A stretch of 64,000 nt of DNA, from assembly GCF_026625705.1 (NCBI RefSeq), contig NZ_CP113059.1:2666001-2730000 (forward strand), written 5' to 3'. Positions within the stretch are counted from its first letter, which is position 1. Each line of letters begins with the position of its first letter. Source of the stretch: Pedobacter sp. SL55. Lineage in GTDB: Bacteria > Bacteroidota > Bacteroidia > Sphingobacteriales > Sphingobacteriaceae. The translations under genes were made by a program, and so were the position numbers. Shown here piece by piece: positions 1 through 64,000 of this stretch. The notes beneath the pieces are model-generated. The model ran no database searches. It worked only from the letters and a program-made list of their open reading frames with translations, and was not told the origin of the DNA.

Positions 1-166
1 TCACGAAAACAGGAACACCAAACCTTAGCATAGAATCTAGCAAGTTAGCCAACTGCCAAGAAGCAAAGCTGATTTTATTAAATTTGAGCACAAATGGAGC
101 GGTAACGTGCAATACAATTACTGCAAAGGTAGCTATGTTTCTTAAGTTGCTGATGTAGTTTTTCAA
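1..166 (-). CDS. Acyltransferase 3 family protein, N-terminal fragment (runs off the window)
   Basis: An open minus-strand frame enters from the left edge and begins near 166 with a TTG codon (no ATG is available). The roughly 55 visible residues contain NLRNIATFAVIVLH and RFGVPVFV, which resemble the first membrane helix and the following loop of the acyltransferase 3 family (integral membrane O-acyltransferases acting on sugars or peptidoglycan). A Bacteroidota-type promoter lies immediately upstream. Only the first helix is visible, so the substrate cannot be guessed. The TTG start is inferred from the promoter position; the family call rests on a short stretch. Confidence 0.6.
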   Translation of the reverse strand, partial: MKNYISNLRNIATFAVIVLHVTAPFVLKFNKISFASWQLANLLDSMLRFGVPVFV

Positions 167-182
167 CGATTTTACTTTGTGG

Positions 183-209
183 CAAAAGTAAGGATAATTT
201 GCCTGCCAA
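183..209 (-). promoter_or_regulatory. Putative sigma-A promoter of the acyltransferase gene
   Basis: On the minus strand TACTTTTG (183-190) matches the Bacteroidota -7 consensus TAnnTTTG. A TTG at 207-209, 16 bp further upstream, can serve as the -33 element. It lies about 17 bp before the proposed TTG start. Confidence 0.4.
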
Positions 210-210
210 T

Positions 211-441
211 ATTTGAAAAGCGGCATTAAGCCCTTTCAAAATTTATGTTTTTCTTTGAAGTTGATTTTACCGCAAAGTTTTTTAAGTATCGCTAAGAACG
301 CGAAGTGTTGTAACGTAGTTTGTGTATTTGAAAAGCGACAAGTAAATCTTTTCGAAATTTAAGTTCTTGTTTGTAGTTGGCTTTACCGCAAAGTTTTTTA
401 AGTATCGCTAAGAACGTAAAGTCTTGTAACGCAGTTTGTGT
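211..441. repeat. Tandem direct repeat, two ~115-bp units
   Basis: Two adjacent units (about 211-325 and 326-441) start with ATTTGAAAAGCG and share a long block beginning ACCGCAAAGTTTTTTAAG and ending near TTTGTGT, with scattered substitutions. No ORF is supported here. This looks like a duplicated intergenic repeat; no function is visible. Confidence 0.7.
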
Positions 442-485
442 TTAAATAAGCCCTAAGGATATAAGGTGTTGAAGAGTACAGAGCG

Positions 486-532
486 AAAAAAAGCAGGGCT
501 TACATTGTTTAGATGTTACAGCCCTGCTTTTT
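486..532 (-). terminator. Rho-independent terminator downstream of accD
   Basis: Inverted arms AAGCAGGGCT (491-500) and AGCCCTGCTT (520-529) are flanked by A/T runs, so on the minus strand the hairpin is followed by a T-run. It sits 67 bp past the accD stop. Confidence 0.7.
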
Positions 533-598
533 AATTATCAGTTGGTAGTTATCAGTTGACAGTTCAATTTAACAATTAAACAGTTTAACAATTAACCC

Positions 599-1444
599 TT
601 AATTCTTCATCATTTTCAAGAAAGTAGCCAACTTAGCTTTCATTTCTCTGCGGTCTACAATAAAATCTAAGAAACCGTGTTCCAATACAAACTCCGAAGT
701 TTGAAAGCCTTTAGGCAAATCTTTTTTAATGGTTTCTTTAATTACACGAGGACCAGCGAAGCCAATCAGTGCTCCAGGTTCAGCAATATTAATATCGCCC
801 AGCATAGCATACGAAGCTGTTACGCCACCCGTAGTTGGGTCGGTTAATAAAGAGATATAAGGGATTTTCGCCTGGTTTAACAAAGCTAGTTTTGCCGATG
901 TTTTAGCCATTTGCATTAAAGAAAATGCAGCTTCCATCATACGTGCACCACCAGATTTAGAAATCATTAAGAAAGGGATTTTCTTTTTCAAGCTGTAATC
1001 GATAGATCTAGCGATTTTTTCGCCCACTACCGAGCCCATAGAACCACCAATAAAATTGAAATCCATACAGGCAATTACAATATCTTCGCCATCTATTTTA
1101 CCATAAGCAGAACGGATAGCATCTTTTAAACCTGTTTTTTTAGTGGTTTCGATAATCCTATCGGTATAAGGTTTGCTATCTATAAAGTGTAACGGGTCGC
1201 CAGAAGTTAAATTTTCATCAAGCTCTGTAAACTCGTTGTTATCAAAAAGTACGTGGAAATATTCTTTTGAACCTACGCGTAGGTGGTAGTTGCAGTATTG
1301 GCAAACCCACTTGCTTTCTTGAAGGTCGGCACTGTGAAGGGCTTTTTTACAGCTCGGACACTTGTTCCATAAGCCATCTGGAGCCTCTTTCTTTTCGTCG
1401 GTACTAGTGCTAATTCCTTTTTTCTCTCTTTTAAACCAAGACAT
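599..1444 (-). CDS. accD: Acetyl-CoA carboxylase carboxyltransferase subunit beta
   Basis: AccD with AccA forms the carboxyltransferase that moves the carboxyl group from biotin to acetyl-CoA, giving malonyl-CoA for fatty-acid synthesis in the cytoplasm. The 281-residue length is normal. The N-terminal zinc ribbon is visible as C29-x2-C32 and C48-x2-C51, and the crotonase-like core carries the [11 protein letters not shown] and SGGARMMEA stretches, which bind acyl-CoA. The start is the ATG at 1444; there is no competing upstream start. It appears monocistronic, ending in the hairpin at 486-532. Confidence 0.97.
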
Positions 1445-1878
1445 GTGTATTTTTTAAAAATGCGACTACAAAGAAACGAAAAAAAAATTAACGCAAAGTG
1501 TTTTTAGGTACTAGGTATTAGTGGTCAGGGATTAGGTATTAGTGGTAGGGTTTAAAATGCAAGTGCTGTGCACAGGTTTAAGTTCCCGATGCGGTATTAG
1601 CTTTAACCAACCTTTAGCAAATGGGATAGAGGTTGGTCAAAGTTGTTAGTAGCAGAGGTTGGTGTTTATTAAACCCGATTGCAGTGTATCCCGATTTTCA
1701 TCGGGAGAAACGAAAAGCGGGACTAGCGGAACGTTTGGAAAACTGAAAGTGCTTTCTAAGGAAATAACCAACTATCAGTTATCAGTAACCAATTATCAAT
1801 TATCAATAATCAAATCTCAATAACCAATAACCAATAACCAATTAACCAAATGAACCAAAGCTAATGCTTAGTGTATAA
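1445..1878. other. Intergenic region with low-complexity and dispersed repeats
   Basis: No coding frame is supported. It holds short tandem motifs of the GGTATTAGTGGTC type (1507-1548), a long dispersed repeat copy (1548-1584), a small hairpin TCCCGATtttcATCGGGA (1689-1706), and an ATCAATTATCAAT/CAATAACCAATAACC microsatellite-like tract (1768-1850). Such tracts recur before several other genes in the window. Confidence 0.6.
1548..1584 (+). repeat. Dispersed repeat copy 1
   Basis: A 37-bp stretch beginning GGGTTTAAAATGCAA and containing TGTGCACAGGT reappears on the opposite strand at 35565-35601 with about 34 of 37 positions identical. Both copies are intergenic. Confidence 0.75.
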
Positions 1879-1908
1879 TTGACAATAAGTAAAATTTGAT
1901 TACATTTG
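1879..1908 (+). promoter_or_regulatory. Promoter of the FBP aldolase gene
   Basis: TTG (1879-1881), a 19-bp spacer and TACATTTG (1901-1908) match the Bacteroidota vegetative promoter. This leaves a leader of roughly 60 nt before the ATG at 1974. Confidence 0.65.
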
Positions 1909-1973
1909 TAAGAGAACACAAGTTGTTAGATTAATTTTCCTAACTTCGAAACAATAATAAAACTAAATATAAA

Positions 1974-3053
1974 ATGAGTTTAAAAGGCTACAAAGGCGTA
2001 ATTCATGGTGCTGCAGTACAAGAACTGTTTGAGCAGGCCAAAAAACATCAATTTGCACTTCCAGCAGTAAACGTAACAGGAACCAATACGATTAATGCGG
2101 TAATGGAAACGGCAAAGGCGGTAAATTCGCCAGTAATTATTCAATTATCTAATGGTGGTGCACAGTTTTATGCTGGTAAAACCTTAAATAACGATAACCT
2201 ACAAGCTTGCGTTTTAGGAGCTGTTTCGGCTGCTAAGCACGTACATTTATTGGCAGAGCACTATGGTGTAGCAGTAATTTTGCATACAGACCATGCTGCT
2301 AAAAAGTTATTACCTTGGATTGATGGTTTGTTAGACCACGGCGAAAAGTTCTTTGCCGAAACGGGTAAACCTTTGTTCTCGTCGCACATGTTGGATCTTT
2401 CTGAAGAGCCGATCGAAGAAAACATCGAAATTTCTGCAAAGTACCTAGAGCGTATGAAAAAACTAGGTATGACGATAGAGATTGAGTTAGGTGTTACTGG
2501 TGGCGAAGAAGATGGTGTAGATAACAGTGATGTGGATAGTTCGAAATTATACACACAACCAAGTGAAGTAGCTTACGCTTACGAAGAATTAAGCAAAGTG
2601 AGCGATCAGTTTACGGTTGCTGCTGCTTTTGGTAATGTACATGGTGTTTATAAACCGGGTAACGTGAAATTGCAACCAATTATTTTGAAAAACTCTCAAG
2701 ATTTTATCAAAGAGAAATATGGCTTAACTGCTGAAAAACCAATCAATTTCGTTTTCCACGGTGGTTCTGGTTCTTCGCAAGAAGAAATTAGAGAAGCAAT
2801 TTCTTACGGCGCTATTAAAATGAACATTGATACAGATTTGCAATGGGCATTTTGGGATGGTATTTTAGGTTTCTACAAAAAGAACGAAGCTTATTTGCAA
2901 GGGCAAATTGGTAACCCTGATGGCGAAGATAAACCGAACAAGAAATTCTACGATCCACGTGTTTGGTTACGTAAATCGGAAGAAGCGTTTGTGGCTCGTT
3001 TAAAAGTAGCTTTCGAAGATTTGAACTGTGTTAACGCAAATGATAAACTGTAA
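1974..3053 (+). CDS. fbaA: Class II fructose-bisphosphate aldolase
   Basis: Zinc-dependent aldolase that interconverts fructose 1,6-bisphosphate with dihydroxyacetone phosphate and glyceraldehyde 3-phosphate in glycolysis and gluconeogenesis. At 359 residues it has the length of the E. coli FbaA-type (class IIa) enzymes. The metal-binding HTDHAAK motif is at residues 104-110, with further metal and phosphate sites in NVHGVY and FHGGSGSS. The start ATG follows a clear promoter, and a strong hairpin terminator follows the stop, so it is a single-gene unit. The overlapping minus-strand frame at 2261-2554 is a shadow. Confidence 0.97.
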   Translation: MSLKGYKGVIHGAAVQELFEQAKKHQFALPAVNVTGTNTINAVMETAKAVNSPVIIQLSNGGAQFYAGKTLNNDNLQACVLGAVSAAKHVHLLAEHYGVAVILHTDHAAKKLLPWIDGLLDHGEKFFAETGKPLFSSHMLDLSEEPIEENIEISAKYLERMKKLGMTIEIELGVTGGEEDGVDNSDVDSSKLYTQPSEVAYAYEELSKVSDQFTVAAAFGNVHGVYKPGNVKLQPIILKNSQDFIKEKYGLTAEKPINFVFHGGSGSSQEEIREAISYGAIKMNIDTDLQWAFWDGILGFYKKNEAYLQGQIGNPDGEDKPNKKFYDPRVWLRKSEEAFVARLKVAFEDLNCVNANDKL

Positions 3054-3080
3054 GATTTAAAATCTTTGACTAGTCATAGT

Positions 3081-3121
3081 GCATAAAAAAGCTGAGCAAT
3101 ATTTGCTCAGCTTTTTTATGC
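3081..3121 (+). terminator. Terminator of the FBP aldolase gene
   Basis: Perfect 19-bp arms (3081-3099 and 3103-3121) with core GCTGAGCAA/TTGCTCAGC and a loop of TAT. A/T tracts on both sides make it potentially bidirectional. Confidence 0.85.
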
Positions 3122-3130
3122 ACTCTATTT

Positions 3131-3212
3131 TCGTCATTGCGAGGTACGAAGCAATCTTAAAGTAAGTTAAATTATTAAGTGTTCTAGATTGCTTCGTACC
3201 TCGCAATGACGA
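3131..3212. repeat. Palindromic REP-like repeat (family a)
   Basis: A perfect 27-bp inverted repeat, arms 3131-3157 and 3186-3212, core CATTGCGAGGTACGAAGCAA, separated by 28 bp. A diverged single arm of the same family lies at 45559-45585. This is a dispersed intergenic palindrome and not a gene. Confidence 0.8.
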
Positions 3213-3266
3213 TAAGAACTAAACATTCCCGATAATTCCGTAAATTTCTCTTCTAAAACTTACATC

Positions 3267-3749
3267 ATGAGCACAAAAAGTAAAGTGGGGTTATTCGAAC
3301 GTTTTGCTAACGCAGCTACAAAATTTACAGGAAGTTCGCCAGCTTTTATTGCAGCGGTAGCGATTGTGGTAATTTGGGCAATTACTGGCCCTGTATTTAA
3401 TTATTCTGAAACTTGGCAGTTGGTTATCAATACGGGCACCACTATTATTACCTTTTTAATGGTTTTTTTAATTCAAAAGGCGCAAAATAAAGATGGGAAA
3501 GCCATTCAGTTGAAGTTGAATGAGCTGATTGCTTCGCACGAAAAGGCAAGTAATAGAATGGTAGATATTGAGGATTTAACAGAGGAAGAATTAGATCAGT
3601 TCCATAAGTTTTATGCTACTTTGGCCAAGCTAGCCGATGAAGAGGCTGATATTCATCAATCGCACTCTATTGATGTAGCTAAGAAACTGCATCGCCAAAA
3701 GATGATTAAAATGATAAAAGAAGTGGTAAATGATGAGCCGAAAGAATGA
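3267..3749 (+). CDS. Low-affinity iron permease family membrane protein
   Basis: A 160-residue protein with two hydrophobic segments (about residues 24-45 and 52-70) followed by a charged C-terminal helix region. The pattern SSPAFIAA, WAITGPVF and INTGTTIITFLMVFLIQ resembles the low-affinity iron permease family (Fet4-like, PF04120). Transport of iron is a family label rather than something shown by metal-binding residues here. It stands alone between two repeat-rich gaps. Confidence 0.75.
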   Translation: MSTKSKVGLFERFANAATKFTGSSPAFIAAVAIVVIWAITGPVFNYSETWQLVINTGTTIITFLMVFLIQKAQNKDGKAIQLKLNELIASHEKASNRMVDIEDLTEEELDQFHKFYATLAKLADEEADIHQSHSIDVAKKLHRQKMIKMIKEVVNDEPKE

Positions 3750-3808
3750 GTTTTGGTTATTGTTAATTCCGCCAAATCCATTAAGTAAGTGTAAATCTGT
3801 TTATCTAC

Positions 3809-3892
3809 CGTCATTCCCGCATAGGCGGGAATCTTAAAGCGATAATAATTATGTTTTTCGCATTAGGCTACCCAATCGAGTTGGGTATGACG
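3809..3892. repeat. REP-like repeats (family b)
   Basis: CGTCATTCCCGC followed by GGCGGGAATC (3809-3833) forms a short hairpin. A second hairpin, ACCCAATCGAGTTGGGT (about 3870-3886), ends in ATGACGCA. A similar composite is at 5621-5703. This is dispersed intergenic repeat DNA. Confidence 0.65.
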
Positions 3893-3919
3893 CATAGATG
3901 AATGGTTAATTAACAATAT

Positions 3920-4840
3920 TCAATTAATTACTCCAAAATCCTCTGCTATCAACTCCTTACTAACTGCAGCGCCAGCCATGTTACCGCCATAAACAGCATT
4001 GGCTACCGAGCGCATTGGGCTCGTGTTATCCCCAGCGGCAAATACGCCATCTAAAGTAGTTTTTTGCATCATATCTACTTTAAGCATTCCCATTTCTGTG
4101 AGTTCGCAGCCTAAACTTTGCGGAATATCACTATGTTGAACGAATGGTATTTTAGCGTATAGTGCATCTAAGTTTTGAGAACTACCATCAGTAAACACCA
4201 ACTCTTGGATTTGTCCATTGTTGTGAGCAATTTTAACAATTTCTTTTTCTACCACGTGGATATTTCTACTCGCTAATATATTGGTTTGCTCTGCGTTTAA
4301 GGTTGATTTTCCGTTGGTATAAATCGTAAGGTCTTTGGTCCAGTTCCAAAGCAGTTTGCCAAATTCGTAGGCCATATCGCCATTGGCAAATAAGCCTGTT
4401 TTTAGGTGGCGAACTTCGTATCCGTGGCAGTACGGACAGTGGATTGCACTGATACCCCAACATTCCGCAAACCCTTCTATATTGGGCATTTGGTCTTTAA
4501 TTCCAGTGCCAAAAATCAGTTTTCTGCCCTTAAAAATCAATCCATTTTGTGTGGTAATTTCGAAACCCTTGGCACTTTTTTCTCCTTTAATGGCAATATC
4601 ATTTAAGAAACTAACAGTTTTATAATTAGCAACCTGTGCTTTAGCTAGCTCCGAAATTTCTTTAGGTGTTTTACCATCCTGCGTTAAGAAGTTATGCGAA
4701 TGCGGTGTTTGCTTATTGCAAGGGTTAACACCGTCAATTACTAAAACTTTTTTTAGTGCTCTACCTAAAGCCATTGCTGCAGATAAGCCTGTGTAGCTGC
4801 CACCAATAATGATTACATCGTACTCTTGTTGATTTGCCAT
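3920..4840 (-). CDS. FAD/NAD(P)-dependent oxidoreductase, thioredoxin reductase-like
   Basis: A 306-residue two-domain flavoprotein. The FAD-binding glycine motif IIGGSYTG is at residues 11-18, a redox dithiol C135-P-Y-C138 followed by HGYE sits in the position used by thioredoxin reductases, and the C-terminal FAD motif GVFAAGDN is present. The CPYCHGYE form rather than CATCDG suggests it reduces something other than classical thioredoxin. The start ATG at 4840 gives the usual short N-terminus. It is followed at a distance by an unrelated gene and no operon is evident. Confidence 0.85.
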   Translation of the reverse strand: MANQQEYDVIIIGGSYTGLSAAMALGRALKKVLVIDGVNPCNKQTPHSHNFLTQDGKTPKEISELAKAQVANYKTVSFLNDIAIKGEKSAKGFEITTQNGLIFKGRKLIFGTGIKDQMPNIEGFAECWGISAIHCPYCHGYEVRHLKTGLFANGDMAYEFGKLLWNWTKDLTIYTNGKSTLNAEQTNILASRNIHVVEKEIVKIAHNNGQIQELVFTDGSSQNLDALYAKIPFVQHSDIPQSLGCELTEMGMLKVDMMQKTTLDGVFAAGDNTSPMRSVANAVYGGNMAGAAVSKELIAEDFGVIN

Positions 4841-4925
4841 ATTCTGTTCAATCGTGTTGTGCTAAAGTACGGCATATTTTTTTAATTGCAATATTGTTGC
4901 GTTTATTCTTTCGGAAGAATGACAA

Positions 4926-5549
4926 TTACACTTCGTTCATCAGTTTTTGGAATTGTTCTACAAATTGTCCTACATGGTAGCCGTCGGCCAAGCCATGATG
5001 GATGTGAACCGAAATAGGCATTGTTTTAACACCATCTTTATCAGTTAATTTACCGAAAGATATTTTTGGACAGCTATCTGGAAACGTGAAACTATGGGCA
5101 TGAGATAGAGAAGTAAAATCTACCCAAGGAATAGCTGAAAAGTGTATTTCGCTACCACCTGGTTGCGATGGTGTTAAGCCTTCGGTAGTTTGCACCAGTT
5201 TTATCGCTTTTTGCGCATCGGCGATGAAGATGTTTTCATCAGTATGGTAATTGAAGTAAGCAAAGCCAAAAGTACCGTTCGGGCGGTTAATGGTAGTAGA
5301 AACACTTGCTTGTTCGTGAAGAATTACCTCGTTATCCAAAATGCGATAACGAAATTCTTCGATAGCATTTGCTGCTTTTAGAGCTCTAAATAAGTAGTGC
5401 AAAAAGAATGATTTATTTGCTGCTTTGGCATTTGCGTGGGCTTTGGTGCAATTGATGTGAACTACAACACCAAAAAAAGGTTCTTCAAATTTGCTGAAGA
5501 GTTTAAAGTGGTCTTTGCGTTTCCAAGTGTTTATGTTGATTTTTTTCAT
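4926..5549 (-). CDS. Chloramphenicol acetyltransferase-like protein (CatA family)
   Basis: About 207 residues with the CAT fold signature: the catalytic histidine motif HHGLADG at about residues 184-190 and the typical N-terminus with INTWKRKDHF. CatA enzymes O-acetylate chloramphenicol using acetyl-CoA, but many chromosomal Bacteroidota homologues have no proven resistance role. I chose the ATG at 5549 over the longer frame from 5576 because family members start with MKxIxxxxWxR, and the extra nine residues come from a dispersed repeat. Confidence 0.8.
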   Translation of the reverse strand: MKKININTWKRKDHFKLFSKFEEPFFGVVVHINCTKAHANAKAANKSFFLHYLFRALKAANAIEEFRYRILDNEVILHEQASVSTTINRPNGTFGFAYFNYHTDENIFIADAQKAIKLVQTTEGLTPSQPGGSEIHFSAIPWVDFTSLSHAHSFTFPDSCPKISFGKLTDKDGVKTMPISVHIHHGLADGYHVGQFVEQFQKLMNEV

Positions 5550-5556
5550 GTTTCTT

Positions 5557-5779
5557 AGGTTTAGCCACAGATGCACAGATGAATTATTTTAAATGAATTA
5601 GTGTATTCGTCAAATCTTTGCGTCATTCCCGCGTAGGCGGGAATCGTAATGCGAAATCTATACTTGCAGCTTTAAGATCCCAGACTAAATCTGGGATGAC
5701 GCACTAGGAGCAGATCTACAACAAAGGAATAATCTAGGTTTAGCCAAAGATGCACATATGAATTATTTTAAATGAATTT
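5557..5779. repeat. Composite repeat: two direct copies flanking a REP-like hairpin
   Basis: A direct repeat containing GGTTTAGCCAcAGATGCAC and ATGAATTATTTTAAATGAAT occurs at 5557-5600 and again at 5736-5779. It brackets a family-b palindrome (5621-5645) and the hairpin CCCAGAcTAAATCTGGG (5679-5695). Related pieces occur near 38860 and 59205. Confidence 0.7.
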
Positions 5780-5811
5780 TAGTCGTTAAATCTGTGTATC
5801 TGTGGCAAATG

Positions 5812-6498
5812 TCATAACAATGGGATAATTTGATCAATACTGCTTACCGAAACAAAATTCGGATGTTCGATAGGTGCTTCATGTATTTCGTGGATCCAAG
5901 TAGTATGGAAAGGTACTTCTATGGCAAAAGCATTTAGTGCCAATACAGGTAAAATATCCGATTTGCGTGAGTTCCCTACCATCAAAAAATGTTCGGGTTT
6001 GCAATCTAAATGATTGATGAGCTTTTGGTAATGGCGTGGCTGTTTATCGCTCATTACTTCAATATGATGGAAATATTTGGCCAAACCAGATTTTTCAAGT
6101 TTACGTTCTTGGTCTAATAAATCGCCTTTGGTGGCCATTACTAACCTGTATTTACCGTGCAGATGTTGCAGGGTTTCTTCTATGCCATCTAAAAGGATAA
6201 CAGGTTTTTGCAATAGTTTATGGCCTATTTCAAATATTTGATTGATTAAATTGCTAGCTACATTATCGCCACTCAAATTTGCTGCGGTTTCTACCATGCA
6301 AAGCATAAAACCTTTAATGCCGTAACCGTACATTTTTAGGTTTTTCATTTCGATATCGAACAAATTTTTAACTACATCATCTTGCGGTAAATTGGGAAAC
6401 AACCGAGCAAATTCTAATTCTGCCTCGCGGAAATAAGGCTCATTTTCCCATAAAGTGTCGTCGGCATCAAACGCAATGGTTTTGATTTGGTTCTTCAT
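5812..6498 (-). CDS. HAD family hydrolase
   Basis: About 228 residues of haloacid-dehalogenase superfamily type. Motif I is DADDT at residues 11-15, with D11 as nucleophile and D13 as general acid. Motif II is around VMATKGD, and a late SRKSD segment corresponds to motif IV. It is probably a small-molecule phosphatase; the substrate is unknown. The open frame extends to 6582, but the ATG at 6498 is the better start because the extension would overlap the divergent Crp/Fnr gene and does not resemble the family N-terminus. Confidence 0.85.
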   Translation of the reverse strand: MKNQIKTIAFDADDTLWENEPYFREAELEFARLFPNLPQDDVVKNLFDIEMKNLKMYGYGIKGFMLCMVETAANLSGDNVASNLINQIFEIGHKLLQKPVILLDGIEETLQHLHGKYRLVMATKGDLLDQERKLEKSGLAKYFHHIEVMSDKQPRHYQKLINHLDCKPEHFLMVGNSRKSDILPVLALNAFAIEVPFHTTWIHEIHEAPIEHPNFVSVSSIDQIIPLL

Positions 6499-6549
6499 CG
6501 TTATCTTTGTTAATGTTGCAAAGGTGTAATAAAAACCTGCACTAAAAAA

Positions 6550-6561
6550 GGACATTTGTCC
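6550..6561. promoter_or_regulatory. Possible regulator-binding palindrome in the HAD-Crp divergent region
   Basis: GGACA-TT-TGTCC lies between the two divergent genes, 24 bp before the Crp/Fnr start. A short inverted repeat there could be an autoregulatory site. The arms are only 5 bp, so chance is a real alternative. Confidence 0.3.
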
Positions 6562-6585
6562 CGAGTGATTTATGCAGCACATGTT

Positions 6586-7140
6586 ATGTTGAGAACCAAT
6601 ACCGAATTTTTATCCTATATCGAAACACTTTACGAAAGCCAGCAATTTGAAATTAGCTTGCAAAGTTTTGAGAAAGATAGTTTATTGCTTTGCCAAGGAG
6701 AGCAGAACCATCGTGTTTTTGTAATTAAAGAAGGAATAGCCAAATGTTTTTTCTTAGAAGAAAATGGCAAAGATTATATCTTAGAATTTATGAGCAAGGG
6801 ACAAGTTTTGGGAGAAATAGAAATGATCCGTCAGATTAACTGTTTGTGTAATGTTGCTGCGCTAACCACTTTGCAAGTTTATGTTATTCCTGCTTCCGTC
6901 TTTAAACAACTTTTGGCGAACGACTTAACCCTAAATGGAATTTTATTAGCGGAACTTGCCGAGCGCATTATCAACACCAGTTCAAGAGCTTCGTTTCAGC
7001 AGCTTTACACTATAGAACATGCCTTAGCTAAGCTGCTTGATTTGCAGGAAAAGCAAGGCGTAACTATTTCTAAAGATGACATGGCCGCTTATTTGGGTAT
7101 TACCTTAAGGAGTTTGAATAGAGCTTTGAAAGGATTATAA
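6586..7140 (+). CDS. Crp/Fnr family transcriptional regulator
   Basis: 184 residues from the ATG at 6586; the longer frame from the TTG at 6556 is less likely. Residues about 25-110 form a cyclic-nucleotide-binding-type beta barrel (VFVIKEGIAKCFFLEENGKD). The C-terminal segment DDMAAYLGITLRSLNRALK is a helix-turn-helix recognition region. There is no cysteine cluster for an Fe-S group, so it is more Crp-like than Fnr-like; the ligand is unknown. It is divergent from the HAD hydrolase, which may be its target. Confidence 0.85.
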   Translation: MLRTNTEFLSYIETLYESQQFEISLQSFEKDSLLLCQGEQNHRVFVIKEGIAKCFFLEENGKDYILEFMSKGQVLGEIEMIRQINCLCNVAALTTLQVYVIPASVFKQLLANDLTLNGILLAELAERIINTSSRASFQQLYTIEHALAKLLDLQEKQGVTISKDDMAAYLGITLRSLNRALKGL

Positions 7141-7195
7141 CCTTACACAACTACCAAGACACCATGAACACCAAGATTTTTATTTTTGAGGTGCA

Positions 7196-7696
7196 TTAAG
7201 CTGATTTAGGTTTTCTCCAGTTCCAGGGTGGCGTTGGGTTATTTTCTCGCCATAAACCTATTCTCTTTTTACGTGCTTCTTGTTCTAGTTTTGCGTAGTT
7301 TTTATCTGTAGAGTATTTAGTAAAATGCCAAGCCATGCCCAGTTTAATCATTTCTTGATTAACGATTTGCTTTTTAGCGTTGGTAATGATGGCAACCAAT
7401 CGGCCGTAGCGATCTGAGTTTTGGCTATTTATTGTAACCTGCTGGCCAAAGCATAAATTAGATAGTGCAGTTTTTGCATGTGTACCAAAAGGCTGTTTAC
7501 TTCTTTTCTCCGGGCAATCGATATGCGCCAAACGTATTTTAATGGGCGTTTTTTGGTAAAGAATTTCCATGGTATCGCCATCTATTATCCGAATTACTTT
7601 GGCGGTAAATGTTCGATGTTGTAATTGTTTAGCCTTGATGTTTTGAGCGCAAACCCATGTTGGCAGCAAGAGCAGTAATGTGACTAGTCTTCCCAT
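7196..7696 (-). CDS. Secreted thermonuclease (staphylococcal nuclease-like)
   Basis: 166 residues with a signal peptide ending about residue 17 (TWVCAQ). The SNase fold is marked by IDGDT (38-42), IRLAHIDCPE (54-63) and DRYGR (95-99). These supply the conserved Arg55, Glu63 and Arg99 and the Ca-binding Asp residues, so catalysis looks intact. Probable role is extracellular or periplasmic degradation of DNA and RNA. Its start overlaps the stop of the upstream small gene by 13 bp, showing translational coupling. Confidence 0.88.
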   Translation of the reverse strand: MGRLVTLLLLLPTWVCAQNIKAKQLQHRTFTAKVIRIIDGDTMEILYQKTPIKIRLAHIDCPEKRSKQPFGTHAKTALSNLCFGQQVTINSQNSDRYGRLVAIITNAKKQIVNQEMIKLGMAWHFTKYSTDKNYAKLEQEARKKRIGLWRENNPTPPWNWRKPKSA

Positions 7697-7884
7697 TTAC
7701 ACAAGGTTTTGCCTTCTTTTTTTGCTTTGGTTAAGGTAGTTTTTACGGTTTTATAGTTGCAGTTACTTAAACCTCTACATTTAGCATCGTAGTGGTACTT
7801 TGGCGCTTTTCCACTGTCGCAAATGTATACGGTTTTATCGGTTTGGAGGGAAAGGAGAAGTAGGGGTAGGAGGAGAGGTTTCAT
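7684..7884 (-). CDS. Small secreted Cys/His protein upstream of the nuclease
   Basis: 66 residues. A hydrophobic leader (MKPLLLPLLLLSLQ) precedes YICDSGKAPKYHYDAKCRG and SNCNYKTV, then KTLCKWED. The spacing C-x8-H-x4-C-x5-C with a terminal cysteine suggests a small metal- or disulphide-stabilised domain. I recognise similar short proteins next to SNase genes in Bacteroidota but not a named function. It overlaps the nuclease gene, so the two are probably made together; it could be a cofactor or an inhibitor (inference). Confidence 0.7.
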   Translation of the reverse strand: MKPLLLPLLLLSLQTDKTVYICDSGKAPKYHYDAKCRGLSNCNYKTVKTTLTKAKKEGKTLCKWED

Positions 7885-8378
7885 GGGGTTGTTTTGAGTG
7901 GTTTTGTTTATTAATGTATTTTATCTTTTCGCTACTACAAAGTTTTAAAATGCTAACTATTGGTGTACCTTTATTTTTTGTTTTAAGAAAAACATAAATC
8001 TGTTGTTGATTTAGTGATTTTTTATTGATTCTACTAACGTGAGTTCGGGTTAAGCGTTAACCCTCTAACTTTGTCTAATTCGTATTTGACCTGTTTTCTT
8101 AGCTCGACGCCGCTGGGCTCCTACTTTTTTCATATTTATCATTTTGTTTTTACCGGTATTCAAGCTTTCGCTACGCTTAGGTTTGACCGCAAAAAGTAGC
8201 AAAAACTCTCGATTGCCTATTTTTCTTCCAAAGGAATTGCTTTGGCTTATCGTTGCGACCCGAAAAATAGGAGACCGAAAATTAGCGGAACGGAGATTTG
8301 AGAGGCTATCGTTGGCGAATAGCCTATTTCTCTTATCCCGAACTCACGTTACTAGATTTGAATCGAATGATAGTTTCA
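7885..8378. other. Intergenic gap holding a repeat-like element
   Basis: No gene is supported. Positions 8036-8350 form an inverted-repeat-bounded element described separately. The 8144-8410 plus-strand frame runs through that element and has no recognisable protein features. Confidence 0.6.
8036..8350. repeat. MITE-like element bounded by 14-bp inverted repeats
   Basis: Perfect terminal inverted repeats AACGTGAGTTCGGG (8036-8049) and CCCGAACTCACGTT (8337-8350) enclose about 287 bp. Inside are two more hairpins, CCTATTTTTC/GAAAAATAGG (8216-8225 and 8262-8271) and AGGCTAT/ATAGCCT (8302-8308 and 8318-8324). Size and architecture fit a non-autonomous mobile element or a structured repeat. No target-site duplication is obvious. 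Confidence 0.5.
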
Positions 8379-9383
8379 TCAACCTAATTCCTTTTTTTCT
8401 TCTAGTCTAGCTTTTACTTCTATCATCAACGAATGTAATTTCTCTTCCAATTCTTTCTTTGGAGGTAATTCTGTCCAATATTCTGCAACTAAAATTCCAT
8501 CTTTGTGCATTTCTAGCAGTTCTACTTGTTCGTTGCTTTTTTCGGCGCAAAGTATTAAGCCAATTGGTGCATTTTCATTTTCTTGACGTTCATATTTATC
8601 TAACCACTTCAAATAAAGTTCCATTTGTCCTTTATAGCTGGCTTTAAACTTGCCTAATTTAAGTTCTATGGCTACGAGTCTTTGCAATTTTCTGTGAAAG
8701 AACAATAAGTCTAAGTGAAAGTCTTCTCCATCTATTATCATGCGTTTTTGGCGCTCTACAAAGGCGAAACCCTTGCCAAGTTCTAAAATAAAAAACTCTA
8801 GCTCCTTTAAGATAGCACTTTCAATGTCGGTTTCTAAATAGCCATCTTTTAAACCTAGAAAGTCTAAAAAATAAGGGTCTTTAAAGGTGTTTTCCAAGGA
8901 ATAGCTATCATCCGGTACCTGTAAGTTGGCTATTTCTTTCCTTTCAAAAGCTTTCCTTTCTATTTGGTGCTGTAACATTCTCTTGCTCCATAATTCTTCG
9001 GCTGCTTTGTAAGCGTAATACAATCTTTCTGCCTCTGTTTTTAGGGGTAGTATTTTTAAGATATGCGACCAACTTAATTGTCGTGCCACTGGCACGACAA
9101 TTTTATAATCGGGGAAAACATTGGCAAATTGCATCATTCGCCTTACATTTTTCTCATCGAAACTTTTGCCGAAATGCTCCTTTAACTGGATAGAAATATT
9201 TGAGATAATTTCTTTGGCGTATGGTGCCCGCTTATTTTCGAGTATGTGCAAGTTTATTTTATAGCCCACTTGCCAGTAAACCAAAGTTAAGGTGCTGTTA
9301 ATTTGCTTTTTAATTTCGTTCTTGCCATGTTGTATAATTAAGGCAAGGTCGTTGAATAACGTTTTGTCAATTTCTTTGCTCAT
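8379..9383 (-). CDS. PD-(D/E)XK nuclease, DUF1016/YhcG family
   Basis: 334 residues with the two-part YhcG architecture. An N-terminal DUF1016 helical domain (NxTLTLVYWQVG, VRRMMQFA, RQLSWSHIL) precedes a C-terminal PD-(D/E)XK nuclease fold with FHLDLLFFHRKLQRLVAIELK, which supplies the D and E-x-K residues, and KGQMELYLKWLD. Members occur in defence islands and some restriction loci. Here it lies next to the Zorya locus, which supports a defence role by context only. Confidence 0.85.
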   Translation of the reverse strand: MSKEIDKTLFNDLALIIQHGKNEIKKQINSTLTLVYWQVGYKINLHILENKRAPYAKEIISNISIQLKEHFGKSFDEKNVRRMMQFANVFPDYKIVVPVARQLSWSHILKILPLKTEAERLYYAYKAAEELWSKRMLQHQIERKAFERKEIANLQVPDDSYSLENTFKDPYFLDFLGLKDGYLETDIESAILKELEFFILELGKGFAFVERQKRMIIDGEDFHLDLLFFHRKLQRLVAIELKLGKFKASYKGQMELYLKWLDKYERQENENAPIGLILCAEKSNEQVELLEMHKDGILVAEYWTELPPKKELEEKLHSLMIEVKARLEEKKELG

Positions 9384-9411
9384 TTTATCATGTTTTAAAC
9401 GTTACTAAAAC

Positions 9412-9657
9412 TTAAAGTTCATTTACTTTTTCTGGCTTCTTAAAAGCTGAAATTATTAAACAAATGCCAACTACTACATCTACTATATTCCATAATGTTC
9501 TTCCCAATGCCACTTTAAAAAAGGGTTGGAATAGTAAAGCCAATACTACAAAAATAATGAAGATATTTTGTTCATTACGTTGTTTTGCATCAAAAGCTAA
9601 GTAGATGAAACCAACAAAGGCTATAAAACGTACTAATTGGAAATAGCCGTAGGGCAT
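9412..9657 (-). CDS. Small membrane protein, DUF6804-like
   Basis: 81 residues with three hydrophobic stretches (about 8-22, 30-48 and 56-72) and a charged tail KKPEKVNEL. The N-terminus PYGYFQLVRF recalls small DUF6804-type membrane proteins; I am not certain of that family. It sits 44 bp after zorD and before the DUF1016 gene on the same strand, so it may be co-transcribed with the Zorya operon. Confidence 0.6.
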   Translation of the reverse strand: MPYGYFQLVRFIAFVGFIYLAFDAKQRNEQNIFIIFVVLALLFQPFFKVALGRTLWNIVDVVVGICLIISAFKKPEKVNEL

Positions 9658-9700
9658 GGGTAGCAGGCAACTAAATAGTTCTAAGATTTTTTTGAGTCTT

Positions 9701-12346
9701 TTATATTCTGCGCATACGTTGTGATTCGATTTTGTTAATGTCTAGTATTGTTATGCTATTTTCAGTTACTAAATTTTCAAGATGTCCACGGTTTAGCAAT
9801 GTTATGTCATTAGACTTTGCTAAAATTGTTGCTGATGAACTATAATCATTATTGGTTATTGTCAGCAGTTTGAATTGTTCTTTAAATCTGTCCTCGTAAT
9901 ATTTTTTTGCTGTACAAATTTCTTGTATCGCTTCATTACCAACTAAGGATTTTGTCTGTTTAACTTGTATAAGATAATTTTCTCCGTTCTTTAAAACTAC
10001 AACATCAACTCCTTTGTCATTGGAATAGGGTGTTAGATATACTTCAAAACCTTGTTTGTTATATAATGCTCCAATTGTTGCTTCAAACAAGTTTGGATTC
10101 AAGCGGTCTATGTCTGTAATTGTTTGAACCTTTGGTTTACTTTCGGTTTTTGTTCCGAAAATATTTCCAAAGAGTTCATCGGGTGTGATTTCAGCCTGTT
10201 CTGTCGGAAACAATGTATTACTTGCCAAAGATTTTTTGTTATTCAATAAGGTGTCAAGAATTTCATCAAAAGATTTCATTCTGTTACCTTCTTCATCTTT
10301 CATATCATCAGGAAAAATTGCCATTGGATAGTAAACATAAACATCTTTTTGTTGCCCAATTCTATATGCTCTGTCTGTTGCCTGTTCCTCTTTTGCAGGA
10401 TTCCAATGTCGAGTGTAATGAATGATGTGATTTGCTTTAGTAACGTTTAGTCCAACGCCTGCCGCAATAGGCGACATTATGATTACATTGAATCCATCTT
10501 CTTCTTGAAAACGGTCAATGGTTTGTTGTCGGCTTAGTTTGGATTTTCCTTCAAGTTGTTTTGTTGTAGGTGTATCTCCGTTTATAATGCTCGTGAAAAT
10601 TCCAAACGTATCGTAAACAACTTTCTGCAACATTTTTTGAGTTTCTCGCCTGTCTGTAAATAAAATTACTTTTTCATTTTTGGATTTTATGTCTGCTAAA
10701 ATTCCAACAGTAGTTTGTAATTTGGATGAGCTATTAATAAGTTCATCGCTGGTAAATTTTAAAATTTGACTTTCTAATAAATACGGATGGTCTGAAATAT
10801 CTCTAACTGCCCAAAGTGATTTCAATTTTTGATTGCTTCCATCAACACCAACTAAGTTTGGGTCATTTGCCATTTCAATTTCCTGTTTGTATCGGTCTAA
10901 TTGAATTGACGGCATCACTTTTTTGATTCTTGAATTTTGATTATCGTTTTTTTTGGGCAAATCTTTTGCGACATCACTTTTTAATCTTCTTTTGATAAAT
11001 ACTCCAATGTTGTTGCGAAGTTGTTCCGTTAATGCCTTTACATCTGTATTTTCATCGCTTAAAGGTTTTTGATATTCTTTTGCAAAATCTTTGGCATTTC
11101 CCAAAAGTCCGGGAACTGCAAAATCCATTAAACACCAAATATCAACGAGTGTATTTTCTACTGGTGTTCCCGTCATTGCAATTTTAAAATCAGATTTGAG
11201 AGCTTTACTTGCATTAGTTATTAGTGTTCCAGGTGTTTTTATTTTTTGAGCTTCGTCTAATGCAATTATGGCAAAATCAACCAAACCTAAACTAATTTGA
11301 TATGAACGTAGTGTTTCATAGTTTGTTAGAATAATTTGTTTGAATTGTAGCCGTTTTGCATCTTGCTGATTTTGAATAGGGTTATTTTCTTTTGTTAATG
11401 AAACACCGCCATATAACTTACACAATGGTAAATTCTGTGGACTGAAAAACTTCTCATATTCGTTTTCCCAATTTTCGAGCAAACTTACAGGTGCAACAAT
11501 TAAATAAGGTTTGTTATCATCACAAGTTTGGCTATGCCATTCTATGAAATACAAAAGTTGTAATGTTTTACCTAAACCCATATCATCAGCAAGCAATCCA
11601 CCTGCAAAGTTTTCTTTGAACAAGGATTGTAGCCAAGAAATCCCTTCTTTTTGATGTTCTTTTAAGCTAATGCCATTATTCAAATTTCGTATTTCATAGA
11701 AGCTATGTTTCAAATTTTCGGGCAATTCACTTCCGTTGGAAAACTCGGTTAGTTCTGCATTTTCTTTGATAATCAGAACTTCGTGGTCTGTTTTCTTCTC
11801 TTGCTTTATAGGTTTGTTTGGATTTTCAAATTGCTTTTTTGCAGTTCTAATAAATTTTTCAGCATCTTCAATTGGAATATCAGCGTTTTCCCATTCAACG
11901 GTTAGCCTTTTTTCTTTAACTGCTTTTTCTTTTTGTTCTATAAAGTCATTGAGTTTTTCAGACGTTTTGAAATAAATTTTCTTTTCTCCGTGAACTTTAT
12001 CTTTTATTACTATCCCCGGAATCCATTGTGATTTGTATGGACTTGCAAAAGGGTAGAACTTCGGGCTATAAACCCCAATTTCTATAACTCGTTCACTAAA
12101 ATACTCTAGAAAACTTTTTTTATCTGCGCCTTCAAAGTCAATTAGGTTATCATCAAAATATTGTTCTATATTTTGTGAAACTTCTTTGATCTTATTTGGG
12201 TCAGTAATTTTTCTGAGTTCTTTTATTTTTTCAAATTGAACTTTTCTCTTAGTTAAATCATCTAATCCTTCTACAAATTCTGCTTCTGTAATCTCCCCTT
12301 TTTCTTTCTGTATTTTTAGTTTTTCAATTTCCTTTTCGGAAAGTAA
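9701..12346 (-). pseudogene. zorD: zorD, 3' part: SNF2 helicase with C-terminal Mrr-like nuclease, cut off by an integrative element
   Basis: The frame is open from 12346 down to the stop at 9701 (881 codons), but its first ~207 codons contain no ATG, GTG or TTG, so it has no natural start. SNF2 motifs follow: DDMGLGKT (motif I), LDEAQK (II), AMTGTPVEN (III), and SPIAAGVGLN with QATDRAYRIGQ (V-VI). The last ~130 residues hold a restriction-endonuclease core, KGVDVVV...LIQVKQ, with Q replacing E as in Mrr enzymes. Joined to the 254-codon 5' piece at 22879-23643 it makes about 1135 residues, the size expected for ZorD, the nuclease-helicase effector of type I Zorya. Codons run in the same reading frame across the gap, with one TAA at the junction. 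Confidence 0.85.
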
Positions 12347-12351
12347 TTATT
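12344..12351. other. Left attachment core (attL) of the integrative element
   Basis: TAATTATT at 12344-12351 is repeated exactly at 22876-22883. It marks the point where zorD homology stops and integrase-side DNA begins. Outside bases GGAAAG here and TACTTTC at the right end would form the inverted arms of a recombinase target in the reconstructed empty site. Confidence 0.65.
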
Positions 12352-12441
12352 GTTTCCTATGCTTTCCAATGTTTTCTTATAGTCTGTTTATCAATTATTT
12401 AAGTTGTAAATTTTATCATTTATTTTCTTTTGTTTTCATAG

Positions 12442-12495
12442 TTTTTGTTACTTTTTTGTTAATTTTATTTTTCGGGTAACAAAAAGTAACAAAAA
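12442..12495. promoter_or_regulatory. Inverted repeat overlapping the integrase leader
   Basis: A ~20-bp arm with TTTTTGTTAC (12442-12461) pairs with a near-complement ending GTAACAAAAA (12477-12495), and the integrase ATG is at 12497. It may be integrase arm-type binding sites or an operator. It would also sequester the ribosome-binding region in RNA. Confidence 0.5.
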
Positions 12496-12496
12496 T

Positions 12497-13597
12497 ATGA
12501 GTGTTAAAATTCGTGAACGTAAATTGAAAGATGGCAGAATTAGCTTAATGCTGGACATTTATGCTAATGGTAGCCGAGAAGTTAAATCGTTAAAGATTTT
12601 TCTAGATGCTAATGCCAACACGCCTTTAAAAAAAGCACAGAACAAAGAGAAAAGAATAAAAGCTGAAAGAATCAAGGCTAAAGTAGAGATGGAGATGATA
12701 GACAATGACTATTCTCTAGCTAGCATGAAAAAATCTAACGTAATGTTTTTAGAGTAAGCATTTCAAGTCTATTAAGGAAACAAAACGATCAAGCTTTGGT
12801 AATTATGGTAATTGGGATAGTGCATATAAAGTGCTTTGTGCTTATTTTGATAATAAAGATGTTAGAATTGCTGATTTAACAGACAAGGACTTAATTGGTA
12901 TTCGAGAATTTATTAAAGGAGGATATCGTACAAAGTCTAACACTACATTATCTCAAAATGCTTCTTCATCGTATTTTAATAAGGTTAGAATTACTTTAAA
13001 TCAAGCTCATGATGAAAATATCATTAAAAACAATATTGTAAAGAAAGTAAAATCTATAAGCCCAGCAGATACTACTCGTGAGTTTTTAGTTGCAGAAGAA
13101 ATTAAAAAATTGGTAGAAACTGAATGTAAATATCCAATTATCAAAAATGCTTTCTTATTCAGTGTATATACAGGATTGAGATTTTCTGATATTATTAAGT
13201 TGAAGTGGAAAGATATTAAATATTCAGAAGGCAACTATTCGATTACTTATCAACAGCAAAAGACAAGTAAACTTTCGAAACTTTACCAATATCAAAAACA
13301 GCTTTAAAATATTTAGGCGAAGAACAAGATGGAGATGAAAAGATATTTAAAGGTTTAAAATATAGTGCGCCAAATAATTTAAAGTTATCACAATGGATTA
13401 TGCAGGCAGGTATTCTGCACAAGCATATAACCTTCCACTCTGCAAGACATAGCTATGCTACATTTATGATAACCAAAGGTGTAGATTTTTATACAGTTAG
13501 TAAAATGCTAGGTCATAAGCACATCAAAACAACAATGATTTATGGCAAAGTAATCGATAGTAAAAAAATCGAAGCTGCTAAAGTTTTTGATGAATAA
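12497..13597 (+). pseudogene. Tyrosine recombinase/integrase with two frameshifts
   Basis: Three consecutive frames (12497-12757, 12831-13307, 13400-13597, continuous after frame correction) make one ~367-residue phage-type integrase. The SAM-like core-binding part and the catalytic residues are visible: Arg in TGLRFSDI, HSARH (HxxR) and the nucleophile Tyr in KHIKTTMIYGK. One shift lies near the T-run at 12746-12750, the other near 13275-13285. All catalytic residues survive, so the breaks may be sequencing indels. It sits at the left end next to attL, the expected place for the integrase of this element. Confidence 0.85.
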
Positions 13598-13618
13598 GCT
13601 CTCAATAGACTAATTCAT

Positions 13619-15352
13619 TTAAAGGTTTTTTTCTTTGGCTAATAGGTGTTCAAAGTTCAAAAATAAGTCGTGAAAACCATTGAAATTAATACTCTTAAAC
13701 TCCTCCTCTTTGTTGAATATACATTCGGCAAATCTGTTTTTAGATAGCGCAACGCTATTGTTATGCTCGTTAAGCACTCCGCTATCTATAATAAATTCTC
13801 TATTAGACTTTAGGGAGTTAAGATTTTTTAACGTGAAAGGTAGATTTTTATGCCTACCAGAGTTTTTGTCAAACTCACTACTAAAAAATATTCTCCTTCC
13901 ATTTTTATCAGCAGTAATAATTTCTTTGTCGGTATAGTAGTGTTCAATACATATATCATGCATCTTTGCTCTATGAGAAGGTATCGGTAATGCCATCGAA
14001 AAAACTTTATTTCCCCAATCCTTATAGAATTCGTCTGTTACGGTAACATTTGCTAAAAAACTAGGCACATCTCTATCGAATAAGCATATTATCGGGTATT
14101 TGTTATTCAACTTTGATAGAGCTTCGCACATCTTTAACAATTCTCCATTAGACATTTTCGACTCGTCTTTATATTCGTGTATGTTTAAGTTTAAATCTGT
14201 AAACTGCCCTAAAGATTTAAAATATGATAAAGCGGCGGCTATATGTTTGCCATCTGATTTTCCCTCTGTTAATAATATTGGGAGGTCTACGGTGTCAATT
14301 TCACGTTCAATGATTGATAGTTTTACTGTAGGTTCTAATGCCTTTATTCTTTTGAATAAATTAACATAAACAGAATTACCTTTTCCTTTTACATGACCAA
14401 CAAAGTTGATTTTTCCAACTAGTTTTTTAAGAAATGCAGTCTCTATATTGTAGGATTGTTTTAATTCTGCTTTATGAAGTGTATAATGATGAACGGCAGA
14501 ATTGTATAGTCCATGTTTTTCCCAAGATCTTAACATGGCTCTGATTTGCCGTATATAATCTCTTTTGACATTAACAATAGAATTTACTACTAAACCTGTA
14601 ACTTCTTGTCTGTTTTCTCGATAAGCATACCGTATTTTTTCCTGATTAACTTCAAAATTGTTTGAATCAATTATAGATGTGACGTTTGGAGCTAGTGTTA
14701 GCTTATTGCTTTCAATTAAACCAATCGTTTTTGGTAATTTTTTAAGATTGGTAGAAAAAGTAATATCATCAGCGTATCTCGTGTAGTGCAATTTGTTTTC
14801 TTTACAAAGTCGAATGAAGTCGTTATCAAGCTTTCTACATATAAAGTTTGATATTATTGGTGAGGTCGGAGCTCCTTGTGGTAAAGAGCCTTTAAAGCAG
14901 CAAAGTTGAGCGAGTATCGTAGAAACTTCTTCGTTAAAATTAAAGGGGTGATTTAAAAATATACCTCTTACTCTACCAAAGTTTATTGATTGGAAAAAGT
15001 TACTTAAATCTATGTTAACGAGTATTTTCTTTTTTAGATGATATTTTGCATTAGTAATAATACTTTTATCTCTAATAAATCCGTGAACACAAGCTTTCGG
15101 TAAGTAAAGTTGTTGTAAAATAGGCTGTAGTTTTCTTTGGATTTTCCTCAGTGAATTATTTGGAGCCGTAATGACACGTTTTTTACCATTTTTCCTTTTT
15201 ATAGAAAAAGTGTGATATTTAGTTTCGTCAGGTACATGATAAAAGTAATAGGTAAGAACGTTTGGTTCTATGTTAAGAAATTGAGCTAATTCTTTGGTGG
15301 ATTTTAAATTTAGAAACGCAGCAATACGTTCTTTACTTGGTATATCGTTCAT
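13619..15352 (-). CDS. Retron reverse transcriptase fused to a TOPRIM domain (Ec67/Eco2-like)
   Basis: 577 residues. Residues about 30-320 are a retron RT: the retron-specific NAxxH motif (N101-H105), QGAPTSP (159-165), catalytic YADD (193-196) and the retron VTG motif (251-253). Residues about 355-577 hold a TOPRIM fold with LTEGKSD (E363, K365, D367) and the FDRD pair D426/D428. This architecture is that of the Ec67 (Eco2) retron, where the RT makes a branched RNA-DNA (msDNA) and the fused TOPRIM nuclease is the toxic effector in phage defence. The matching msr-msd locus lies just upstream. The ATG at 15352 is 10 nt past the a2 repeat. Confidence 0.92.
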   Translation of the reverse strand: MNDIPSKERIAAFLNLKSTKELAQFLNIEPNVLTYYFYHVPDETKYHTFSIKRKNGKKRVITAPNNSLRKIQRKLQPILQQLYLPKACVHGFIRDKSIITNAKYHLKKKILVNIDLSNFFQSINFGRVRGIFLNHPFNFNEEVSTILAQLCCFKGSLPQGAPTSPIISNFICRKLDNDFIRLCKENKLHYTRYADDITFSTNLKKLPKTIGLIESNKLTLAPNVTSIIDSNNFEVNQEKIRYAYRENRQEVTGLVVNSIVNVKRDYIRQIRAMLRSWEKHGLYNSAVHHYTLHKAELKQSYNIETAFLKKLVGKINFVGHVKGKGNSVYVNLFKRIKALEPTVKLSIIEREIDTVDLPILLTEGKSDGKHIAAALSYFKSLGQFTDLNLNIHEYKDESKMSNGELLKMCEALSKLNNKYPIICLFDRDVPSFLANVTVTDEFYKDWGNKVFSMALPIPSHRAKMHDICIEHYYTDKEIITADKNGRRIFFSSEFDKNSGRHKNLPFTLKNLNSLKSNREFIIDSGVLNEHNNSVALSKNRFAECIFNKEEEFKSINFNGFHDLFLNFEHLLAKEKNL

Positions 15353-15362
15353 GTGAGAGGAG

Positions 15363-15554
15363 TAAGATGCCCATTTAATTCAACTTATCAATATATCATT
15401 TTCTAACGAAGAGAGAATTATCGTATTCAATCATCCGTATTACAGTTTTCTATTCATAGTTATATAGGGGCTAATTAGTATATTTTAAATACTAGCATTC
15501 CTATAATTGTCGCAGGAACACAACAAAAAGTCAATTTTTTTAATGGGCATCTTA
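15363..15554 (-). ncRNA. Retron msr-msd non-coding RNA
   Basis: Immediately upstream of the RT on the same strand a perfect 13-bp inverted repeat (AATGGGCATCTTA at 15542-15554; TAAGATGCCCATT at 15363-15375) encloses ~166 nt. This matches the a1/a2 pair that defines retron ncRNAs. The enclosed RNA has hairpins TTCCT/AGGAA and TAGTAT/ATACTA in its 5' (msr-like) half and a longer A/T-rich msd-like half. The priming guanosine cannot be fixed by eye. Boundaries are inferred from the repeats. Confidence 0.8.
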
Positions 15555-15740
15555 AAACCAAGGTAGAAATTTTAAATTAAATGAACAATTGTAAATATTC
15601 AAATTGATTTAAATCGAATAAGTCATTATTATCTTACTTCGATTTTTAACTTAGCAAAATTTTCACTATCTTTATAAAAGTTGAGCTAAAGTACACGGCA
15701 ATAAACTAAATCGCAGCCTTCTACGGCAAAAAAACGTAAA

Positions 15741-15768
15741 ACAGCATTAAGCTGTGGCTCTAAAAGCC
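15741..15768. repeat. Twin small hairpins upstream of the excisionase-rep operon
   Basis: ACAGC-ATTAA-GCTGT (15741-15755) is followed directly by GGCT-CTAAA-AGCC (15756-15768). They lie ~50 bp before the excisionase ATG, in a region with no ORF (15555-15820). They could be an origin or nick region for the Rep protein or leader structures; this is inference. Confidence 0.35.
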
Positions 15769-15820
15769 AAAAAATCGCAAAAACAGATCGGAATTTTAAA
15801 AAGTTAATTCTTTTGAACAC

Positions 15821-16102
15821 ATGGTTAAAAAATATTTAACTGTAGACGAGCTTTGTGATTACCTTGGGCTTTCGAAATCAACGGTATATAAATTAAGTCA
15901 TTCGAACACGCTGCCGAAATATTGTGCAGGCGGTAAAAAAATCTTATTCAAAATTGAAGAAGTAGACGAGTATATCAACTCGCATCGAATCGCTTCGGCT
16001 AGTGAGATTGAAACTTCTATTGAAGCTGAAATTCAGTTTGGACAGCAAGCCTTCTATAATAAGGCTAAAAAAGTAAAAGAAACTTTAACCGAAACGAGAT
16101 AG
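15821..16102 (+). CDS. Excisionase-like helix-turn-helix protein
   Basis: 93 residues. An N-terminal winged HTH of the excisionase/HTH_17 type (LTVDELCDYLGLSKSTVYKL, then LFKIEEVDEYI) precedes a charged ~35-residue tail. Such proteins act as recombination directionality factors or repressors in integrative elements. It is followed 4 bp later by the rep gene, so the two form an operon. Confidence 0.85.
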   Translation: MVKKYLTVDELCDYLGLSKSTVYKLSHSNTLPKYCAGGKKILFKIEEVDEYINSHRIASASEIETSIEAEIQFGQQAFYNKAKKVKETLTETR

Positions 16103-16106
16103 GAAG

Positions 16107-17024
16107 ATGATAGATACGTTAAAGTTTAAAATTGATGGCTATAGTTTTGATTATGGTTATCTATTCGAAAAGTTAGAAGAAAAGTGTCAATTCGAGAGAA
16201 AGACTACTTACAAATACGGCGAATCTCACGTTTTTAAATACAAAAATTGGCAGTTCTGGCTTTCAAAAAAATCACTTACAGCGTCAGGTAGTTTGCATAA
16301 ACTTTATCATGGCGACAATTTAAAGCCGTTTAACTATAGTGAAGTAAAATTAGCTATAGATTCTTTATACACATTGCTCGATTTCGATTTAAGTGATGCT
16401 AAATTGATGCAAGTGGACTTAGCTGCAAATTTAGTTATGCAAAGTCAAGTGCATCTTTATTTCGATTTGCTTACCTGCCCAATTGGTTATAAGCCCATGA
16501 GCGTTAAAAATGAAACTTACTACTTCAAAAAAAACGACAAAGCAAAAGAACTTGTGTTTTACGATAAAGTTAAAGAAGTCAAAAAAAACAACAGTCAGCT
16601 TTTAGTTAAAGATCAGAACCTCTTGCGGTACGAAATTAAATTGAAGACAGATATCGTAAATATTATAGGCGATAAGCTCTTAATCAGTCTTTATGATGTT
16701 GATAAATATGCTAAGTTAGTAACAGCTTGGTATAACACTTATAGTCAAGTGCCAAAACTAACTAAACTACCTTTATCAGATGTGGTTTTGACTTCAAGAA
16801 AAGATTTTACGAACTCTTTGGTTAAAAAAGCCATATCCAGTTTAGGTGGCGTAGAGGTAATACTTAATAAAGTGAGTAAATCTAAGGTTGGTAAAACTGT
16901 TAAGTATTCGTTACGACAATATTTAAAAGAGTTGAAGGAAACAGATTACTTACGTCCTGAATTGAAAGAAGAGCTTGACTTTAAAGTTCATCAAGCTTAT
17001 TTACAGCACTTGAAGACTAGCTAA
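16107..17024 (+). CDS. Replication initiator, phage/plasmid gene II/X-like family
   Basis: 305 residues beginning MIDTLKFKIDGY. Features shared with filamentous-phage gene II/X replication proteins are the SGSLHKLYHGDN block, the MQVDLAAN strand, LVFYDKVKEV and LLRYEIKLKT. These enzymes nick DNA to start rolling-circle replication. Its presence suggests that the element can replicate as a circle after excision or borrows a phage-like lifestyle. The catalytic tyrosine cannot be assigned with certainty. It ends at a strong terminator (17033-17069). Confidence 0.75.
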   Translation: MIDTLKFKIDGYSFDYGYLFEKLEEKCQFERKTTYKYGESHVFKYKNWQFWLSKKSLTASGSLHKLYHGDNLKPFNYSEVKLAIDSLYTLLDFDLSDAKLMQVDLAANLVMQSQVHLYFDLLTCPIGYKPMSVKNETYYFKKNDKAKELVFYDKVKEVKKNNSQLLVKDQNLLRYEIKLKTDIVNIIGDKLLISLYDVDKYAKLVTAWYNTYSQVPKLTKLPLSDVVLTSRKDFTNSLVKKAISSLGGVEVILNKVSKSKVGKTVKYSLRQYLKELKETDYLRPELKEELDFKVHQAYLQHLKTS

Positions 17025-17032
17025 AATTTTTA

Positions 17033-17069
17033 AAGAATATGGCTTACTGTTTTGATAAGCCATATTCTT
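17033..17069 (+). terminator. Terminator of the excisionase-rep operon
   Basis: 14-bp perfect arms, AAGAATATGGCTTA (17033-17046) and TAAGCCATATTCTT (17056-17069), with a 9-nt loop, followed by CTCTTTTTAG. Confidence 0.75.
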
Positions 17070-17176
17070 ACTCTTTTTAGATAAAATAAGCGCAAAAAGA
17101 AAGTGCTAGACAGTTTATTTATTAATTTATAATGGATTAATCATTTACAGTTAAGGTCAGCTGATACGAGTTGTTT

Positions 17177-17413
17177 TCAGACGATGTCGTTTTTTAGTAA
17201 GTCAGCTAAATCGACTTCTAAAGCTTTCGACAGAAGAACTATTGTTGTAAGTTTTGTATTGATTTTGCCTTTTTCAATTCGATAGACTTGCGAAAGTTCT
17301 ATTTCAGCTTTATTCGCTAAATGTTCCATTGACCATTTTTTTGCTAATCTTATCTTGCGAATATTATTGCCAAATTTTTCAAGAAGCTCTTTTTCGATTT
17401 CGCTTAACGGCAT
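17177..17413 (-). CDS. XRE family transcriptional regulator
   Basis: 78 residues with a Cro/CI helix-turn-helix (KFGNNIRKIRLAKKWSMEHL, then AEIELSQVYRIEKGKI). Probable repressor of the element. It is divergent from the exported-protein gene at 17521, and the gap holds a perfect 9-bp-arm palindrome that is a good candidate operator. Confidence 0.88.
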   Translation of the reverse strand: MPLSEIEKELLEKFGNNIRKIRLAKKWSMEHLANKAEIELSQVYRIEKGKINTKLTTIVLLSKALEVDLADLLKNDIV

Positions 17414-17444
17414 AAATCAAAAGTCGAGTGAATTGTTAAAAATT

Positions 17445-17466
17445 ATTTAGGCATATGTGCCTAAAT
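17445..17466. promoter_or_regulatory. Candidate XRE operator
   Basis: ATTTAGGCA-TATG-TGCCTAAAT, a perfect palindrome with 9-bp arms, lies 32 bp upstream of the XRE start and 55 bp before the divergent gene. The length and position are typical for a dimeric HTH repressor. TAGATTTG at 17481-17488 could be the -7 box of the rightward promoter. Confidence 0.6.
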
Positions 17467-17520
17467 TTGATTTATGTTTATAGATTTGAAAAATAAATTA
17501 ACCAAAACTAAATCACGCTA

Positions 17521-18177
17521 ATGAAAAAAATATTACTACTCTTAACATTACTATTGTCTACTAAAAGCTATGCTCAAACAAGCACAGCTTTACAGAGGGC
17601 TGCTAGAGATTATTCATTTGCTGTTTATGAAAGCTTTAGGTGGGGAAGTGATGGCTTTAAGCATGTGATGATAACATCTTTGCAAAGACAAGGTTACTAT
17701 AGTGATTTAGCGATAATGAAGGGTATGGAGTCGATTGATAAGAATATCAAATTTAGACAGGCAACGTATCGAGCTTGGAGCAACGTAGCAAATGATGTAA
17801 GTATACTCGGTTTGCACTTGATGAATATTGGAATGACTGCTACTAACGCAGAGATAATGGCGAGGTATATTGTAAATTTTAACAATGCCGAAGCGAAAAA
17901 AACAGAAGATGAGCAAGTGAGTACCGTTGAAACTCAAAATGAAAAAGCAGAAATTGTTCTTCCCCATCCATCTAAAGGTGCAAGCAGTAAAAGCAAACGA
18001 TATTTAACGAAGTATACTAAAGAACAAATCATATCTTATTACGTAAGTAAATTTGGCGCAGAAAAAATGGCGGCTAATAGTTACTATATCGACTTAGATA
18101 ATGATTTAGATGTTGAAATTGTAATTAAAAAACAAGGAGAATACAACGCTATAACATATAGTTATATGGTTGATTAA
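17521..18177 (+). CDS. Exported protein of unknown function (element cargo)
   Basis: 218 residues with a signal peptide ending near residue 18-19 (STKSYAQ). The rest has helical N-terminal and mixed C-terminal parts joined by a Ser/Lys-rich linker (PSKGASSKSKR). I do not recognise the family. It follows the divergent XRE regulator and its operator and may be controlled by it. An exported product on a defence-type element is unusual and could act at the surface or in entry exclusion (inference only). Confidence 0.6.
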   Translation: MKKILLLLTLLLSTKSYAQTSTALQRAARDYSFAVYESFRWGSDGFKHVMITSLQRQGYYSDLAIMKGMESIDKNIKFRQATYRAWSNVANDVSILGLHLMNIGMTATNAEIMARYIVNFNNAEAKKTEDEQVSTVETQNEKAEIVLPHPSKGASSKSKRYLTKYTKEQIISYYVSKFGAEKMAANSYYIDLDNDLDVEIVIKKQGEYNAITYSYMVD

Positions 18178-18285
18178 TTATCGCTGTCGGTTTTGTAACA
18201 TTTAAAAAATATAAAAGTCTTTAAAAAGTAAACAGTGCTCAAAACTGATTTAGAAGCTGTAAGACTTACCCAATTAAGTAGTGTA

Positions 18286-18540
18286 ATGAAAAAACAATTA
18301 ACAGTCTTGCTATCTCTTACGTTGTCTGTAGTAGCTTGTAGCAATCCTAAGTCTGACGCTAAAGAAGTTTGTGATTGTATCCAAAAAAGCGTGATTGCTG
18401 CTAGAGATAATCCAGACGATAAGTCGGCACTAAAATGTATGGCACTTGGAACTGAAAAGGCTTTGAAGTATAAAGAAAAGCCACAAGAATTATTGGAGTT
18501 TAACATGCAGATGGATAGCTGTACAAATAATTTTAAGTAA
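18286..18540 (+). CDS. Small lipoprotein (element cargo)
   Basis: 84 residues from the ATG at 18286; the frame starts earlier at a GTG (18235), but the ATG gives a proper signal peptide, MKKQLTVLLSLTLSVVAC, with a lipobox cysteine at residue 18. The mature part has CDCIQKS and three further-spaced cysteines including one near the C-terminus, suggesting a small disulphide-stabilised helical protein. Function is unknown. It converges with the nuclease-like gene at 18552 with only 11 bp between them. Confidence 0.6.
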   Translation: MKKQLTVLLSLTLSVVACSNPKSDAKEVCDCIQKSVIAARDNPDDKSALKCMALGTEKALKYKEKPQELLEFNMQMDSCTNNFK

Positions 18541-18551
18541 TTATTAAAGGG

Positions 18552-19538
18552 TCAGATGGATAGTATTCTGTCGAGATCGATAAACTCAACTTTTTCATTA
18601 TTCCATTTGTAGTATAATATTTCTATACCAATGTCAGAAAATCTTTTGGCGACTAATTTGTTTAACTTTGTAGGAAGTACAGCTACTAATTTTACACTAT
18701 TTTTTATGGGGATACTGTAGATAAGTAATTGTCCAATTGCAGAATAAAGGCATTGCGTAGCTGAACTTGTTTTAATTTCAAACAGAATTTTGATTTGTTT
18801 CCCTTTATGAATAAATAAATCTCTGTTTTTATCATTTGCAGTTTTAAATCCTTTTGATTTTAATTTTTTATCTAAAGCATTGACAACCAAGCCATGCGTT
18901 CGTTCAATTAAGGTAGGTTCGTTTCTCTCTGTGATTGTTACACCTGAATGTTCATCTGTGTAGTTAAATTTCGTGAGATAACTAAAGCTAGGTTGTGTGC
19001 TGTCGTCTAATTGATTTTTTATACGATAAACTTCTTGTATGAAAAAAGATACTTGGTTTAAGAAAAATTGGGAGTTTAAATCTCCGATTAGACAAAATTC
19101 TGTTTCTATTTCGCCATCGATAGCTTTGATAAAATCACCTCCGAATTCATTCATGAAGAGAGTTTTTCCAACACCTTTTTTTCCTCCTCCTATTTTACCA
19201 CGGTGTAGAACTAAAATATTTCCATTACTATCTTTTGCAAATGCACCAGCGATTCTTCTATTTATGCCTTCAAGCGGAAAATTTATTTCTCCTACTAAGG
19301 AGTTATTTGCACCTTCTACTGGCTTTCCAATACCAAAGCCGTTCCAGAATCTATTTTCAAGTTGTAATATAGATACCCATATGTTCAAGTCATATGAGTA
19401 TCTGACCGTATTTTCAAAATTACCTCCAGGAAACCCAACCCAACAATCAACTTTATCAGAACAGTAGCTATCTAATTTTTCGTGAAATAGATTGTGTAAT
19501 TTTTGAATTTGTTTTGCATCCTCAATAACTTTTATCAT
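18552..19538 (-). CDS. Predicted PD-(D/E)XK nuclease-domain protein, unassigned defence candidate
   Basis: 328 residues. The N-terminal ~190 residues hold FPGGNFENTVRYS, NRFWNGFGIG and LHRGKIGGGKKGVGKTLF. The last contains a GxxxxGKT string, but no Walker B is evident and it may be unrelated to nucleotide binding. The C-terminal part has RDLFIHKGKQIKILFEIKTS followed by AIGQLLIYS, a PD-(D/E)XK pattern (D, then E-x-K, then a Q helix) seen in restriction-like nucleases. It is divergent from a large SF2 helicase with a 230-bp gap, so the two may form a unit. I cannot assign it to a named family. Confidence 0.65.
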   Translation of the reverse strand: MIKVIEDAKQIQKLHNLFHEKLDSYCSDKVDCWVGFPGGNFENTVRYSYDLNIWVSILQLENRFWNGFGIGKPVEGANNSLVGEINFPLEGINRRIAGAFAKDSNGNILVLHRGKIGGGKKGVGKTLFMNEFGGDFIKAIDGEIETEFCLIGDLNSQFFLNQVSFFIQEVYRIKNQLDDSTQPSFSYLTKFNYTDEHSGVTITERNEPTLIERTHGLVVNALDKKLKSKGFKTANDKNRDLFIHKGKQIKILFEIKTSSATQCLYSAIGQLLIYSIPIKNSVKLVAVLPTKLNKLVAKRFSDIGIEILYYKWNNEKVEFIDLDRILSI

Positions 19539-19768
19539 GGTGATTTATAAAGTTGGTTTAATTGTTTTTAAAGACTTATTTTTACGACGAAGCAGTTGAA
19601 AATGATTGTATAAATATATTCGTTTTCTTTAAATTGTCAATCAGTCAACATTTTTCTTAGGTTGTATTTTATGCTTTTTTAAGATTTTTGTTGATAATAA
19701 AATATTAAATATGAGGTGTTTATTTGTGTGGACTTATTATCTTGCATTATTAATTAATCTAAAAAGTA

Positions 19769-22700
19769 ATGCTCAAAAATTTCTCATTCAAAAAAATACA
19801 CAACGAAAAACAGAATGTAATTATTTACTACGATTCTAATGTAGTAGAAAAAGACAGTGCCATAGATATTCGGTCTTTAACTGAGATTAAAGAAACAGTG
19901 TTGGAATCTTGGAAAAACAACTTCGAATTTGTAGAAGAGGTACAGGATTCGTCAGGTAACGTTACAAAAAAAGGTCTTAGGCCCCCTCAGATAGGTGCAA
20001 TATACTCTTTGCTTTCTTATTGGACTGTTAATTCCAAACCTTCTACAATAGTATTGCCAACGGGAACAGGTAAAACAGAAACTATGTTATCTGTACTTGT
20101 TCATTCTCGAATAAATACACTTTTGGTTATCGTTCCTTCAGATTCCCTTAGAAAGCAGTTAACTGATAAGTTTAAGACTTTAGGAGTTTTAAAGGAGTTT
20201 GGTATTGTTAAAGAAGCAGCTTTTACTCCGACTGTATCTTTAGTAAAGTCATTTCCAAAATCGAAAGATGGCATAAAGAAAATATTTGAGGTGTCCAATG
20301 TGGTTGTGGCTACTATGGCTGGACTAAATACCTTAGATGAAGAGTGTTTAGCTGTTATTTCAAATAATGTTTCACATGTATTTATCGATGAAGCCCACCA
20401 TATAGCTGCCGATACGTGGAGTAGAATAAGAAGCTTTTTAGCTACTGATGCGTTGGTTACACAGTTTACGGCTACTCCGTTTAGGAATGACAAGAAAAAG
20501 GTTACAGAAGATATAATTTACAATTATCCTCTATCTAAGGCTCAAAAAGATGGATATTTTAAAGAAATAAACTTCATCGCTATAAATGAATTTGATGATT
20601 CTAAAGCTGATGAAGAGATTGCTAGGGTAGCTGTTGAACAACTCAAAACTGATTTAGATAATAAATTTGATCATTTATTAATGGCTAGAACCGATAGCAT
20701 TAATGAAGCCGAGAGATTGATACATGTTTACTCTAAATACAAAATTTATGAGCCCGTTGTAGTACACAGTCAGTTAAATACGTCATTAATAAATGAACGA
20801 ATTGAACAGTTAAAAAGTAGAAAATCTAGAATCGTGATATGCGTAGACATGTTTGGGGAAGGTTTTGACTTGCCACAACTAAAAATCGCCGCACTTCATA
20901 AAAAACATCAAAGTCTAAGTGTATTAATACAATTTACAGGTAGGTTTACTAGAAGCGGTCATAAAGATATAGGTGATGCTACTATAGTTGCTAATATCGG
21001 CAACTCTTTTATATCTAATAGTTTGGAAGAATTGTATGCGGAAGATTCAGATTGGAATAAATTATTAAGAATAAAAAGCTCGGGGCAAATAAATGATGAG
21101 ATTGATTCAAATGAATTTTTTAAGAATTTCGATAAAGGTGAGATTAATTTGTCCTTAAGTAACGTTCGGCCAAAAACAAGTACGGTAATTTATAAAACAA
21201 AGGCGGATAAATGGACACCAAGTAAATTTAGAAAAGGTTTTAAAAAAGATGCGGACGTAGCGTCTATTGTTAATAATGAAGATAAGGTTTTACTAATAGT
21301 AGAAAAGAATATAAATAAGATAGATTGGGGTGCAATTAAAGATATCGAGAATGTAAGTTATGATTTATACATTGTACATTTTGATGTCAAAAGTAAATTG
21401 CTTTACATACATGGTTCAAATAATAGTAGCCTTTTTAAAGAGTTGGCAGAATCCGTTGTTAAAACGCCAGCCTTAGTGTCTGGAGAACCTATGTTTAGAG
21501 CATTTTATAATTTGAATCGTCTTATGTTATTTAATATAGGCTTAAACAATTTGTATGCTGGACACAAAAAATATACGATGTATGCAGGTTTTGATGCAGG
21601 AAATGGTATTTCTCAAATAACTAAAGATGAAAGCGTAAAATCCAACATTTTTGGAGTTGGATTTGAAAATGGTGAGAAGGTAAGTGTTGGATGCTCTTAT
21701 AAAGGTAGGGTTTGGTCAAGACAGGCAGTATCTATAGGCGATTATATCACATGGTGTAAAAATGTGAGCAAAAAAATACTTGATACGAATATTGATCCAA
21801 ATGTAGCTTTACAAACCTCTTTAAAGAGAGAGATTATTAGCAAATTACCAAGTGAGGATGTATTAACTGTGGATTGGCCAGAACTATATTATGAGTCGCC
21901 AAATTTCTTAAATACCGTTAGTTACAATAATGTAGATTACAGTATAGATTACTTGAGTATTGAGCTATCTGAAGTTCAGTCCAAAAATTCAATTTCTTTT
22001 AAAATTGTGAATGATGATAAATTCAGTGTTGAATTTGAATTAACTGTAGATAAAAATGGTTTTAAAATTACTCAAAAAGATACTGTTAAACTTTTTAGTT
22101 ATAAAAAAGGTCAATTAGTGCCGTTAGAAGAGTTTTTCCAAAACGAACCTCCGCAAATAAGATATATTAATAGCTCATTACTTGCAGGGAACGTTTTTAT
22201 AGATGCATCAAACCATAAACCATCGCCATTTGATATTAAGTTTATAGAAGTAATAGACTGGACAGGAACAGATATAACTAAAGAATCTCAAAAAGTAGAA
22301 AAACGGATTGATTCAATTCAGAAAAAAATGATTGATAATCTTGTGAAGGAGAATAATTTAGTTGTTTTTGATGATGATGATTCTGGAGAAATAGCAGATA
22401 TTGTAATTATAAAGGATATAATAGATGCGACAGTTAATATAGAGCTTTATCATTGTAAATTCTCAAAGACAGATAGTGCAGGAAGTCGAGTTGATGACTT
22501 TTATGCAGTATGTGGGCAAACACAAAAAAGCATAAATTGGAAAATTAATCCAGAAAAATTTTTTAAACACCTGTTAAAAAGGCACGCAGATCGTTTAAGT
22601 AAACATAGTGTAGGACGAATCGAAAAGGGAGATATATCCATTTTGAATAATTTGAAAAAGAATGCGAAAAAGATGCGGCTAGATTTTAAATGTTTTATCG

Positions 22701-22819
22701 TTCAGCCAGGTCTATCGAAAAATGCAGTTAGCACGGAAATATTAACTTTGTTAGGATCTACTGAATTATATTTAAAAGAGACTTATAACATACCTTTAAT
22801 AGTGTATTCAAGTGTTTAA
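19769..22819 (+). CDS. SF2 DEAD/DEAH helicase with C-terminal nuclease-like domain
   Basis: 1016 residues. Residues ~70-400 are a restriction-type SF2 helicase: LRPPQIGAI, VLPTGTGKTE (Walker A, 95-104), FIDEAHH (205-211), QFTATPFRND (232-241), VDMFGEGFDLPQ and IQFTGRFTRSG (motif VI). Near residue ~870-930, EIADIVII, IELYHCKFS and CGQTQKS look like a PD-(D/E)XK-type core (D...E-x-x-x-K and a downstream Q helix). The middle ~400 residues have no recognisable domain. It is a probable defence translocase-nuclease, the last gene before attR, and partner candidate for the divergent 18552-19538 gene. Confidence 0.8.
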   Translation: MLKNFSFKKIHNEKQNVIIYYDSNVVEKDSAIDIRSLTEIKETVLESWKNNFEFVEEVQDSSGNVTKKGLRPPQIGAIYSLLSYWTVNSKPSTIVLPTGTGKTETMLSVLVHSRINTLLVIVPSDSLRKQLTDKFKTLGVLKEFGIVKEAAFTPTVSLVKSFPKSKDGIKKIFEVSNVVVATMAGLNTLDEECLAVISNNVSHVFIDEAHHIAADTWSRIRSFLATDALVTQFTATPFRNDKKKVTEDIIYNYPLSKAQKDGYFKEINFIAINEFDDSKADEEIARVAVEQLKTDLDNKFDHLLMARTDSINEAERLIHVYSKYKIYEPVVVHSQLNTSLINERIEQLKSRKSRIVICVDMFGEGFDLPQLKIAALHKKHQSLSVLIQFTGRFTRSGHKDIGDATIVANIGNSFISNSLEELYAEDSDWNKLLRIKSSGQINDEIDSNEFFKNFDKGEINLSLSNVRPKTSTVIYKTKADKWTPSKFRKGFKKDADVASIVNNEDKVLLIVEKNINKIDWGAIKDIENVSYDLYIVHFDVKSKLLYIHGSNNSSLFKELAESVVKTPALVSGEPMFRAFYNLNRLMLFNIGLNNLYAGHKKYTMYAGFDAGNGISQITKDESVKSNIFGVGFENGEKVSVGCSYKGRVWSRQAVSIGDYITWCKNVSKKILDTNIDPNVALQTSLKREIISKLPSEDVLTVDWPELYYESPNFLNTVSYNNVDYSIDYLSIELSEVQSKNSISFKIVNDDKFSVEFELTVDKNGFKITQKDTVKLFSYKKGQLVPLEEFFQNEPPQIRYINSSLLAGNVFIDASNHKPSPFDIKFIEVIDWTGTDITKESQKVEKRIDSIQKKMIDNLVKENNLVVFDDDDSGEIADIVIIKDIIDATVNIELYHCKFSKTDSAGSRVDDFYAVCGQTQKSINWKINPEKFFKHLLKRHADRLSKHSVGRIEKGDISILNNLKKNAKKMRLDFKCFIVQPGLSKNAVSTEILTLLGSTELYLKETYNIPLIVYSSV

Positions 22820-22875
22820 AATGTTGATTTTGTTTCTTTTTTGTTACTTATTGATGTTAACTATTTGATAATCAT

Positions 22876-22883
22876 TAATTATT
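22876..22883. other. Right attachment core (attR) of the integrative element
   Basis: A second copy of TAATTATT, at the exact point where the zorD 5' part loses its continuation. The TAA inside this core (minus strand, 22879-22881) ends the zorD 5' frame. Confidence 0.65.
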
Positions 22884-23643
22884 TACTTTCTGTATCGGAA
22901 TATATAAAAACTCTTGTAGTTTTTCCTTGCTCTTCGCTTACAGCATAAAATTCTTTTACTTTATTCTTAACTAAATCAAAATTATTTATAAATGAATGTG
23001 GATTAGATATAGGAATTTGAGGAAATACTTCTAGAATTCCATCCTTAAAATCAATATCTATTTTTATCTTTTCAGGAATAAATAATTCCTGATTGCTTAG
23101 GAATTGTTCCAAAGTCAATCCGCTTTCTTTGGATAGCGTTTTTAACTCGGATAATTTTTTTAGATTGGTTACATTTCCTTTTTCAATTTCCGGCAAACTG
23201 TTAAATTCTTCTATTGCTTCACAAAGCAAATATTGGTTTTCTGATAGTAAGTATTCAGTTTCTTCAATTTTAATTATTGCACCGTTTCGACTTACTTTAA
23301 GCCTTGTTCCATTGGGTGCAAAATCATAAAATCCATACTTGAACTTAAAGGAATTATGTTTTAACGTTCCATCTGATTCAACTAAAATTTCATACTGATA
23401 ACTGTTTGGCAATTCTAATATTTGCTTATCAATGTCGCTTAGTTTTAAAATATCAATGTTTTCAACTTCGCAAGAGTTTTCTGTATAGCCTGCTAATCCA
23501 TTATCGCGTAATTCGCTTAAAATTGCAAGTTGTGATAAAAATTCTGATTGCAATTCTGCCCAATTTGATACAGATATTTTTTTTCCATAACTATCAAGGA
23601 AATAGAATGAGAACTTTTTATTGTTATGTGTATATCTAAACAT
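22879..23643 (-). pseudogene. zorD: zorD, 5' part, truncated at the element's right end
   Basis: 254 codons, starting at 23643 and overlapping the end of zorC by 8 bp, as in a coupled operon. It carries no helicase motif. It corresponds to the N-terminal region that precedes the SNF2 domain in ZorD. It terminates at a TAA within the attachment core, immediately before element DNA. The continuation, without a start codon and in a matching frame, is at 9701-12346. A truncated 254-aa product could still be made. Confidence 0.75.
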
Positions 23644-25062
23644 TTATTCCTGCAATATTTTTAAACCAATATTCAAACACTTGTTCCCAACTTAAATCTC
23701 CATCATTATGGGTTAAGCGACCTTCTCTGTTGGTGTTGTTAATACTATATCCTGAACGGTAAACAAGCATTGGCATATTACCATCTCTTAATTCATCTAC
23801 ACTATTTAATTTATAATCTAAGTTTGGTTTAGATGTGCCGTTTATCTTATACGCATAAAAAGCATAACCAGCATCGCTAAACTCAATTAGCATATATTCT
23901 CCTATATAAAGAATGAAAGCGGAAACATCTTTTGTACTGTAAACGGTATTAAATCTTGCATCTAAATATTCAGTTATTCTATCATTTTGTTGAAGAATCC
24001 GTTTAGTTCTATTTTGACCATAAACCTTAAAGGAAACTCTATTTTTTGAAGCAATTTTAAGCCAGAATTTTTTCCTCCTCTCATCATTCAGACATACTCT
24101 AAAGAAAGTATCAATGAATTGTTTTGCAATCCATTCATCGAGAATATTTCTCGCTTCAATAATTTCTCTGCGTTCCACTTCTGTTGCATTGTCAAACGCC
24201 GTCCAATTGGAAACATTGCTTGGGTCGCCTATTTGAGTAAAGGCAGTCTTTTTTACACTGTCTTGTAGGCTCGAAAATTCGGGTTTATTGGCTTGAATAA
24301 TTATTTTGCTGATTAATCTTTTGCTTGTGATTGAACTATTATGTTTTAATAAGACTTCATTCAGATTGTCGATTTCTGTTGATATTTTATTCTTGTTCCT
24401 TTCGTAATAGGTTACAATAACTTTAGAGAAGTAGGCATAATCAAACCACGATTCAGGAACACCTAATATTTTAGTAGCTTCTTGAATTGGTTTGTTAAGT
24501 TTTGCGATAGTGTCGCCCAAAATTAAATCCCCATTTTTGGTGTTGAAATATCGCTTATTGTTTTTGAAAGAAATTAATGTGCTTCGATTGCCTGAATAAT
24601 TGTCTAATTTTTGGCTGGTAAAATGCTCTAATTGCTCTAATGATTTCGGATATTTTGTTTCCCAATTCTTCAAAAAGCAATCTATCAACCCAACTAAAAA
24701 TGAATCACGCCAGTTTGATTCTAATAAAGTCAAAGCATATTTCAACTCATTTTCATTGCTAAAAATGGAACTTAAATTTTGTTCTGAATAATTTAAGGAA
24801 TAGGTAAGCGTTCTTAATTCTCTCCGTTCAAAACTTGTGTCAATAGTATTGATAGATTTTTTAAATTTTCTAAAAACTTGTGGAATAAGATTGTTTCCTG
24901 AAAACGAAAAAGAATTTGCCCCAACATCCTCTGTTATTTTTTGAAGTTTGTCAATTCTATGTTCATTCAATGATGTAAGCTTAATTGGAATAATCTTTTG
25001 TGCCGACTGCTGAAATGCAGTCGGTAAAAATGAAATTGTAATATGTCCTGGGTTGTCGGCAT
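23636..25062 (-). CDS. zorC: Zorya protein ZorC (one apparent frameshift near its start)
   Basis: The frame from a TTG at 24970 reads 444 residues, but it is open further upstream. The natural ATG is at 25062, overlapping the zorA end region. Starting there gives MPTTQDILQFHF, and one extra A in the plus-strand A-run at 25026-25030 joins it to LPTAFQQSAQKI and the rest, ~475 residues. The C-terminal half has FSDAGYAFYAYKING, like the EH-signature region known in ZorC, the cytoplasmic partner of type I Zorya. The following zorD fragment overlaps by 8 bp. The frameshift is probably a sequencing indel. Confidence 0.75.
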
Positions 25063-25063
25063 A

Positions 25064-26593
25064 TTAGTTTCTTCGTCCGTTTAATTTACTAAGTTGTTCA
25101 GTTAGTTCTTCCAAAATGTCTTCTTGTTTTGATGAAGCTCCTGCAAGTGATTCCGCTGTTTTGGTTAAAGCATCGGTGTATTTGCCTAAATAAGTTTCAA
25201 GACTCTCTCTTACAGTTGTTTGATAACCTTTTAGTCCTGTTTCAAGGTCGGCAAATACTTTTGACAATCCTTTTTCAATGATTTCAAATTTCTGTGCATA
25301 ATCGGCAGAAACGCTTTTTGCAGTTTCTAATGATTTTTGAATTTCAGTGATTGTATTTGAATTGTTTTGTAAGAACTGATTCGAATGTTTTGAAAATTCA
25401 TTTTGCGATTCTCCAAATCTGCTTGATGATGTATTGATTTCCTGCGATACGTTTCTAAAAACAGAAATAACTTTTTCCAATTCTGTTTGAGCTTGATTGA
25501 GTTTTGAAATGCTACCATTCACTTCGGTTGAAAGTCCGTTCATTTTTTCAATGCTTGTATTAAAAGCACTCAAAAGATTTTCGGAAACTTGTAGGTTTTT
25601 CGATTGTTCATTAAGTAAAGTTTGTTGTCCTGATTGTAAATCTCCGACTTTACTTCGTAGAATTTCGCTCATATCCTCAACCTGTTTTCTCATTTGGTTG
25701 GTTGATTCTTCCGATTGAGAAAGTGTTTGTTTTGAAATTTGCTGAACCACTTCTTGTAAACCTCTGAAATTTTCATTTAGATTATCGGTCATATTTTGCA
25801 ATTTCAAAGGGAAGTCCGTTAATGAACCACCTGCTTGACCAAGTAAACCTGCTAATCTTTCCATTTCATTTTTAGTATCGCCACTCATTGAAGTTTTAAA
25901 TTCTGCAATCATTTTACCCATTGATTCCTGTAATTCCTTCACAATATTTTGAGTCATATCGGTTGCAGGGTCTTTCAGCTTGTTACCTAAACTCTCAATT
26001 TCGGCTTTAACTAATTTTAATTCTTCTACAACAGCACCTGTTGGATTATTGAAAACTTCTTCAAAACCTGCTGAAATTGTTAAAGCTAAATCGGAGGAAA
26101 ATGTTTGTAAGGATGTTGATTGCTTTTGAGATTCCTTATAAATATCTCGAAACACATTGCCGGGTTTAATTGTGTTTCCGTTTTCATCAGTCGAAGTAAA
26201 ATCGTTTCTTAGTTCTTTAATTGCTTCAATTAAATTATTGATTGCTAGTGTCTCTTCGCTTAAAACACCTTCTTCCAGTTTTTTCTTTTTGATGTTTGTC
26301 CAAAAAGAAAAACCGACCAATAAAGCAACTCCAAAAATTGATACAAGGAAAGCGGTCTTCAACCCATTCATCAATTCTGGAATACTTTTTTCAATATTGT
26401 TGCTGTCAAAATTCCACAAACCAATTGCGATACCTAAAAACGTAAATAATATTCCAAGAGTAGGGAATAAGTGAGGTATAAAATCAAACAAATGTTCATT
26501 GGTATTTTCCTTTGTGCGCTTATTAATATAGAAAGCTGCCCAAATAGCAACTATGAGGATTATTCCAATTCCAAATATTATTTCAAAACTCAT
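25064..26593 (-). CDS. zorA: Zorya protein ZorA (MotA/ExbB-like motor with long cytoplasmic tail)
   Basis: 509 residues. Three transmembrane helices lie at about 3-22, 43-60 and 78-98, with ExbB/MotA-like GLKTAFLVSIFGVALLVG. Residues ~150-500 are a long, polar, heptad-rich tail that should form an extended intracellular coiled coil, the hallmark of ZorA. Five ZorA surround two ZorB to make a proton-driven motor that senses phage entry and signals to ZorC/ZorD through the tail. Its ATG shares one base with the zorB stop (TAATG), and zorC follows within 1 bp. Confidence 0.88.
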   Translation of the reverse strand: MSFEIIFGIGIILIVAIWAAFYINKRTKENTNEHLFDFIPHLFPTLGILFTFLGIAIGLWNFDSNNIEKSIPELMNGLKTAFLVSIFGVALLVGFSFWTNIKKKKLEEGVLSEETLAINNLIEAIKELRNDFTSTDENGNTIKPGNVFRDIYKESQKQSTSLQTFSSDLALTISAGFEEVFNNPTGAVVEELKLVKAEIESLGNKLKDPATDMTQNIVKELQESMGKMIAEFKTSMSGDTKNEMERLAGLLGQAGGSLTDFPLKLQNMTDNLNENFRGLQEVVQQISKQTLSQSEESTNQMRKQVEDMSEILRSKVGDLQSGQQTLLNEQSKNLQVSENLLSAFNTSIEKMNGLSTEVNGSISKLNQAQTELEKVISVFRNVSQEINTSSSRFGESQNEFSKHSNQFLQNNSNTITEIQKSLETAKSVSADYAQKFEIIEKGLSKVFADLETGLKGYQTTVRESLETYLGKYTDALTKTAESLAGASSKQEDILEELTEQLSKLNGRRN

Positions 26594-27314
26594 TATTCGT
26601 TTATGTTTTTAAGTGCTTCGTTTATGATTGCTTCACTTGTGGTTACTATTCTAAATTCAACTCTTCTTGATTTACCATTATCAATTGGTTGTTTACTGTC
26701 GAAGGAAATTTTATAATCTTTATCAACGGTACGACCATAAGAAAGTCCATTGGCTGTAAGCCAATATTGCAGTCTTTCTTTTTCGGCCGGCTGCAAGTTG
26801 ATAAAATAGTTTTGAGAACGTAAAAAACCCAAAACATTTCTTGCCCTGTCTTGCGACAGCTTCATGTTATCAATATAAGGGTCTCCAGACAGTTTAATAG
26901 GTTTACTGTCTGTGTGTCCCTCAATTCGAATTTCAGCAATTTTATCGTGATATTTTTTTTGCAACACAACATGAAGGTATTTTGGAAGAAAGTCGCTCAA
27001 GATAGTTCGAAAGTGGGTAGTGATATCGGCGCTGCCTTCGCTAAAAAAAGCACTTGTGGATTTGTAAATTTTATTGATAAGTCATTGTCAAGCTTCAAAT
27101 TCCATTTGGCGAAGTCATTTTTAAAAGCTTTGTTAAGTTCATTGTATAGGGAGACTTTTGACTCTTCATAGTCTTTAAATATTTGATTCTGTTCTTTCTG
27201 CCTTTTTTCTACTAGTGCCATATAGGAAATTGACATAAATAGAAAAATTACCATTAAGACCGTCATAAGGTCTGCTAGAGGAATCCAATGACTTTCTTTT
27301 TTTGTTCCTGACAT
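26593..27314 (-). CDS. zorB: Zorya protein ZorB (MotB/OmpA-like), frameshifted in this sequence
   Basis: Two overlapping frames (26997-27314 and 26593-27000) form one ~240-residue protein. N-terminus: single transmembrane helix PLADLMTVLMVIFLFMS with the proton-path Asp at residue 15, as in MotB. C-terminus: OmpA-like peptidoglycan-binding domain with IEGHTDSKP and DRARNVLGFL. The break is in a run of seven A (plus strand, about 27042-27048). Five or eight bases would restore VLFSEGSADI or similar, the expected OmpA strand. It is first in the operon, before zorA. Confidence 0.82.
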
Positions 27315-27524
27315 TTATGCAACGGAGTATTTTATCAAATTATGTGGAATAGTTATAAATGGAAACAACGATGAGAACTTGTAATTGTAGTTCATGGATT
27401 ATTAAGTAAGCGTTTATTTCAATAGATTTAAATATGCAATGCAATGAAAAATACAATATGATTTCAGTTATCTGTGAAAAAATGATCTAATTTTAAGTAG
27501 AATCTCAAAAATATTGATTTAAGC

Positions 27525-28592
27525 TCAATACCTCTCCACCGCCCCGTGCAACTGCTCCCTAAACCCATAAATCTCATCCAAGCTATTTAGCAAAACTTTT
27601 TCTCCGGCATCTTTGCCCTTATGAAAAAGTTCGATGTATTTATTAGCACTATTAAAATGCAAGCGGCAAAGCGGTTTACGGTTATTATCGTCTAGCAACA
27701 CTCCGAAATAAGATTGCGTATCTCTAGCCGCAATGCGATCTGATGTAAGTTTCTCACGCAAAATCGCCTTTACAATTTGGAAAGCTTCTAATTCTTCGTC
27801 GGTGGTAATTACTTTTGGCGTATCGTTGTTATCATCTATAGAATTAACTGTCTGTTCTTCAGTTTTACTTTCAATGTTTTCATTGATGTGTAGGGCCGAT
27901 TTTAAACGATGGCTAATAGACTCGTTAATAGAGATGGCCAGTGCTTTTTTAGCATATTCTTTAAAAGCAACCATTCTGCTGGCAATTAAAGGTTTATCGA
28001 AAAAACGGCTCACCAATAACTTAACCAATTCATCAGAAGGCTGTTCAATTTCTTTTTCGAACTCTTTTCTAATGGCCTTGATGTACTTTAACGCTTCGGC
28101 AGAATCTAAAATGGTCTCCAGATGGTAACCTTGTTTGGTAAAGCTTTCTAAAACTTTAATGGCATTGTCTTTCAAATCTTCTATATTAATGGTCAAGAAC
28201 GGCTTCTCGTCCATAATATTAGGTTGCTCTAAATCGGTGTAGAAATTATAAATCACACCATTTGTGAGCACACCAAAACGGGCTTTAGATACATGGAAAT
28301 AACGATGTAATTGAGAGTTGTGGGCGTCTGCATTTTCTTTCCAATGCTTACATTCGATGATGAGGATGGGTTCGTTATCTCTTTTAATGATGTAATCTAC
28401 TTTTTCGCCCTTTTTGGTGCCAATATCACAAATATGTTCGGGTATAACCTCTGTTGGATTAAAAATATCGTAGCCTAAAATTTGAATAAAAGGCATTACG
28501 AAGGCATTTTTTGTGGCTTCCTCGGTGTTAATCTGTTCTTTCAAATGAACTACCCTTTGATGAAGCTGCTCTAGCTTTAATTTTAAATCCAT
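27525..28592 (-). CDS. Type I restriction enzyme R-subunit N-terminal-like nuclease protein
   Basis: 355 residues from the ATG at 28592; the frame can be extended to a TTG at 28616 but the ATG is preferred. Residues ~20-140 contain the HsdR_N-like PD-(D/E)XK core: KNAFVMPFIQILGYD, KVDYIIKRDNEPILIIECKHW, then a Q-helix SQLHRYFHV. No helicase domain follows; instead there is a ~200-residue C-terminal region unlike HsdR. Stand-alone proteins of this type are common in Bacteroidota and are of unknown role. It is upstream of zorB on the same strand with a 210-bp gap, so it may or may not belong to the island. Confidence 0.78.
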   Translation of the reverse strand: MDLKLKLEQLHQRVVHLKEQINTEEATKNAFVMPFIQILGYDIFNPTEVIPEHICDIGTKKGEKVDYIIKRDNEPILIIECKHWKENADAHNSQLHRYFHVSKARFGVLTNGVIYNFYTDLEQPNIMDEKPFLTINIEDLKDNAIKVLESFTKQGYHLETILDSAEALKYIKAIRKEFEKEIEQPSDELVKLLVSRFFDKPLIASRMVAFKEYAKKALAISINESISHRLKSALHINENIESKTEEQTVNSIDDNNDTPKVITTDEELEAFQIVKAILREKLTSDRIAARDTQSYFGVLLDDNNRKPLCRLHFNSANKYIELFHKGKDAGEKVLLNSLDEIYGFREQLHGAVERY

Positions 28593-28773
28593 GTGTTTAT
28601 CGGTTGGTACTCCCAAAAGTACTAAGCCGATTTTGCATCATTTTACGGGAAACCGTAAAGGGCTAAAAAAAGTTTTTATTGATTTAGGGATGAGGTATCA
28701 GGTATCAGTTGTTAGGTATTAGTGGTCAGTTGGGCTTTTATCATTCCATCATCTAATTATCAAATCAACGCCG

Positions 28774-29442
28774 TTAAATAATTTTCTTATCCTTACAGTA
28801 GGCAATTAGCTGCTCATTACTAAAGATATTAAGTTTGGTTTTGATGGTGCTTAAACGTTTTTCGACACTGCTTAAACCAGAGGGTTTAATATTTTTTTGT
28901 TGCAGGTAATGCGGAATATTTTTTTGGGGTACGCCCTGCGAGAGTAAGAAAACCAATTCGGTATCAAATTCATTAAATTGATGATGCTTTTCTTCGAAGT
29001 CTTTTTTGAGGTTTGCCGAAAAATGTTTTTTACCGTGGTAAGTATGTTGAATGGCATCTCTAAGGTCTTGTGCATCTCGGCGAGCTTTCGGCACAAATGC
29101 ATCTATATTTAATTCATCAAAAAGAGACTGCGCTACAGAGGCTCTGTTTTCGATAGAAAATATCAAGACTTTTAAATTGGGCTGTATTTTTCTTGCTGCA
29201 GCAATTAAGGCCTGCCCCGTGGTAATTTGTTGGCCTGGCATATCTTCTTCAAAAGACAGATCGGTAATGAGCAGTTCGTAAGGTTCGCCATCGTTAATGG
29301 CTTTTTCTATACGTTTAATTGCATCGTCGCAGTAATAAACATAATTTCTGCTATCGTGAGGTATTTTGAGCTCTTCCAATGTTCTTTGTATAGAGTAATT
29401 GATGGTTTCGTGATCTTCTGCAATTAATACTTTTTTAAACAT
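28774..29442 (-). CDS. Response regulator, REC plus C-terminal HTH
   Basis: 222 residues. The receiver domain (1-~125) has acidic D10, phospho-acceptor D61 in LLITDLSF, and the K in FVPKARR. The C-terminal ~60 residues (ELVFLLSQGVPQKNI, LSSVEKRLSTIKTKL) resemble a LuxR-type HTH in diverged form. It lies 11 bp downstream of the TPR histidine kinase, its obvious cognate partner. Confidence 0.88.
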   Translation of the reverse strand: MFKKVLIAEDHETINYSIQRTLEELKIPHDSRNYVYYCDDAIKRIEKAINDGEPYELLITDLSFEEDMPGQQITTGQALIAAARKIQPNLKVLIFSIENRASVAQSLFDELNIDAFVPKARRDAQDLRDAIQHTYHGKKHFSANLKKDFEEKHHQFNEFDTELVFLLSQGVPQKNIPHYLQQKNIKPSGLSSVEKRLSTIKTKLNIFSNEQLIAYCKDKKII

Positions 29443-29453
29443 AAGGTAGTTTT

Positions 29454-31115
29454 TTAGGAAATAGGGAAAGAAATTTTAATCTCCAACCCAGTTTCAGTTA
29501 ATGTTTCAAAAGTAATTGACCCCGAAATATTTTTAATACGGTTTCCCGTATTTGTCAATCCATTTTTAAATTGAGCGCTTTTAGGAATACCAACACCGTT
29601 ATCTTTATAGTATATCTTAATTTCTTGGTTATTGTGCTCAAATGAAACTGACACTTGGGTTGCGCCACTATGTTTCGCCATGTTTACCATTAATTCTTGC
29701 AAAATATGTTCTATTTCAAATTGTACTTTTGCAGTTGTTTTCTCCCACAATTGTTTGGTATTGCCATTAATTTTTGCGGTAACAACTGGTGATGAGAAGG
29801 AATTAATCAAGTTTTTTACTTTTTTATGGAAATCGATCAATATCGTTGGTGTCTGATCGTATGAAATATCCCTAGATTTCTCATACATATCTTCTATTTT
29901 ATCCAATATTGCTTCTTTATCTATTTCATCTTGATTTTCGATTTCGATCATTACCCTATAAAGACCATTGGCAACCACATCATGTACTTTTTTAGAAGTT
30001 TTAAGTTGATTTTCTTTAATTGCTTTTTCTGCAATTAGCTTAATGTGCTGTTGGCGTTTTTTATACCAAAATAATCCTGTAGCTAAAATTAAAATAGCAA
30101 TGATAGTAATAATGATGATCTGGTAAGTTTTTTCGGTATTCTTTTTCTGTAAGACTAAATTATCTGCTTTATGTTTTTCGGTTTCAAACTTAATGAGTGC
30201 AAAACGGTTTTTAGCAAGGTTTCTAGCTGTTTGTAAACTGTCGTCTAGTTTAAGGTAACGATCAAAGTAAGCATCTCTATTTGGTTTAGGGCTAAATTTG
30301 ATGAGCTTTTGCAGGGCGAATAGCTGGTCATCGGCACTATTTAATTGCTGTGCATTGGCTAACATTTTCTTAGCGTAGTACAGCGCAGAATCGGGTTGAT
30401 ATTTGGCATAGTAATCGGCAATGTAATGATAGCTAGAATTTAAGCCCCATAAGTCTTGTTCTTTTTGACGTATGCTTAAGGCTATTTTTAGTTCGGGCAA
30501 TGGATTGTAACCTAGATTTAGGTGCCATTTTGTGACCGCTACATTAGATAATATCATTGCATAAGTTATCTTATCTCTTTTACTTTTTTGTAATAATCTG
30601 TTATAAATAGCTAAGGCGTTTTTATATTGTTTTGATCCTTGATAGGCATTTGCTTTGTTGTTTAGGTAAAGTAAAATTGAGCTGGAATCTGTAGCGAATT
30701 TAATTGCTAGATCATAAAATTTAATAGCGTTATCATAATTTCTGAGACGTTCATTGGCAATAGCCAGATTGTTGTAGTTGGAGTGGAGGTAGGGATAATC
30801 TTCTTTTTTCTCTTCATTTAGATAGGATAGTGCTTCGAGAGAGAGTTCTTGTCCGCCAAAGTAATCTCCTATGTTAGTAGAGATGATTGCCGAGTTTACC
30901 AAACAGTTGGCTACGCCGATACTATCTCTGCGTTGAAGAAAAATTTCTTTTGCTTTTTCAAAGAAGATAAATGCACTGTCTGGTTTTTGAGTATCTCTGT
31001 AGGTATAAGCTTGGTCGTGAAAAGGATTTGCGTCTTTATCTCTCTTATTGTTCTGCTGGTTTGCAGAGCACGAAAGTAAAAAAAGACTAATAAAAAGTAG
31101 GTAGAGGCGTGTCAC
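29454..31115 (-). CDS. TPR-containing sensor histidine kinase
   Basis: About 553 residues from a GTG at 31115, chosen because it gives a compact leader with lipobox-like LLSCSANQ; a TTG at 31157 would add 14 residues. The order is: lipid-anchored signal, ~6 TPR-like repeats (residues ~35-290), one transmembrane helix (IIIITIIAILILATGLFWY), a HisKA_3-type dimerisation helix with KKVHDVVANGLYRVM (phospho-His), and an HATPase domain with NMAKHSGA and KDNGVGI. It is a Bacteroidota-style two-component sensor; the signal is unknown. It forms an operon with the downstream response regulator. Confidence 0.87.
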   Translation of the reverse strand: MTRLYLLFISLFLLSCSANQQNNKRDKDANPFHDQAYTYRDTQKPDSAFIFFEKAKEIFLQRRDSIGVANCLVNSAIISTNIGDYFGGQELSLEALSYLNEEKKEDYPYLHSNYNNLAIANERLRNYDNAIKFYDLAIKFATDSSSILLYLNNKANAYQGSKQYKNALAIYNRLLQKSKRDKITYAMILSNVAVTKWHLNLGYNPLPELKIALSIRQKEQDLWGLNSSYHYIADYYAKYQPDSALYYAKKMLANAQQLNSADDQLFALQKLIKFSPKPNRDAYFDRYLKLDDSLQTARNLAKNRFALIKFETEKHKADNLVLQKKNTEKTYQIIIITIIAILILATGLFWYKKRQQHIKLIAEKAIKENQLKTSKKVHDVVANGLYRVMIEIENQDEIDKEAILDKIEDMYEKSRDISYDQTPTILIDFHKKVKNLINSFSSPVVTAKINGNTKQLWEKTTAKVQFEIEHILQELMVNMAKHSGATQVSVSFEHNNQEIKIYYKDNGVGIPKSAQFKNGLTNTGNRIKNISGSITFETLTETGLEIKISFPIS

Positions 31116-31187
31116 AGCTTTGAATTTACCCAAAACTACAAAAAACAATGTAAACAAAAATAGAGTAACTATATTTTAGAATCTAAG

Positions 31188-31212
31188 AAGCAAGGTGCCT
31201 AGCACCTTGCTT
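31188..31212 (-). terminator. Hairpin terminator after the small secreted peptide gene
   Basis: Perfect 11-bp arms AAGCAAGGTGC and GCACCTTGCTT around a CTA loop, 10 bp past the stop at 31222. The T-run is weak. Confidence 0.55.
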
Positions 31213-31221
31213 GAGGTTAAA

Positions 31222-31446
31222 TTATGGTTTTGGTGGTGGGTTTTGTCCAGAACCACCACCTGGATTAGCCGGACCTGGGCCATCAACGCTGGTGTCGCCG
31301 CCGTCACCATTAGGATCTGTATTTGGGTCGCCATCTTCGCCATTGCTTTGGCTTACATAAATGGTACCTCCGGTATTGCAATTTGAAGATTGACTTGAAG
31401 GAGAAATTAATCCCATAAGGATTGCAATAAAAATTGGAATAAACAT
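31222..31446 (-). CDS. Small secreted Gly/Pro/Asp-rich peptide
   Basis: 74 residues: a hydrophobic leader (MFIPIFIAILMGLIS) then SSNCNTGGTIYVSQSN and a low-complexity tail rich in G, D, N and P (GDGGDTSVDG, PGPANPGGG). No family is recognised. Support comes from the leader, the hairpin directly after the stop and the structured upstream region. The low-complexity tail makes a chance ORF possible. Confidence 0.45.
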   Translation of the reverse strand: MFIPIFIAILMGLISPSSQSSNCNTGGTIYVSQSNGEDGDPNTDPNGDGGDTSVDGPGPANPGGGSGQNPPPKP

Positions 31447-31784
31447 TTTGTCAAAAATTTAAAAGTTGAATAATTGCAGTTCTGAGCGAACCGTTCGCTC
31501 GGTTTACTGTGATTTATTCAGAAGGCCTTCTGAAATTTTTGGGAAGTGTTTCGAGTTTCAACCGTGGGAACTTATAAAGCTTCCCAGTCCAATATTTCGC
31601 TACCGCGATATCCACTCATTTTTTTAAAACCAGATTTCGTGTTTGTTTTTTGTGACTGATTTCGAAAGCAAAGATGTGGGCTTGAAATAGCTTTAAAGAA
31701 GGAATTCCAATGATTCCAATGAGATTCCAATTAGTATTGTAGTATTCCAAAAATTCCGTTTATTTTCGCTTAAATCTTTTAGGA
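31447..31784. other. Intergenic region with hairpins and iterated ATTCCAA motifs
   Basis: No gene. Perfect palindromes: GAGCGAAC-c-GTTCGCTC (31484-31500) and TTCAGAAGGCCTTCTGAA (31517-31534). TGGGAAG (31540-31546) and TGGGAA (31565-31570) can both pair with CTTCCCA (31580-31586). ATTCCAA occurs four times between 31704 and 31750, just before the plus-strand gene at 31785. Confidence 0.6.
31704..31750. promoter_or_regulatory. Four iterated ATTCCAA motifs upstream of the gene at 31785
   Basis: Copies at 31704, 31713, 31724 and 31744, spaced 9, 11 and 20 bp, close to whole turns of the helix. This spacing is what a cooperatively binding regulator would use. No regulator is identified. Confidence 0.35.
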
Positions 31785-32525
31785 ATGCTCGAACAACGGA
31801 AAGAAAAAGTAACAACCACCTACCAGCGATTAAAAAAATCAGGAAAATTATCAGCTAACTTATTACATCCAACTACGGCCAATTTGCGAAACGAATGTGT
31901 CATTGTTTTTTCGAAATGTCCTGATGAAAGAATAAGAAGTATCTTAAAAGGATTTGGCGTGGAGATTTCTATTGCAGCTGATATTAGAAATATTGACCCC
32001 GATAAGTTTAGACCGTTAAGGAAATTTATATTAGAAGAAATCGAAAATCCCAATATCCAAACTGTTGAGTTGCTAGCTTGGTTGTTAAAATTTTACGACG
32101 CAGAAATACAGCCAATTACTAATCCTATAAAGACGCCAATTTATAAGCAGAAGTATTTCCAAATTGTTGCTGTTTTGTTATTATTAATTGCCATATATGT
32201 GGTTTGGCCAAGGCCTAAATGTATGTATTGGGATGGATCAGCTTATCAGCAAAAAGATTGTAACCAGGCTGCTGAGGAAGAGTTAAAGGCTGTTCGCTTA
32301 GACGACAGCAAATTGAAGCGCTTTAAGAGAATAACCAGACCAGATACCATCAACTATAAGGATATTGGTAGAGTTTGGTATATGAAGATAGATACAGTAC
32401 CAGATTTTTTTACAGATAGTGGAATGCATCCAGTGGATGAGGAGAAACAATTAAAGCCTATTACAAAATACATTATTGATAAGTATATTTTGAAGAAAAA
32501 AGATACAACAGTTGTTGGGGGGTAG
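31785..32525 (+). CDS. Hypothetical single-pass membrane protein
   Basis: 246 residues. The N-terminal ~120 residues are soluble and helical with NECVIVFSKCPDERIRSIL. One transmembrane helix (YFQIVAVLLLLIAIYVVW) lies near 128-145. The C-terminal ~100 residues begin MYWDGSAYQQKDC, a pattern seen in Bacteroidota membrane proteins with a periplasmic tail. Function is unknown. It is alone on this strand and preceded by the iterated ATTCCAA sites. Confidence 0.65.
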   Translation: MLEQRKEKVTTTYQRLKKSGKLSANLLHPTTANLRNECVIVFSKCPDERIRSILKGFGVEISIAADIRNIDPDKFRPLRKFILEEIENPNIQTVELLAWLLKFYDAEIQPITNPIKTPIYKQKYFQIVAVLLLLIAIYVVWPRPKCMYWDGSAYQQKDCNQAAEEELKAVRLDDSKLKRFKRITRPDTINYKDIGRVWYMKIDTVPDFFTDSGMHPVDEEKQLKPITKYIIDKYILKKKDTTVVGG

Positions 32526-32556
32526 AATAAATATTTTTGAAAAATTAACAGGTAAC

Positions 32557-32607
32557 GTCGGCGAGGGCGCCAACCTTGGATAGGCTTTCGCTGGCATCCT
32601 CGCCAAC
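32557..32607. repeat. Imperfect inverted repeat (REP-like)
   Basis: GTCGGCGAGGGCGCCAAC (32557-32574) is nearly complementary to GCTGGCATCCTCGCCAAC (32590-32607). It lies between convergent genes and could double as a terminator, although no T-run is present. Confidence 0.5.
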
Positions 32608-32641
32608 AAACAAGTGTAAAGAATAGCGATTAGAATGCTTA

Positions 32642-33520
32642 TTAATGAAAAACCCTTCCCGAAAACATCATTGCTTCGTTCCATTTTTCCATATCCAAAT
32701 TCAGCTGAACACCTTTTGAATTTAAGTAACTAATTACATTTTCTGTAGAGATATTGCCTGTTAAATCATCTGCAGCCATTGGGCAACCGCCAAAACCTTT
32801 TAAAGCGCTATCCATACGGGTGCAACCTGCGGCAAGGGCAGCTTCAATTTTTTCTAGGCGTTGCTGCGGTGTACTGTGTAAATGCAACCCGAACTCGATA
32901 TCTGGAAAAGCCTGTACTAGGGGAGGAAAGATCTCCATTATTTTATCTGGAGTAGAAACGCCAACGGTATCAGCTACAGAAATGATTTTCACGCCTTTTT
33001 TTACCAATTCATTTGCCCAGTGCGAAACAATAGCTGTATTCCACTCATCGCCATAAGGATTACCAAAACCCATAGAAAGATAAACTACCACTTGCTTATT
33101 ATGCTTTTCGCAAAGGTTCAGTATTTCTTCTACGGTGTGTAAAGATTGCGCAATGCTAGCATTGGTATTACGCTGCTGAAAAGTCTCCGAAATAGAAAAG
33201 GGGAAACCTAAATAAGTAATTTCCGGATGTTTCACTGCATTTTCAACACCTTTCAAATTAGCGACAATAGCCAGTAATTTGGTAGTGCCAGACAAATCTA
33301 AACCAGCCAAAACTTCTTCGGTATCTCGCATTTGCGGAATGGCTTTTGGCGAAACAAAACTACCAAAATCTAAAGTGTCAAAACCAACTTTAAGCAAGAG
33401 GTTTAAGTATTCTATTTTGAGATCTGTAGGTACAAAATCATGTAAACCCTGCATGGCATCACGAGGGCACTCTACCAATTTAATTGGATTGTTAAAGTTT
33501 TCTGTTTTTATAGGCATCAT
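32642..33520 (-). CDS. Hydroxymethylglutaryl-CoA lyase
   Basis: 292 residues of the DRE-TIM metallolyase family. LVECPRDAMQG (R20, D21), the metal-binding HLH of FGLHLHSTPQQ and the active-site cysteine in KGFGGCPMA are all present. It cleaves HMG-CoA to acetyl-CoA and acetoacetate in leucine degradation and ketone-body metabolism. The first ATG overlaps the end of mgsA by 29 bp, so translation is probably coupled; a second in-frame ATG lies one codon in. Confidence 0.93.
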   Translation of the reverse strand: MMPIKTENFNNPIKLVECPRDAMQGLHDFVPTDLKIEYLNLLLKVGFDTLDFGSFVSPKAIPQMRDTEEVLAGLDLSGTTKLLAIVANLKGVENAVKHPEITYLGFPFSISETFQQRNTNASIAQSLHTVEEILNLCEKHNKQVVVYLSMGFGNPYGDEWNTAIVSHWANELVKKGVKIISVADTVGVSTPDKIMEIFPPLVQAFPDIEFGLHLHSTPQQRLEKIEAALAAGCTRMDSALKGFGGCPMAADDLTGNISTENVISYLNSKGVQLNLDMEKWNEAMMFSGRVFH

Positions 33521-33941
33521 AATCAGTTAATGCTGCGGTATAAGTGCCTTTCATGTAAGGCGATGAAATTAAGAAATCTGCAGTAGCTACATCGCAAGCC
33601 ATCGGAATATTCCAAACAATGCCTACACGTAGCAAAGCTTTCACATCTGGGTCGTGTGGTTGCGCCTCCATGGGGTCCCAGAAGAAAATTAGTACATCAA
33701 TTTCCGATTGTGCAATTAGGGCTCCAATCTGTTGGTCGCCGCCTAATGGGCCACTCAATAGTTTTTTTACTGGTAAACCTAAACTTTCTTCTAATAACCT
33801 ACCAGTTGTGCCAGTGGCCAATAAGCTGTGTTGACTAAGCGCATCTTTATTTGCTATAGCCCATTTAATCAGGTCGTCTTTGCGGTGGTCGTGGGCTACT
33901 AAGGCTATGGTTTTGTTGGCATTAAGTTGCTTCTGCGTCAT
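33492..33941 (-). CDS. mgsA: Methylglyoxal synthase
   Basis: 149 residues matching MgsA throughout: LVAHDHRKDDLI, LLATGTTGRLLEE, SGPLGGDQQIGA and FFWDPMEAQPHDPDVKAL. It converts dihydroxyacetone phosphate to methylglyoxal, bypassing lower glycolysis when phosphate is short. It overlaps ndh upstream by 20 bp and HMG-CoA lyase downstream by 29 bp. Confidence 0.96.
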   Translation of the reverse strand: MTQKQLNANKTIALVAHDHRKDDLIKWAIANKDALSQHSLLATGTTGRLLEESLGLPVKKLLSGPLGGDQQIGALIAQSEIDVLIFFWDPMEAQPHDPDVKALLRVGIVWNIPMACDVATADFLISSPYMKGTYTAALTDYDAYKNRKL

Positions 33942-35218
33942 GTGTTTGTTTGTATTCTTTATAAGGTTTAAATGGTCTGATGATTAATCTAGTACCTCTG
34001 TCGTAGCTAAAGTAACTCCAAACCCAATTTACGAAAACTACCAATTTGTTCCTAAAGCCTACTAAGGTCATTAAATGTACGAACATCCAAGTAAACCAAG
34101 CAAATATTCCTTGAAATCTTATCTTATTGATATCTACCACCGCTCTATTTCTTCCAACCGTGGCCATTGCACCTTTATCGAAATACTTGAAAGCTTCTGT
34201 AGGTTTGTTTTCTATTAAGTTTACTAAATTTTTGGCTAGTAGTTTTCCCTGTTGTATGGCTACTGGTGCTACGCCCGGGTGTCCGTTTGGGGTATCTTCG
34301 GTAATCATTGCCGCTACATCGCCAACTGCAAAAATGTTTTGATAACTATCTACCAAATTAATTTCGTTCACTTTTAAACGATTTCCCCTCACTACAACTT
34401 CGGTATTTAAGCCTTCTAGCACTACGCCTTTTACACCTGCGCTCCAAACTACCGTGGCAGCACCAATTTTTCGGCCATCAACAAGTGAAAGTGTTTGTCC
34501 GTCGTAATTTTGCACACGGGCCTCGGTGTAAACAGTTACGCCGAGTTCTTCTAAAAATTGTTTAGCTTTTTGTTGTGCGGGTACAGACATGGCGCCCAAC
34601 AGTTCGGGAGAGCCTTCAATTAAGTAAATATTAACTTTATCTAAATCTAGCTCTGGGTAATCGTTTTTTAGTACGTGCTTTTTTAAGTTCGCCAATGGCG
34701 CCGGCGGTTTCTACACCTGTTGGCCCGCCACCAACCACAACAAAATTAAGTAGCTCACTTTCTTTAAGAGGATCTTTAGCTATAATTGCCGCTTCCAAGT
34801 TTTGCAGTATTAAGCTACGCAGATTTAGTGCTTCGGGGATGGATTTCATGGGCATAGCATGCTGCGAAATTTCTGTTTGCCCAAAATAGTTACTGGTAGA
34901 TCCAGTGGCGATTACAAGGTAGTCGTAATCAATATCACCAATGGTAGTTTCTAATCTGTTTTGTTCCGGAATTACTTTTTTTACTTCTGTAACGCGAAAT
35001 TTTAAATTTTTCTGTCCTTTAAAAATCTTACGGATAGGGAAGGCGATAGAATCTGCTTCTAAGCCTCCAGTAGCTACTTGATAAAGTAAAGGCTGAAAAG
35101 TATGGTAGTTGTGCTTGTCTAAAATAAGCACATCTACATTTTTATTTTTTAGCTTTTTAGCCAATTCAATACCACCAAAACCACCGCCAACAATTACAAT
35201 TTTCTTTCTGTTTTCCAT
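33922..35218 (-). CDS. ndh: Type II NADH dehydrogenase, frameshifted in this sequence
   Basis: Two frames (34637-35218 and 33922-34695) form one ~432-residue NDH-2, the non-proton-pumping NADH:menaquinone oxidoreductase at the inner membrane. It has the FAD motif VIVGGGFGGIELA, HNYHTFQPLLYQVATG, the NADH motif FVVVGGGPTGVETAG, FAVGDVAAM and a C-terminal amphipathic segment. The break falls in an A-run just after AGAIGEL (around 34680); removing one A continues into KKHVLKNDYPELDL. This is most simply a homopolymer sequencing error. First gene of the ndh-mgsA-HMG lyase operon. Confidence 0.88.
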
Positions 35219-35721
35219 ACCAGATGAAGTTAAAAGTCTAAAGTTAAAAGTAAGAATAGCCTACCATTAACTTCAATTAAGCAACAGGTAAACTGCTATT
35301 TAGTTTGGTAAATATAGAGATTTAATGGTGGTTTGGTTTGTAGTTTGTTGGCTGTTTGGTTTTATTGCTAGAATGTGGAATTAGTTTGACAGAAGGTTTG
35401 ATTTGGAAAGCTTCAGTAGTGCTTATCGGTTACGATAGTCCTGCTTTTTGCTGCAATCTTTTTGTTTAAGATAGGGGTGCCCAACCTGGTAGGTTTCGAA
35501 AGCCTATCAGGTTTATTTATAGATAGTGCACCAAAAAGTATTTCCGCTGCTATCAGGTTTAGATAACTTACACCTGTGCACAACATTTGCATTTTAAACC
35601 CGATAGTAGCGAACACGTAGCGGCAAACCTGTGTGTTTGCCCGAAGTAAAGCGAATAGCGGGAGTGACATTGTTTATTGCAGTGATTTGCTTTTCTAATC
35701 ACTTTCTACATTATTTCTCTC
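35219..35721. other. Intergenic region with dispersed repeats
   Basis: No gene is supported. A minus-strand frame at 35413-35670 runs through repeat sequence and has no protein features. The region contains the second copy of the 37-bp dispersed repeat (35565-35601) and CCTGGTAGG/CCTATCAGG-like short repeats (35480-35560). Confidence 0.55.
35565..35601 (-). repeat. Dispersed repeat copy 2
   Basis: The reverse complement matches 1548-1584 at about 34 of 37 positions, sharing TTTAAAATGCAA and TTGTGCACAGGT. Confidence 0.75.
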
Positions 35722-35752
35722 AAAAAAAAAGTCCCGATTTGCATCGGGACTT
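35722..35752 (-). terminator. Rho-independent terminator of secDF
   Basis: Arms AAGTCCCGAT (35729-35738) and ATCGGGACTT (35743-35752) with a 4-nt loop. The plus-strand A-run 35722-35730 gives a T-run on the minus strand. 27 bp after the secDF stop. Confidence 0.85.
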
Positions 35753-35778
35753 AAGATTTATGATTTGGTTTTGAAAAT

Positions 35779-38744
35779 CTATTTTACTGCTTTTTCGTCT
35801 TTCGATAAATCGATTACGATTGGCGTAGAGATACATAATGATGAATAAGTACCGATGATACGACCAATTAATAGTGCAAAGATAAAACCACGGATGCTAT
35901 CGCCACCGAAAATGAAGATTACGATTAATACGAAGAATACCGATAATGAAGTTAAGATGGTACGACTTAATGTACTGTTTAACGCGAAGTTGATTAGCTT
36001 GTTACGCTCTTCGCCATACATATCGTCTTTACCAGCTTCTGCTAAACGCTCGCGGATACGGTCGAATACGATTACCGTTTCTGTCATGGTGTAACCCATT
36101 ACCGTTAAAATTGCTGCGATGAAATCTTGACCAATCTCTAGTGGGAAAGGCAACACGCCATCTAAAATAGTGTAGAATGAAATGCTAATAATACGTCATG
36201 GAACAACGCAATTACCGCACCTAAACCATATTGCCATTTTTTGAAACGTACCAAGATGTAGATAAACATCACTAAACAAGAGAACAACACTGCATAAACC
36301 GCACTAGTGATGATATCGCTAGCAATGGTTGGCGTTACTTTTTGTGAACTCTCGATGGTGTATTTAGCACCTAAACCATCTAAACCTTTACGCAAAGCTG
36401 TCTCCACAACTTTATCTGCATCTGGCGCTTGGTCTGTAATGTGGTAAGGTGTAGTAATTTTTAACGAATTATCAGTTCCGATAGTTTTAACTAAAGCTTC
36501 TTCGCCTTCGAAATTTTCAGATAAAGTTTTAGCAACTTCTTCGGTGTTCAATTGCTTGTCGAACTTTACCATGTAAGTTCTACCACCTTTAAAATCAACA
36601 CCTAAGTGTAAGCCATCGTTTTTGAAGTACATGGCAGTACCCGCTACAATGATTACTGCAGAGATGATATAGTAAAGTTTTCTACGTCCAACGAAGTTGA
36701 ATGCTAAGTTTTTGAATGCTCCTCTGGTTATGTTGTTATCGAAAGTGATGTTAGCTTTTTTGTCCATCATTGATTCGAAAATCAAACGAGAAATCAATAC
36801 TGCTGCGAATAATGAAGTAACGATACCCACACATAAAGTGGTTGCAAAACCTTGTACTGGACCAGAACCGAAAACAAATAAGATTACACCTAAAATGAAT
36901 ACAGTAATGTTAGAGTCTAAGATTGACGACATGGCGTGTTTAAAACCTTCTCTAATAGCTAAATTGGTAGATTTACCTAAGGCCAATTCTTCACGAACAC
37001 GTTCGAAAATAAGGATGTTAGCATCTACCGATAAACCAATGGTTAACACAATACCTGCGATACCAGGCAGCGTTAATACTGCACCAAATGCAGCTAAAAC
37101 GCCCATAATAAAGAATACGTTGATTAACAATGCAATGTTGGCTACCCAACCTGCTTTGTTGTAGTAAAATGCCATGAAAGCAAGAATTACTACGAAAGCC
37201 AATACGAAAGATAATAAACCGCTATCGATAGCTTGTTGACCCAATGACGGACCAACAACGAAATCTGAAACGATTTTAGCAGGAGCAGGTAACTTACCAG
37301 CTTTTAATACGTTAGCTAAATCTTTAGTATCTTCTTTAGTGAAACTTCCAGTGATAGAAGAAACACCGTTAGGAATTTCGTTTTGTACTGTAGGAGCAGA
37401 GTAAACTGTGTTGTCTAATACAATAGCAATTGCTTTTTTGTTGTTAGGATCAGCAGCAGCTTCTGCAGTCATTTTTTTCCACTTAGATGCACCTTCGCTG
37501 GTCATGAACATGGTTACATCAGGGTTGTTGTTCTGGTCGTAACCATCGCGGGCGTTAGCAACCGCATCGCCACTTAAATCAGGGCGGCCATCTAACGAAG
37601 TTGATTTAATTGCATAAAGCTCAAATGCTTTTGTGCCAGTTCTTGGTTTTAGTCCCCACATGAATTTCATGGTAGTTGGAACTAAAGACTTAATTTCTGG
37701 ACGAGCTAACATGGCGTTAACTTTTGCTGTATCTTTTTGCAAAGCCGAACCCACTACTGCACCAGGCATTAATTGAGGTTGGCCGTTTTCGCCTTGATAA
37801 ACTGGAGGTACTAAAACTGCAAATAAAGGGTTTGTTTTTTGAGCTTCGGCAGCTAGGGCAGTTGCGCTAGTATCTTTAGTTGCAGCTGTTGAGCTTGCGC
37901 CTTTAGTTAAACCAGCTAACTTACCACCTTTGGCAGCAGTAGTGTCTGCTGTTGCTTTTGTGGCTACTGTATCTTTTACTGTTAGTGCTAAGGTTTTGTT
38001 GATGTTTTCTAAAACTGGATAAACCTCTTGAGATTGATATACTTGCCAGAATTGTAACTCGGCAGAACCTTGCAATAATTTACGAACACGTTCTTTGTCT
38101 TGGATACCTGGCATTTCAATAAAGATTCTGTTAGAACCTTCTTGTTTCTGCATGTTAGGACTAACTACACCAAAACCATCAATACGGCTACGTAAGATGA
38201 TGAATGAACGATCGATAGCGCTGTTAGCTTCTTTGCTTAAGTAAGATTTAACTTCAGAATTGCTCGCCGTAGCTTTTAATTGTTGTACGTTATCTTGGTT
38301 AGCAAAGAAATCGGCTAACTTCCCGTTAGGAACCAGTTTCTCGTATTCGCTTACAAACAAAGCAATGAAATCTTTTCCACCAGCGTTCATTTGGGTTTGC
38401 GCATTGCTCAACGCTTTGTTGAAGTTCTCATCAGAAGTGTTGCCAGCTAATGATTTGGTCAACTCTGCCAAAGAAATTTCCATGGTAACGTTCATACCAC
38501 CTTTAAGGTCAAGACCTAAGTTAATTTCTTTGCTTTTTACTTGCTGATAGGTAAGGCCCAATAATGGATATACCTTTTCGGTAGCCATTGAGTCTAAATA
38601 TGCTTTCTCTTTTGCTTCATCGCCTTTTGCAAATTCCTTAGCCTTTTTCTCTACGTTGTAAGTAATGATGTTGAAAGAAAGTGAATACAGACAGACGATA
38701 CCCAAAAGGATCGCCATAAATTTTATAAAACCTTTACCTTGCAT
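35779..38744 (-). CDS. secDF: SecDF protein translocase fusion, frameshifted in this sequence
   Basis: Two frames (36162-38744, 860 aa; 35779-36156, 125 aa) form one ~988-residue SecD-SecF fusion, typical of Bacteroidota, that uses the proton gradient to drive late steps of export. SecD part: LGLDLKGGMNVTMEI, P1 periplasmic region with a low-complexity Ala/Thr/Lys stretch, and GLSVDANILIFERVREE. SecF part: HLGVDFKGGRTYMVKF and TETVIVFDRIRE. The break is at about 36197-36199: TTT where TTTT would give VLLAFSFYTILDG. Loss of a gene this important is unlikely, so a one-base sequencing error is the better reading. Confidence 0.92.
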
Positions 38745-38900
38745 TGTTTGTTTAAATCTATTATTATAATAAGCTGTTTTTTAACAAGTCGGCAAATCTA
38801 ATTATTTTTTTATATAATAGAACTGCTAAATGTAATTTTATTGGGATAAGAAATATATTAAGCCACAGATGCACAAATGATTTTAATAAATTTTGAAATA

Positions 38901-39368
38901 TTAACCTGTACTAAGTTCTGTTAGCTTTATTTTTAAAAGAGAAATAAACTCTTTATTGTCTTTTTCTGAGATGTTATATTTAATGTTTAATAACTTTCCA
39001 TTTGCGTCTGTTAAATACAATCTATAAAAGCCTCTATTTAAATTAAGCTCTATGTCAAGCATCGCTTCTGCCGAACTGTTGTCACCCCGAGCATCAATTT
39101 CTGAGATACCGTTAAACTCGTATTCTTTTTTTATTCTGAAAGGATAAATGAATTCGACAGTTATTTTGTTATCGAAAAGACTTAAAACACACAAATATCG
39201 TCCAATGAGATAAAAGGCTAATAGGTTTATACCAATAATACAGATGAATGAGCTTAAAATATCCAATCTTTTGATAATTGCGAAGACTGAAAATAAAATT
39301 ATGGTTACTATTAAGAGGCTTAGTAGAAAAAAGTAAGAAAAAGGTTTTTTAGATTGAAAACGGAGCAT
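38901..39368 (-). CDS. Hypothetical membrane protein
   Basis: 155 residues: two transmembrane helices (about 11-32 and 38-60), then a cytoplasmic beta-rich domain with ITVEFIYPFRIKKEYEF and FYRLYLTDANG. The pattern resembles small PH-like membrane-anchored proteins; no name can be given. 17 bp downstream of folA on the same strand, so it may be co-transcribed. Confidence 0.6.
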   Translation of the reverse strand: MLRFQSKKPFSYFFLLSLLIVTIILFSVFAIIKRLDILSSFICIIGINLLAFYLIGRYLCVLSLFDNKITVEFIYPFRIKKEYEFNGISEIDARGDNSSAEAMLDIELNLNRGFYRLYLTDANGKLLNIKYNISEKDNKEFISLLKIKLTELSTG

Positions 39369-39385
39369 TATTAAGAATTTAGTAG

Positions 39386-39874
39386 TTAACGGCGCTCTAA
39401 AGTTGAAAAAGTATAAGCGAATTTGTTCTTCTCATCGGGCAAATGATCTTCTTTCCAAACTTCTTTCCAAGTTTTGTTATCCAATTCTGGGAAAAAAGCA
39501 TCGGCATCAAATTCCTGATGAACTCGGGTCAATTCAATTTTATGTGCTAAAGGAAGTGCTTGCCGGTAAATTTCGGCCCCGCCAATTACAAAAACCTGTG
39601 TTTCTTCTTTACAAAATGCTAATGCTTCATCTAATGAATTTACCACTTCTATTCCTGCTAACTGCAAGCCTGTTTGGCGAGTAATTACAATATTTCTTCT
39701 ATTTGGCAAAGGCTTTCCAATAGAATCGTAAGTTTTACGTCCCATGATAATGGTATGGCCAGAAGTGATGTTCTTAAAATGTTTTAAGTCGGCAGGTAAG
39801 TGCCAAAGTAATTGGTTGTCTTTGCCAATGGCATTGTTTGATGATATGGCTACTACTATGGTGGTTTGGTTCAT
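39386..39874 (-). CDS. folA: Dihydrofolate reductase
   Basis: 162 residues. The DHFR signature AIGKDNQLLWHLPADLKHFK holds the substrate-binding Trp and Asp/Pro region, followed by IIMGRKTYDSIG, LPNRRNIVITR and the NADPH loop VFVIGGAEIYRQAL. It regenerates tetrahydrofolate after thymidylate synthesis, and thyA is ~0.5 kb upstream on the same strand. Confidence 0.96.
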   Translation of the reverse strand: MNQTTIVVAISSNNAIGKDNQLLWHLPADLKHFKNITSGHTIIMGRKTYDSIGKPLPNRRNIVITRQTGLQLAGIEVVNSLDEALAFCKEETQVFVIGGAEIYRQALPLAHKIELTRVHQEFDADAFFPELDNKTWKEVWKEDHLPDEKNKFAYTFSTLERR

Positions 39875-39902
39875 TAGTTCATTGGTTCATTAGTTCATTG
39901 GC

Positions 39903-40290
39903 TCATTTGGACTGCATAGCGCTTACTTCCTGTTTTCCAATGAATTTGATATAACTATTTAATTTGATATGTACTATTTCTAACTTTTTAAGTAAGGTGC
40001 TGTGTTGGTTCTCTGTGATTAAATTTCTATGTTTTTGATTTTCTCAAAAAAGATTTTACTTCTAAGATAGAACCTCTACTGTAGTAACAAGAATTCTTAT
40101 TTTCTTTAAAGTGAAATCTTCCATATCCTTCTGCAATATTTGCACTAATGGAATCGGCAGCTCTGCAAATTTGTTTGCCAACGGTATCTTTAGCAAAGAA
40201 ATCCCAAGTTAAAACAATGTTCCATATTTCATCCGATATTTCTTCAGCGAGATTGTAAACATCTAGTTCTTCAATCTTATTGTAGCTCAT
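39903..40290 (-). CDS. Four-helix bundle protein (23S rRNA intervening-sequence protein family), frameshifted
   Basis: The frame as read stops at 40027 after 87 residues. The next phase continues ...HRNLITENQHSTLLKKL to a stop at 39903, giving ~128 residues, the usual length of S23/IVP four-helix proteins. Recognisable parts are LDVYNLAEEISDEIW, RAADSISANIAEGYGR and SRGSILEVKSFL. The shift is in the T-run at 40032-40036 (one base too many). Function is uncertain; the family is named for ORFs inside 23S rRNA insertions but is mostly found elsewhere. Confidence 0.75.
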
Positions 40291-40356
40291 AGTTTAGGTA
40301 GTTGATTCTACTAAGCTATATAAAATCAACAAATGAACCAATGAGCAAATGAACCA

Positions 40357-41151
40357 TTAAACCGCCACTATCCCTTTAATATGCGGATGTGCTTCGTAGT
40401 TTACCAATTCAAAATCTTCAAATTTAAAATCGAAAATATCTTTAACCTCAGGGTTGATTTTCATGGTTGGCAAAGGCTTTGGATCTCTGCTCAACTGTAA
40501 TTTCACTTGCTCTAAATGGTTATTGTAAATGTGGGCATCGCCAAAAGTATGGATAAAATCTCCAGCCTCTAAACCACAAACTTGTGCCACCATCATGGTT
40601 AACAAAGCGTAAGAAGCAATGTTAAATGGTACGCCTAAGAAAATATCCGCACTGCGTTGGTACAACTGACAGCTTAACTTTCCATCGGCTACGTAAAACT
40701 GGAAAAAAGCATGGCAAGGAGGCAAAGCCATGTTTTCAATTTCGGCCACATTCCAAGCAGAAACAATGATACGTCTACTGTCGGGATTGTTCTTAATGGT
40801 GTTGATGATTTGCGTAATCTGGTCAATTTGGCCACCATTTGGTGTGGGCCAACTGCGCCATTGCGAACCATAAACCGGCCCTAAATTTCCATCTTCGTCT
40901 GCCCATTCGTCCCAAATGCGTACGCCGTTATCTTTAAGGTATTTAATGTTGGTATCGCCCTGCAAAAACCAAATCAACTCGTGTATGATAGATTTTAAAT
41001 GCAGTTTTTTAGTGGTAACCATCGGGAAGCCTTCTTGCAAATTGAAACGCATTTGGTAGCCAAATACGCTGATGGTACCCGTTCCCGTTCTATCGTGTTT
41101 TTGTGTGCCATTATCAAGCACATGCTGCATTAAATCTAAATATTGTTTCAT
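40357..41151 (-). CDS. thyA: Thymidylate synthase
   Basis: 264 residues, the same length as E. coli ThyA, with the catalytic Cys146 in [13 protein letters not shown]. Other motifs: [27 protein letters not shown], [17 protein letters not shown], and [10 protein letters not shown] near the dUMP site. It methylates dUMP to dTMP using methylene-tetrahydrofolate. The start ATG at 41151 is well matched to the family. Confidence 0.98.
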
Positions 41152-41309
41152 AACCCCAAACCCCTAAAGGGGCTTTTAAAAAGTGAAATACAAAGCTAAC
41201 CATTAAAAGCCAAGGCTGTATTTCTGTTTTTCAACAGTGTTGATGATTGTTAGATTTCTATGCTATAAAACGATATTTTATATATTAAATACATTAGTTT
41301 TGCTAAACG

Positions 41310-41900
41310 ATGATGTTTAGAAAAATAATCTTTTCGATTTTTATAAGCGGATGTTTTGCTGTTACAAGCTTTGCACAAGCTATAACTGCTCAAAAACTTT
41401 CTGGTGCTGGGCTGTCTATCGTAAATCCAACTATCGTTTACGATCCTGCTTATGTGAAGTTGAAATATCCAGGTGGAGATGTGCCTGCAAATACTGGCGT
41501 TTGTACAGATGTAGTGATACGTGCTTACCGTAAATTAGGTATCGATTTACAGAAAGAAGTGCACGAAGACATGAAAGCTAATTTTGGCCTTTATCCTAAA
41601 AACTGGGGCCGTAAAACTCCAGATAAAAATATTGACCACAGGCGTGTGCCTAACTTAATGGTGTTTTTTAAGCGCAAAGGCAAGGTAAAACCGATGACAA
41701 AAAACGCAGCAGATTATCATCCTGGAGATATTGTATGTTGGGATTTAAACGGCAGACAATTGCACATTGGTTTGGTAGTCAACAAAAAATCTAGTGATGG
41801 CAAGCGTTATCTTCTTGTGCATAATATTGGCGGAGGACAGGTTGCTGAGGATGTTTTGTTCGCTTGGAAAATTATCGGGCATTATACTTATAAAATCTAG
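41310..41900 (+). CDS. DUF1287 domain protein, secreted
   Basis: 196 residues with a signal peptide ending near residue 22 (VTSFAQA). The DUF1287 domain is seen in VCTDVVIRAYRKLGIDLQ, HEDMKANFGLYPKNWG, NIDHRRVPNL, HPGDIVCWDL and HIGLVVN. The Cys-Asp and His-based pattern resembles NlpC/P60-like cysteine peptidases, so a cell-wall role is plausible but unproven. Two adjacent ATGs are available; the first is used. Confidence 0.85.
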   Translation: MMFRKIIFSIFISGCFAVTSFAQAITAQKLSGAGLSIVNPTIVYDPAYVKLKYPGGDVPANTGVCTDVVIRAYRKLGIDLQKEVHEDMKANFGLYPKNWGRKTPDKNIDHRRVPNLMVFFKRKGKVKPMTKNAADYHPGDIVCWDLNGRQLHIGLVVNKKSSDGKRYLLVHNIGGGQVAEDVLFAWKIIGHYTYKI

Positions 41901-41925
41901 ATAAGAGAATTTAGTATATTTGTTT

Positions 41926-42231
41926 ATGACTAATTTAGAAGCACTCCAAACAGAAGAAATAAAAGAGCTTTGTAAAAAGAATAAGGTAAAGTCTTTATTT
42001 GCTTTTGGTTCTATTACGAGAGCAGATTTTAATGAAAAATCTGACGTAGATTTATTAGTGGATTTTTATGAGAATGATCCCTTTAGTTATGCTGATCTTT
42101 ATTTTAATTTAAAAACTAAATTAGAAAATCTGTTAAAGCGGCAAGTAGATTTGTTGGAAGAGAGAGCAATAAAAAATACCCTTTTCAAAAAACAGTTGGA
42201 TATAACCAAAGTTAAAATCTATGGAGCTTAA
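41926..42231 (+). CDS. Nucleotidyltransferase antitoxin, MntA-like
   Basis: 101 residues from the ATG at 41926, preferred over the TTG at 41920. The minimal nucleotidyltransferase motif FGSITRADFNEKSDVDLLVD gives the GS and DxD residues. MntA antitoxins AMPylate and silence the adjacent HepT RNase. It overlaps the next gene by 11 bp, the classic arrangement. Confidence 0.88.
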   Translation: MTNLEALQTEEIKELCKKNKVKSLFAFGSITRADFNEKSDVDLLVDFYENDPFSYADLYFNLKTKLENLLKRQVDLLEERAIKNTLFKKQLDITKVKIYGA

Positions 42232-42559
42232 AGTCCAAACATATTTGCTAGATATTCTGCAATGTATAGATGAAATTTTTCTGTTTATTGGCGATAATCA
42301 TAACTTTTTAAACTATAAGGAAGACCTTAAAACCAAAAAAGCAGTAGAGCGTAATTTAGAAATAATAGGAGAGGCTATCAATAGAATATTAAAAGAAAAG
42401 CCTCAATTTCAAATTGAAAATGCAAGAAATATCATAGGAACAAGAAATCGTATTATTCATAGCTATGATAATATTTCTGATGAAATTATTTGGACAATTG
42501 TGGTTAGGGAACTTCCTAAATTGAAAATTGAGGTTGAAAAATATTTGCTAGATAGTTAA
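42221..42559 (+). CDS. HEPN toxin, HepT-like (DUF86)
   Basis: 112 residues, all-helical, with the HEPN RNase motif RNRIIHSYD (R-x4-6-H) at about residues 82-90 and the upstream ERNLEIIGEAINRI helix. With the overlapping MntA-type gene it forms a toxin-antitoxin pair. The active-site Arg and His and the Tyr modified by the antitoxin are all present, so it looks functional. Confidence 0.88.
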   Translation: MELKVQTYLLDILQCIDEIFLFIGDNHNFLNYKEDLKTKKAVERNLEIIGEAINRILKEKPQFQIENARNIIGTRNRIIHSYDNISDEIIWTIVVRELPKLKIEVEKYLLDS

Positions 42560-42661
42560 GTTTTGCGTTTTAAGTAATACGTTAAGTCTTTGCTCTTTTA
42601 TCTTTGTTCATTTCTCCTTTCTCAATCTAAAATCGTACTTCGTAAATCGTAAATTAAAAAG

Positions 42662-43465
42662 ATGTTAACATTTGCCAACGCAAAAATAAATTTAGGCTTA
42701 TTTCTTACCGACAAACGTACAGATGGTTACCATAACCTACAGACTGTTTTTTATCCAATCAAAATAAATGATGTAGTAGAATTGGTAGATGCCGAAGAAA
42801 CCTCGATGCTAATTAAAGGAATTGATATTCCCGGCGATGCTACTGATAATATTTGCATGAAAGCATTTAAAACACTACAAAAAGATTTTAATTTGTCGCA
42901 TCAAAAGATAGTGTTGTTAAAAAATATACCAGTAGGGGCTGGTTTAGGTGGCGGAAGTTCTGATGCTGCTTTTTTAGTGAAATTAGTCAATCAGAAATTC
43001 AACTTAGGTTTAGCCGACGGCCAAATGGAAGATTACGTTAGGCCACTTGGTGCCGATTGCGCCTTCTTTATCAAGAACAAACCTACCTACGCTTTTGCCA
43101 AAGGCGATGAATTTGAGGAAGTAGAAATAGATTTATCGGCGTATTACTTGGTGTTAGTTAAACCGTCGGTACATGTTTCAACCGCACAAGCTTACAGTAA
43201 TGTAAAAGTAAAACAGCCTTCCAGTTCTTTAAAAGATTTGATACATTTGCCGTTACAAGATTGGCAAGCTCATGTTTTCAATGATTTTGAGCCTTCTGTT
43301 TTTGCAAAATATCCTCAAATTGACGAAATTAAAACAGCACTCTACCAAGCGGGAGCTACATTTGCGCTAATGAGTGGCAGTGGTTCTTCGGTATTTGCGG
43401 TATTCGAAAAAGAAGTACAATTGCCAGGATTGGAAAAAGATAATTTAGTTTTTTACGATATATAA
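42662..43465 (+). CDS. ispE: 4-diphosphocytidyl-2-C-methyl-D-erythritol kinase
   Basis: 267 residues of the GHMP kinase family. N-terminal AKINLGLFLTDKRTDGYHNL and ATP-binding PVGAGLGGGSSDAAF are diagnostic, and ALMSGSGSSVFAVF is the C-terminal GHMP loop. It phosphorylates CDP-methylerythritol in the MEP pathway to isoprenoids. Confidence 0.96.
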   Translation: MLTFANAKINLGLFLTDKRTDGYHNLQTVFYPIKINDVVELVDAEETSMLIKGIDIPGDATDNICMKAFKTLQKDFNLSHQKIVLLKNIPVGAGLGGGSSDAAFLVKLVNQKFNLGLADGQMEDYVRPLGADCAFFIKNKPTYAFAKGDEFEEVEIDLSAYYLVLVKPSVHVSTAQAYSNVKVKQPSSSLKDLIHLPLQDWQAHVFNDFEPSVFAKYPQIDEIKTALYQAGATFALMSGSGSSVFAVFEKEVQLPGLEKDNLVFYDI

Positions 43466-43500
43466 AGGTATCGGGTATAAGCTTGAAGGCGTAAGGTCTC

Positions 43501-43528
43501 AAATCTCAATACTCAAATCTCAATACTA
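43501..43528. repeat. Tandem AATCTCAATACT repeat before osmC
   Basis: Two copies of AAATCTCAATACT directly upstream of the OsmC start. A nearly identical pair is at 43998-44023 before the next gene. Confidence 0.6.
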
Positions 43529-43530
43529 AT

Positions 43531-43950
43531 ATGGAAATCAACCTTATCCGCAAAAGCGGAAAATTTAATTTTGAAGCGCAAAATGAAAGCGGTTTTACCG
43601 TAGAGTTAGATGCAAAACCATCCATAGGAGGAGAAGGCAAAGGTTTTAGGCCTATGGAGATGTTATTGATTGGTTTGGGCGGCTGCAGTGGCATTGATAT
43701 GGTAAATATCTTGACCAAACAAAAAGAAGAATTAACGGATATCAAAATCAATATCAAGGCAACTAGAAAAGAAGAGGAAACGCCTGCAATTTTTGATGTA
43801 ATTGATATTCAATTTAACTTGTTCGGCGAATTGAGCATTCAAAAAGTGGAACGTGCCCTACAAATGACTTTTGATAAATATTGCTCTGTTTCCAACATTT
43901 TGGGCAGATCGGCAACTATAAATTTTACATATACTATTAATAAGGGATGA
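43531..43950 (+). CDS. OsmC family protein
   Basis: 139 residues. Redox-active OsmC/Ohr fold with GGEGKGFRPMEMLLIGLGGCSGID (broken here as the Gly-rich turn and helix with one Cys) and a second Cys in FDKYCSVSNIL. These two cysteines would form the peroxidase pair. Closer to the YhfA-like OsmC branch than to Ohr. Likely reduces organic hydroperoxides; it sits between ispE and metZ in the same direction. Confidence 0.87.
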   Translation: MEINLIRKSGKFNFEAQNESGFTVELDAKPSIGGEGKGFRPMEMLLIGLGGCSGIDMVNILTKQKEELTDIKINIKATRKEEETPAIFDVIDIQFNLFGELSIQKVERALQMTFDKYCSVSNILGRSATINFTYTINKG

Positions 43951-43997
43951 GGTTAAAGGTTTAGGGTGTAAGGCTAATGGTCTTGCAGCTTATCTCA

Positions 43998-44023
43998 TAT
44001 CTCAATACTCATATCTCAATACT
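43998..44023. repeat. Tandem ATATCTCAATACT repeat before metZ
   Basis: Two ATATCTCAATACT units just upstream of the metZ ATG. It has the same core as the repeat in front of the OsmC gene. Confidence 0.6.
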
Positions 44024-44028
44024 AAAAA

Positions 44029-45195
44029 ATGTCTAATAATTTCGAAACCATCGCTATACGCACTCAAACTGAAAGAAGTTTGCACAAAGAACATTCTGCA
44101 CCTATTTACTTAACATCGAGCTATAAGTTTGACGATGCCGAAGAAATGCGTGCTTTGTTTGCTAACGAAAAGGAGGGGAATGTTTATAGTCGTTATTCAA
44201 ATCCTAACACTTCTGAGTTTATTGAGAAAATGTGTTTGTTAGAAGGAGCCGAAGACGGATTTGCTACGGCAACGGGTATGGCATCTATTTTTACTACTTT
44301 TGGTGCCTTTTTAAAAAATGGCGATCATATTGTTTCTAGTCGCTCGGTATTTGGTTCTACACACCAATTGTTAACCAATGTGTTTTCTAAGTGGGGCGTA
44401 ACTTTCGATTATGCTGATTTAGATAAGCCGCAAGATTGGGAAGCTTTAATTAAGCCAAATACAAAAATTATTTTCGTAGAAACGCCTTCTAATCCCGGTA
44501 TCGATATTATTGATTTAGAGTTTCTAGCTGGTTTAGCCAAAAAACACAATACTTTATTAGTGGTTGATAATTGTTTTGCCACACCGTATTTGCAACAGCC
44601 TATTAAGTTAGGTGCGCATATTTCTATCCACTCGGCAACTAAATATATTGATGGGCAAGGCCGAGTTTTGGGTGGTGTGATTTTGGGTAGCAAAGCCTTA
44701 ATTACGGAGGTCATGAATTTTGCCCGTCACAGTGGTCCATCTTTATCTCCGTTTAACGCATGGGTTTTGTCTAAGAGTTTAGAAACTTTGGCAGTTCGTA
44801 TGGATCGCCATTGCGAAAACGCTTTGAAAGTGGCCGAATATTTGGAAAAACATCCAAAAATCAAATCAGTTAAATACCCATTTTTAGCTTCCCACCCTCA
44901 GCATGAAATTGCTAAAAAACAGATGAAACAGGGCGGCGGTATTGTTACCATTGTGGTTGATGGTGGTGTAGAAGGTGCTCGCAAATTTATGGATGGTTTA
45001 AAGATGTTCTCGATCTCCGCAAATTTAGCAGATACGCGTTCTATTGCTACGCATCCAGCTACGAGTACCCACAGCAAATTAACAGAAGAAGAACGAAATA
45101 TTGTGGGTATTGAGCAAGGTTCTATCCGTTTATCTATCGGTTTAGAGCATATAGATGATATTTTGAAAGATATTGAGCAGGCGCTGGGCGGTTAG
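44029..45195 (+). CDS. metZ: O-succinylhomoserine sulfhydrylase (trans-sulfuration PLP enzyme)
   Basis: 388 residues of the Cys/Met metabolism PLP family. Features are APIYLTSSYKFDDAEEM, YSRYSNPN, the PLP stacking region ATATGMASI, VVDNCFATPYLQQP and the PLP lysine in HSATKYIDGQGR. The GQGR after the lysine motif favours O-succinylhomoserine sulfhydrylase (MetZ) over cystathionine enzymes. It makes homocysteine from O-acylhomoserine and sulfide. Exact substrate is inferred from motif only. Confidence 0.88.
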   Translation: MSNNFETIAIRTQTERSLHKEHSAPIYLTSSYKFDDAEEMRALFANEKEGNVYSRYSNPNTSEFIEKMCLLEGAEDGFATATGMASIFTTFGAFLKNGDHIVSSRSVFGSTHQLLTNVFSKWGVTFDYADLDKPQDWEALIKPNTKIIFVETPSNPGIDIIDLEFLAGLAKKHNTLLVVDNCFATPYLQQPIKLGAHISIHSATKYIDGQGRVLGGVILGSKALITEVMNFARHSGPSLSPFNAWVLSKSLETLAVRMDRHCENALKVAEYLEKHPKIKSVKYPFLASHPQHEIAKKQMKQGGGIVTIVVDGGVEGARKFMDGLKMFSISANLADTRSIATHPATSTHSKLTEEERNIVGIEQGSIRLSIGLEHIDDILKDIEQALGG

Positions 45196-45602
45196 CAGTT
45201 GGCAGTTTTCAGTTAACAGTTTTCAATTGGCAGTTTTTCCCAAAGGGATGCCTACGGCACAGTTCACAGTTTTAACTCGGCAAGTTTAACCAGACTTACG
45301 AACCTGAGCTCGATTATTATTTGCTTATTTTACGGTACTATATAAAACTATCGGGTTAGCTGACCCTGAAATAAATTCAGGGTGACGAAAGATCGGCGGT
45401 TCGTCATGCTGAATTTAGTTCAGCATCAGTTTTAAAGTTTAATTATCAATAGGTTAAAAATTGAACTCAGGTTACGAAGTTTCAAAACTTCGTAAGTCTA
45501 TAAATCATAAACACAAAAGGAGCAAAATCATTTGCTCCTTTTGTGTTCTTATACATTTCGTCATTTGCGAGGCACGAAGCAATGCCGTATAATGAATGAT
45601 TT
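45196..45602. other. Intergenic region: low-complexity tract, REP-like palindromes, terminator
   Basis: No gene. CAGTTGGCAGTTTTCAG-type tract (45196-45235); hairpin ACCCTGAATAAATTCAGGGT-like (45363-45384); TTACGAAGTTT/AAACTTCGTAA palindrome (45472-45495, family c); terminator 45511-45546; single family-a repeat arm (45559-45585). Confidence 0.6.
45511..45546. terminator. Bidirectional terminator between metZ and cvfB
   Basis: 16-bp perfect arms ACACAAAAGGAGCAAA (45511-45526) and TTTGCTCCTTTTGTGT (45531-45546), loop ATCA. Placed between convergent genes. Confidence 0.75.
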
Positions 45603-46433
45603 TTACTCCTTTACCAACTTAATTTGATGATCTGAGAGGGTAATCAAACGTTCTTTGTACAAACCACCAATGGCTTTTTTAAAAGCACTCTTACTTACCT
45701 GAAACCTATTGTAAATTTCTTCTGGAGAGCTTTTATCGCCTAAATTAATTTCTCCAACTACTTTAAGCTCTTCTAAAATATAATCTTTAGTGTCTAAGAT
45801 ATGGCTAAAGCCTGATGGTTGTAAGGTAAGGTCAATTTTGCCATCTACTCTAATAGTTTTGATCCATCCTGTGGTTCTTTGTCCTGGTTCTACCATAGAA
45901 AAAACTTCGTTATGGTACAGTAGGCCAATAAATTCATCGTTAATAATGGCATTGTAACCCAAGTCAGATTTGTCTACAATTAACAAATCTACGCTGTCGC
46001 CCTCGTCAAAATCATAGCCGTCATGGGCTAAAAATTCATCTACTTTAGAAGAGGCCAGTAACCTGTTAGATTGATCATCTACAAAAACATACACTACATA
46101 GCTTTCGCCAAGTTCCATTGGTTTTTTTTGCTCTCTTTTTGGGACGAACACGTCTTTATCAACGCCTATATCCACAAATGCACCATCATCATTTACACTA
46201 ACTACAGTGAGCAAAGCAAACTCATCGGCAGTTGCCAAAACTTCTTTTAAGGTGGCTACCGTATTGCCATCTTTATTAAGGTAAATAAAAGCATCTACAT
46301 CATCGCCTAACTCAATGTTTTTAGGCACTTCGGCAAAAGGTAAAAGTACCTCGCTGTTACCATCTGTTAAACTTAAACCCTGACTGTTTTTTGCCGCTAC
46401 CCTTAGTTTGTTGTATTTGCCTATTGTTATCAT
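45603..46433 (-). CDS. CvfB-like S1 RNA-binding protein
   Basis: 276 residues with three tandem S1-like/OB strands (LLTVVSVNDDGAFVDIGVDKDVFVP is the clearest, residues ~73-97) and a C-terminal winged helix (SAFKKAIGGLYKERLI). This is the layout of CvfB (conserved virulence factor B), a post-transcriptional RNA-binding regulator described in Staphylococcus. Role here inferred from family. Confidence 0.88.
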   Translation of the reverse strand: MITIGKYNKLRVAAKNSQGLSLTDGNSEVLLPFAEVPKNIELGDDVDAFIYLNKDGNTVATLKEVLATADEFALLTVVSVNDDGAFVDIGVDKDVFVPKREQKKPMELGESYVVYVFVDDQSNRLLASSKVDEFLAHDGYDFDEGDSVDLLIVDKSDLGYNAIINDEFIGLLYHNEVFSMVEPGQRTTGWIKTIRVDGKIDLTLQPSGFSHILDTKDYILEELKVVGEINLGDKSSPEEIYNRFQVSKSAFKKAIGGLYKERLITLSDHQIKLVKE

Positions 46434-46570
46434 TTCTTGTTATTGATTTACAAAGGTAGCTTTTGGTATTCACTTTCGGTAATAAACCTAATGGAACGGT
46501 TTAGTCCGCAGTCCCCATAAAATATCCTATCGTGTTGATGTAAATGTTAGCAATCGTAATTTTTCAAAAA

Positions 46571-47944
46571 CTACAGCAGCACGCCTTTTAAGAATAGCAG
46601 CGCAAAAGAAAAATAGATGATTAAGCCGGTTACATCTACCAAGGTAGCTACAAACGGGGTAGAAGAGGCAGCTGGATCTGCACCCAATTTTTTAAGAAGC
46701 AAAGGCAGCATAGAACCCATTAAGGTACCCCACAATACTACCCCAACTAATGAACAACCTACTACCAAGCCAATACGGATGTAATGTTCGCTAAAGCCAG
46801 GCATAACAATATGCCATGCGCCAATTACAGAAAAACTCAATAAACAAAGTGTAGAGCCTAGAAAAATTCCCGAGAAAATTTCTCTGCGCATTACGTTCCA
46901 CCAATCTTTAATGGTTACTTCGCCTAGCGCCATGGCCTGTATAATTAATGTTGCCGCTTGTGAACCGCTGTTGCCGCCGCTAGAAATAATTAAAGGTATA
47001 AAAGTAGCCAGAATTACTACTTTGGCTATTTGATCTTCGAAACCCGACATGGCCGCAATTGTAAGTAATTCGCCAAAAAACAGCACAATTAACCAAACCA
47101 CACGTTTTTTATAGAGTTGAAATACAGGTACGTCCAAATAAGGTTCGTCAAGCGCCTGTGTACCCCCCATTTTGTGCATGTCTTCGGTATATTCTTCGTG
47201 TGCTATCCATAAAATATCATCTACGGTAACAATACCCAAAAGCACATCTTGGTCGTCTACCACCGGTAGTGCCACACGATTATTCATCTTAAACACATTG
47301 ATCGCCTCTTCTTGCGGATCGTTTACGTTTAAAGAAATGAGGCGGTTATCTGTTAAATCTCCAATTTTAGCTTCGGGATCTGATAAGAGAATTTCACGAA
47401 TTCGGATATCATCCAACAAAATACCATCTTTATCGATAACGTATACCACATCTATCGTTTCGGAGTTTTTCCCGTACCTACGGATATGTGAAAGCACACG
47501 TTGTACCGTCCAATCTGTTTTTACGGCAATAAAGTCTGGGGTCATTAAGCGGCCTACACTGTCTTCGGCGTAACCCAACAGGTTTAACGCTTCTTTTCGG
47601 TCGTGATCTGGCAATAGCACCAAAAGTTTTTTAACGGCGTCGCCCTTCAATTCGCCAAAAAGTGCCGTTCTATCGTCGGGTGGTAATTGCCTAATAATTT
47701 CTGTTAGTTTATTGGCCTGTAGTTTTTTAATGATCCGCTCTTGCGTAGGGAAATCGAGGATACGAAATACATTTACTGCTCGCTTGCTAGATAGCGTTTC
47801 TATAAATTTAACTGCATGCTGTGGAAGTTCATCTATAAGTTCCTCTACATCAGAGATGTTGAGTTCGTTGAGATAGGTTTTTAGCTGTCTATCGCTTTCA
47901 TTTTCTAACAAATTGATTACTTCTTCTACTTGCAGTTCTTCCAT
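46571..47944 (-). CDS. mgtE: Magnesium transporter MgtE
   Basis: 457 residues: N-terminal superhelical domain (1-~130, with LPPDDRTALFGEL), CBS-domain pair (~135-255, IAVKTDWTVQRVL, VALPVVDDQDVLLGIVTVDDIL), a plug helix and five transmembrane helices (from ~285). SGGNSGSQAATLIIQAMA forms the pore. It is a Mg2+ channel gated by the CBS sensor. Complete. Confidence 0.95.
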   Translation of the reverse strand: MEELQVEEVINLLENESDRQLKTYLNELNISDVEELIDELPQHAVKFIETLSSKRAVNVFRILDFPTQERIIKKLQANKLTEIIRQLPPDDRTALFGELKGDAVKKLLVLLPDHDRKEALNLLGYAEDSVGRLMTPDFIAVKTDWTVQRVLSHIRRYGKNSETIDVVYVIDKDGILLDDIRIREILLSDPEAKIGDLTDNRLISLNVNDPQEEAINVFKMNNRVALPVVDDQDVLLGIVTVDDILWIAHEEYTEDMHKMGGTQALDEPYLDVPVFQLYKKRVVWLIVLFFGELLTIAAMSGFEDQIAKVVILATFIPLIISSGGNSGSQAATLIIQAMALGEVTIKDWWNVMRREIFSGIFLGSTLCLLSFSVIGAWHIVMPGFSEHYIRIGLVVGCSLVGVVLWGTLMGSMLPLLLKKLGADPAASSTPFVATLVDVTGLIIYFSFALLFLKGVLL

Positions 47945-48315
47945 AAGCGCTCAGTTTTATTGTATGCACTGCAAAGTTGCGGTTTTATTTTTAAAATGGG
48001 CTTATGTGCTTCATGTTTTCTTAGCTAATATCAAAGCTAGTTCCAAATAAAAACTTGTTATTTAGTAATTATTGGTTTAAAAGGTGTTTTATAGTTAAGT
48101 GGGCCACTGTTTTGATAGACATTGCTGCGTTTTAAATTTGTTAGCATTATCATAAAATTGGTCAAATTATTTAGATAGATATTTTTTCTGCCTTGGGTTA
48201 TAAAATATTAACTGCAAAAAGTTATTTTTGACTGTCTTTTAAATATTTATTAGAAATGCCAATTAATCAAAGTAGCTACTAAACTACTGTCCTAAACTTA
48301 ACCTCTTTGCTATTA
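47945..48315. other. Intergenic region without a visible gene
   Basis: 371 AT-rich bp between divergent mgtE and the PorP/SprF gene. I see no strong hairpin, repeat or RNA gene. It must hold promoters for both directions. Confidence 0.5.
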
Positions 48316-49329
48316 ATGAGATTTATATTTCTAATTTTATTTAGTTGCTTCTTTTTTAACGGAATAATTTGTGCGCAAGAAACACCCCGAAGTTCTCAAT
48401 ATATCTTCAACAATTTTTTACTTAACCCGGCATTGTCTGGTATAGATAGCTACATAGATTTAAAGATAGGGTATAGGCAACAATGGAGTGGTGTAGAAGG
48501 TGCGCCAACTACACAGTACATTTCAATTAATACGCCCATTGGCGATGACTATATCAGAAGTTCTATCAATTCTTTTTCTAGTAACGGTTACAATCCATTA
48601 AGCAGAAGTTTAGTTAACTCTTACACGGCAGCAGCACCTCATCATGGTTTTGGACTAATAGCCATGAACGACAAGGCAGGTTTGCTAAGACAAAATAGCG
48701 TGAGCGCAACGTATGCCTATCACTTGGGTTTAAGCAGCAATGTAAATCTTTCGGTGGGTGTGGCTGCGGGTTTTCACTCGTTGGGTTTAAAGGTTGATGA
48801 TATTTCTGCAGAGCATGAACAAGATCCATTGTTTGGTGCAGATTACAACAACAGGTTAAGGCCCGATTTGGGTTTTGGTTTATGGTTGTACGGACCTCGG
48901 TTTTTTGTGGGTGCTTCTGCCAAACAGATTATTGGGAACAGAACTGTAATAGAAAATAATTCGGCGGTAGTTTATCCCTATCAAAGCCCATCAATTTATG
49001 CCACTACTGGTTACAAGATATTCTTGGATGAAGAGATTGCAATGATTCCTTCTATACTGGCCAGTTATTGGAAAAATGCTCCGCCAGCAATTGATGTAAA
49101 CTTAAAGCTAGCCTATCAAGATAAGTTTTGGTTGGCGGGTAGCTATAGAAACAACGATGCTTTTTCTTTTTTAGCAGGCTATAACTTTGGCTCTTTAATT
49201 AACGTAAGTTATTCTTACGATGTAAATACATCGGCATTGAGGCGAGTAAATAAAGGTACCCACGAGATTGGTATTGGCTTTTTGCTTAACAATACTTACG
49301 ATGTACGCTGCTCTACCAGACAGTTTTAA
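48316..49329 (+). CDS. PorP/SprF family type IX secretion system membrane protein
   Basis: 337 residues from the ATG at 48316 (a TTG at 48307 is the longer alternative). Signal peptide ends at ~residue 20 (GIICAQ). The mature part starts SQYIFNNFLLNPALSG, the family signature, followed by GYRQQWSGVEGAPTTQ and repeated outer-membrane beta strands. PorP/SprF proteins help anchor or export gliding/T9SS partners and typically sit next to a CHU_C adhesin gene, as here (convergent, 4-bp overlap). Confidence 0.93.
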   Translation: MRFIFLILFSCFFFNGIICAQETPRSSQYIFNNFLLNPALSGIDSYIDLKIGYRQQWSGVEGAPTTQYISINTPIGDDYIRSSINSFSSNGYNPLSRSLVNSYTAAAPHHGFGLIAMNDKAGLLRQNSVSATYAYHLGLSSNVNLSVGVAAGFHSLGLKVDDISAEHEQDPLFGADYNNRLRPDLGFGLWLYGPRFFVGASAKQIIGNRTVIENNSAVVYPYQSPSIYATTGYKIFLDEEIAMIPSILASYWKNAPPAIDVNLKLAYQDKFWLAGSYRNNDAFSFLAGYNFGSLINVSYSYDVNTSALRRVNKGTHEIGIGFLLNNTYDVRCSTRQF

Positions 49330-52300
49330 CGTAATAGAGTAATGCTACCGCTTATTGGTTTACATTCTGCTCGTAAATCTATCACATAAAAATAAGCACC
49401 TGCCGGAAGTTCTTTTCCTCTAAAAGTACCATCAAAAGGCTTGGTGTAATTGCCTGTAGCTTCGTAAATTAACTGGCCACTTCTAGAATAAATTTTGATG
49501 TTGTTGCCTTTAAAATCTGGAAGGCCTTTGAGCATCCAAGTGTCGTTAAGTCCATCGCCATTTGGCGTAATTACGTTGCCAATTTCTAAGTTGTCATGTG
49601 TTACCTCAATATGTACTCTAACGAAATCGCTAATACATACGCCTAGTTTACGTCTAATGAAATATTCGCCCGTTTTGCTTACTTTAAAATTAAATATCCC
49701 GTTGGTGCTTTCTAAAATAGGATATGCATCTTCCAAACTAGCAAATAACTGATAGGTACCTTCTTCTGGGCCAACAATAGGTAAGGTAATGTCAGATACA
49801 TAACACACACGAATATCTTTGGCTACTGGGGTTGATAATGGAAAATAAATATCTCCAACGGTATAGGCTTCGCTAATGGCAATACCACAGGCCGATCTGT
49901 CTTTTACTTCCAATCGATAAGTGCCGCCACCTACGTTGGTTAAATCTCTAGTGGTTTGTACTACCTGTCCGGCATCATTTAACCATCTATAAGTGTAGTC
50001 GCCCAAACCACCAGTAATTTGCATGCCCCTAACTGAGCCACGTTGTAATCCACAACCGTCATCGGCCACGGTAGCGCTACCCGGCTGTATCACTAATTTA
50101 GGTGTAGCGTTAATGGTAAATGGCCCCAAAACAGTTTGGCAGTTGTTGGTGTCGTAAAGAAATAAATTGTACGAACCTACGGGCAAATCTTTAATTTCCC
50201 TTAGCATTCCAACAAAGTCATTTCCCATTTCATCTTTCCATTGGTAACGTATAGGTGCTGGGTAGTTAAATGTAAAGGGGTTGAAGTTTAAGGAAATACT
50301 TCCATTGTTTAACTCGCAAGTGGTATTAATAACTGTAGAAGAAGGTGCAAAAACTTGAGGAACTTGCAACGGTACCGTAAAGGTGCGGGTATAAAAACAA
50401 ACAGATGTACTATTACTTGCCTTTAAGGTGTATACGCCAGGAGCAAGGTCGGCTATCCTAACCGATACACCCGTTGCGTATGCGCCAAGTGCTATGGTTT
50501 CGCCAGTTGATGCTTTGATCCATTCATATCTGTCGGCGTTGGATATGCTTACGTTGTCTATTACGCCATTGTTTAAACCACAAGTTCCAGGGGTAATGGT
50601 GCCGCTGCTAATTACAATGATATTGTTTATACCTATGCTAAAGGTTCTGCTTACCGCAGGACAATTTCCTTCGTCAGAAACAGTAAGTGTATAAATTCCT
50701 CCTTCTACATCAATCAAATCTGCATCGTTTCCAACCACTACATTAACTACTATACCCGTAGCTGGATCGTGTCTGTACCATTTATAAGTAATGTTTCCTG
50801 TGGCATCGCCAATGGTAATACCCTTAACCGATCCGTTTGCTATTCCGCATGAGGCAGGTGTGATTAAAATGCCCGTATTATTGATAATTGGACTTGGTCT
50901 TCTGGTTATCACCACAGGATCCGATTCTAGCGAACAGCCCGATTGGTCTGTAGCTTTAACCCTATAAGTTCCTTCGGGTAAATTAGCAGGGTTATTTAAG
51001 CTTACTACGGTTCCAGCTGCGTTAATCCATTCGAAGCGTATGGCACCACTACCTCTTAATACTTCGGCGGTAAAAGTAAAACTTGTTTGTCCGCAGTTTG
51101 GCGCTGGTACGGTTACCGTGGGTTTAGTTAATTTTTGGTCTCTAACAGAGAAAATATGAGCAAAAGCCTTGCAGCCATCATCTATTGTTACTTCGTAAGT
51201 GCCAACATCTAAATTATTTACGCTTTGTGTATTTCCCAATGGGATACGTGTACCATTGCTCTCTATTTTTACCCAGCTAAAAGTAAAGCCTTCTCTTTCT
51301 TCTGGAATAGTAATTGAACCATTGGCAGCGCAGGTAACATGGCTAATGATAGCTTCGTTGGGCAGTAATTGCGCAGTGGCAAAAGGGGAGGTAGTAGCCA
51401 CCAATAAACTTGCCGTAGCAGTTACTTTTTGGCTTAATGTAGCATTATATTCCCAACGTCCGTCACTACCGGCCTGCACCGTAGCAATGTAAGTTTTGCC
51501 TTCGCATAAATCGTTACAGTTGTGGGTATAAAAGAGCTCTACCTCAGAATTTGGGGTGGCCTTGCCAGATACATGCGAGCCATTTTGTTTCAGTATTTGG
51601 ATGGTTGGCTGTAAGATTGTCAACGTTTTTCCTATGCCAAACGTTCGGTTGCAATACATACTGTTTCTGGTAATTTTTACTGGCTTGGCAGAAACCGTTT
51701 CTATGCCATAATTATTGTTGGCAATGGTATTGCGCTCCGCAGTAGTTGCTCCACCAATAGTTCCAACACCATTATTTTCTATTTTTATACCAATGCCATT
51801 ACCCAAGTTCACATTGCCAGTAGCAGCATCTGTACCAATAAAATTTCCAGTTAAAATAAAATCCGAATTGGTAATTGAAATACCAACCGTTCTATTACCA
51901 CCAACTATATTGTTGCGGATGTATAATGCCGTATTTGTAGCATCTACCTTTATCCCAGCAATTTCTAAAGAAGAAGAAGAGAGAAATAAAGGCAGCTCAT
52001 GAAAATCTTTCTCTCCGCTATGGTCTACACCAACCTTATTATTGATGATGTTAATATCAAATCGAGTAGTGGTATAATTGTAGCGTTTAATATCGAGGTT
52101 AATTCTGTTGGCTGCAATGGTGTTACCTTCGCCTGCATTATCTCCACCTACGTTCAAAGAGCAGTCGTAAAGACTAGCGGCTACGCCTATTACATTGGAG
52201 GCTGGTGTTACACCATCGTATAAAACTCCAATTAAATTAGATTGAATTTTAATATTGGATAAGGGCGGTGCAACCGTATAAAAATAGTTGTTCTGGATTA

Positions 52301-52868
52301 AAATACCATTGATATTTCCAATCAGCACATTGCCTTTTCCTGGTGCACCAATGGTAATATCGCTTGCACGGTAATCAATGGAAATGGCCGAACCTTGAGC
52401 CATATTTACATTTTGCAGGTTGCTGATGGTGGCAAAATTTCTGATACACAATCCGTAAATACCAACGCCGGTGGTAGAGTTATCAACCCCAATATTTCTG
52501 CCAATGGTTAGAGGGGTAAATGTTGGAGTGGTATATTCTGGCTCTATAATAATTTTAGCCCCCGAAACTCCCAATGGTGCCCACGAAGTTTGCGAACTAC
52601 CATCAATTACTGTATTAGAAGTAATGTTTGGTAATGTAGTTCTTAGCCTAATGGTTCGGTTGGCGTAATCGTTGCCATCGCCAGGTAACTGAAAGTTAAT
52701 GGTAAATACAGCGGTTCTATTTGGCATTCCTGCATTGGTTAATGCTTCCCGTAAGGTGCCAGGGCCACTATCAGCAATGCTGGTTACAGTATAAGTTTGG
52801 GCTTTAGATATCGTGCTACTGCATAAAATCAGTACAAATATGAAGAAGGTAAATTTAAAGATGCGCAT
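49326..52868 (-). CDS. Large T9SS-exported adhesin with gliding-type C-terminal domain
   Basis: 1180 residues. Signal peptide ends ~residue 23 (ISKAQ). Residues ~25-430 form a right-handed beta-helix with GPGTLREALTNAG and many Asn/Gly turns. Then ~6 repeated ~70-90-residue SprB-type modules each with a Gly-x-x-x-C-pattern (for example TCGLNNG, SCGIANGS, TCELNNGS). The C-terminal ~90 residues are a type B (CHU_C) sorting domain with VITPNGDGLNDTW and GAYFYVIDL. It is exported to the surface via T9SS and likely mediates adhesion or gliding. It ends 4 bp inside the convergent PorP/SprF gene, its probable helper. Confidence 0.92.
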   Translation of the reverse strand: MRIFKFTFFIFVLILCSSTISKAQTYTVTSIADSGPGTLREALTNAGMPNRTAVFTINFQLPGDGNDYANRTIRLRTTLPNITSNTVIDGSSQTSWAPLGVSGAKIIIEPEYTTPTFTPLTIGRNIGVDNSTTGVGIYGLCIRNFATISNLQNVNMAQGSAISIDYRASDITIGAPGKGNVLIGNINGILIQNNYFYTVAPPLSNIKIQSNLIGVLYDGVTPASNVIGVAASLYDCSLNVGGDNAGEGNTIAANRINLDIKRYNYTTTRFDINIINNKVGVDHSGEKDFHELPLFLSSSSLEIAGIKVDATNTALYIRNNIVGGNRTVGISITNSDFILTGNFIGTDAATGNVNLGNGIGIKIENNGVGTIGGATTAERNTIANNNYGIETVSAKPVKITRNSMYCNRTFGIGKTLTILQPTIQILKQNGSHVSGKATPNSEVELFYTHNCNDLCEGKTYIATVQAGSDGRWEYNATLSQKVTATASLLVATTSPFATAQLLPNEAIISHVTCAANGSITIPEEREGFTFSWVKIESNGTRIPLGNTQSVNNLDVGTYEVTIDDGCKAFAHIFSVRDQKLTKPTVTVPAPNCGQTSFTFTAEVLRGSGAIRFEWINAAGTVVSLNNPANLPEGTYRVKATDQSGCSLESDPVVITRRPSPIINNTGILITPASCGIANGSVKGITIGDATGNITYKWYRHDPATGIVVNVVVGNDADLIDVEGGIYTLTVSDEGNCPAVSRTFSIGINNIIVISSGTITPGTCGLNNGVIDNVSISNADRYEWIKASTGETIALGAYATGVSVRIADLAPGVYTLKASNSTSVCFYTRTFTVPLQVPQVFAPSSTVINTTCELNNGSISLNFNPFTFNYPAPIRYQWKDEMGNDFVGMLREIKDLPVGSYNLFLYDTNNCQTVLGPFTINATPKLVIQPGSATVADDGCGLQRGSVRGMQITGGLGDYTYRWLNDAGQVVQTTRDLTNVGGGTYRLEVKDRSACGIAISEAYTVGDIYFPLSTPVAKDIRVCYVSDITLPIVGPEEGTYQLFASLEDAYPILESTNGIFNFKVSKTGEYFIRRKLGVCISDFVRVHIEVTHDNLEIGNVITPNGDGLNDTWMLKGLPDFKGNNIKIYSRSGQLIYEATGNYTKPFDGTFRGKELPAGAYFYVIDLRAECKPISGSITLLR

Positions 52869-53331
52869 GCTGAAGATTTCGCAACTAAAATATCATTTTA
52901 AAACACCATTTCAAAGTGTAAAATTTTGATGTAAAATGGAGGCATTGATTGATTTCAAAATGCAGCACTGAATTTGCAGCTAGCATATCCTTTTAGCATC
53001 CTCGTTAAGTTGTTGATTTTTTTTAACTATTGCCATCGGTTTTTTGGCTGCTTATTGCCGTTGGATTTAAGCAAGCTCATTGTTGCTAATTTTAAGCTGC
53101 TCATTGCCGTCGGTTTTAACCGACGGTAAATAATTAGAAAATAAAGACATTTAATTCCACATCAAATGCGAACTTTGCGCCCTTAAACAATAATTAAGGA
53201 TATAAAATACTCATGTATCCAAAATACAACACAGATGAGTATTCCATGTGAGCTTTAAAAACAAACCGAGTTTACGAGTTCATTAATTACAAATAAAAAA
53301 CATAAACAAAGCATTGATAAATTATACAAAT
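52869..53331. other. Intergenic region with a palindromic repeat
   Basis: 463 bp between divergent genes. It contains three TTGCCGTCGG-like repeats (53031-53115). The last is a perfect hairpin, CCGTCGGTT-TT-AACCGACGG (53107-53126). No coding frame. The fabF promoter is presumably near 53200-53300. Confidence 0.5.
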
Positions 53332-54573
53332 ATGAAAAGAGTTGTCGTTACGGGTTTAGGAACTATTAATCCGCTAGGCCATAACATTGCCGATTTTTGG
53401 ACAAATATTGTTAATGGCAAAAGTGCCTGCGAAACGGTGACGAGATTTGATGCTTCGCGTTTCCGTTCGCAAATGGCCTGCGAAGTACAAGGCTTTAACG
53501 CTGCCGAACACCTAGACAGAAACGAAATTAAGCGTACAGATTTATTTACGCAATATGCTTTATACGCTGCGGCACAGGCTATGGAAGATTGTGCGATAGA
53601 TTTAACTACCATCGATCCATTTGATTTTGGTGTAATTTGGGGTAGTGGGCAAGGCGGTATGCAAACCTTCGAAACGGAAGTAGAGAATTATGTAAAGGGT
53701 GATTATAATCCACGTTTCAATCCGTTCTTTATTCCTAAGTTATTGGTAAACATGGCTTCGGGTTTAATTTCGATGAAGTTTGGTTTACAAGGAATTAACT
53801 ATACGCCGGTTTCTGCTTGCGCTACAGGTAACAATGCCATCATGGATGCTTTTAACTATATTAGAATGGGTAAAGCGAAGATGTTTGTAACAGGTGGTTC
53901 TGAAGCTGGTATTACTCCTGCATCTTTTGGTGGTTTTGCTGCGCTAAAAGCGATGTCGCATAGAAATGATGACCCACAAACAGCTAGCCGACCTTTTGAT
54001 AAAGATAGAGATGGTTTTGTGATGGGCGAGGGGGCTGGTGCTTTGATCTTGGAAGAATATGAGCATGCGAAAGCTAGAGGTGCAAAAATTTACGCTGAGG
54101 TAGTAGGTGCAGCCATGACTGCCGATGCTTACCATATTACGTCGCCACATCCAGAGGGCATTGGTGCCGCAAAGGCCATGAATTTGGCTTTGGAAGAAGC
54201 TGGTGTAAAACCAGAAGAGTTAGATTATTTGAACCTTCATGCTACCTCTACACCAGTTGGCGATTTAGCCGAACTTAATGCAGCGCATTTGGTTTTTGGT
54301 GCTTCGCAGAATTTGCACATCAGTTCTACCAAATCTATGACTGGCCACTTGTTAGGTGCTGCGGCTGCAATTGAAGCGATCATCGCCATCAAGAGCATCA
54401 ATGATAATATTGTGCCTCCAACCATTAACGTAGTAGAACCAGATCCAGAAATTCCTGCAGGTATGCAATTGGTATTTAACAAAGCCGTGCATAAAGAAGT
54501 GAAAACCGCGATGAGTAATGCTTTCGGTTTCGGTGGACACAACAATACTGTAGTGTTTAGAGAGTTAGTTTAG
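53332..54573 (+). CDS. fabF: Beta-ketoacyl-ACP synthase II
   Basis: 413 residues from the ATG at 53332 (a TTG at 53314 is the longer frame). Condensing-enzyme triad: Cys163 in SACATGNN, His in LHATSTPVGD and His in KSMTGHLLGAAAA. N-terminal KRVVVTGLGTINPLG is typical of FabF. It elongates acyl-ACP in fatty-acid synthesis. There is no neighbouring acpP, so it may be a second FabF paralogue (inference). Confidence 0.94.
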   Translation: MKRVVVTGLGTINPLGHNIADFWTNIVNGKSACETVTRFDASRFRSQMACEVQGFNAAEHLDRNEIKRTDLFTQYALYAAAQAMEDCAIDLTTIDPFDFGVIWGSGQGGMQTFETEVENYVKGDYNPRFNPFFIPKLLVNMASGLISMKFGLQGINYTPVSACATGNNAIMDAFNYIRMGKAKMFVTGGSEAGITPASFGGFAALKAMSHRNDDPQTASRPFDKDRDGFVMGEGAGALILEEYEHAKARGAKIYAEVVGAAMTADAYHITSPHPEGIGAAKAMNLALEEAGVKPEELDYLNLHATSTPVGDLAELNAAHLVFGASQNLHISSTKSMTGHLLGAAAAIEAIIAIKSINDNIVPPTINVVEPDPEIPAGMQLVFNKAVHKEVKTAMSNAFGFGGHNNTVVFRELV

Positions 54574-54579
54574 TTTTGA

Positions 54580-54662
54580 AGACTTACGAAGTTTTTAAAC
54601 GGCGAAGCCCTCAACTTTACCGTTGAAAAACAATAATGACTAAAGTTAAACTTCGTAAGTCT
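54580..54662. repeat. Inverted repeat, family c
   Basis: 15-bp arms AGACTTACGAAGTTT (54580-54594) and AAACTTCGTAAGTCT (54648-54662) separated by 53 bp. The same palindrome in compact form is at 45472-45495. Confidence 0.7.
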
Positions 54663-54680
54663 AAGCTAATTCAATAAAAC

Positions 54681-54716
54681 AAAGAAGCCCCGAATTGTTT
54701 AATTCGGGGCTTCTTT
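54681..54716. terminator. Bidirectional terminator between fabF and the peptide transporter
   Basis: 16-bp arms AAAGAAGCCCCGAATT (54681-54696) and AATTCGGGGCTTCTTT (54701-54716), loop GTTT. It lies between convergent genes. Confidence 0.85.
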
Positions 54717-54739
54717 TGTTATGGTAAACGTTGTGAAGA

Positions 54740-56956
54740 TTATTTCACACCATGCATTAATTTCTTAACAATAGGGCCTAAAACAAATGCAAAAAGCGAA
54801 GCGCCAAGAGATACTGCGGTTAGTATCCAGAAAAAATAGCTGTAGCCTTTTTCATCTGCTACACTTTCTGAAACTTCTCCGAAGATACCTGCTAATTTAT
54901 TACCAATTGCTACCGCTAAGTACCACACACCAAACATGATCGCGATCATTCGTCCTGGTACCAGTTTACTAACGTAAGATAGCGCAACTGGCGAAACGCA
55001 GAGTTCGCCCATGGTATGGAATAAGTAAACAAATACCAACCACATCATACTTACTGAGGCAGATTTAGCACCAGCAGGTATAGAAGCTGCACCGATAGCA
55101 ACAAAAGCCATACCTATACCTAAAAACAGCATTCCGATAGCATATTTGTTGTTTGCAGAAGGATTATATTTACTGCTCCACCATTTAGAGAATAAAGGCG
55201 CTAAGGTAATGATGAATAATGAATTTAGAATGTTAAACCAACTAGCGTTGATTTCTGTTGCCGCTACTTTAGAAACTATGGTAGCTTTAGTAGCAGAAGT
55301 TTGGTTGTTGTCGTATTTGATATTGTGGGTAACTAAGATATCTTTTGCATCGCCAACTTTTAAGCCTTCTTTTTCGCCTTTGGCTAATCTAATTTCTCTC
55401 TTAATGGTTGCGCCAGCTGTAGTGGTAAACTCAACCTCTGCATAGCTAACCAAAGTTCCAAAAGCCCCAGGTTTTTCTTTATCTGTAATGTTGATGATCT
55501 TGCCATTAAAAACATCGCCAATATAGTTCTTGTTTTTATCAATTAAGGCGTTGTTTTCTACAGTTGCATCTGCGCTACCTGCATAAAAAGAAGTGCTTTC
55601 TACATCAATAATAGCAACTTGATCTTTGTCGTTGTAAGCTTCAGATGATACTACTTTTCCAGTGTTAACAACACCATTAGCATTTTGATATTGTACATTG
55701 TAGGAAGTAGATTTATATTCGTTTACCACCATCCAAATTGCAATTCCCCAAATAATTAGGAAACTCAAGCCTAAAATAATGTTTGATAATTTGTACTTGC
55801 TGAATGTTTGTCCGAAGAGTTTGAAAAGCACCCAGGTAATGATTGCCAAAGGACCAAGCGTGATCAAAGAGTTTACGAATTTGAAGATTGTTCCAGAAGT
55901 TCCTTCTAAAATTCTCTGTGTATAATCTTTTGCAAATAAGGTTAAAGATCCAGGAGCCTGTTCAAAGATAGACCAAAAGATCATGGTAATAATTGCAAAG
56001 AAAACAATGGCAATCATTCTATCTTTAAGGATTTTGTCATATCTAGAAATTCTTGAAACCAATAGGATTAAGAATAAAACAAGTGCTGTTAAAATGATAA
56101 GGTTACTGCCGTCAATTCCAAATAAATTGAAACTGAAAAGGTTTGTTGTTCCTTCAGATATTTTATTCACAGGATCGTTTAAAATCCACGCTAAACCTAA
56201 AACGATACAAGCTACAATTAATGTCATGTGAAAGCCTGTAAACGGATTTAGTTTACCGCCTTCTTGCACTATATTGACCGCCGCTGCTTTTTCTTCGGCA
56301 GTTGGTTTTACCGGTTTAAGTCCAATATTTCCAAAGATGTCTTGAGCAAACCAAAACTGTAATAAGCCAAATAGCATGAAAATACCAGCTACGCCAAAGC
56401 CCCAGCTCCATCCAATTTTTTCGCCTAAATAACCACAAAGCATAATGCCAAAAAATGCACCTGCATTTACACCCATATAGAAAATGGTGTAAGCGCCATC
56501 TTTCTTCTCCGGAAAGTCTTTGTACATTTCTGATACAATGGAAGTCATGTTAGGCTTAAAGAAACCACTGCCAAATACCAAGAAAAGTAAACCTGCGTAA
56601 ATGAAAAACGAGGTTTCTAATGCCATAAAAGCATGGCCCAGTGTCATTAGTAGGGCGCCAACCACTACCGCCCAGCGGATACCAATTACCTTATCGGCAA
56701 AATAACCACCTAACATGGTAGATAGGTATACTAATGCGGTATAGGTCCCGAAAATAGCTAGGGCATGTTCTTTAGGCCAGCCCCATCCGCTGTCTAGTAC
56801 AGAAGCAGTGAAAAATAATACCAATAGTGCCCTCATACCGTAGTACGAAAAACGCTCCCACATTTCGGTAAAGAAAAGCACAAATAAGCCCGATGGGTGT
56901 CCTAATACTTTACTCTTGAAAAAATCGTTTTGATTTTCTGCAGTAGTTGTTTGCAT
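54740..56956 (-). CDS. POT family proton-dependent peptide transporter with extra soluble insertion
   Basis: 738 residues, ~200 more than usual POT/PTR2 carriers. N-terminal MWERFSYYGMRALLVLFF and GGYFADKVIGIRWAV, FYMGVNAGAFFG and FWSIFEQAPGSLTLFA are POT signatures (the E-x-x-E-R-like start and the PTR2 family motif). Between two helices, at about residues 415-565, is a ~150-residue hydrophilic segment (GVVNTGKVVSSEAYNDKD to KATIVSKVAATEIN) predicted outside the membrane; it looks beta-rich. The C-terminal helices with FHTMGELCVSPVALSYVSK are intact. It imports di- and tripeptides with protons. Confidence 0.92.
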   Translation of the reverse strand: MQTTTAENQNDFFKSKVLGHPSGLFVLFFTEMWERFSYYGMRALLVLFFTASVLDSGWGWPKEHALAIFGTYTALVYLSTMLGGYFADKVIGIRWAVVVGALLMTLGHAFMALETSFFIYAGLLFLVFGSGFFKPNMTSIVSEMYKDFPEKKDGAYTIFYMGVNAGAFFGIMLCGYLGEKIGWSWGFGVAGIFMLFGLLQFWFAQDIFGNIGLKPVKPTAEEKAAAVNIVQEGGKLNPFTGFHMTLIVACIVLGLAWILNDPVNKISEGTTNLFSFNLFGIDGSNLIILTALVLFLILLVSRISRYDKILKDRMIAIVFFAIITMIFWSIFEQAPGSLTLFAKDYTQRILEGTSGTIFKFVNSLITLGPLAIITWVLFKLFGQTFSKYKLSNIILGLSFLIIWGIAIWMVVNEYKSTSYNVQYQNANGVVNTGKVVSSEAYNDKDQVAIIDVESTSFYAGSADATVENNALIDKNKNYIGDVFNGKIINITDKEKPGAFGTLVSYAEVEFTTTAGATIKREIRLAKGEKEGLKVGDAKDILVTHNIKYDNNQTSATKATIVSKVAATEINASWFNILNSLFIITLAPLFSKWWSSKYNPSANNKYAIGMLFLGIGMAFVAIGAASIPAGAKSASVSMMWLVFVYLFHTMGELCVSPVALSYVSKLVPGRMIAIMFGVWYLAVAIGNKLAGIFGEVSESVADEKGYSYFFWILTAVSLGASLFAFVLGPIVKKLMHGVK

Positions 56957-57037
56957 AAATTATTAAATAAGTTAGTCTTAGTTTTTTATAAAAATTGGTT
57001 GCAATATAGGCTAATACATTTATATTTCATTAATAAA

Positions 57038-57969
57038 TTAATGTTTGCCTTTTTGCAATAAGGTAGTTGCTTTGCGTGGCGGGCTGTACAATTCGTCTAA
57101 ACTAGAAGCGTCGTTTCTCAATTCTACGTTCTCTTTAAAGTAAAGCCTAGGGTAGCTAATCGAATAACCATCAAAGCTAGAATCAGATACGTAATACTCC
57201 ATATTGCCTTCCATATTGTTCTCGTAAGGTGCCAAATGGTCAAAAACAATCATGTTTACCTGTTTGTCGAAAGTAAGTGTCATCGAGTTCATTTTATTAT
57301 ACTCGAAAACCATTCTGTTTCTATTGGTTGCTTTCTTTTTAATCTCGAAAATGCTCTTCCCAAAAATGGCCTGATCTTTTTCGAATGATAATACCTCAAT
57401 TACTTTTTTTGTGGTCTTGTTGTTGTTGCCTTTCCATCCAAGTAAAACGTAATAAGGATTTTTGCCCGGATAAGTGACAGGGATGATTTCGTAATAACGG
57501 GCTCCAAACCAGTTTTTTTGGTTGGTAATGGCATTATCGTCGGTAAAGTTTTGGGTGTTGTCATTCAACGGAATTAGCTTTAGTGAACCGTTTTTAGTTG
57601 CCATTTGAATGGTTCCGTAAAACTTATAGCTGCCATCGGCAAAAGGTAGCGACCATGTAATGACCCTAAAAGCTTGGTTGGGAGATTTTAAAAAAGAGAC
57701 ATTGTTTGCCAGCGAATCGAAATTAAATTGAAAAGAATGTGGTGTTTTAAGCGCACTGATTAATTTTTTAACAAACATGGTGTTGTAAGCAATGCGTTCT
57801 ACATCGTCTTTTACACTAACTGTAGAGTCGCTATAGGCTGATAAGCTGTCTTGAGCCATACGAAGCTGGGTTAAATTCGCATCGCTAAGTAATGTTTGGG
57901 CTTTTGATTGCCCAAACATCATCCATGATAATGAGATTAAAAAAAGTGCTTTTAAAAATCCTTCCGCAT
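57038..57969 (-). CDS. Secreted hypothetical protein, N-terminus restored by one-base correction
   Basis: The frame starting at 57922 has no proper signal. An ATG at 57969, 9 bp after the thiolase stop, reads MRKDF and then stops; adding one base to the A-run at 57954-57958 joins it to LKALFLISLSWMMFGQSKAQ, an ideal signal peptide. The protein is then ~310 residues and mostly beta-rich, with no recognised family (YYEIIPVTYPGKNPYYVLLG, YNKMNSMTLTF). Operon with the thiolase upstream. Function unknown. Confidence 0.65.
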
Positions 57970-57978
57970 TTAATTTTT

Positions 57979-59157
57979 TTAACGAAGATTTTCTACAACT
58001 ATTGCACTGGCACCGCCGCCGCCGTTACAAATTCCGGCTACGCCAATTTTACCTTTGTTTTGTTGTAATACCGATAAAAGCGTAACCACAATTCTGGCTC
58101 CAGAAGCGCCCAGCGGATGGCCAATGGCAACAGCGCCACCATTTACATTTACTTTATCGGCATTTAAGCCTAATTCTTGGTTGTTTGCTAAAGATACCAC
58201 CGAAAAAGCTTCGTTTATTTCAAAATAATCTACTTCTTCTTTACTTAAGTTGGCTCTTTGCAAAGCCAAAGGTATAGCTTTAGAAGGTGCTGTAGTAAAC
58301 CATTCTGGGGCTTGTTGGGCATCGGCATAAGCCAAAACTTTAGCTAAAGGCGTTAAGCCTAATTCTTTTGCTTTATCTGCACTCATCAAAACCAAGGCTG
58401 CCGCACCATCATTTAAGGTAGAAGCATTGGCAGCGGTAACTGTTCCGTCTTTTTTAAATACAGGCTTTAATCCTGGTATTTTATCAAATTTAACGGAGGC
58501 TGGTTCCTCATCTTCGGCAAACAAAGTGATTTCGCCTTTTCTATCTTTAATTTCAACGGCTACAATTTCTTCTTTAAACTTTCCGTTGGCTTGTGCATTT
58601 TGCGCTCTTTTGTAAGATTCAATGGCAAAGTTATCTTGGTCTTCGCGGCTGATGTTGCAAGTTTCTGCACATAATTCTGCCGCCGAACCCATGTGGTAAT
58701 CGTTATAAACATCCCACAAGCCATCTTTAACTAAGCCGTCGGTAATTTGTCCGTGGCCTAAGCGGTAACCATTTCTGGCTTTATCTAAGTAATAAGGTAC
58801 ATTACTCATGCTTTCCATTCCGCCAGCTACAACTACATCGTTTTCTCCCAAAGCAATACTTTGTGCCGCCAACATAATGGCCTTAGTGCCCGAAGCACAT
58901 ACCTTGTTGATGGTAGTTGTGGGTAAATCTGATAAACCCGCAAATTTAGCCGCTTGTGTGGCCGGAGCCTGTCCTAAATTGGCAGACAATACATTGCCCA
59001 TGTACACTTCTTGTACTTGGCTAGGGTTTATACCTGCTTTCTCAATTGCGCCCTTAATGGCAAAGCCTCCTAATTGAGTGGCTGTAAATCCTGATAGTGA
59101 GCCTCCAAAACTACCAATTGGAGTTCTAACCGCTGATACGATAACTACTTCTTTCAT
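57979..59157 (-). CDS. Acetyl-CoA C-acetyltransferase (thiolase)
   Basis: 392 residues. Thiolase triad: Cys87 in NKVCASGTKA, His in GHPLGASGAR and Cys in CNGGGGAS near the end; NEAFSVV also present. It condenses two acetyl-CoA or cleaves acetoacetyl-CoA. Functionally it complements the HMG-CoA lyase found at 32.6 kb (acetoacetate use), though they are not in one operon. Confidence 0.95.
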   Translation of the reverse strand: MKEVVIVSAVRTPIGSFGGSLSGFTATQLGGFAIKGAIEKAGINPSQVQEVYMGNVLSANLGQAPATQAAKFAGLSDLPTTTINKVCASGTKAIMLAAQSIALGENDVVVAGGMESMSNVPYYLDKARNGYRLGHGQITDGLVKDGLWDVYNDYHMGSAAELCAETCNISREDQDNFAIESYKRAQNAQANGKFKEEIVAVEIKDRKGEITLFAEDEEPASVKFDKIPGLKPVFKKDGTVTAANASTLNDGAAALVLMSADKAKELGLTPLAKVLAYADAQQAPEWFTTAPSKAIPLALQRANLSKEEVDYFEINEAFSVVSLANNQELGLNADKVNVNGGAVAIGHPLGASGARIVVTLLSVLQQNKGKIGVAGICNGGGGASAIVVENLR

Positions 59158-59293
59158 TTGTAATGTGTAAAATATATTTGGTTGGCGGCAATTTAGGCAT
59201 TTTGCTACAGATGCGCAGATTATATCTCTTTAAATTGACAAATAAAATTCATTTAGAGCTAGCGATGACATTTAACAATCTGTACAGCTGTGG

Positions 59294-59476
59294 CTATTGA
59301 GAGGCAGTACCATTATCTTTCTTCATTTTTTTATTGCGAGCCTTCACGGCTTCATTAAGGATGTATTCTATCTGGCCATTGGTGCTTCTAAATTCGTTGC
59401 TAGCCCAGTGCTCTATTTCTTTAAGTAGCGCTGGGCTTATTCTTAGTGCAAATGCTTTTTTTTCTTTATCTGGCAT
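59294..59476 (-). CDS. Ribbon-helix-helix (Arc-like) protein
   Basis: 60 residues. FALRISPALLKEIEHWA forms the beta strand and first helix, RSTNGQIEYILNEAVKAR the second helix; this is the Arc/MetJ fold seen in small Bacteroidota DNA-binding proteins. It lies 41 bp after the SPFH gene and is likely in the same operon. Confidence 0.8.
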   Translation of the reverse strand: MPDKEKKAFALRISPALLKEIEHWASNEFRSTNGQIEYILNEAVKARNKKMKKDNGTASQ

Positions 59477-59517
59477 TTAAGGATTCCTTCCTTGTTTTGC
59501 TTTAGTTGCAAAGCGTG

Positions 59518-60375
59518 TTAATTGTACAAGGTTCCGGCGTTTACCACAGGTTGGGCATTTCTGTCGCCACATAGTACCACCAATAAATTGCTTACCATAG
59601 CGGCTTTGCGCTCTTCGTCTAAGGTAACTATATCTTTTTCAGATAATCTGTCTAAAGCCATTTCTACCATGCCCACCGCACCCTCAACAATAAGTTTTCT
59701 GGCGGCAATTACCGCTGTAGCTTGCTGGCGTTGCAACATGGCGCTGGCAATTTCTTGTGCATAGGCCAAATGCGATATCCTAGCCTCAATAACTTCTATG
59801 CCAGCTCTAGAAAGGCGGTCGTTCAATTCTTGTTCCAATAATGAATTTACTTTGTCAGCACCATCTTTTAATGTGATTTGTGCGTTTTCGTCCTCAAAAT
59901 CATCGTAGGCAAAGCTGTTGGCCAAATGCCTTACGGCGGCTTCGCTTTGTATATTTACATATTGCAGGTAATCTTCTACAGTAAAACTTGCCTTTGCCGT
60001 TTCTTTTACCTGCCATACAATTACAGCAGCAATTTCAATCGGGTTTCCCATTTTATCGTTAACCTTTAATTGTTGTCCGTTTAGGTTTCTAGCTCGTAGC
60101 GATAGTTTTTTCTTTGATGCAAGCGGGTTTACCCAAAAAAAACCGTCTGCTTTTACTGTGCCCACATATTTTCCAAATAGAATTAATACTTTCGATTCGT
60201 TGGGGTTTACGATGATTAAACCGGGTAGTACCAAAAAAAGGTCGACAATTAAAATGGCCGAAGCCCATCCGAATTGTTTAATGGCAAATAAATAAATGCT
60301 CCCAATTAACATGATTAGGAAAACAACAAGGGTAAGATAACCAGAAGGCGGGTTAATAATTTTTTCTGTTTGCAT
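59518..60375 (-). CDS. SPFH/band 7 domain protein
   Basis: 285 residues. Two transmembrane helices at the N-terminus (about 14-52) precede the band 7 domain ([34 protein letters not shown]) and a helical C-terminal part with [16 protein letters not shown]. Such proteins assemble membrane scaffolds; a protease or chaperone partner is usual but none is adjacent here, only a small RHH protein. Confidence 0.88.
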
Positions 60376-60581
60376 AATGATATTATTTTGATATCAATTA
60401 TAAATAGAAAAATCGAGAGTTTGAAATTGTTTTGCCAAGTAATTTTAAACAGTTGGCTAGTTTATAGCCTAATGAAGAAATAAATCTTAATTTTGATTAA
60501 AAAAGGATTACATTTTGGCCAAGATTAAAAAAAATTCTCATAAACTACTTTACCGTAAAGTACTCTTCTAACTTCAAATAC

Positions 60582-62591
60582 GTGATGATGGTAGTGTGCG
60601 TATTGGTAATTACACTCTACCTGCCTAAACAGCCCCGTTTTAGGTACGAGTTCGAAAAAGGTAAAACCTGGTTAAATAAAGATTTGGTTTCGCCTTTTAG
60701 TTTCGCTATTTTAAAAACACCTCAGCAAATAGAAGCTGATAAAAAAGCTGTAGTAGAGAACATATTGCCAATTTACCAATATCAGGATGAGGTTTTTAAA
60801 GATCAGAGTGAAGCCTATTTGAATGAATTTGATGTGAAATGGAAGTCAAATACTTTAAACGAAGCTGATAAGGAGATCAATAGAGAACGTTCGCACCAGC
60901 TTTTAAAAACAGTTTACAATAGAGGTATTATAGATGTAAACCCAAAGCATCAAAAAGGTAATAAGTATTATAATTTTTCTTTATTAAAGAACAACGTTTC
61001 TACCAAAAGCAATTCGCAAGATGTATTTACTGTAGAAACAGCCTTGGCTTTTTTAAGGGATAACCTCAAAACTAACGATGAGGCCATTAGAAAAACCATT
61101 ATAGATTTATCTGAAAGTCATGTAAAACCTAATTTGATTTTTGATGAAGCCTTAACAGCAAAGATACAAGCTAACGAGTTAAAAAGCATCTCTACTACTA
61201 AAGGGATGGTGCAAAAGGGCGAGCTGATTGTAGCTAATGAAACGGTAATAGACGAAGAAGTTTACCAAAAGCTGGTTTCATTTCGTGAGACTTACGATAT
61301 GCAAACCAAGAGTGTAGGCGACGATAAACTGGTGTTTTTAGGACAGGTTTTGTTGGTAGGCTTTATTGTTACCTTGTTAATGGTATTTCTTTACTTGTTT
61401 AGGAAAGATATTTATGCAGATAATAGGCAGTTGTCTCTACTGCTGTTAGTTATTACATCAATGTTGTTGGTGCTTACTTGGGCCATTAAGTTTAATCTTT
61501 CTAATCTTTATCTCATTCCGTTTTGTATAGTTCCAATTATCATTAGGATATTGTTTGATACTCGGCTGGCTTTAAACCTGCATTTGTTGGTAATTTTAAT
61601 TGCTGGCTTTTTTGTGCCAAATAGTTTCGAGTTTGTTTTTTATCAAACTACAGCAGGCATGGTTGCCATTTACAGTATCAAAAATTTAGTGAAGCGTGAG
61701 CAGTTGTTAATTTCAGCATCGTTTATCTTAAGCGCTTACTTTATCTCTTTTGTAGGTATAGCGTTGTTAAGAGAAGGTTCTTTTGGTCACATAGAGTGGA
61801 TAAACTTTTTGCCGTTTGTATTTAGTGTTTTACTTTCACTATTGGCCTATCCGTTAATTTACGCTTTCGAAAGGGTTTTTGGTATTACTTCGGATGTTGC
61901 GCTGATAGAATTGACCAATACCAATAATAAATTGCTGCGGGAGCTTGCTTTTAAAGCGCCTGGTACATTCCAGCACTCGTTGCAAGTGGCGAACTTGGCC
62001 GAAGCAGCTATTTTTAAAATAGGAGGAAATGCCTTATTGGTAAGAGCAGGAGCATTATATCATGATGTAGGTAAGATGGAAAATCCTCAATACTTCATCG
62101 AAAACCAAACAGGTACCAGTCCGCATGATAAGTTGCCTTACGAGCAAAGTGCACAAATTATCATTAGGCATGTGCACAAAGGAATAGAAATTACAAGGAA
62201 GTATAAGTTGCCAGAGTCTGTAATTGATTTTATACGTACGCATCACGGCAATACCCGTGTCGATTATTTTTATCAATCGTTCTTAAAAAATTCTCCAGAG
62301 AAATTTATTGATGAGAATATTTTTCGTTACCCGGGGCCTATTCCTTTTTCTAAGGAAACGGGTGTTTTAATGTTGGCAGATTCAGTAGAAGCTGCGTCAA
62401 GAAGTCTGAAAAATCCGGATGCAGATAGCATCAATAATCTCGTAGAACGGATCATTGACTATAAACTGGAACAAAATCAATTAGATAATTGCGATTTAAC
62501 TTTAAAAGATTTAGAAACTATCAAATTGATATTCAAGACAATGCTGATGAGTATCTATCATGTTCGGGTAGATTATCCAAAAACCGTGTAA
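60582..62591 (+). CDS. 7TM-HD family phosphohydrolase (PgpH-like)
   Basis: 669 residues from 60582. The order is an extracellular 7TMR-HD N-terminal domain (KTPQQIEADKKAVVENILPI), a hydrophobic 7-helix block (~255-440) and an HD hydrolase domain (HSLQVANLAEAA, LYHDVGKMENPQYF, HHGNTRVDYF). This is the c-di-AMP phosphodiesterase PgpH architecture. Translation from a TTG at 60515 (MAKIKKNSHKLLYRKVLF) would reach the same gene after one indel near 60570, and that ~20-residue cytoplasmic start resembles homologues. I therefore suspect the true start is near 60515 but keep 60582. Confidence 0.88.
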   Translation: MMMVVCVLVITLYLPKQPRFRYEFEKGKTWLNKDLVSPFSFAILKTPQQIEADKKAVVENILPIYQYQDEVFKDQSEAYLNEFDVKWKSNTLNEADKEINRERSHQLLKTVYNRGIIDVNPKHQKGNKYYNFSLLKNNVSTKSNSQDVFTVETALAFLRDNLKTNDEAIRKTIIDLSESHVKPNLIFDEALTAKIQANELKSISTTKGMVQKGELIVANETVIDEEVYQKLVSFRETYDMQTKSVGDDKLVFLGQVLLVGFIVTLLMVFLYLFRKDIYADNRQLSLLLLVITSMLLVLTWAIKFNLSNLYLIPFCIVPIIIRILFDTRLALNLHLLVILIAGFFVPNSFEFVFYQTTAGMVAIYSIKNLVKREQLLISASFILSAYFISFVGIALLREGSFGHIEWINFLPFVFSVLLSLLAYPLIYAFERVFGITSDVALIELTNTNNKLLRELAFKAPGTFQHSLQVANLAEAAIFKIGGNALLVRAGALYHDVGKMENPQYFIENQTGTSPHDKLPYEQSAQIIIRHVHKGIEITRKYKLPESVIDFIRTHHGNTRVDYFYQSFLKNSPEKFIDENIFRYPGPIPFSKETGVLMLADSVEAASRSLKNPDADSINNLVERIIDYKLEQNQLDNCDLTLKDLETIKLIFKTMLMSIYHVRVDYPKTV

Positions 62592-62597
62592 TTTTTT

Positions 62598-62627
62598 TTT
62601 GCAAGTATCAACGAATTGCTATATTTG
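62598..62627 (+). promoter_or_regulatory. Promoter of the tRNA-Ser/tRNA-Pro unit
   Basis: TTTG (62598-62601), 18-bp spacer and TATATTTG (62620-62627) match the Bacteroidota promoter almost perfectly. It lies ~30 bp before tRNA-Ser. Confidence 0.7.
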
Positions 62628-62658
62628 CAACCTCGAAACGCAGTAATGCTCATCGAAA

Positions 62659-62746
<88 letters not shown>

Positions 62747-62769
62747 AGTAACAAAGGTGATACCACCAT

Positions 62770-62843
62770 CGGGGTGTAGCGTAGCCCGGTATCGCGCCAC
62801 ATTTGGGATGTGGAGGTCGTAGGTTCGAATCCTGCCACCCCGA
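62770..62843 (+). tRNA. tRNA-Pro (anticodon TGG)
   Basis: 74 nt. Acceptor arms CGGGGTG and CACCCCG; anticodon loop TTTGGGA with TGG closed by CCACA/TGTGG; T-loop GGTTCGAATCC. A discriminator. It follows tRNA-Ser by 24 nt and shares its transcript. Confidence 0.95.
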
Positions 62844-62866
62844 CTTATTAGATATCAAATTCTAGC

Positions 62867-62902
62867 AAAAACCCTCTAAATATTAGTATTTAGGGGGTTT
62901 TT
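62867..62902 (+). terminator. Terminator of the tRNA unit
   Basis: 16-bp arms AAAAACCCTCTAAATA (62867-62882) and TATTTAGGGGGTTTTT (62887-62902) with one G-U pair, loop TTAG, then T-rich sequence. Confidence 0.8.
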
Positions 62903-63059
62903 CATTTTTGGTCAGATCAGTTGAGGGCATAAAATAGCATATAATTTATGACCTATTCTACTACCTATTTTAATCTTGTATCATTGTCTGGATCAAGCAA
63001 ATAATCTGGGGGGATTCATTTAGATTTTTATTTTTGTTGTTCACTCTTGATTTATTTTT

Positions 63060-63408
63060 TTGGAACAGCAGGAACTACTCAAACTACTTCTACCGACAGA
63101 ACTTATCGAACATTTTGACCTTATCCGCATCGAACCGATGGAAGATGGTTATCATTTATTTCTTGACCAGCATAATATTCCACCTGCGGAATTTGCCAGC
63201 CACAAGTTGGAATCCAAAGGATTTTTAGATCAGGCAATTATCCGTGATTTTCCCTTGCGTGGCAAAGCCTGTTTCCTTCATCTTCGCCGTCGCAAATGGC
63301 ATGACCATGATACCGGCAGAATCCGTTTACAGTTCATGGAATACGGTGGCAGAGGGCACGCGTTTAACCGCAGAGTTCGCTGCTTTTTTAAAAGAATTTG
63401 ATCGATAA
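63060..63408 (+). pseudogene. ISAon1-like insertion sequence, orf1 (transposase N-terminal region), frameshifted
   Basis: The frame from a TTG at 63060 reads MEQQELLKLLLPTELIEHF..., typical of the N-terminal accessory protein of ISAon1-like elements, through a Zn-ribbon-like LHLRRRKWHDHDTGRI. It then loses its expected ending. Removing one C at 63323-63324 gives WNTVAEGTRLTAEFAAFLKE and a stop at 63406. Overlaps orf2 by ~11 bp, suggesting translational coupling. Confidence 0.65.
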
Positions 63409-64000
63409 CCATCCTATCAGCTGCAAACTATTGGGTCAGCTGTATGGGCTTGATGGCAGGCGGTTGCAGGAACAATATATTCGTTACCTAAGTGATTTCA
63501 TGGACTGGGACCAACGTTCTCATGCAGGCCACTGGGTTCTATTCGAACAAAATATTGGAGAATACCTAAGCCTGGATGAAGTATGCCTGTCCCGGGGAGA
63601 ACTCTATACGGTACTCACCAATAAGGATGCAAAGGGGAAAAAGGGTGCTTTACTGGCTATGGTAAAAGGAACCATCAGCGATCAGGTGATTGCTATACTT
63701 GAACGCATTCCCTATCGTCTTCGTAAAGAAGTAAAGGAGGTTACTTTGGATCTGGCTCCAACGATGGAGCGTATTGCCAGGCGTGCCTTCCCCAAGGCAA
63801 GACTGGTATCTGACCGCTTTCACGTGCAGCAGCTTGCAGCAGATGCTGTTCAACAAATCCGCATTCAATACCGATGGGAAGCTATCGATCAGGAAAACAG
63901 TGAAATGGAGCTGGCAAAACAGCTAAACCATCCCCATGTGCCTGATATATTAGAAAACGGAGATAGTTTAAAGCAATTACTGGCCCGTAGCAGGCACCTG
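63398..64000 (+). CDS. ISAon1-like transposase (orf2), partial
   Basis: From a TTG at 63398 the frame is open for 201 codons to the window end. LIDNHPISCKLLGQLYGLDG, GEYLSLDEVCLSRGELY, VTLDLAPTMERIARRAF and VSDRFHVQQL match the DDE core of ISL3-type transposases (first Asp in SLDEV, second Asp in VSDRFHV); the last catalytic residue lies outside the window. Confidence 0.8.
   Translation, partial: MIDNHPISCKLLGQLYGLDGRRLQEQYIRYLSDFMDWDQRSHAGHWVLFEQNIGEYLSLDEVCLSRGELYTVLTNKDAKGKKGALLAMVKGTISDQVIAILERIPYRLRKEVKEVTLDLAPTMERIARRAFPKARLVSDRFHVQQLAADAVQQIRIQYRWEAIDQENSEMELAKQLNHPHVPDILENGDSLKQLLARSRHL

Follow-up and report, generated by a model that had tools for sequence, protein, structure and literature searches.

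Why does an integrative element that carries anti-phage genes sit inside zorD, the helicase-nuclease gene of a Zorya operon, in Pedobacter sp. SL55? An earlier note on this DNA had left three readings side by side, i.e. a switch, a hostile takeover and a simple accident of integration, and the analysis reported here favours the accident over the other two, owing to the mnmE location of the element's family and to the mnmE-type sequence at the element's own ends. The window, that is the whole stretch of 64,000 nucleotides that was analysed (G000:C1:2666001-2730000), belongs to a genome assembled as a single contig of 4.44 Mb with a completeness of 98.78%. Positions are those of the window unless a contig or locus is named, and the features are collected in Table 1.

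Table 1. Features of the interrupted Zorya operon and of the element within zorD (window positions).
Feature	Position	Strand	Basis or state
zorB	26593..27314	-	two ORFs in different frames, each ZorB by PADLOC
zorA	25064..26593	-	509 aa, intact; PADLOC ZorA 1.2e-30
zorC (EH_Signature)	23636..25062	-	PADLOC ZorC1 6.6e-21; Pfam EH_Signature 1.5e-16
zorD 5' piece, codons 1 to ~248 host sequence, then shared core	22901..23643	-	PADLOC ZorD profile
shared core TCGGAA, zorD 5'-piece junction	22895..22900		codon phase identical in both copies
integrative element body	12342..22894		10,559 bp including one core copy; ZorD alignment and shared core
1,016-aa superfamily 2 helicase, candidate defence cargo	19769..22819	+	Pfam ResIII 9.3e-21, Helicase_C
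328-aa cargo protein	18552..19538	-	without family match
replication-initiation-like protein	16107..17024	+	Pfam Phage_CRI 1.5e-8; 48% to the sister's
excisionase-type helix-turn-helix protein	15821..16102	+	NCBIfam excise 8.8e-15; Pfam HTH_17
probable retron msr-msd RNA	15363..15554	-	13-bp closing helix read as a1/a2
retron reverse transcriptase-Toprim fusion (type I-C model)	13619..15352	-	PADLOC RT-Toprim_I-C 4.2e-196
tyrosine integrase pseudogene	12498..13597	+	three segments in alternating frames; Pfam Phage_integrase
shared core TCGGAA, zorD 3'-piece junction	12336..12341		ZorD alignment and sequence identity
zorD 3' piece: linker, SNF2 helicase, Mrr nuclease	9701..12341	-	PADLOC ZorD profile; Pfam

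The Zorya genes lie in the order zorB-zorA-zorC-zorD on the minus strand, identical to the order in a relative (L006) whose ZorA is 92% identical over 509 aa and whole in both, and whose zorB is likewise whole (238 aa). All four components of type I Zorya were recognised in SL55: the MotA-like ZorA, the MotB-like ZorB (PADLOC scores of 5.5e-38 and 5e-33 for its two pieces), a ZorC with the EH signature, and a ZorD with SNF2 and Mrr-like nuclease parts (Pfam SNF2-rel_dom, Helicase_C and Mrr_cat in the 3' piece). The best PADLOC models for ZorA and ZorB are those of type II, and the assignment to type I depends on ZorC and ZorD. PADLOC, Pfam and ZorD alignments together bear out the earlier description of a type I Zorya operon with zorD split by an integrative element of about 10.5 kb that carries defence genes. 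Compared to type I Zorya, however, the SL55 operon has zorB, zorC and zorD each broken, the former two by frame breaks and the latter by the insertion; in this assembly the four genes are not all intact, and the operon is a pseudo-operon with three separate Zorya lesions.

The two parts of zorD match consecutive stretches of one PADLOC profile, PDLC00631, with positions 2-241 on 22879-23643 (minus strand, E 4.6e-57) and positions 245-1070 on 9701-12346 (minus strand, E 0), and intact relatives align with both pieces. Aligning the two pieces with ZorD proteins, much as the earlier note had proposed, indeed showed them to be similar to consecutive parts of a single ZorD. Four intact ZorDs of 1,126-1,128 aa (P0001-P0004) pin the junction to within a few bases, between ...RVFIYS of the 5' piece and EKEIEKL of the 3' piece, and at this point the bases TCGGAA (plus strand) occur at both ends of the element, 10,559 bp apart and in identical codon phase, such that zorD resumes in the same frame, as had been claimed. 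This core was derived via the protein alignment, the search for repeats in the element having used matches of at least 12 bases, above the 6-bp size of the core. The split therefore does lie at the ends of the element, but at the two core copies rather than at the initially proposed positions 12343 and 22884. Similarly, the proposed sum of about 1135 codons is of ZorD size but includes element DNA: the host codons number 249 + 878 = 1,127, which is the length of P0001 and P0003, and the remainder is element DNA, i.e. DTESK, the final five of the 254 codons in the 5' ORF, and about the first two codons of the 881-codon 3' ORF. Two other placements were discarded. An 8-bp match near both junctions (AATAATTA) was dropped as the core, P0001-P0004 putting the junction elsewhere. 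The first 33 or so codons of the 3' piece, which are missing from seven aligned shorter relatives (L008-L010, P0009, P0018, P0050, which is probably the gene of L008, and P0074), were considered as element DNA on the strength of L008-L010; as P0001-P0004 carry these codons, they belong to zorD and this placement was ruled out.

In its close relatives from other genomes zorD is open. Intact ZorDs were found in three of 399 other genomes (L008-L010; E<=1e-100), further close relatives were present in G696 and G572 (among 394 other genomes), and all five are open over 1,088-1,099 aa, in agreement, along with P0001-P0004, with the expectation of an intact gene in relatives. This count leaves out eleven weaker matches with at most 41% identity, mainly in the helicase part; G572 contributes one of these, in addition to its close relative. 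Residues 1-200 of the 3' piece, used as a protein query, returned 433 proteins with P0001-P0004 as the top four, and among the best 120 a length of 1,080 aa or more is reached by 113. The element in full is present in one copy in the SL55 genome, which holds two short partial matches (about 50 and 35 bp) elsewhere.

Could the 3' piece nevertheless be translated? The earlier note was right that it lacks a start codon for some 207 codons, the first in-frame ATG, GTG or TTG being a TTG after 207 codons. Initiation at this TTG would yield a helicase-nuclease of 674 aa with residual function, from an ORF (9701-11725) that is open throughout and spans the SNF2 and Mrr domains. We regard this as very unlikely, in view of the fact that no ATG or GTG occurs before codon 255 of the 3' piece, within the helicase domain, and that zorB and zorC are broken too. 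In the type I Zorya whose component deletions are described in PMC11890865, removal of each component abolishes protection, and for this reason the SL55 operon is very likely inactive.

The ends of the element carry an mnmE-type sequence. When rejoined, they read (plus strand) TTACTTTC-TGTATCG-GAAAGTAA, in which 7 bp are flanked by perfectly inverted arms of 8 bp; when element DNA was joined at random 1,000 times, an inverted repeat equally long arose somewhere in the join in 20 cases. The rejoined site contains TTC TGT ATC GGA AAG TAA, which encodes FCIGK followed by a stop, the MnmE end as in L052, a locus of a genome of the same genus (G150) in which a sister element lies directly 3' of mnmE. 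The sister is bounded by perfect 20-bp repeats of TTCTGTATCGGAAAGTAATT (L052 3188-3207 and 14106-14125), and as TTCTGTATCGGAAAGTAATT is also found within the rejoined ends of the zorD element, the attachment site is the 3' end of mnmE (trmE). Moreover, the outer end of the sister reads TTACTTTCTGTATCGGAAAGTAA and is identical to the element's site at 23 of 23 positions. Besides the attachment sequence, the two elements have in common an integrase (70% identity), an excisionase-type HTH protein (62%), a Rep protein (48%) and a small protein (54%), whereas they differ in that the sister is located at mnmE and has an open integrase gene (365 aa). A 25-bp form of the outer-end signature, with one base free, recurred in 12 stretches of the genome contigs, most of them shorter than a whole element, and the surroundings fit outer element ends: mnmE leads into the signature in none of the 12, the preceding 50 codons contain stops in 11 (the twelfth, L147, is open, with no mnmE match), mnmE is present in one (L153, with an adjoining integrase) and an integrase in two (L153 and L145).

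Relatives of the integrase are found at the same place. With its middle part as query, a search of 201 family genomes (E<=1e-12) gave 47 matches outside the host, with an open frame of 299-416 aa in 46 and of 217 aa in the last. Loci were examined for 29 of the 47, mostly the best-scoring ones. In 24 of these the 3-kb locus includes the 3' end of mnmE, which lies upstream of the integrase, while 20-kb stretches around the other five showed mnmE 1.1-1.4 kb before the integrase in four and no mnmE within 20 kb in one (L139). Integrases thus reside just 3' of mnmE in 28 of the 29 loci examined, out of 47 matches, and because these loci and the element's own ends both point to mnmE, zorD is most likely a secondary, off-target site. 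The zorD element shares with this family the integrase, now encoded by a broken gene, and the attachment site, but not the location, as it lies in zorD with the host mnmE elsewhere (G000:C1:144133-145491, open over 452 codons). Among plasmids, a near match of the zorD element was not found.

The host mnmE has no integrase of the mnmE-docking family beside it, and a putative IS21-like gene pair, so labelled from reading the ORFs, lies downstream. The end of the host gene has 5 mismatches in 18 positions to the element's site, the top value among 31 mnmE ends (30 loci, of 56 genomes with a match, and the host), equalled by four others. An integrase-like match was found near mnmE in at least 7 of the 30 loci compared, and those mnmE ends may therefore derive from elements. 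When scored against the 23-bp site of the element, the zorD site as read from its flanks agrees at 15 positions and the host mnmE end at 14; in the 7-bp overlap host mnmE is the better of the two (5 of 7 versus 4 of 7), and zorD agrees with the last three overlap bases and the bases after them (TCGGAA). Within the 64-kb window, 23 of 127,954 places score at least 15, both real junctions included (19 score exactly 15 and four are higher, two of the latter being the real junctions), and resemblance alone would thus not single out the zorD site. The DNA at the host mnmE end is at most suggestive of a remnant of another element: compared to L056 and L028, the 120 bp downstream score 39, a value also attained by the best of 630 shuffles, and none of the L056 ORFs has a match near this end.

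A targeted takeover, in which the element family would have been selected for insertion into rival defence genes, would account for defence cargo lying inside a defence effector gene, but it conflicts with an attachment site that is the mnmE 3' end and with the junction sequence being absent from the zorD DNA of the three relatives L008-L010 (P0001-P0004 were compared by protein only). With a single such insertion seen, we hold this to be the least probable of all the explanations considered.

Is the insertion reversible? Some prophages act as switches of this kind at competence or sporulation genes. In SL55, the element would have to excise from zorD, restoring the gene in frame and turning Zorya on; it does have an excisionase-type gene, and as the core is in the same codon phase at both junctions, the frame would be open after a clean excision. 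The earlier expectation that excision restores zorD thus holds on paper for the empty site, but zorB and zorC would stay broken. The integrase gene itself changes frame twice, around 12755-12758 and around 13266-13270, with its segments each 69-71% identical to the open 365-aa sister integrase, and at E<=1e-12 the SL55 genome contains no further integrase match. In addition, zorD does not recur as a target among the relatives analysed: its five close relatives are all open, and all but one of the 29 examined integrases are at mnmE. Because the integrase, zorB and zorC are frame-broken and no other integrase match was found in the genome, a working switch is highly improbable, and we do not uphold the reversibility that had been proposed. 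A related scenario, in which Zorya would be under the conditional control of the element, with an incoming related integrase excising it in trans and the two defence sets alternating, strikes us as more improbable still.

These arguments would weaken if the frame breaks in zorB, zorC and the integrase gene were assembly errors, with the element mobile and only zorD broken. The zorB break indeed lies in a run of seven T (about 27043-27049) and the zorC break, around codon 12, at five consecutive T (25026-25030), a run of five T precedes the first integrase break by a few bases, and both zorD pieces are open throughout. The second integrase break, however, is outside any homopolymer, and ten 20-kb samples of the SL55 genome gave 170 ORFs of at least 80 aa with a mean of 346 aa, compared to 174 ORFs with a mean of 336 aa in a congener sampled in the same way (G173, 200 kb). 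As the ORFs are no shorter than in the congener, a general frameshift problem is unlikely, although local errors may have arisen at the T runs, and with the high completeness of the assembly we judge this explanation unlikely overall, though it has more in its favour than a switch.

The cargo is in keeping with an element that carries anti-phage genes. The reverse transcriptase-Toprim fusion also matches the NCBIfam retron Ec67 family at 3.3e-109, a match that is under the cut-off of that model. Upstream of it, the RNA from 15353-15620 (minus strand) is predicted to fold at -53.4 kcal/mol (z -3.68), with none of 200 shuffles as good; the candidate has no Rfam match at E<=1, and its fold and position make a retron msr-msd plausible. 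Scans of genome contigs and viral contigs, which reach close relatives only, confirmed no relatives of the reverse transcriptase. For the 328-aa protein, searches of Pfam and PADLOC at 0.01, of NCBIfam at 0.1 and of PDB sequences at 1 gave no match. The 1,016-aa helicase has a match at E<=1e-50 in 9 of 151 family genomes, host included, and near-full-length relatives of 38-40% identity in 4 of the 150 others. In G150 the cargo of the sister element fits CBASS models for a cyclase, an E2 and a SAVED-HNH effector, and in L056 what looks like a type I restriction set, named from its ORFs and without a model match, lies beside the integrase.

We are therefore confident that the present structure is a frozen accident, in which an element of the mnmE family went off-target into zorD, Zorya was inactivated and the element became trapped. 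The recombination event, order of lesions, loss of activity and immobility that we infer would be as follows. An element with an mnmE-type attachment site, from a Bacteroidota family with anti-phage cargo, would have entered a Pedobacter-type host, where its integrase would have paired the element's site with a stretch of zorD that matches it at one end of the overlap and in the neighbouring bases (TCGGAA). Recombination at this secondary site would have split zorD and thereby inactivated type I Zorya. The integrase gene would have decayed later, or the element may already have relied on help in trans, and in either case it is probably trapped.

Both ingredients of this history, secondary sites and docking at trmE, are already in print. 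Islands of the SGI1 type are described as integrating at the trmE 3' end (PMC8409611), and the account of SGI1 in PMC2297512 gives an attachment sequence of 18 bp, a 7-bp overlap flanked by inverted repeats of 8 bp, and a secondary site: in a thdF deletion mutant SGI1 integrates between sodB and purR, and in some wild-type recipients it is found at both thdF and the secondary site (PMC2297512). Likened by site layout, SGI1 and the zorD element are thus similar in the use of the trmE/mnmE (thdF) 3' end, in the 8-bp arms around 7 bp and in the secondary site, but SGI1 is 42.4 kb long with resistance genes (PMC3285670), compared to 10.6 kb with anti-phage cargo for the zorD element. Integrases of the CTnBST/CTnDOT type from Bacteroides, likened by description, also have a 7-bp overlap; unlike the zorD element, however, CTnBST and CTnDOT are conjugative transposons. 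In searches of open-licence papers we found neither a family of Bacteroidota elements that dock at mnmE and vary in their anti-phage cargo, nor a Zorya operon broken by such an element, nor interrupted defence islands of this kind.

If the reading of a frozen accident is right, the chance insertion of a mobile defence element has put a resident defence system out of action. Such a cost can escape inventories of defence systems, as zorA and the pieces of zorB, zorC and zorD all still score on defence models. The same reading would also mean that a Bacteroidota family docks at the mnmE end with varied anti-phage cargo, comprising a retron, CBASS and possibly type I restriction (L056), and the mnmE end would then be a defined place for finding defence genes.

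The element inside zorD carries, beside its retron, a divergent pair of genes for a 328-aa protein and a 1,016-aa helicase; the former was without match in Pfam and PADLOC (0.01), NCBIfam (0.1) and PDB sequences (1), and the two are a candidate uncharacterised defence pair. The RNA considered the probable msr-msd of the retron had no Rfam match (E<=1). Separately, the Zorya operon is adjoined by a gene strongly matching PADLOC PDC-S02, a candidate defence model.

Features in the window and in locus L052 of the same-genus genome G150
Feature	Position	Strand	Remarks
328-aa protein and 1,016-aa helicase	window 18552-22819		divergent pair
PDC-S02-type protein	window 8379-9383	-	PADLOC candidate defence model, 6.5e-129
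Probable retron msr-msd RNA	window 15363-15554	-	13-bp closing helix
Sister element	L052:3188-14125		at mnmE; integrase open

A scan of genome_contigs found the 25-bp element-end signature in twelve records (L143-L154), most titled Bacteroidota and one Rheinheimera, so this attachment type is not restricted to Pedobacter; in L153, mnmE, an integrase and the signature all lie inside 8 kb. Directly behind the host's own mnmE, G000:C1:144013-144132 resembles the sequence behind mnmE in loci L056 and L028, where an element is present. The comparison scored as high as the top one among 630 shuffles, and the stretch may be the scar of an earlier element. The cargo of the sister element matches CBASS models (cyclase, E2 and SAVED-HNH), which suggests that mnmE is a dock for defence cargo.
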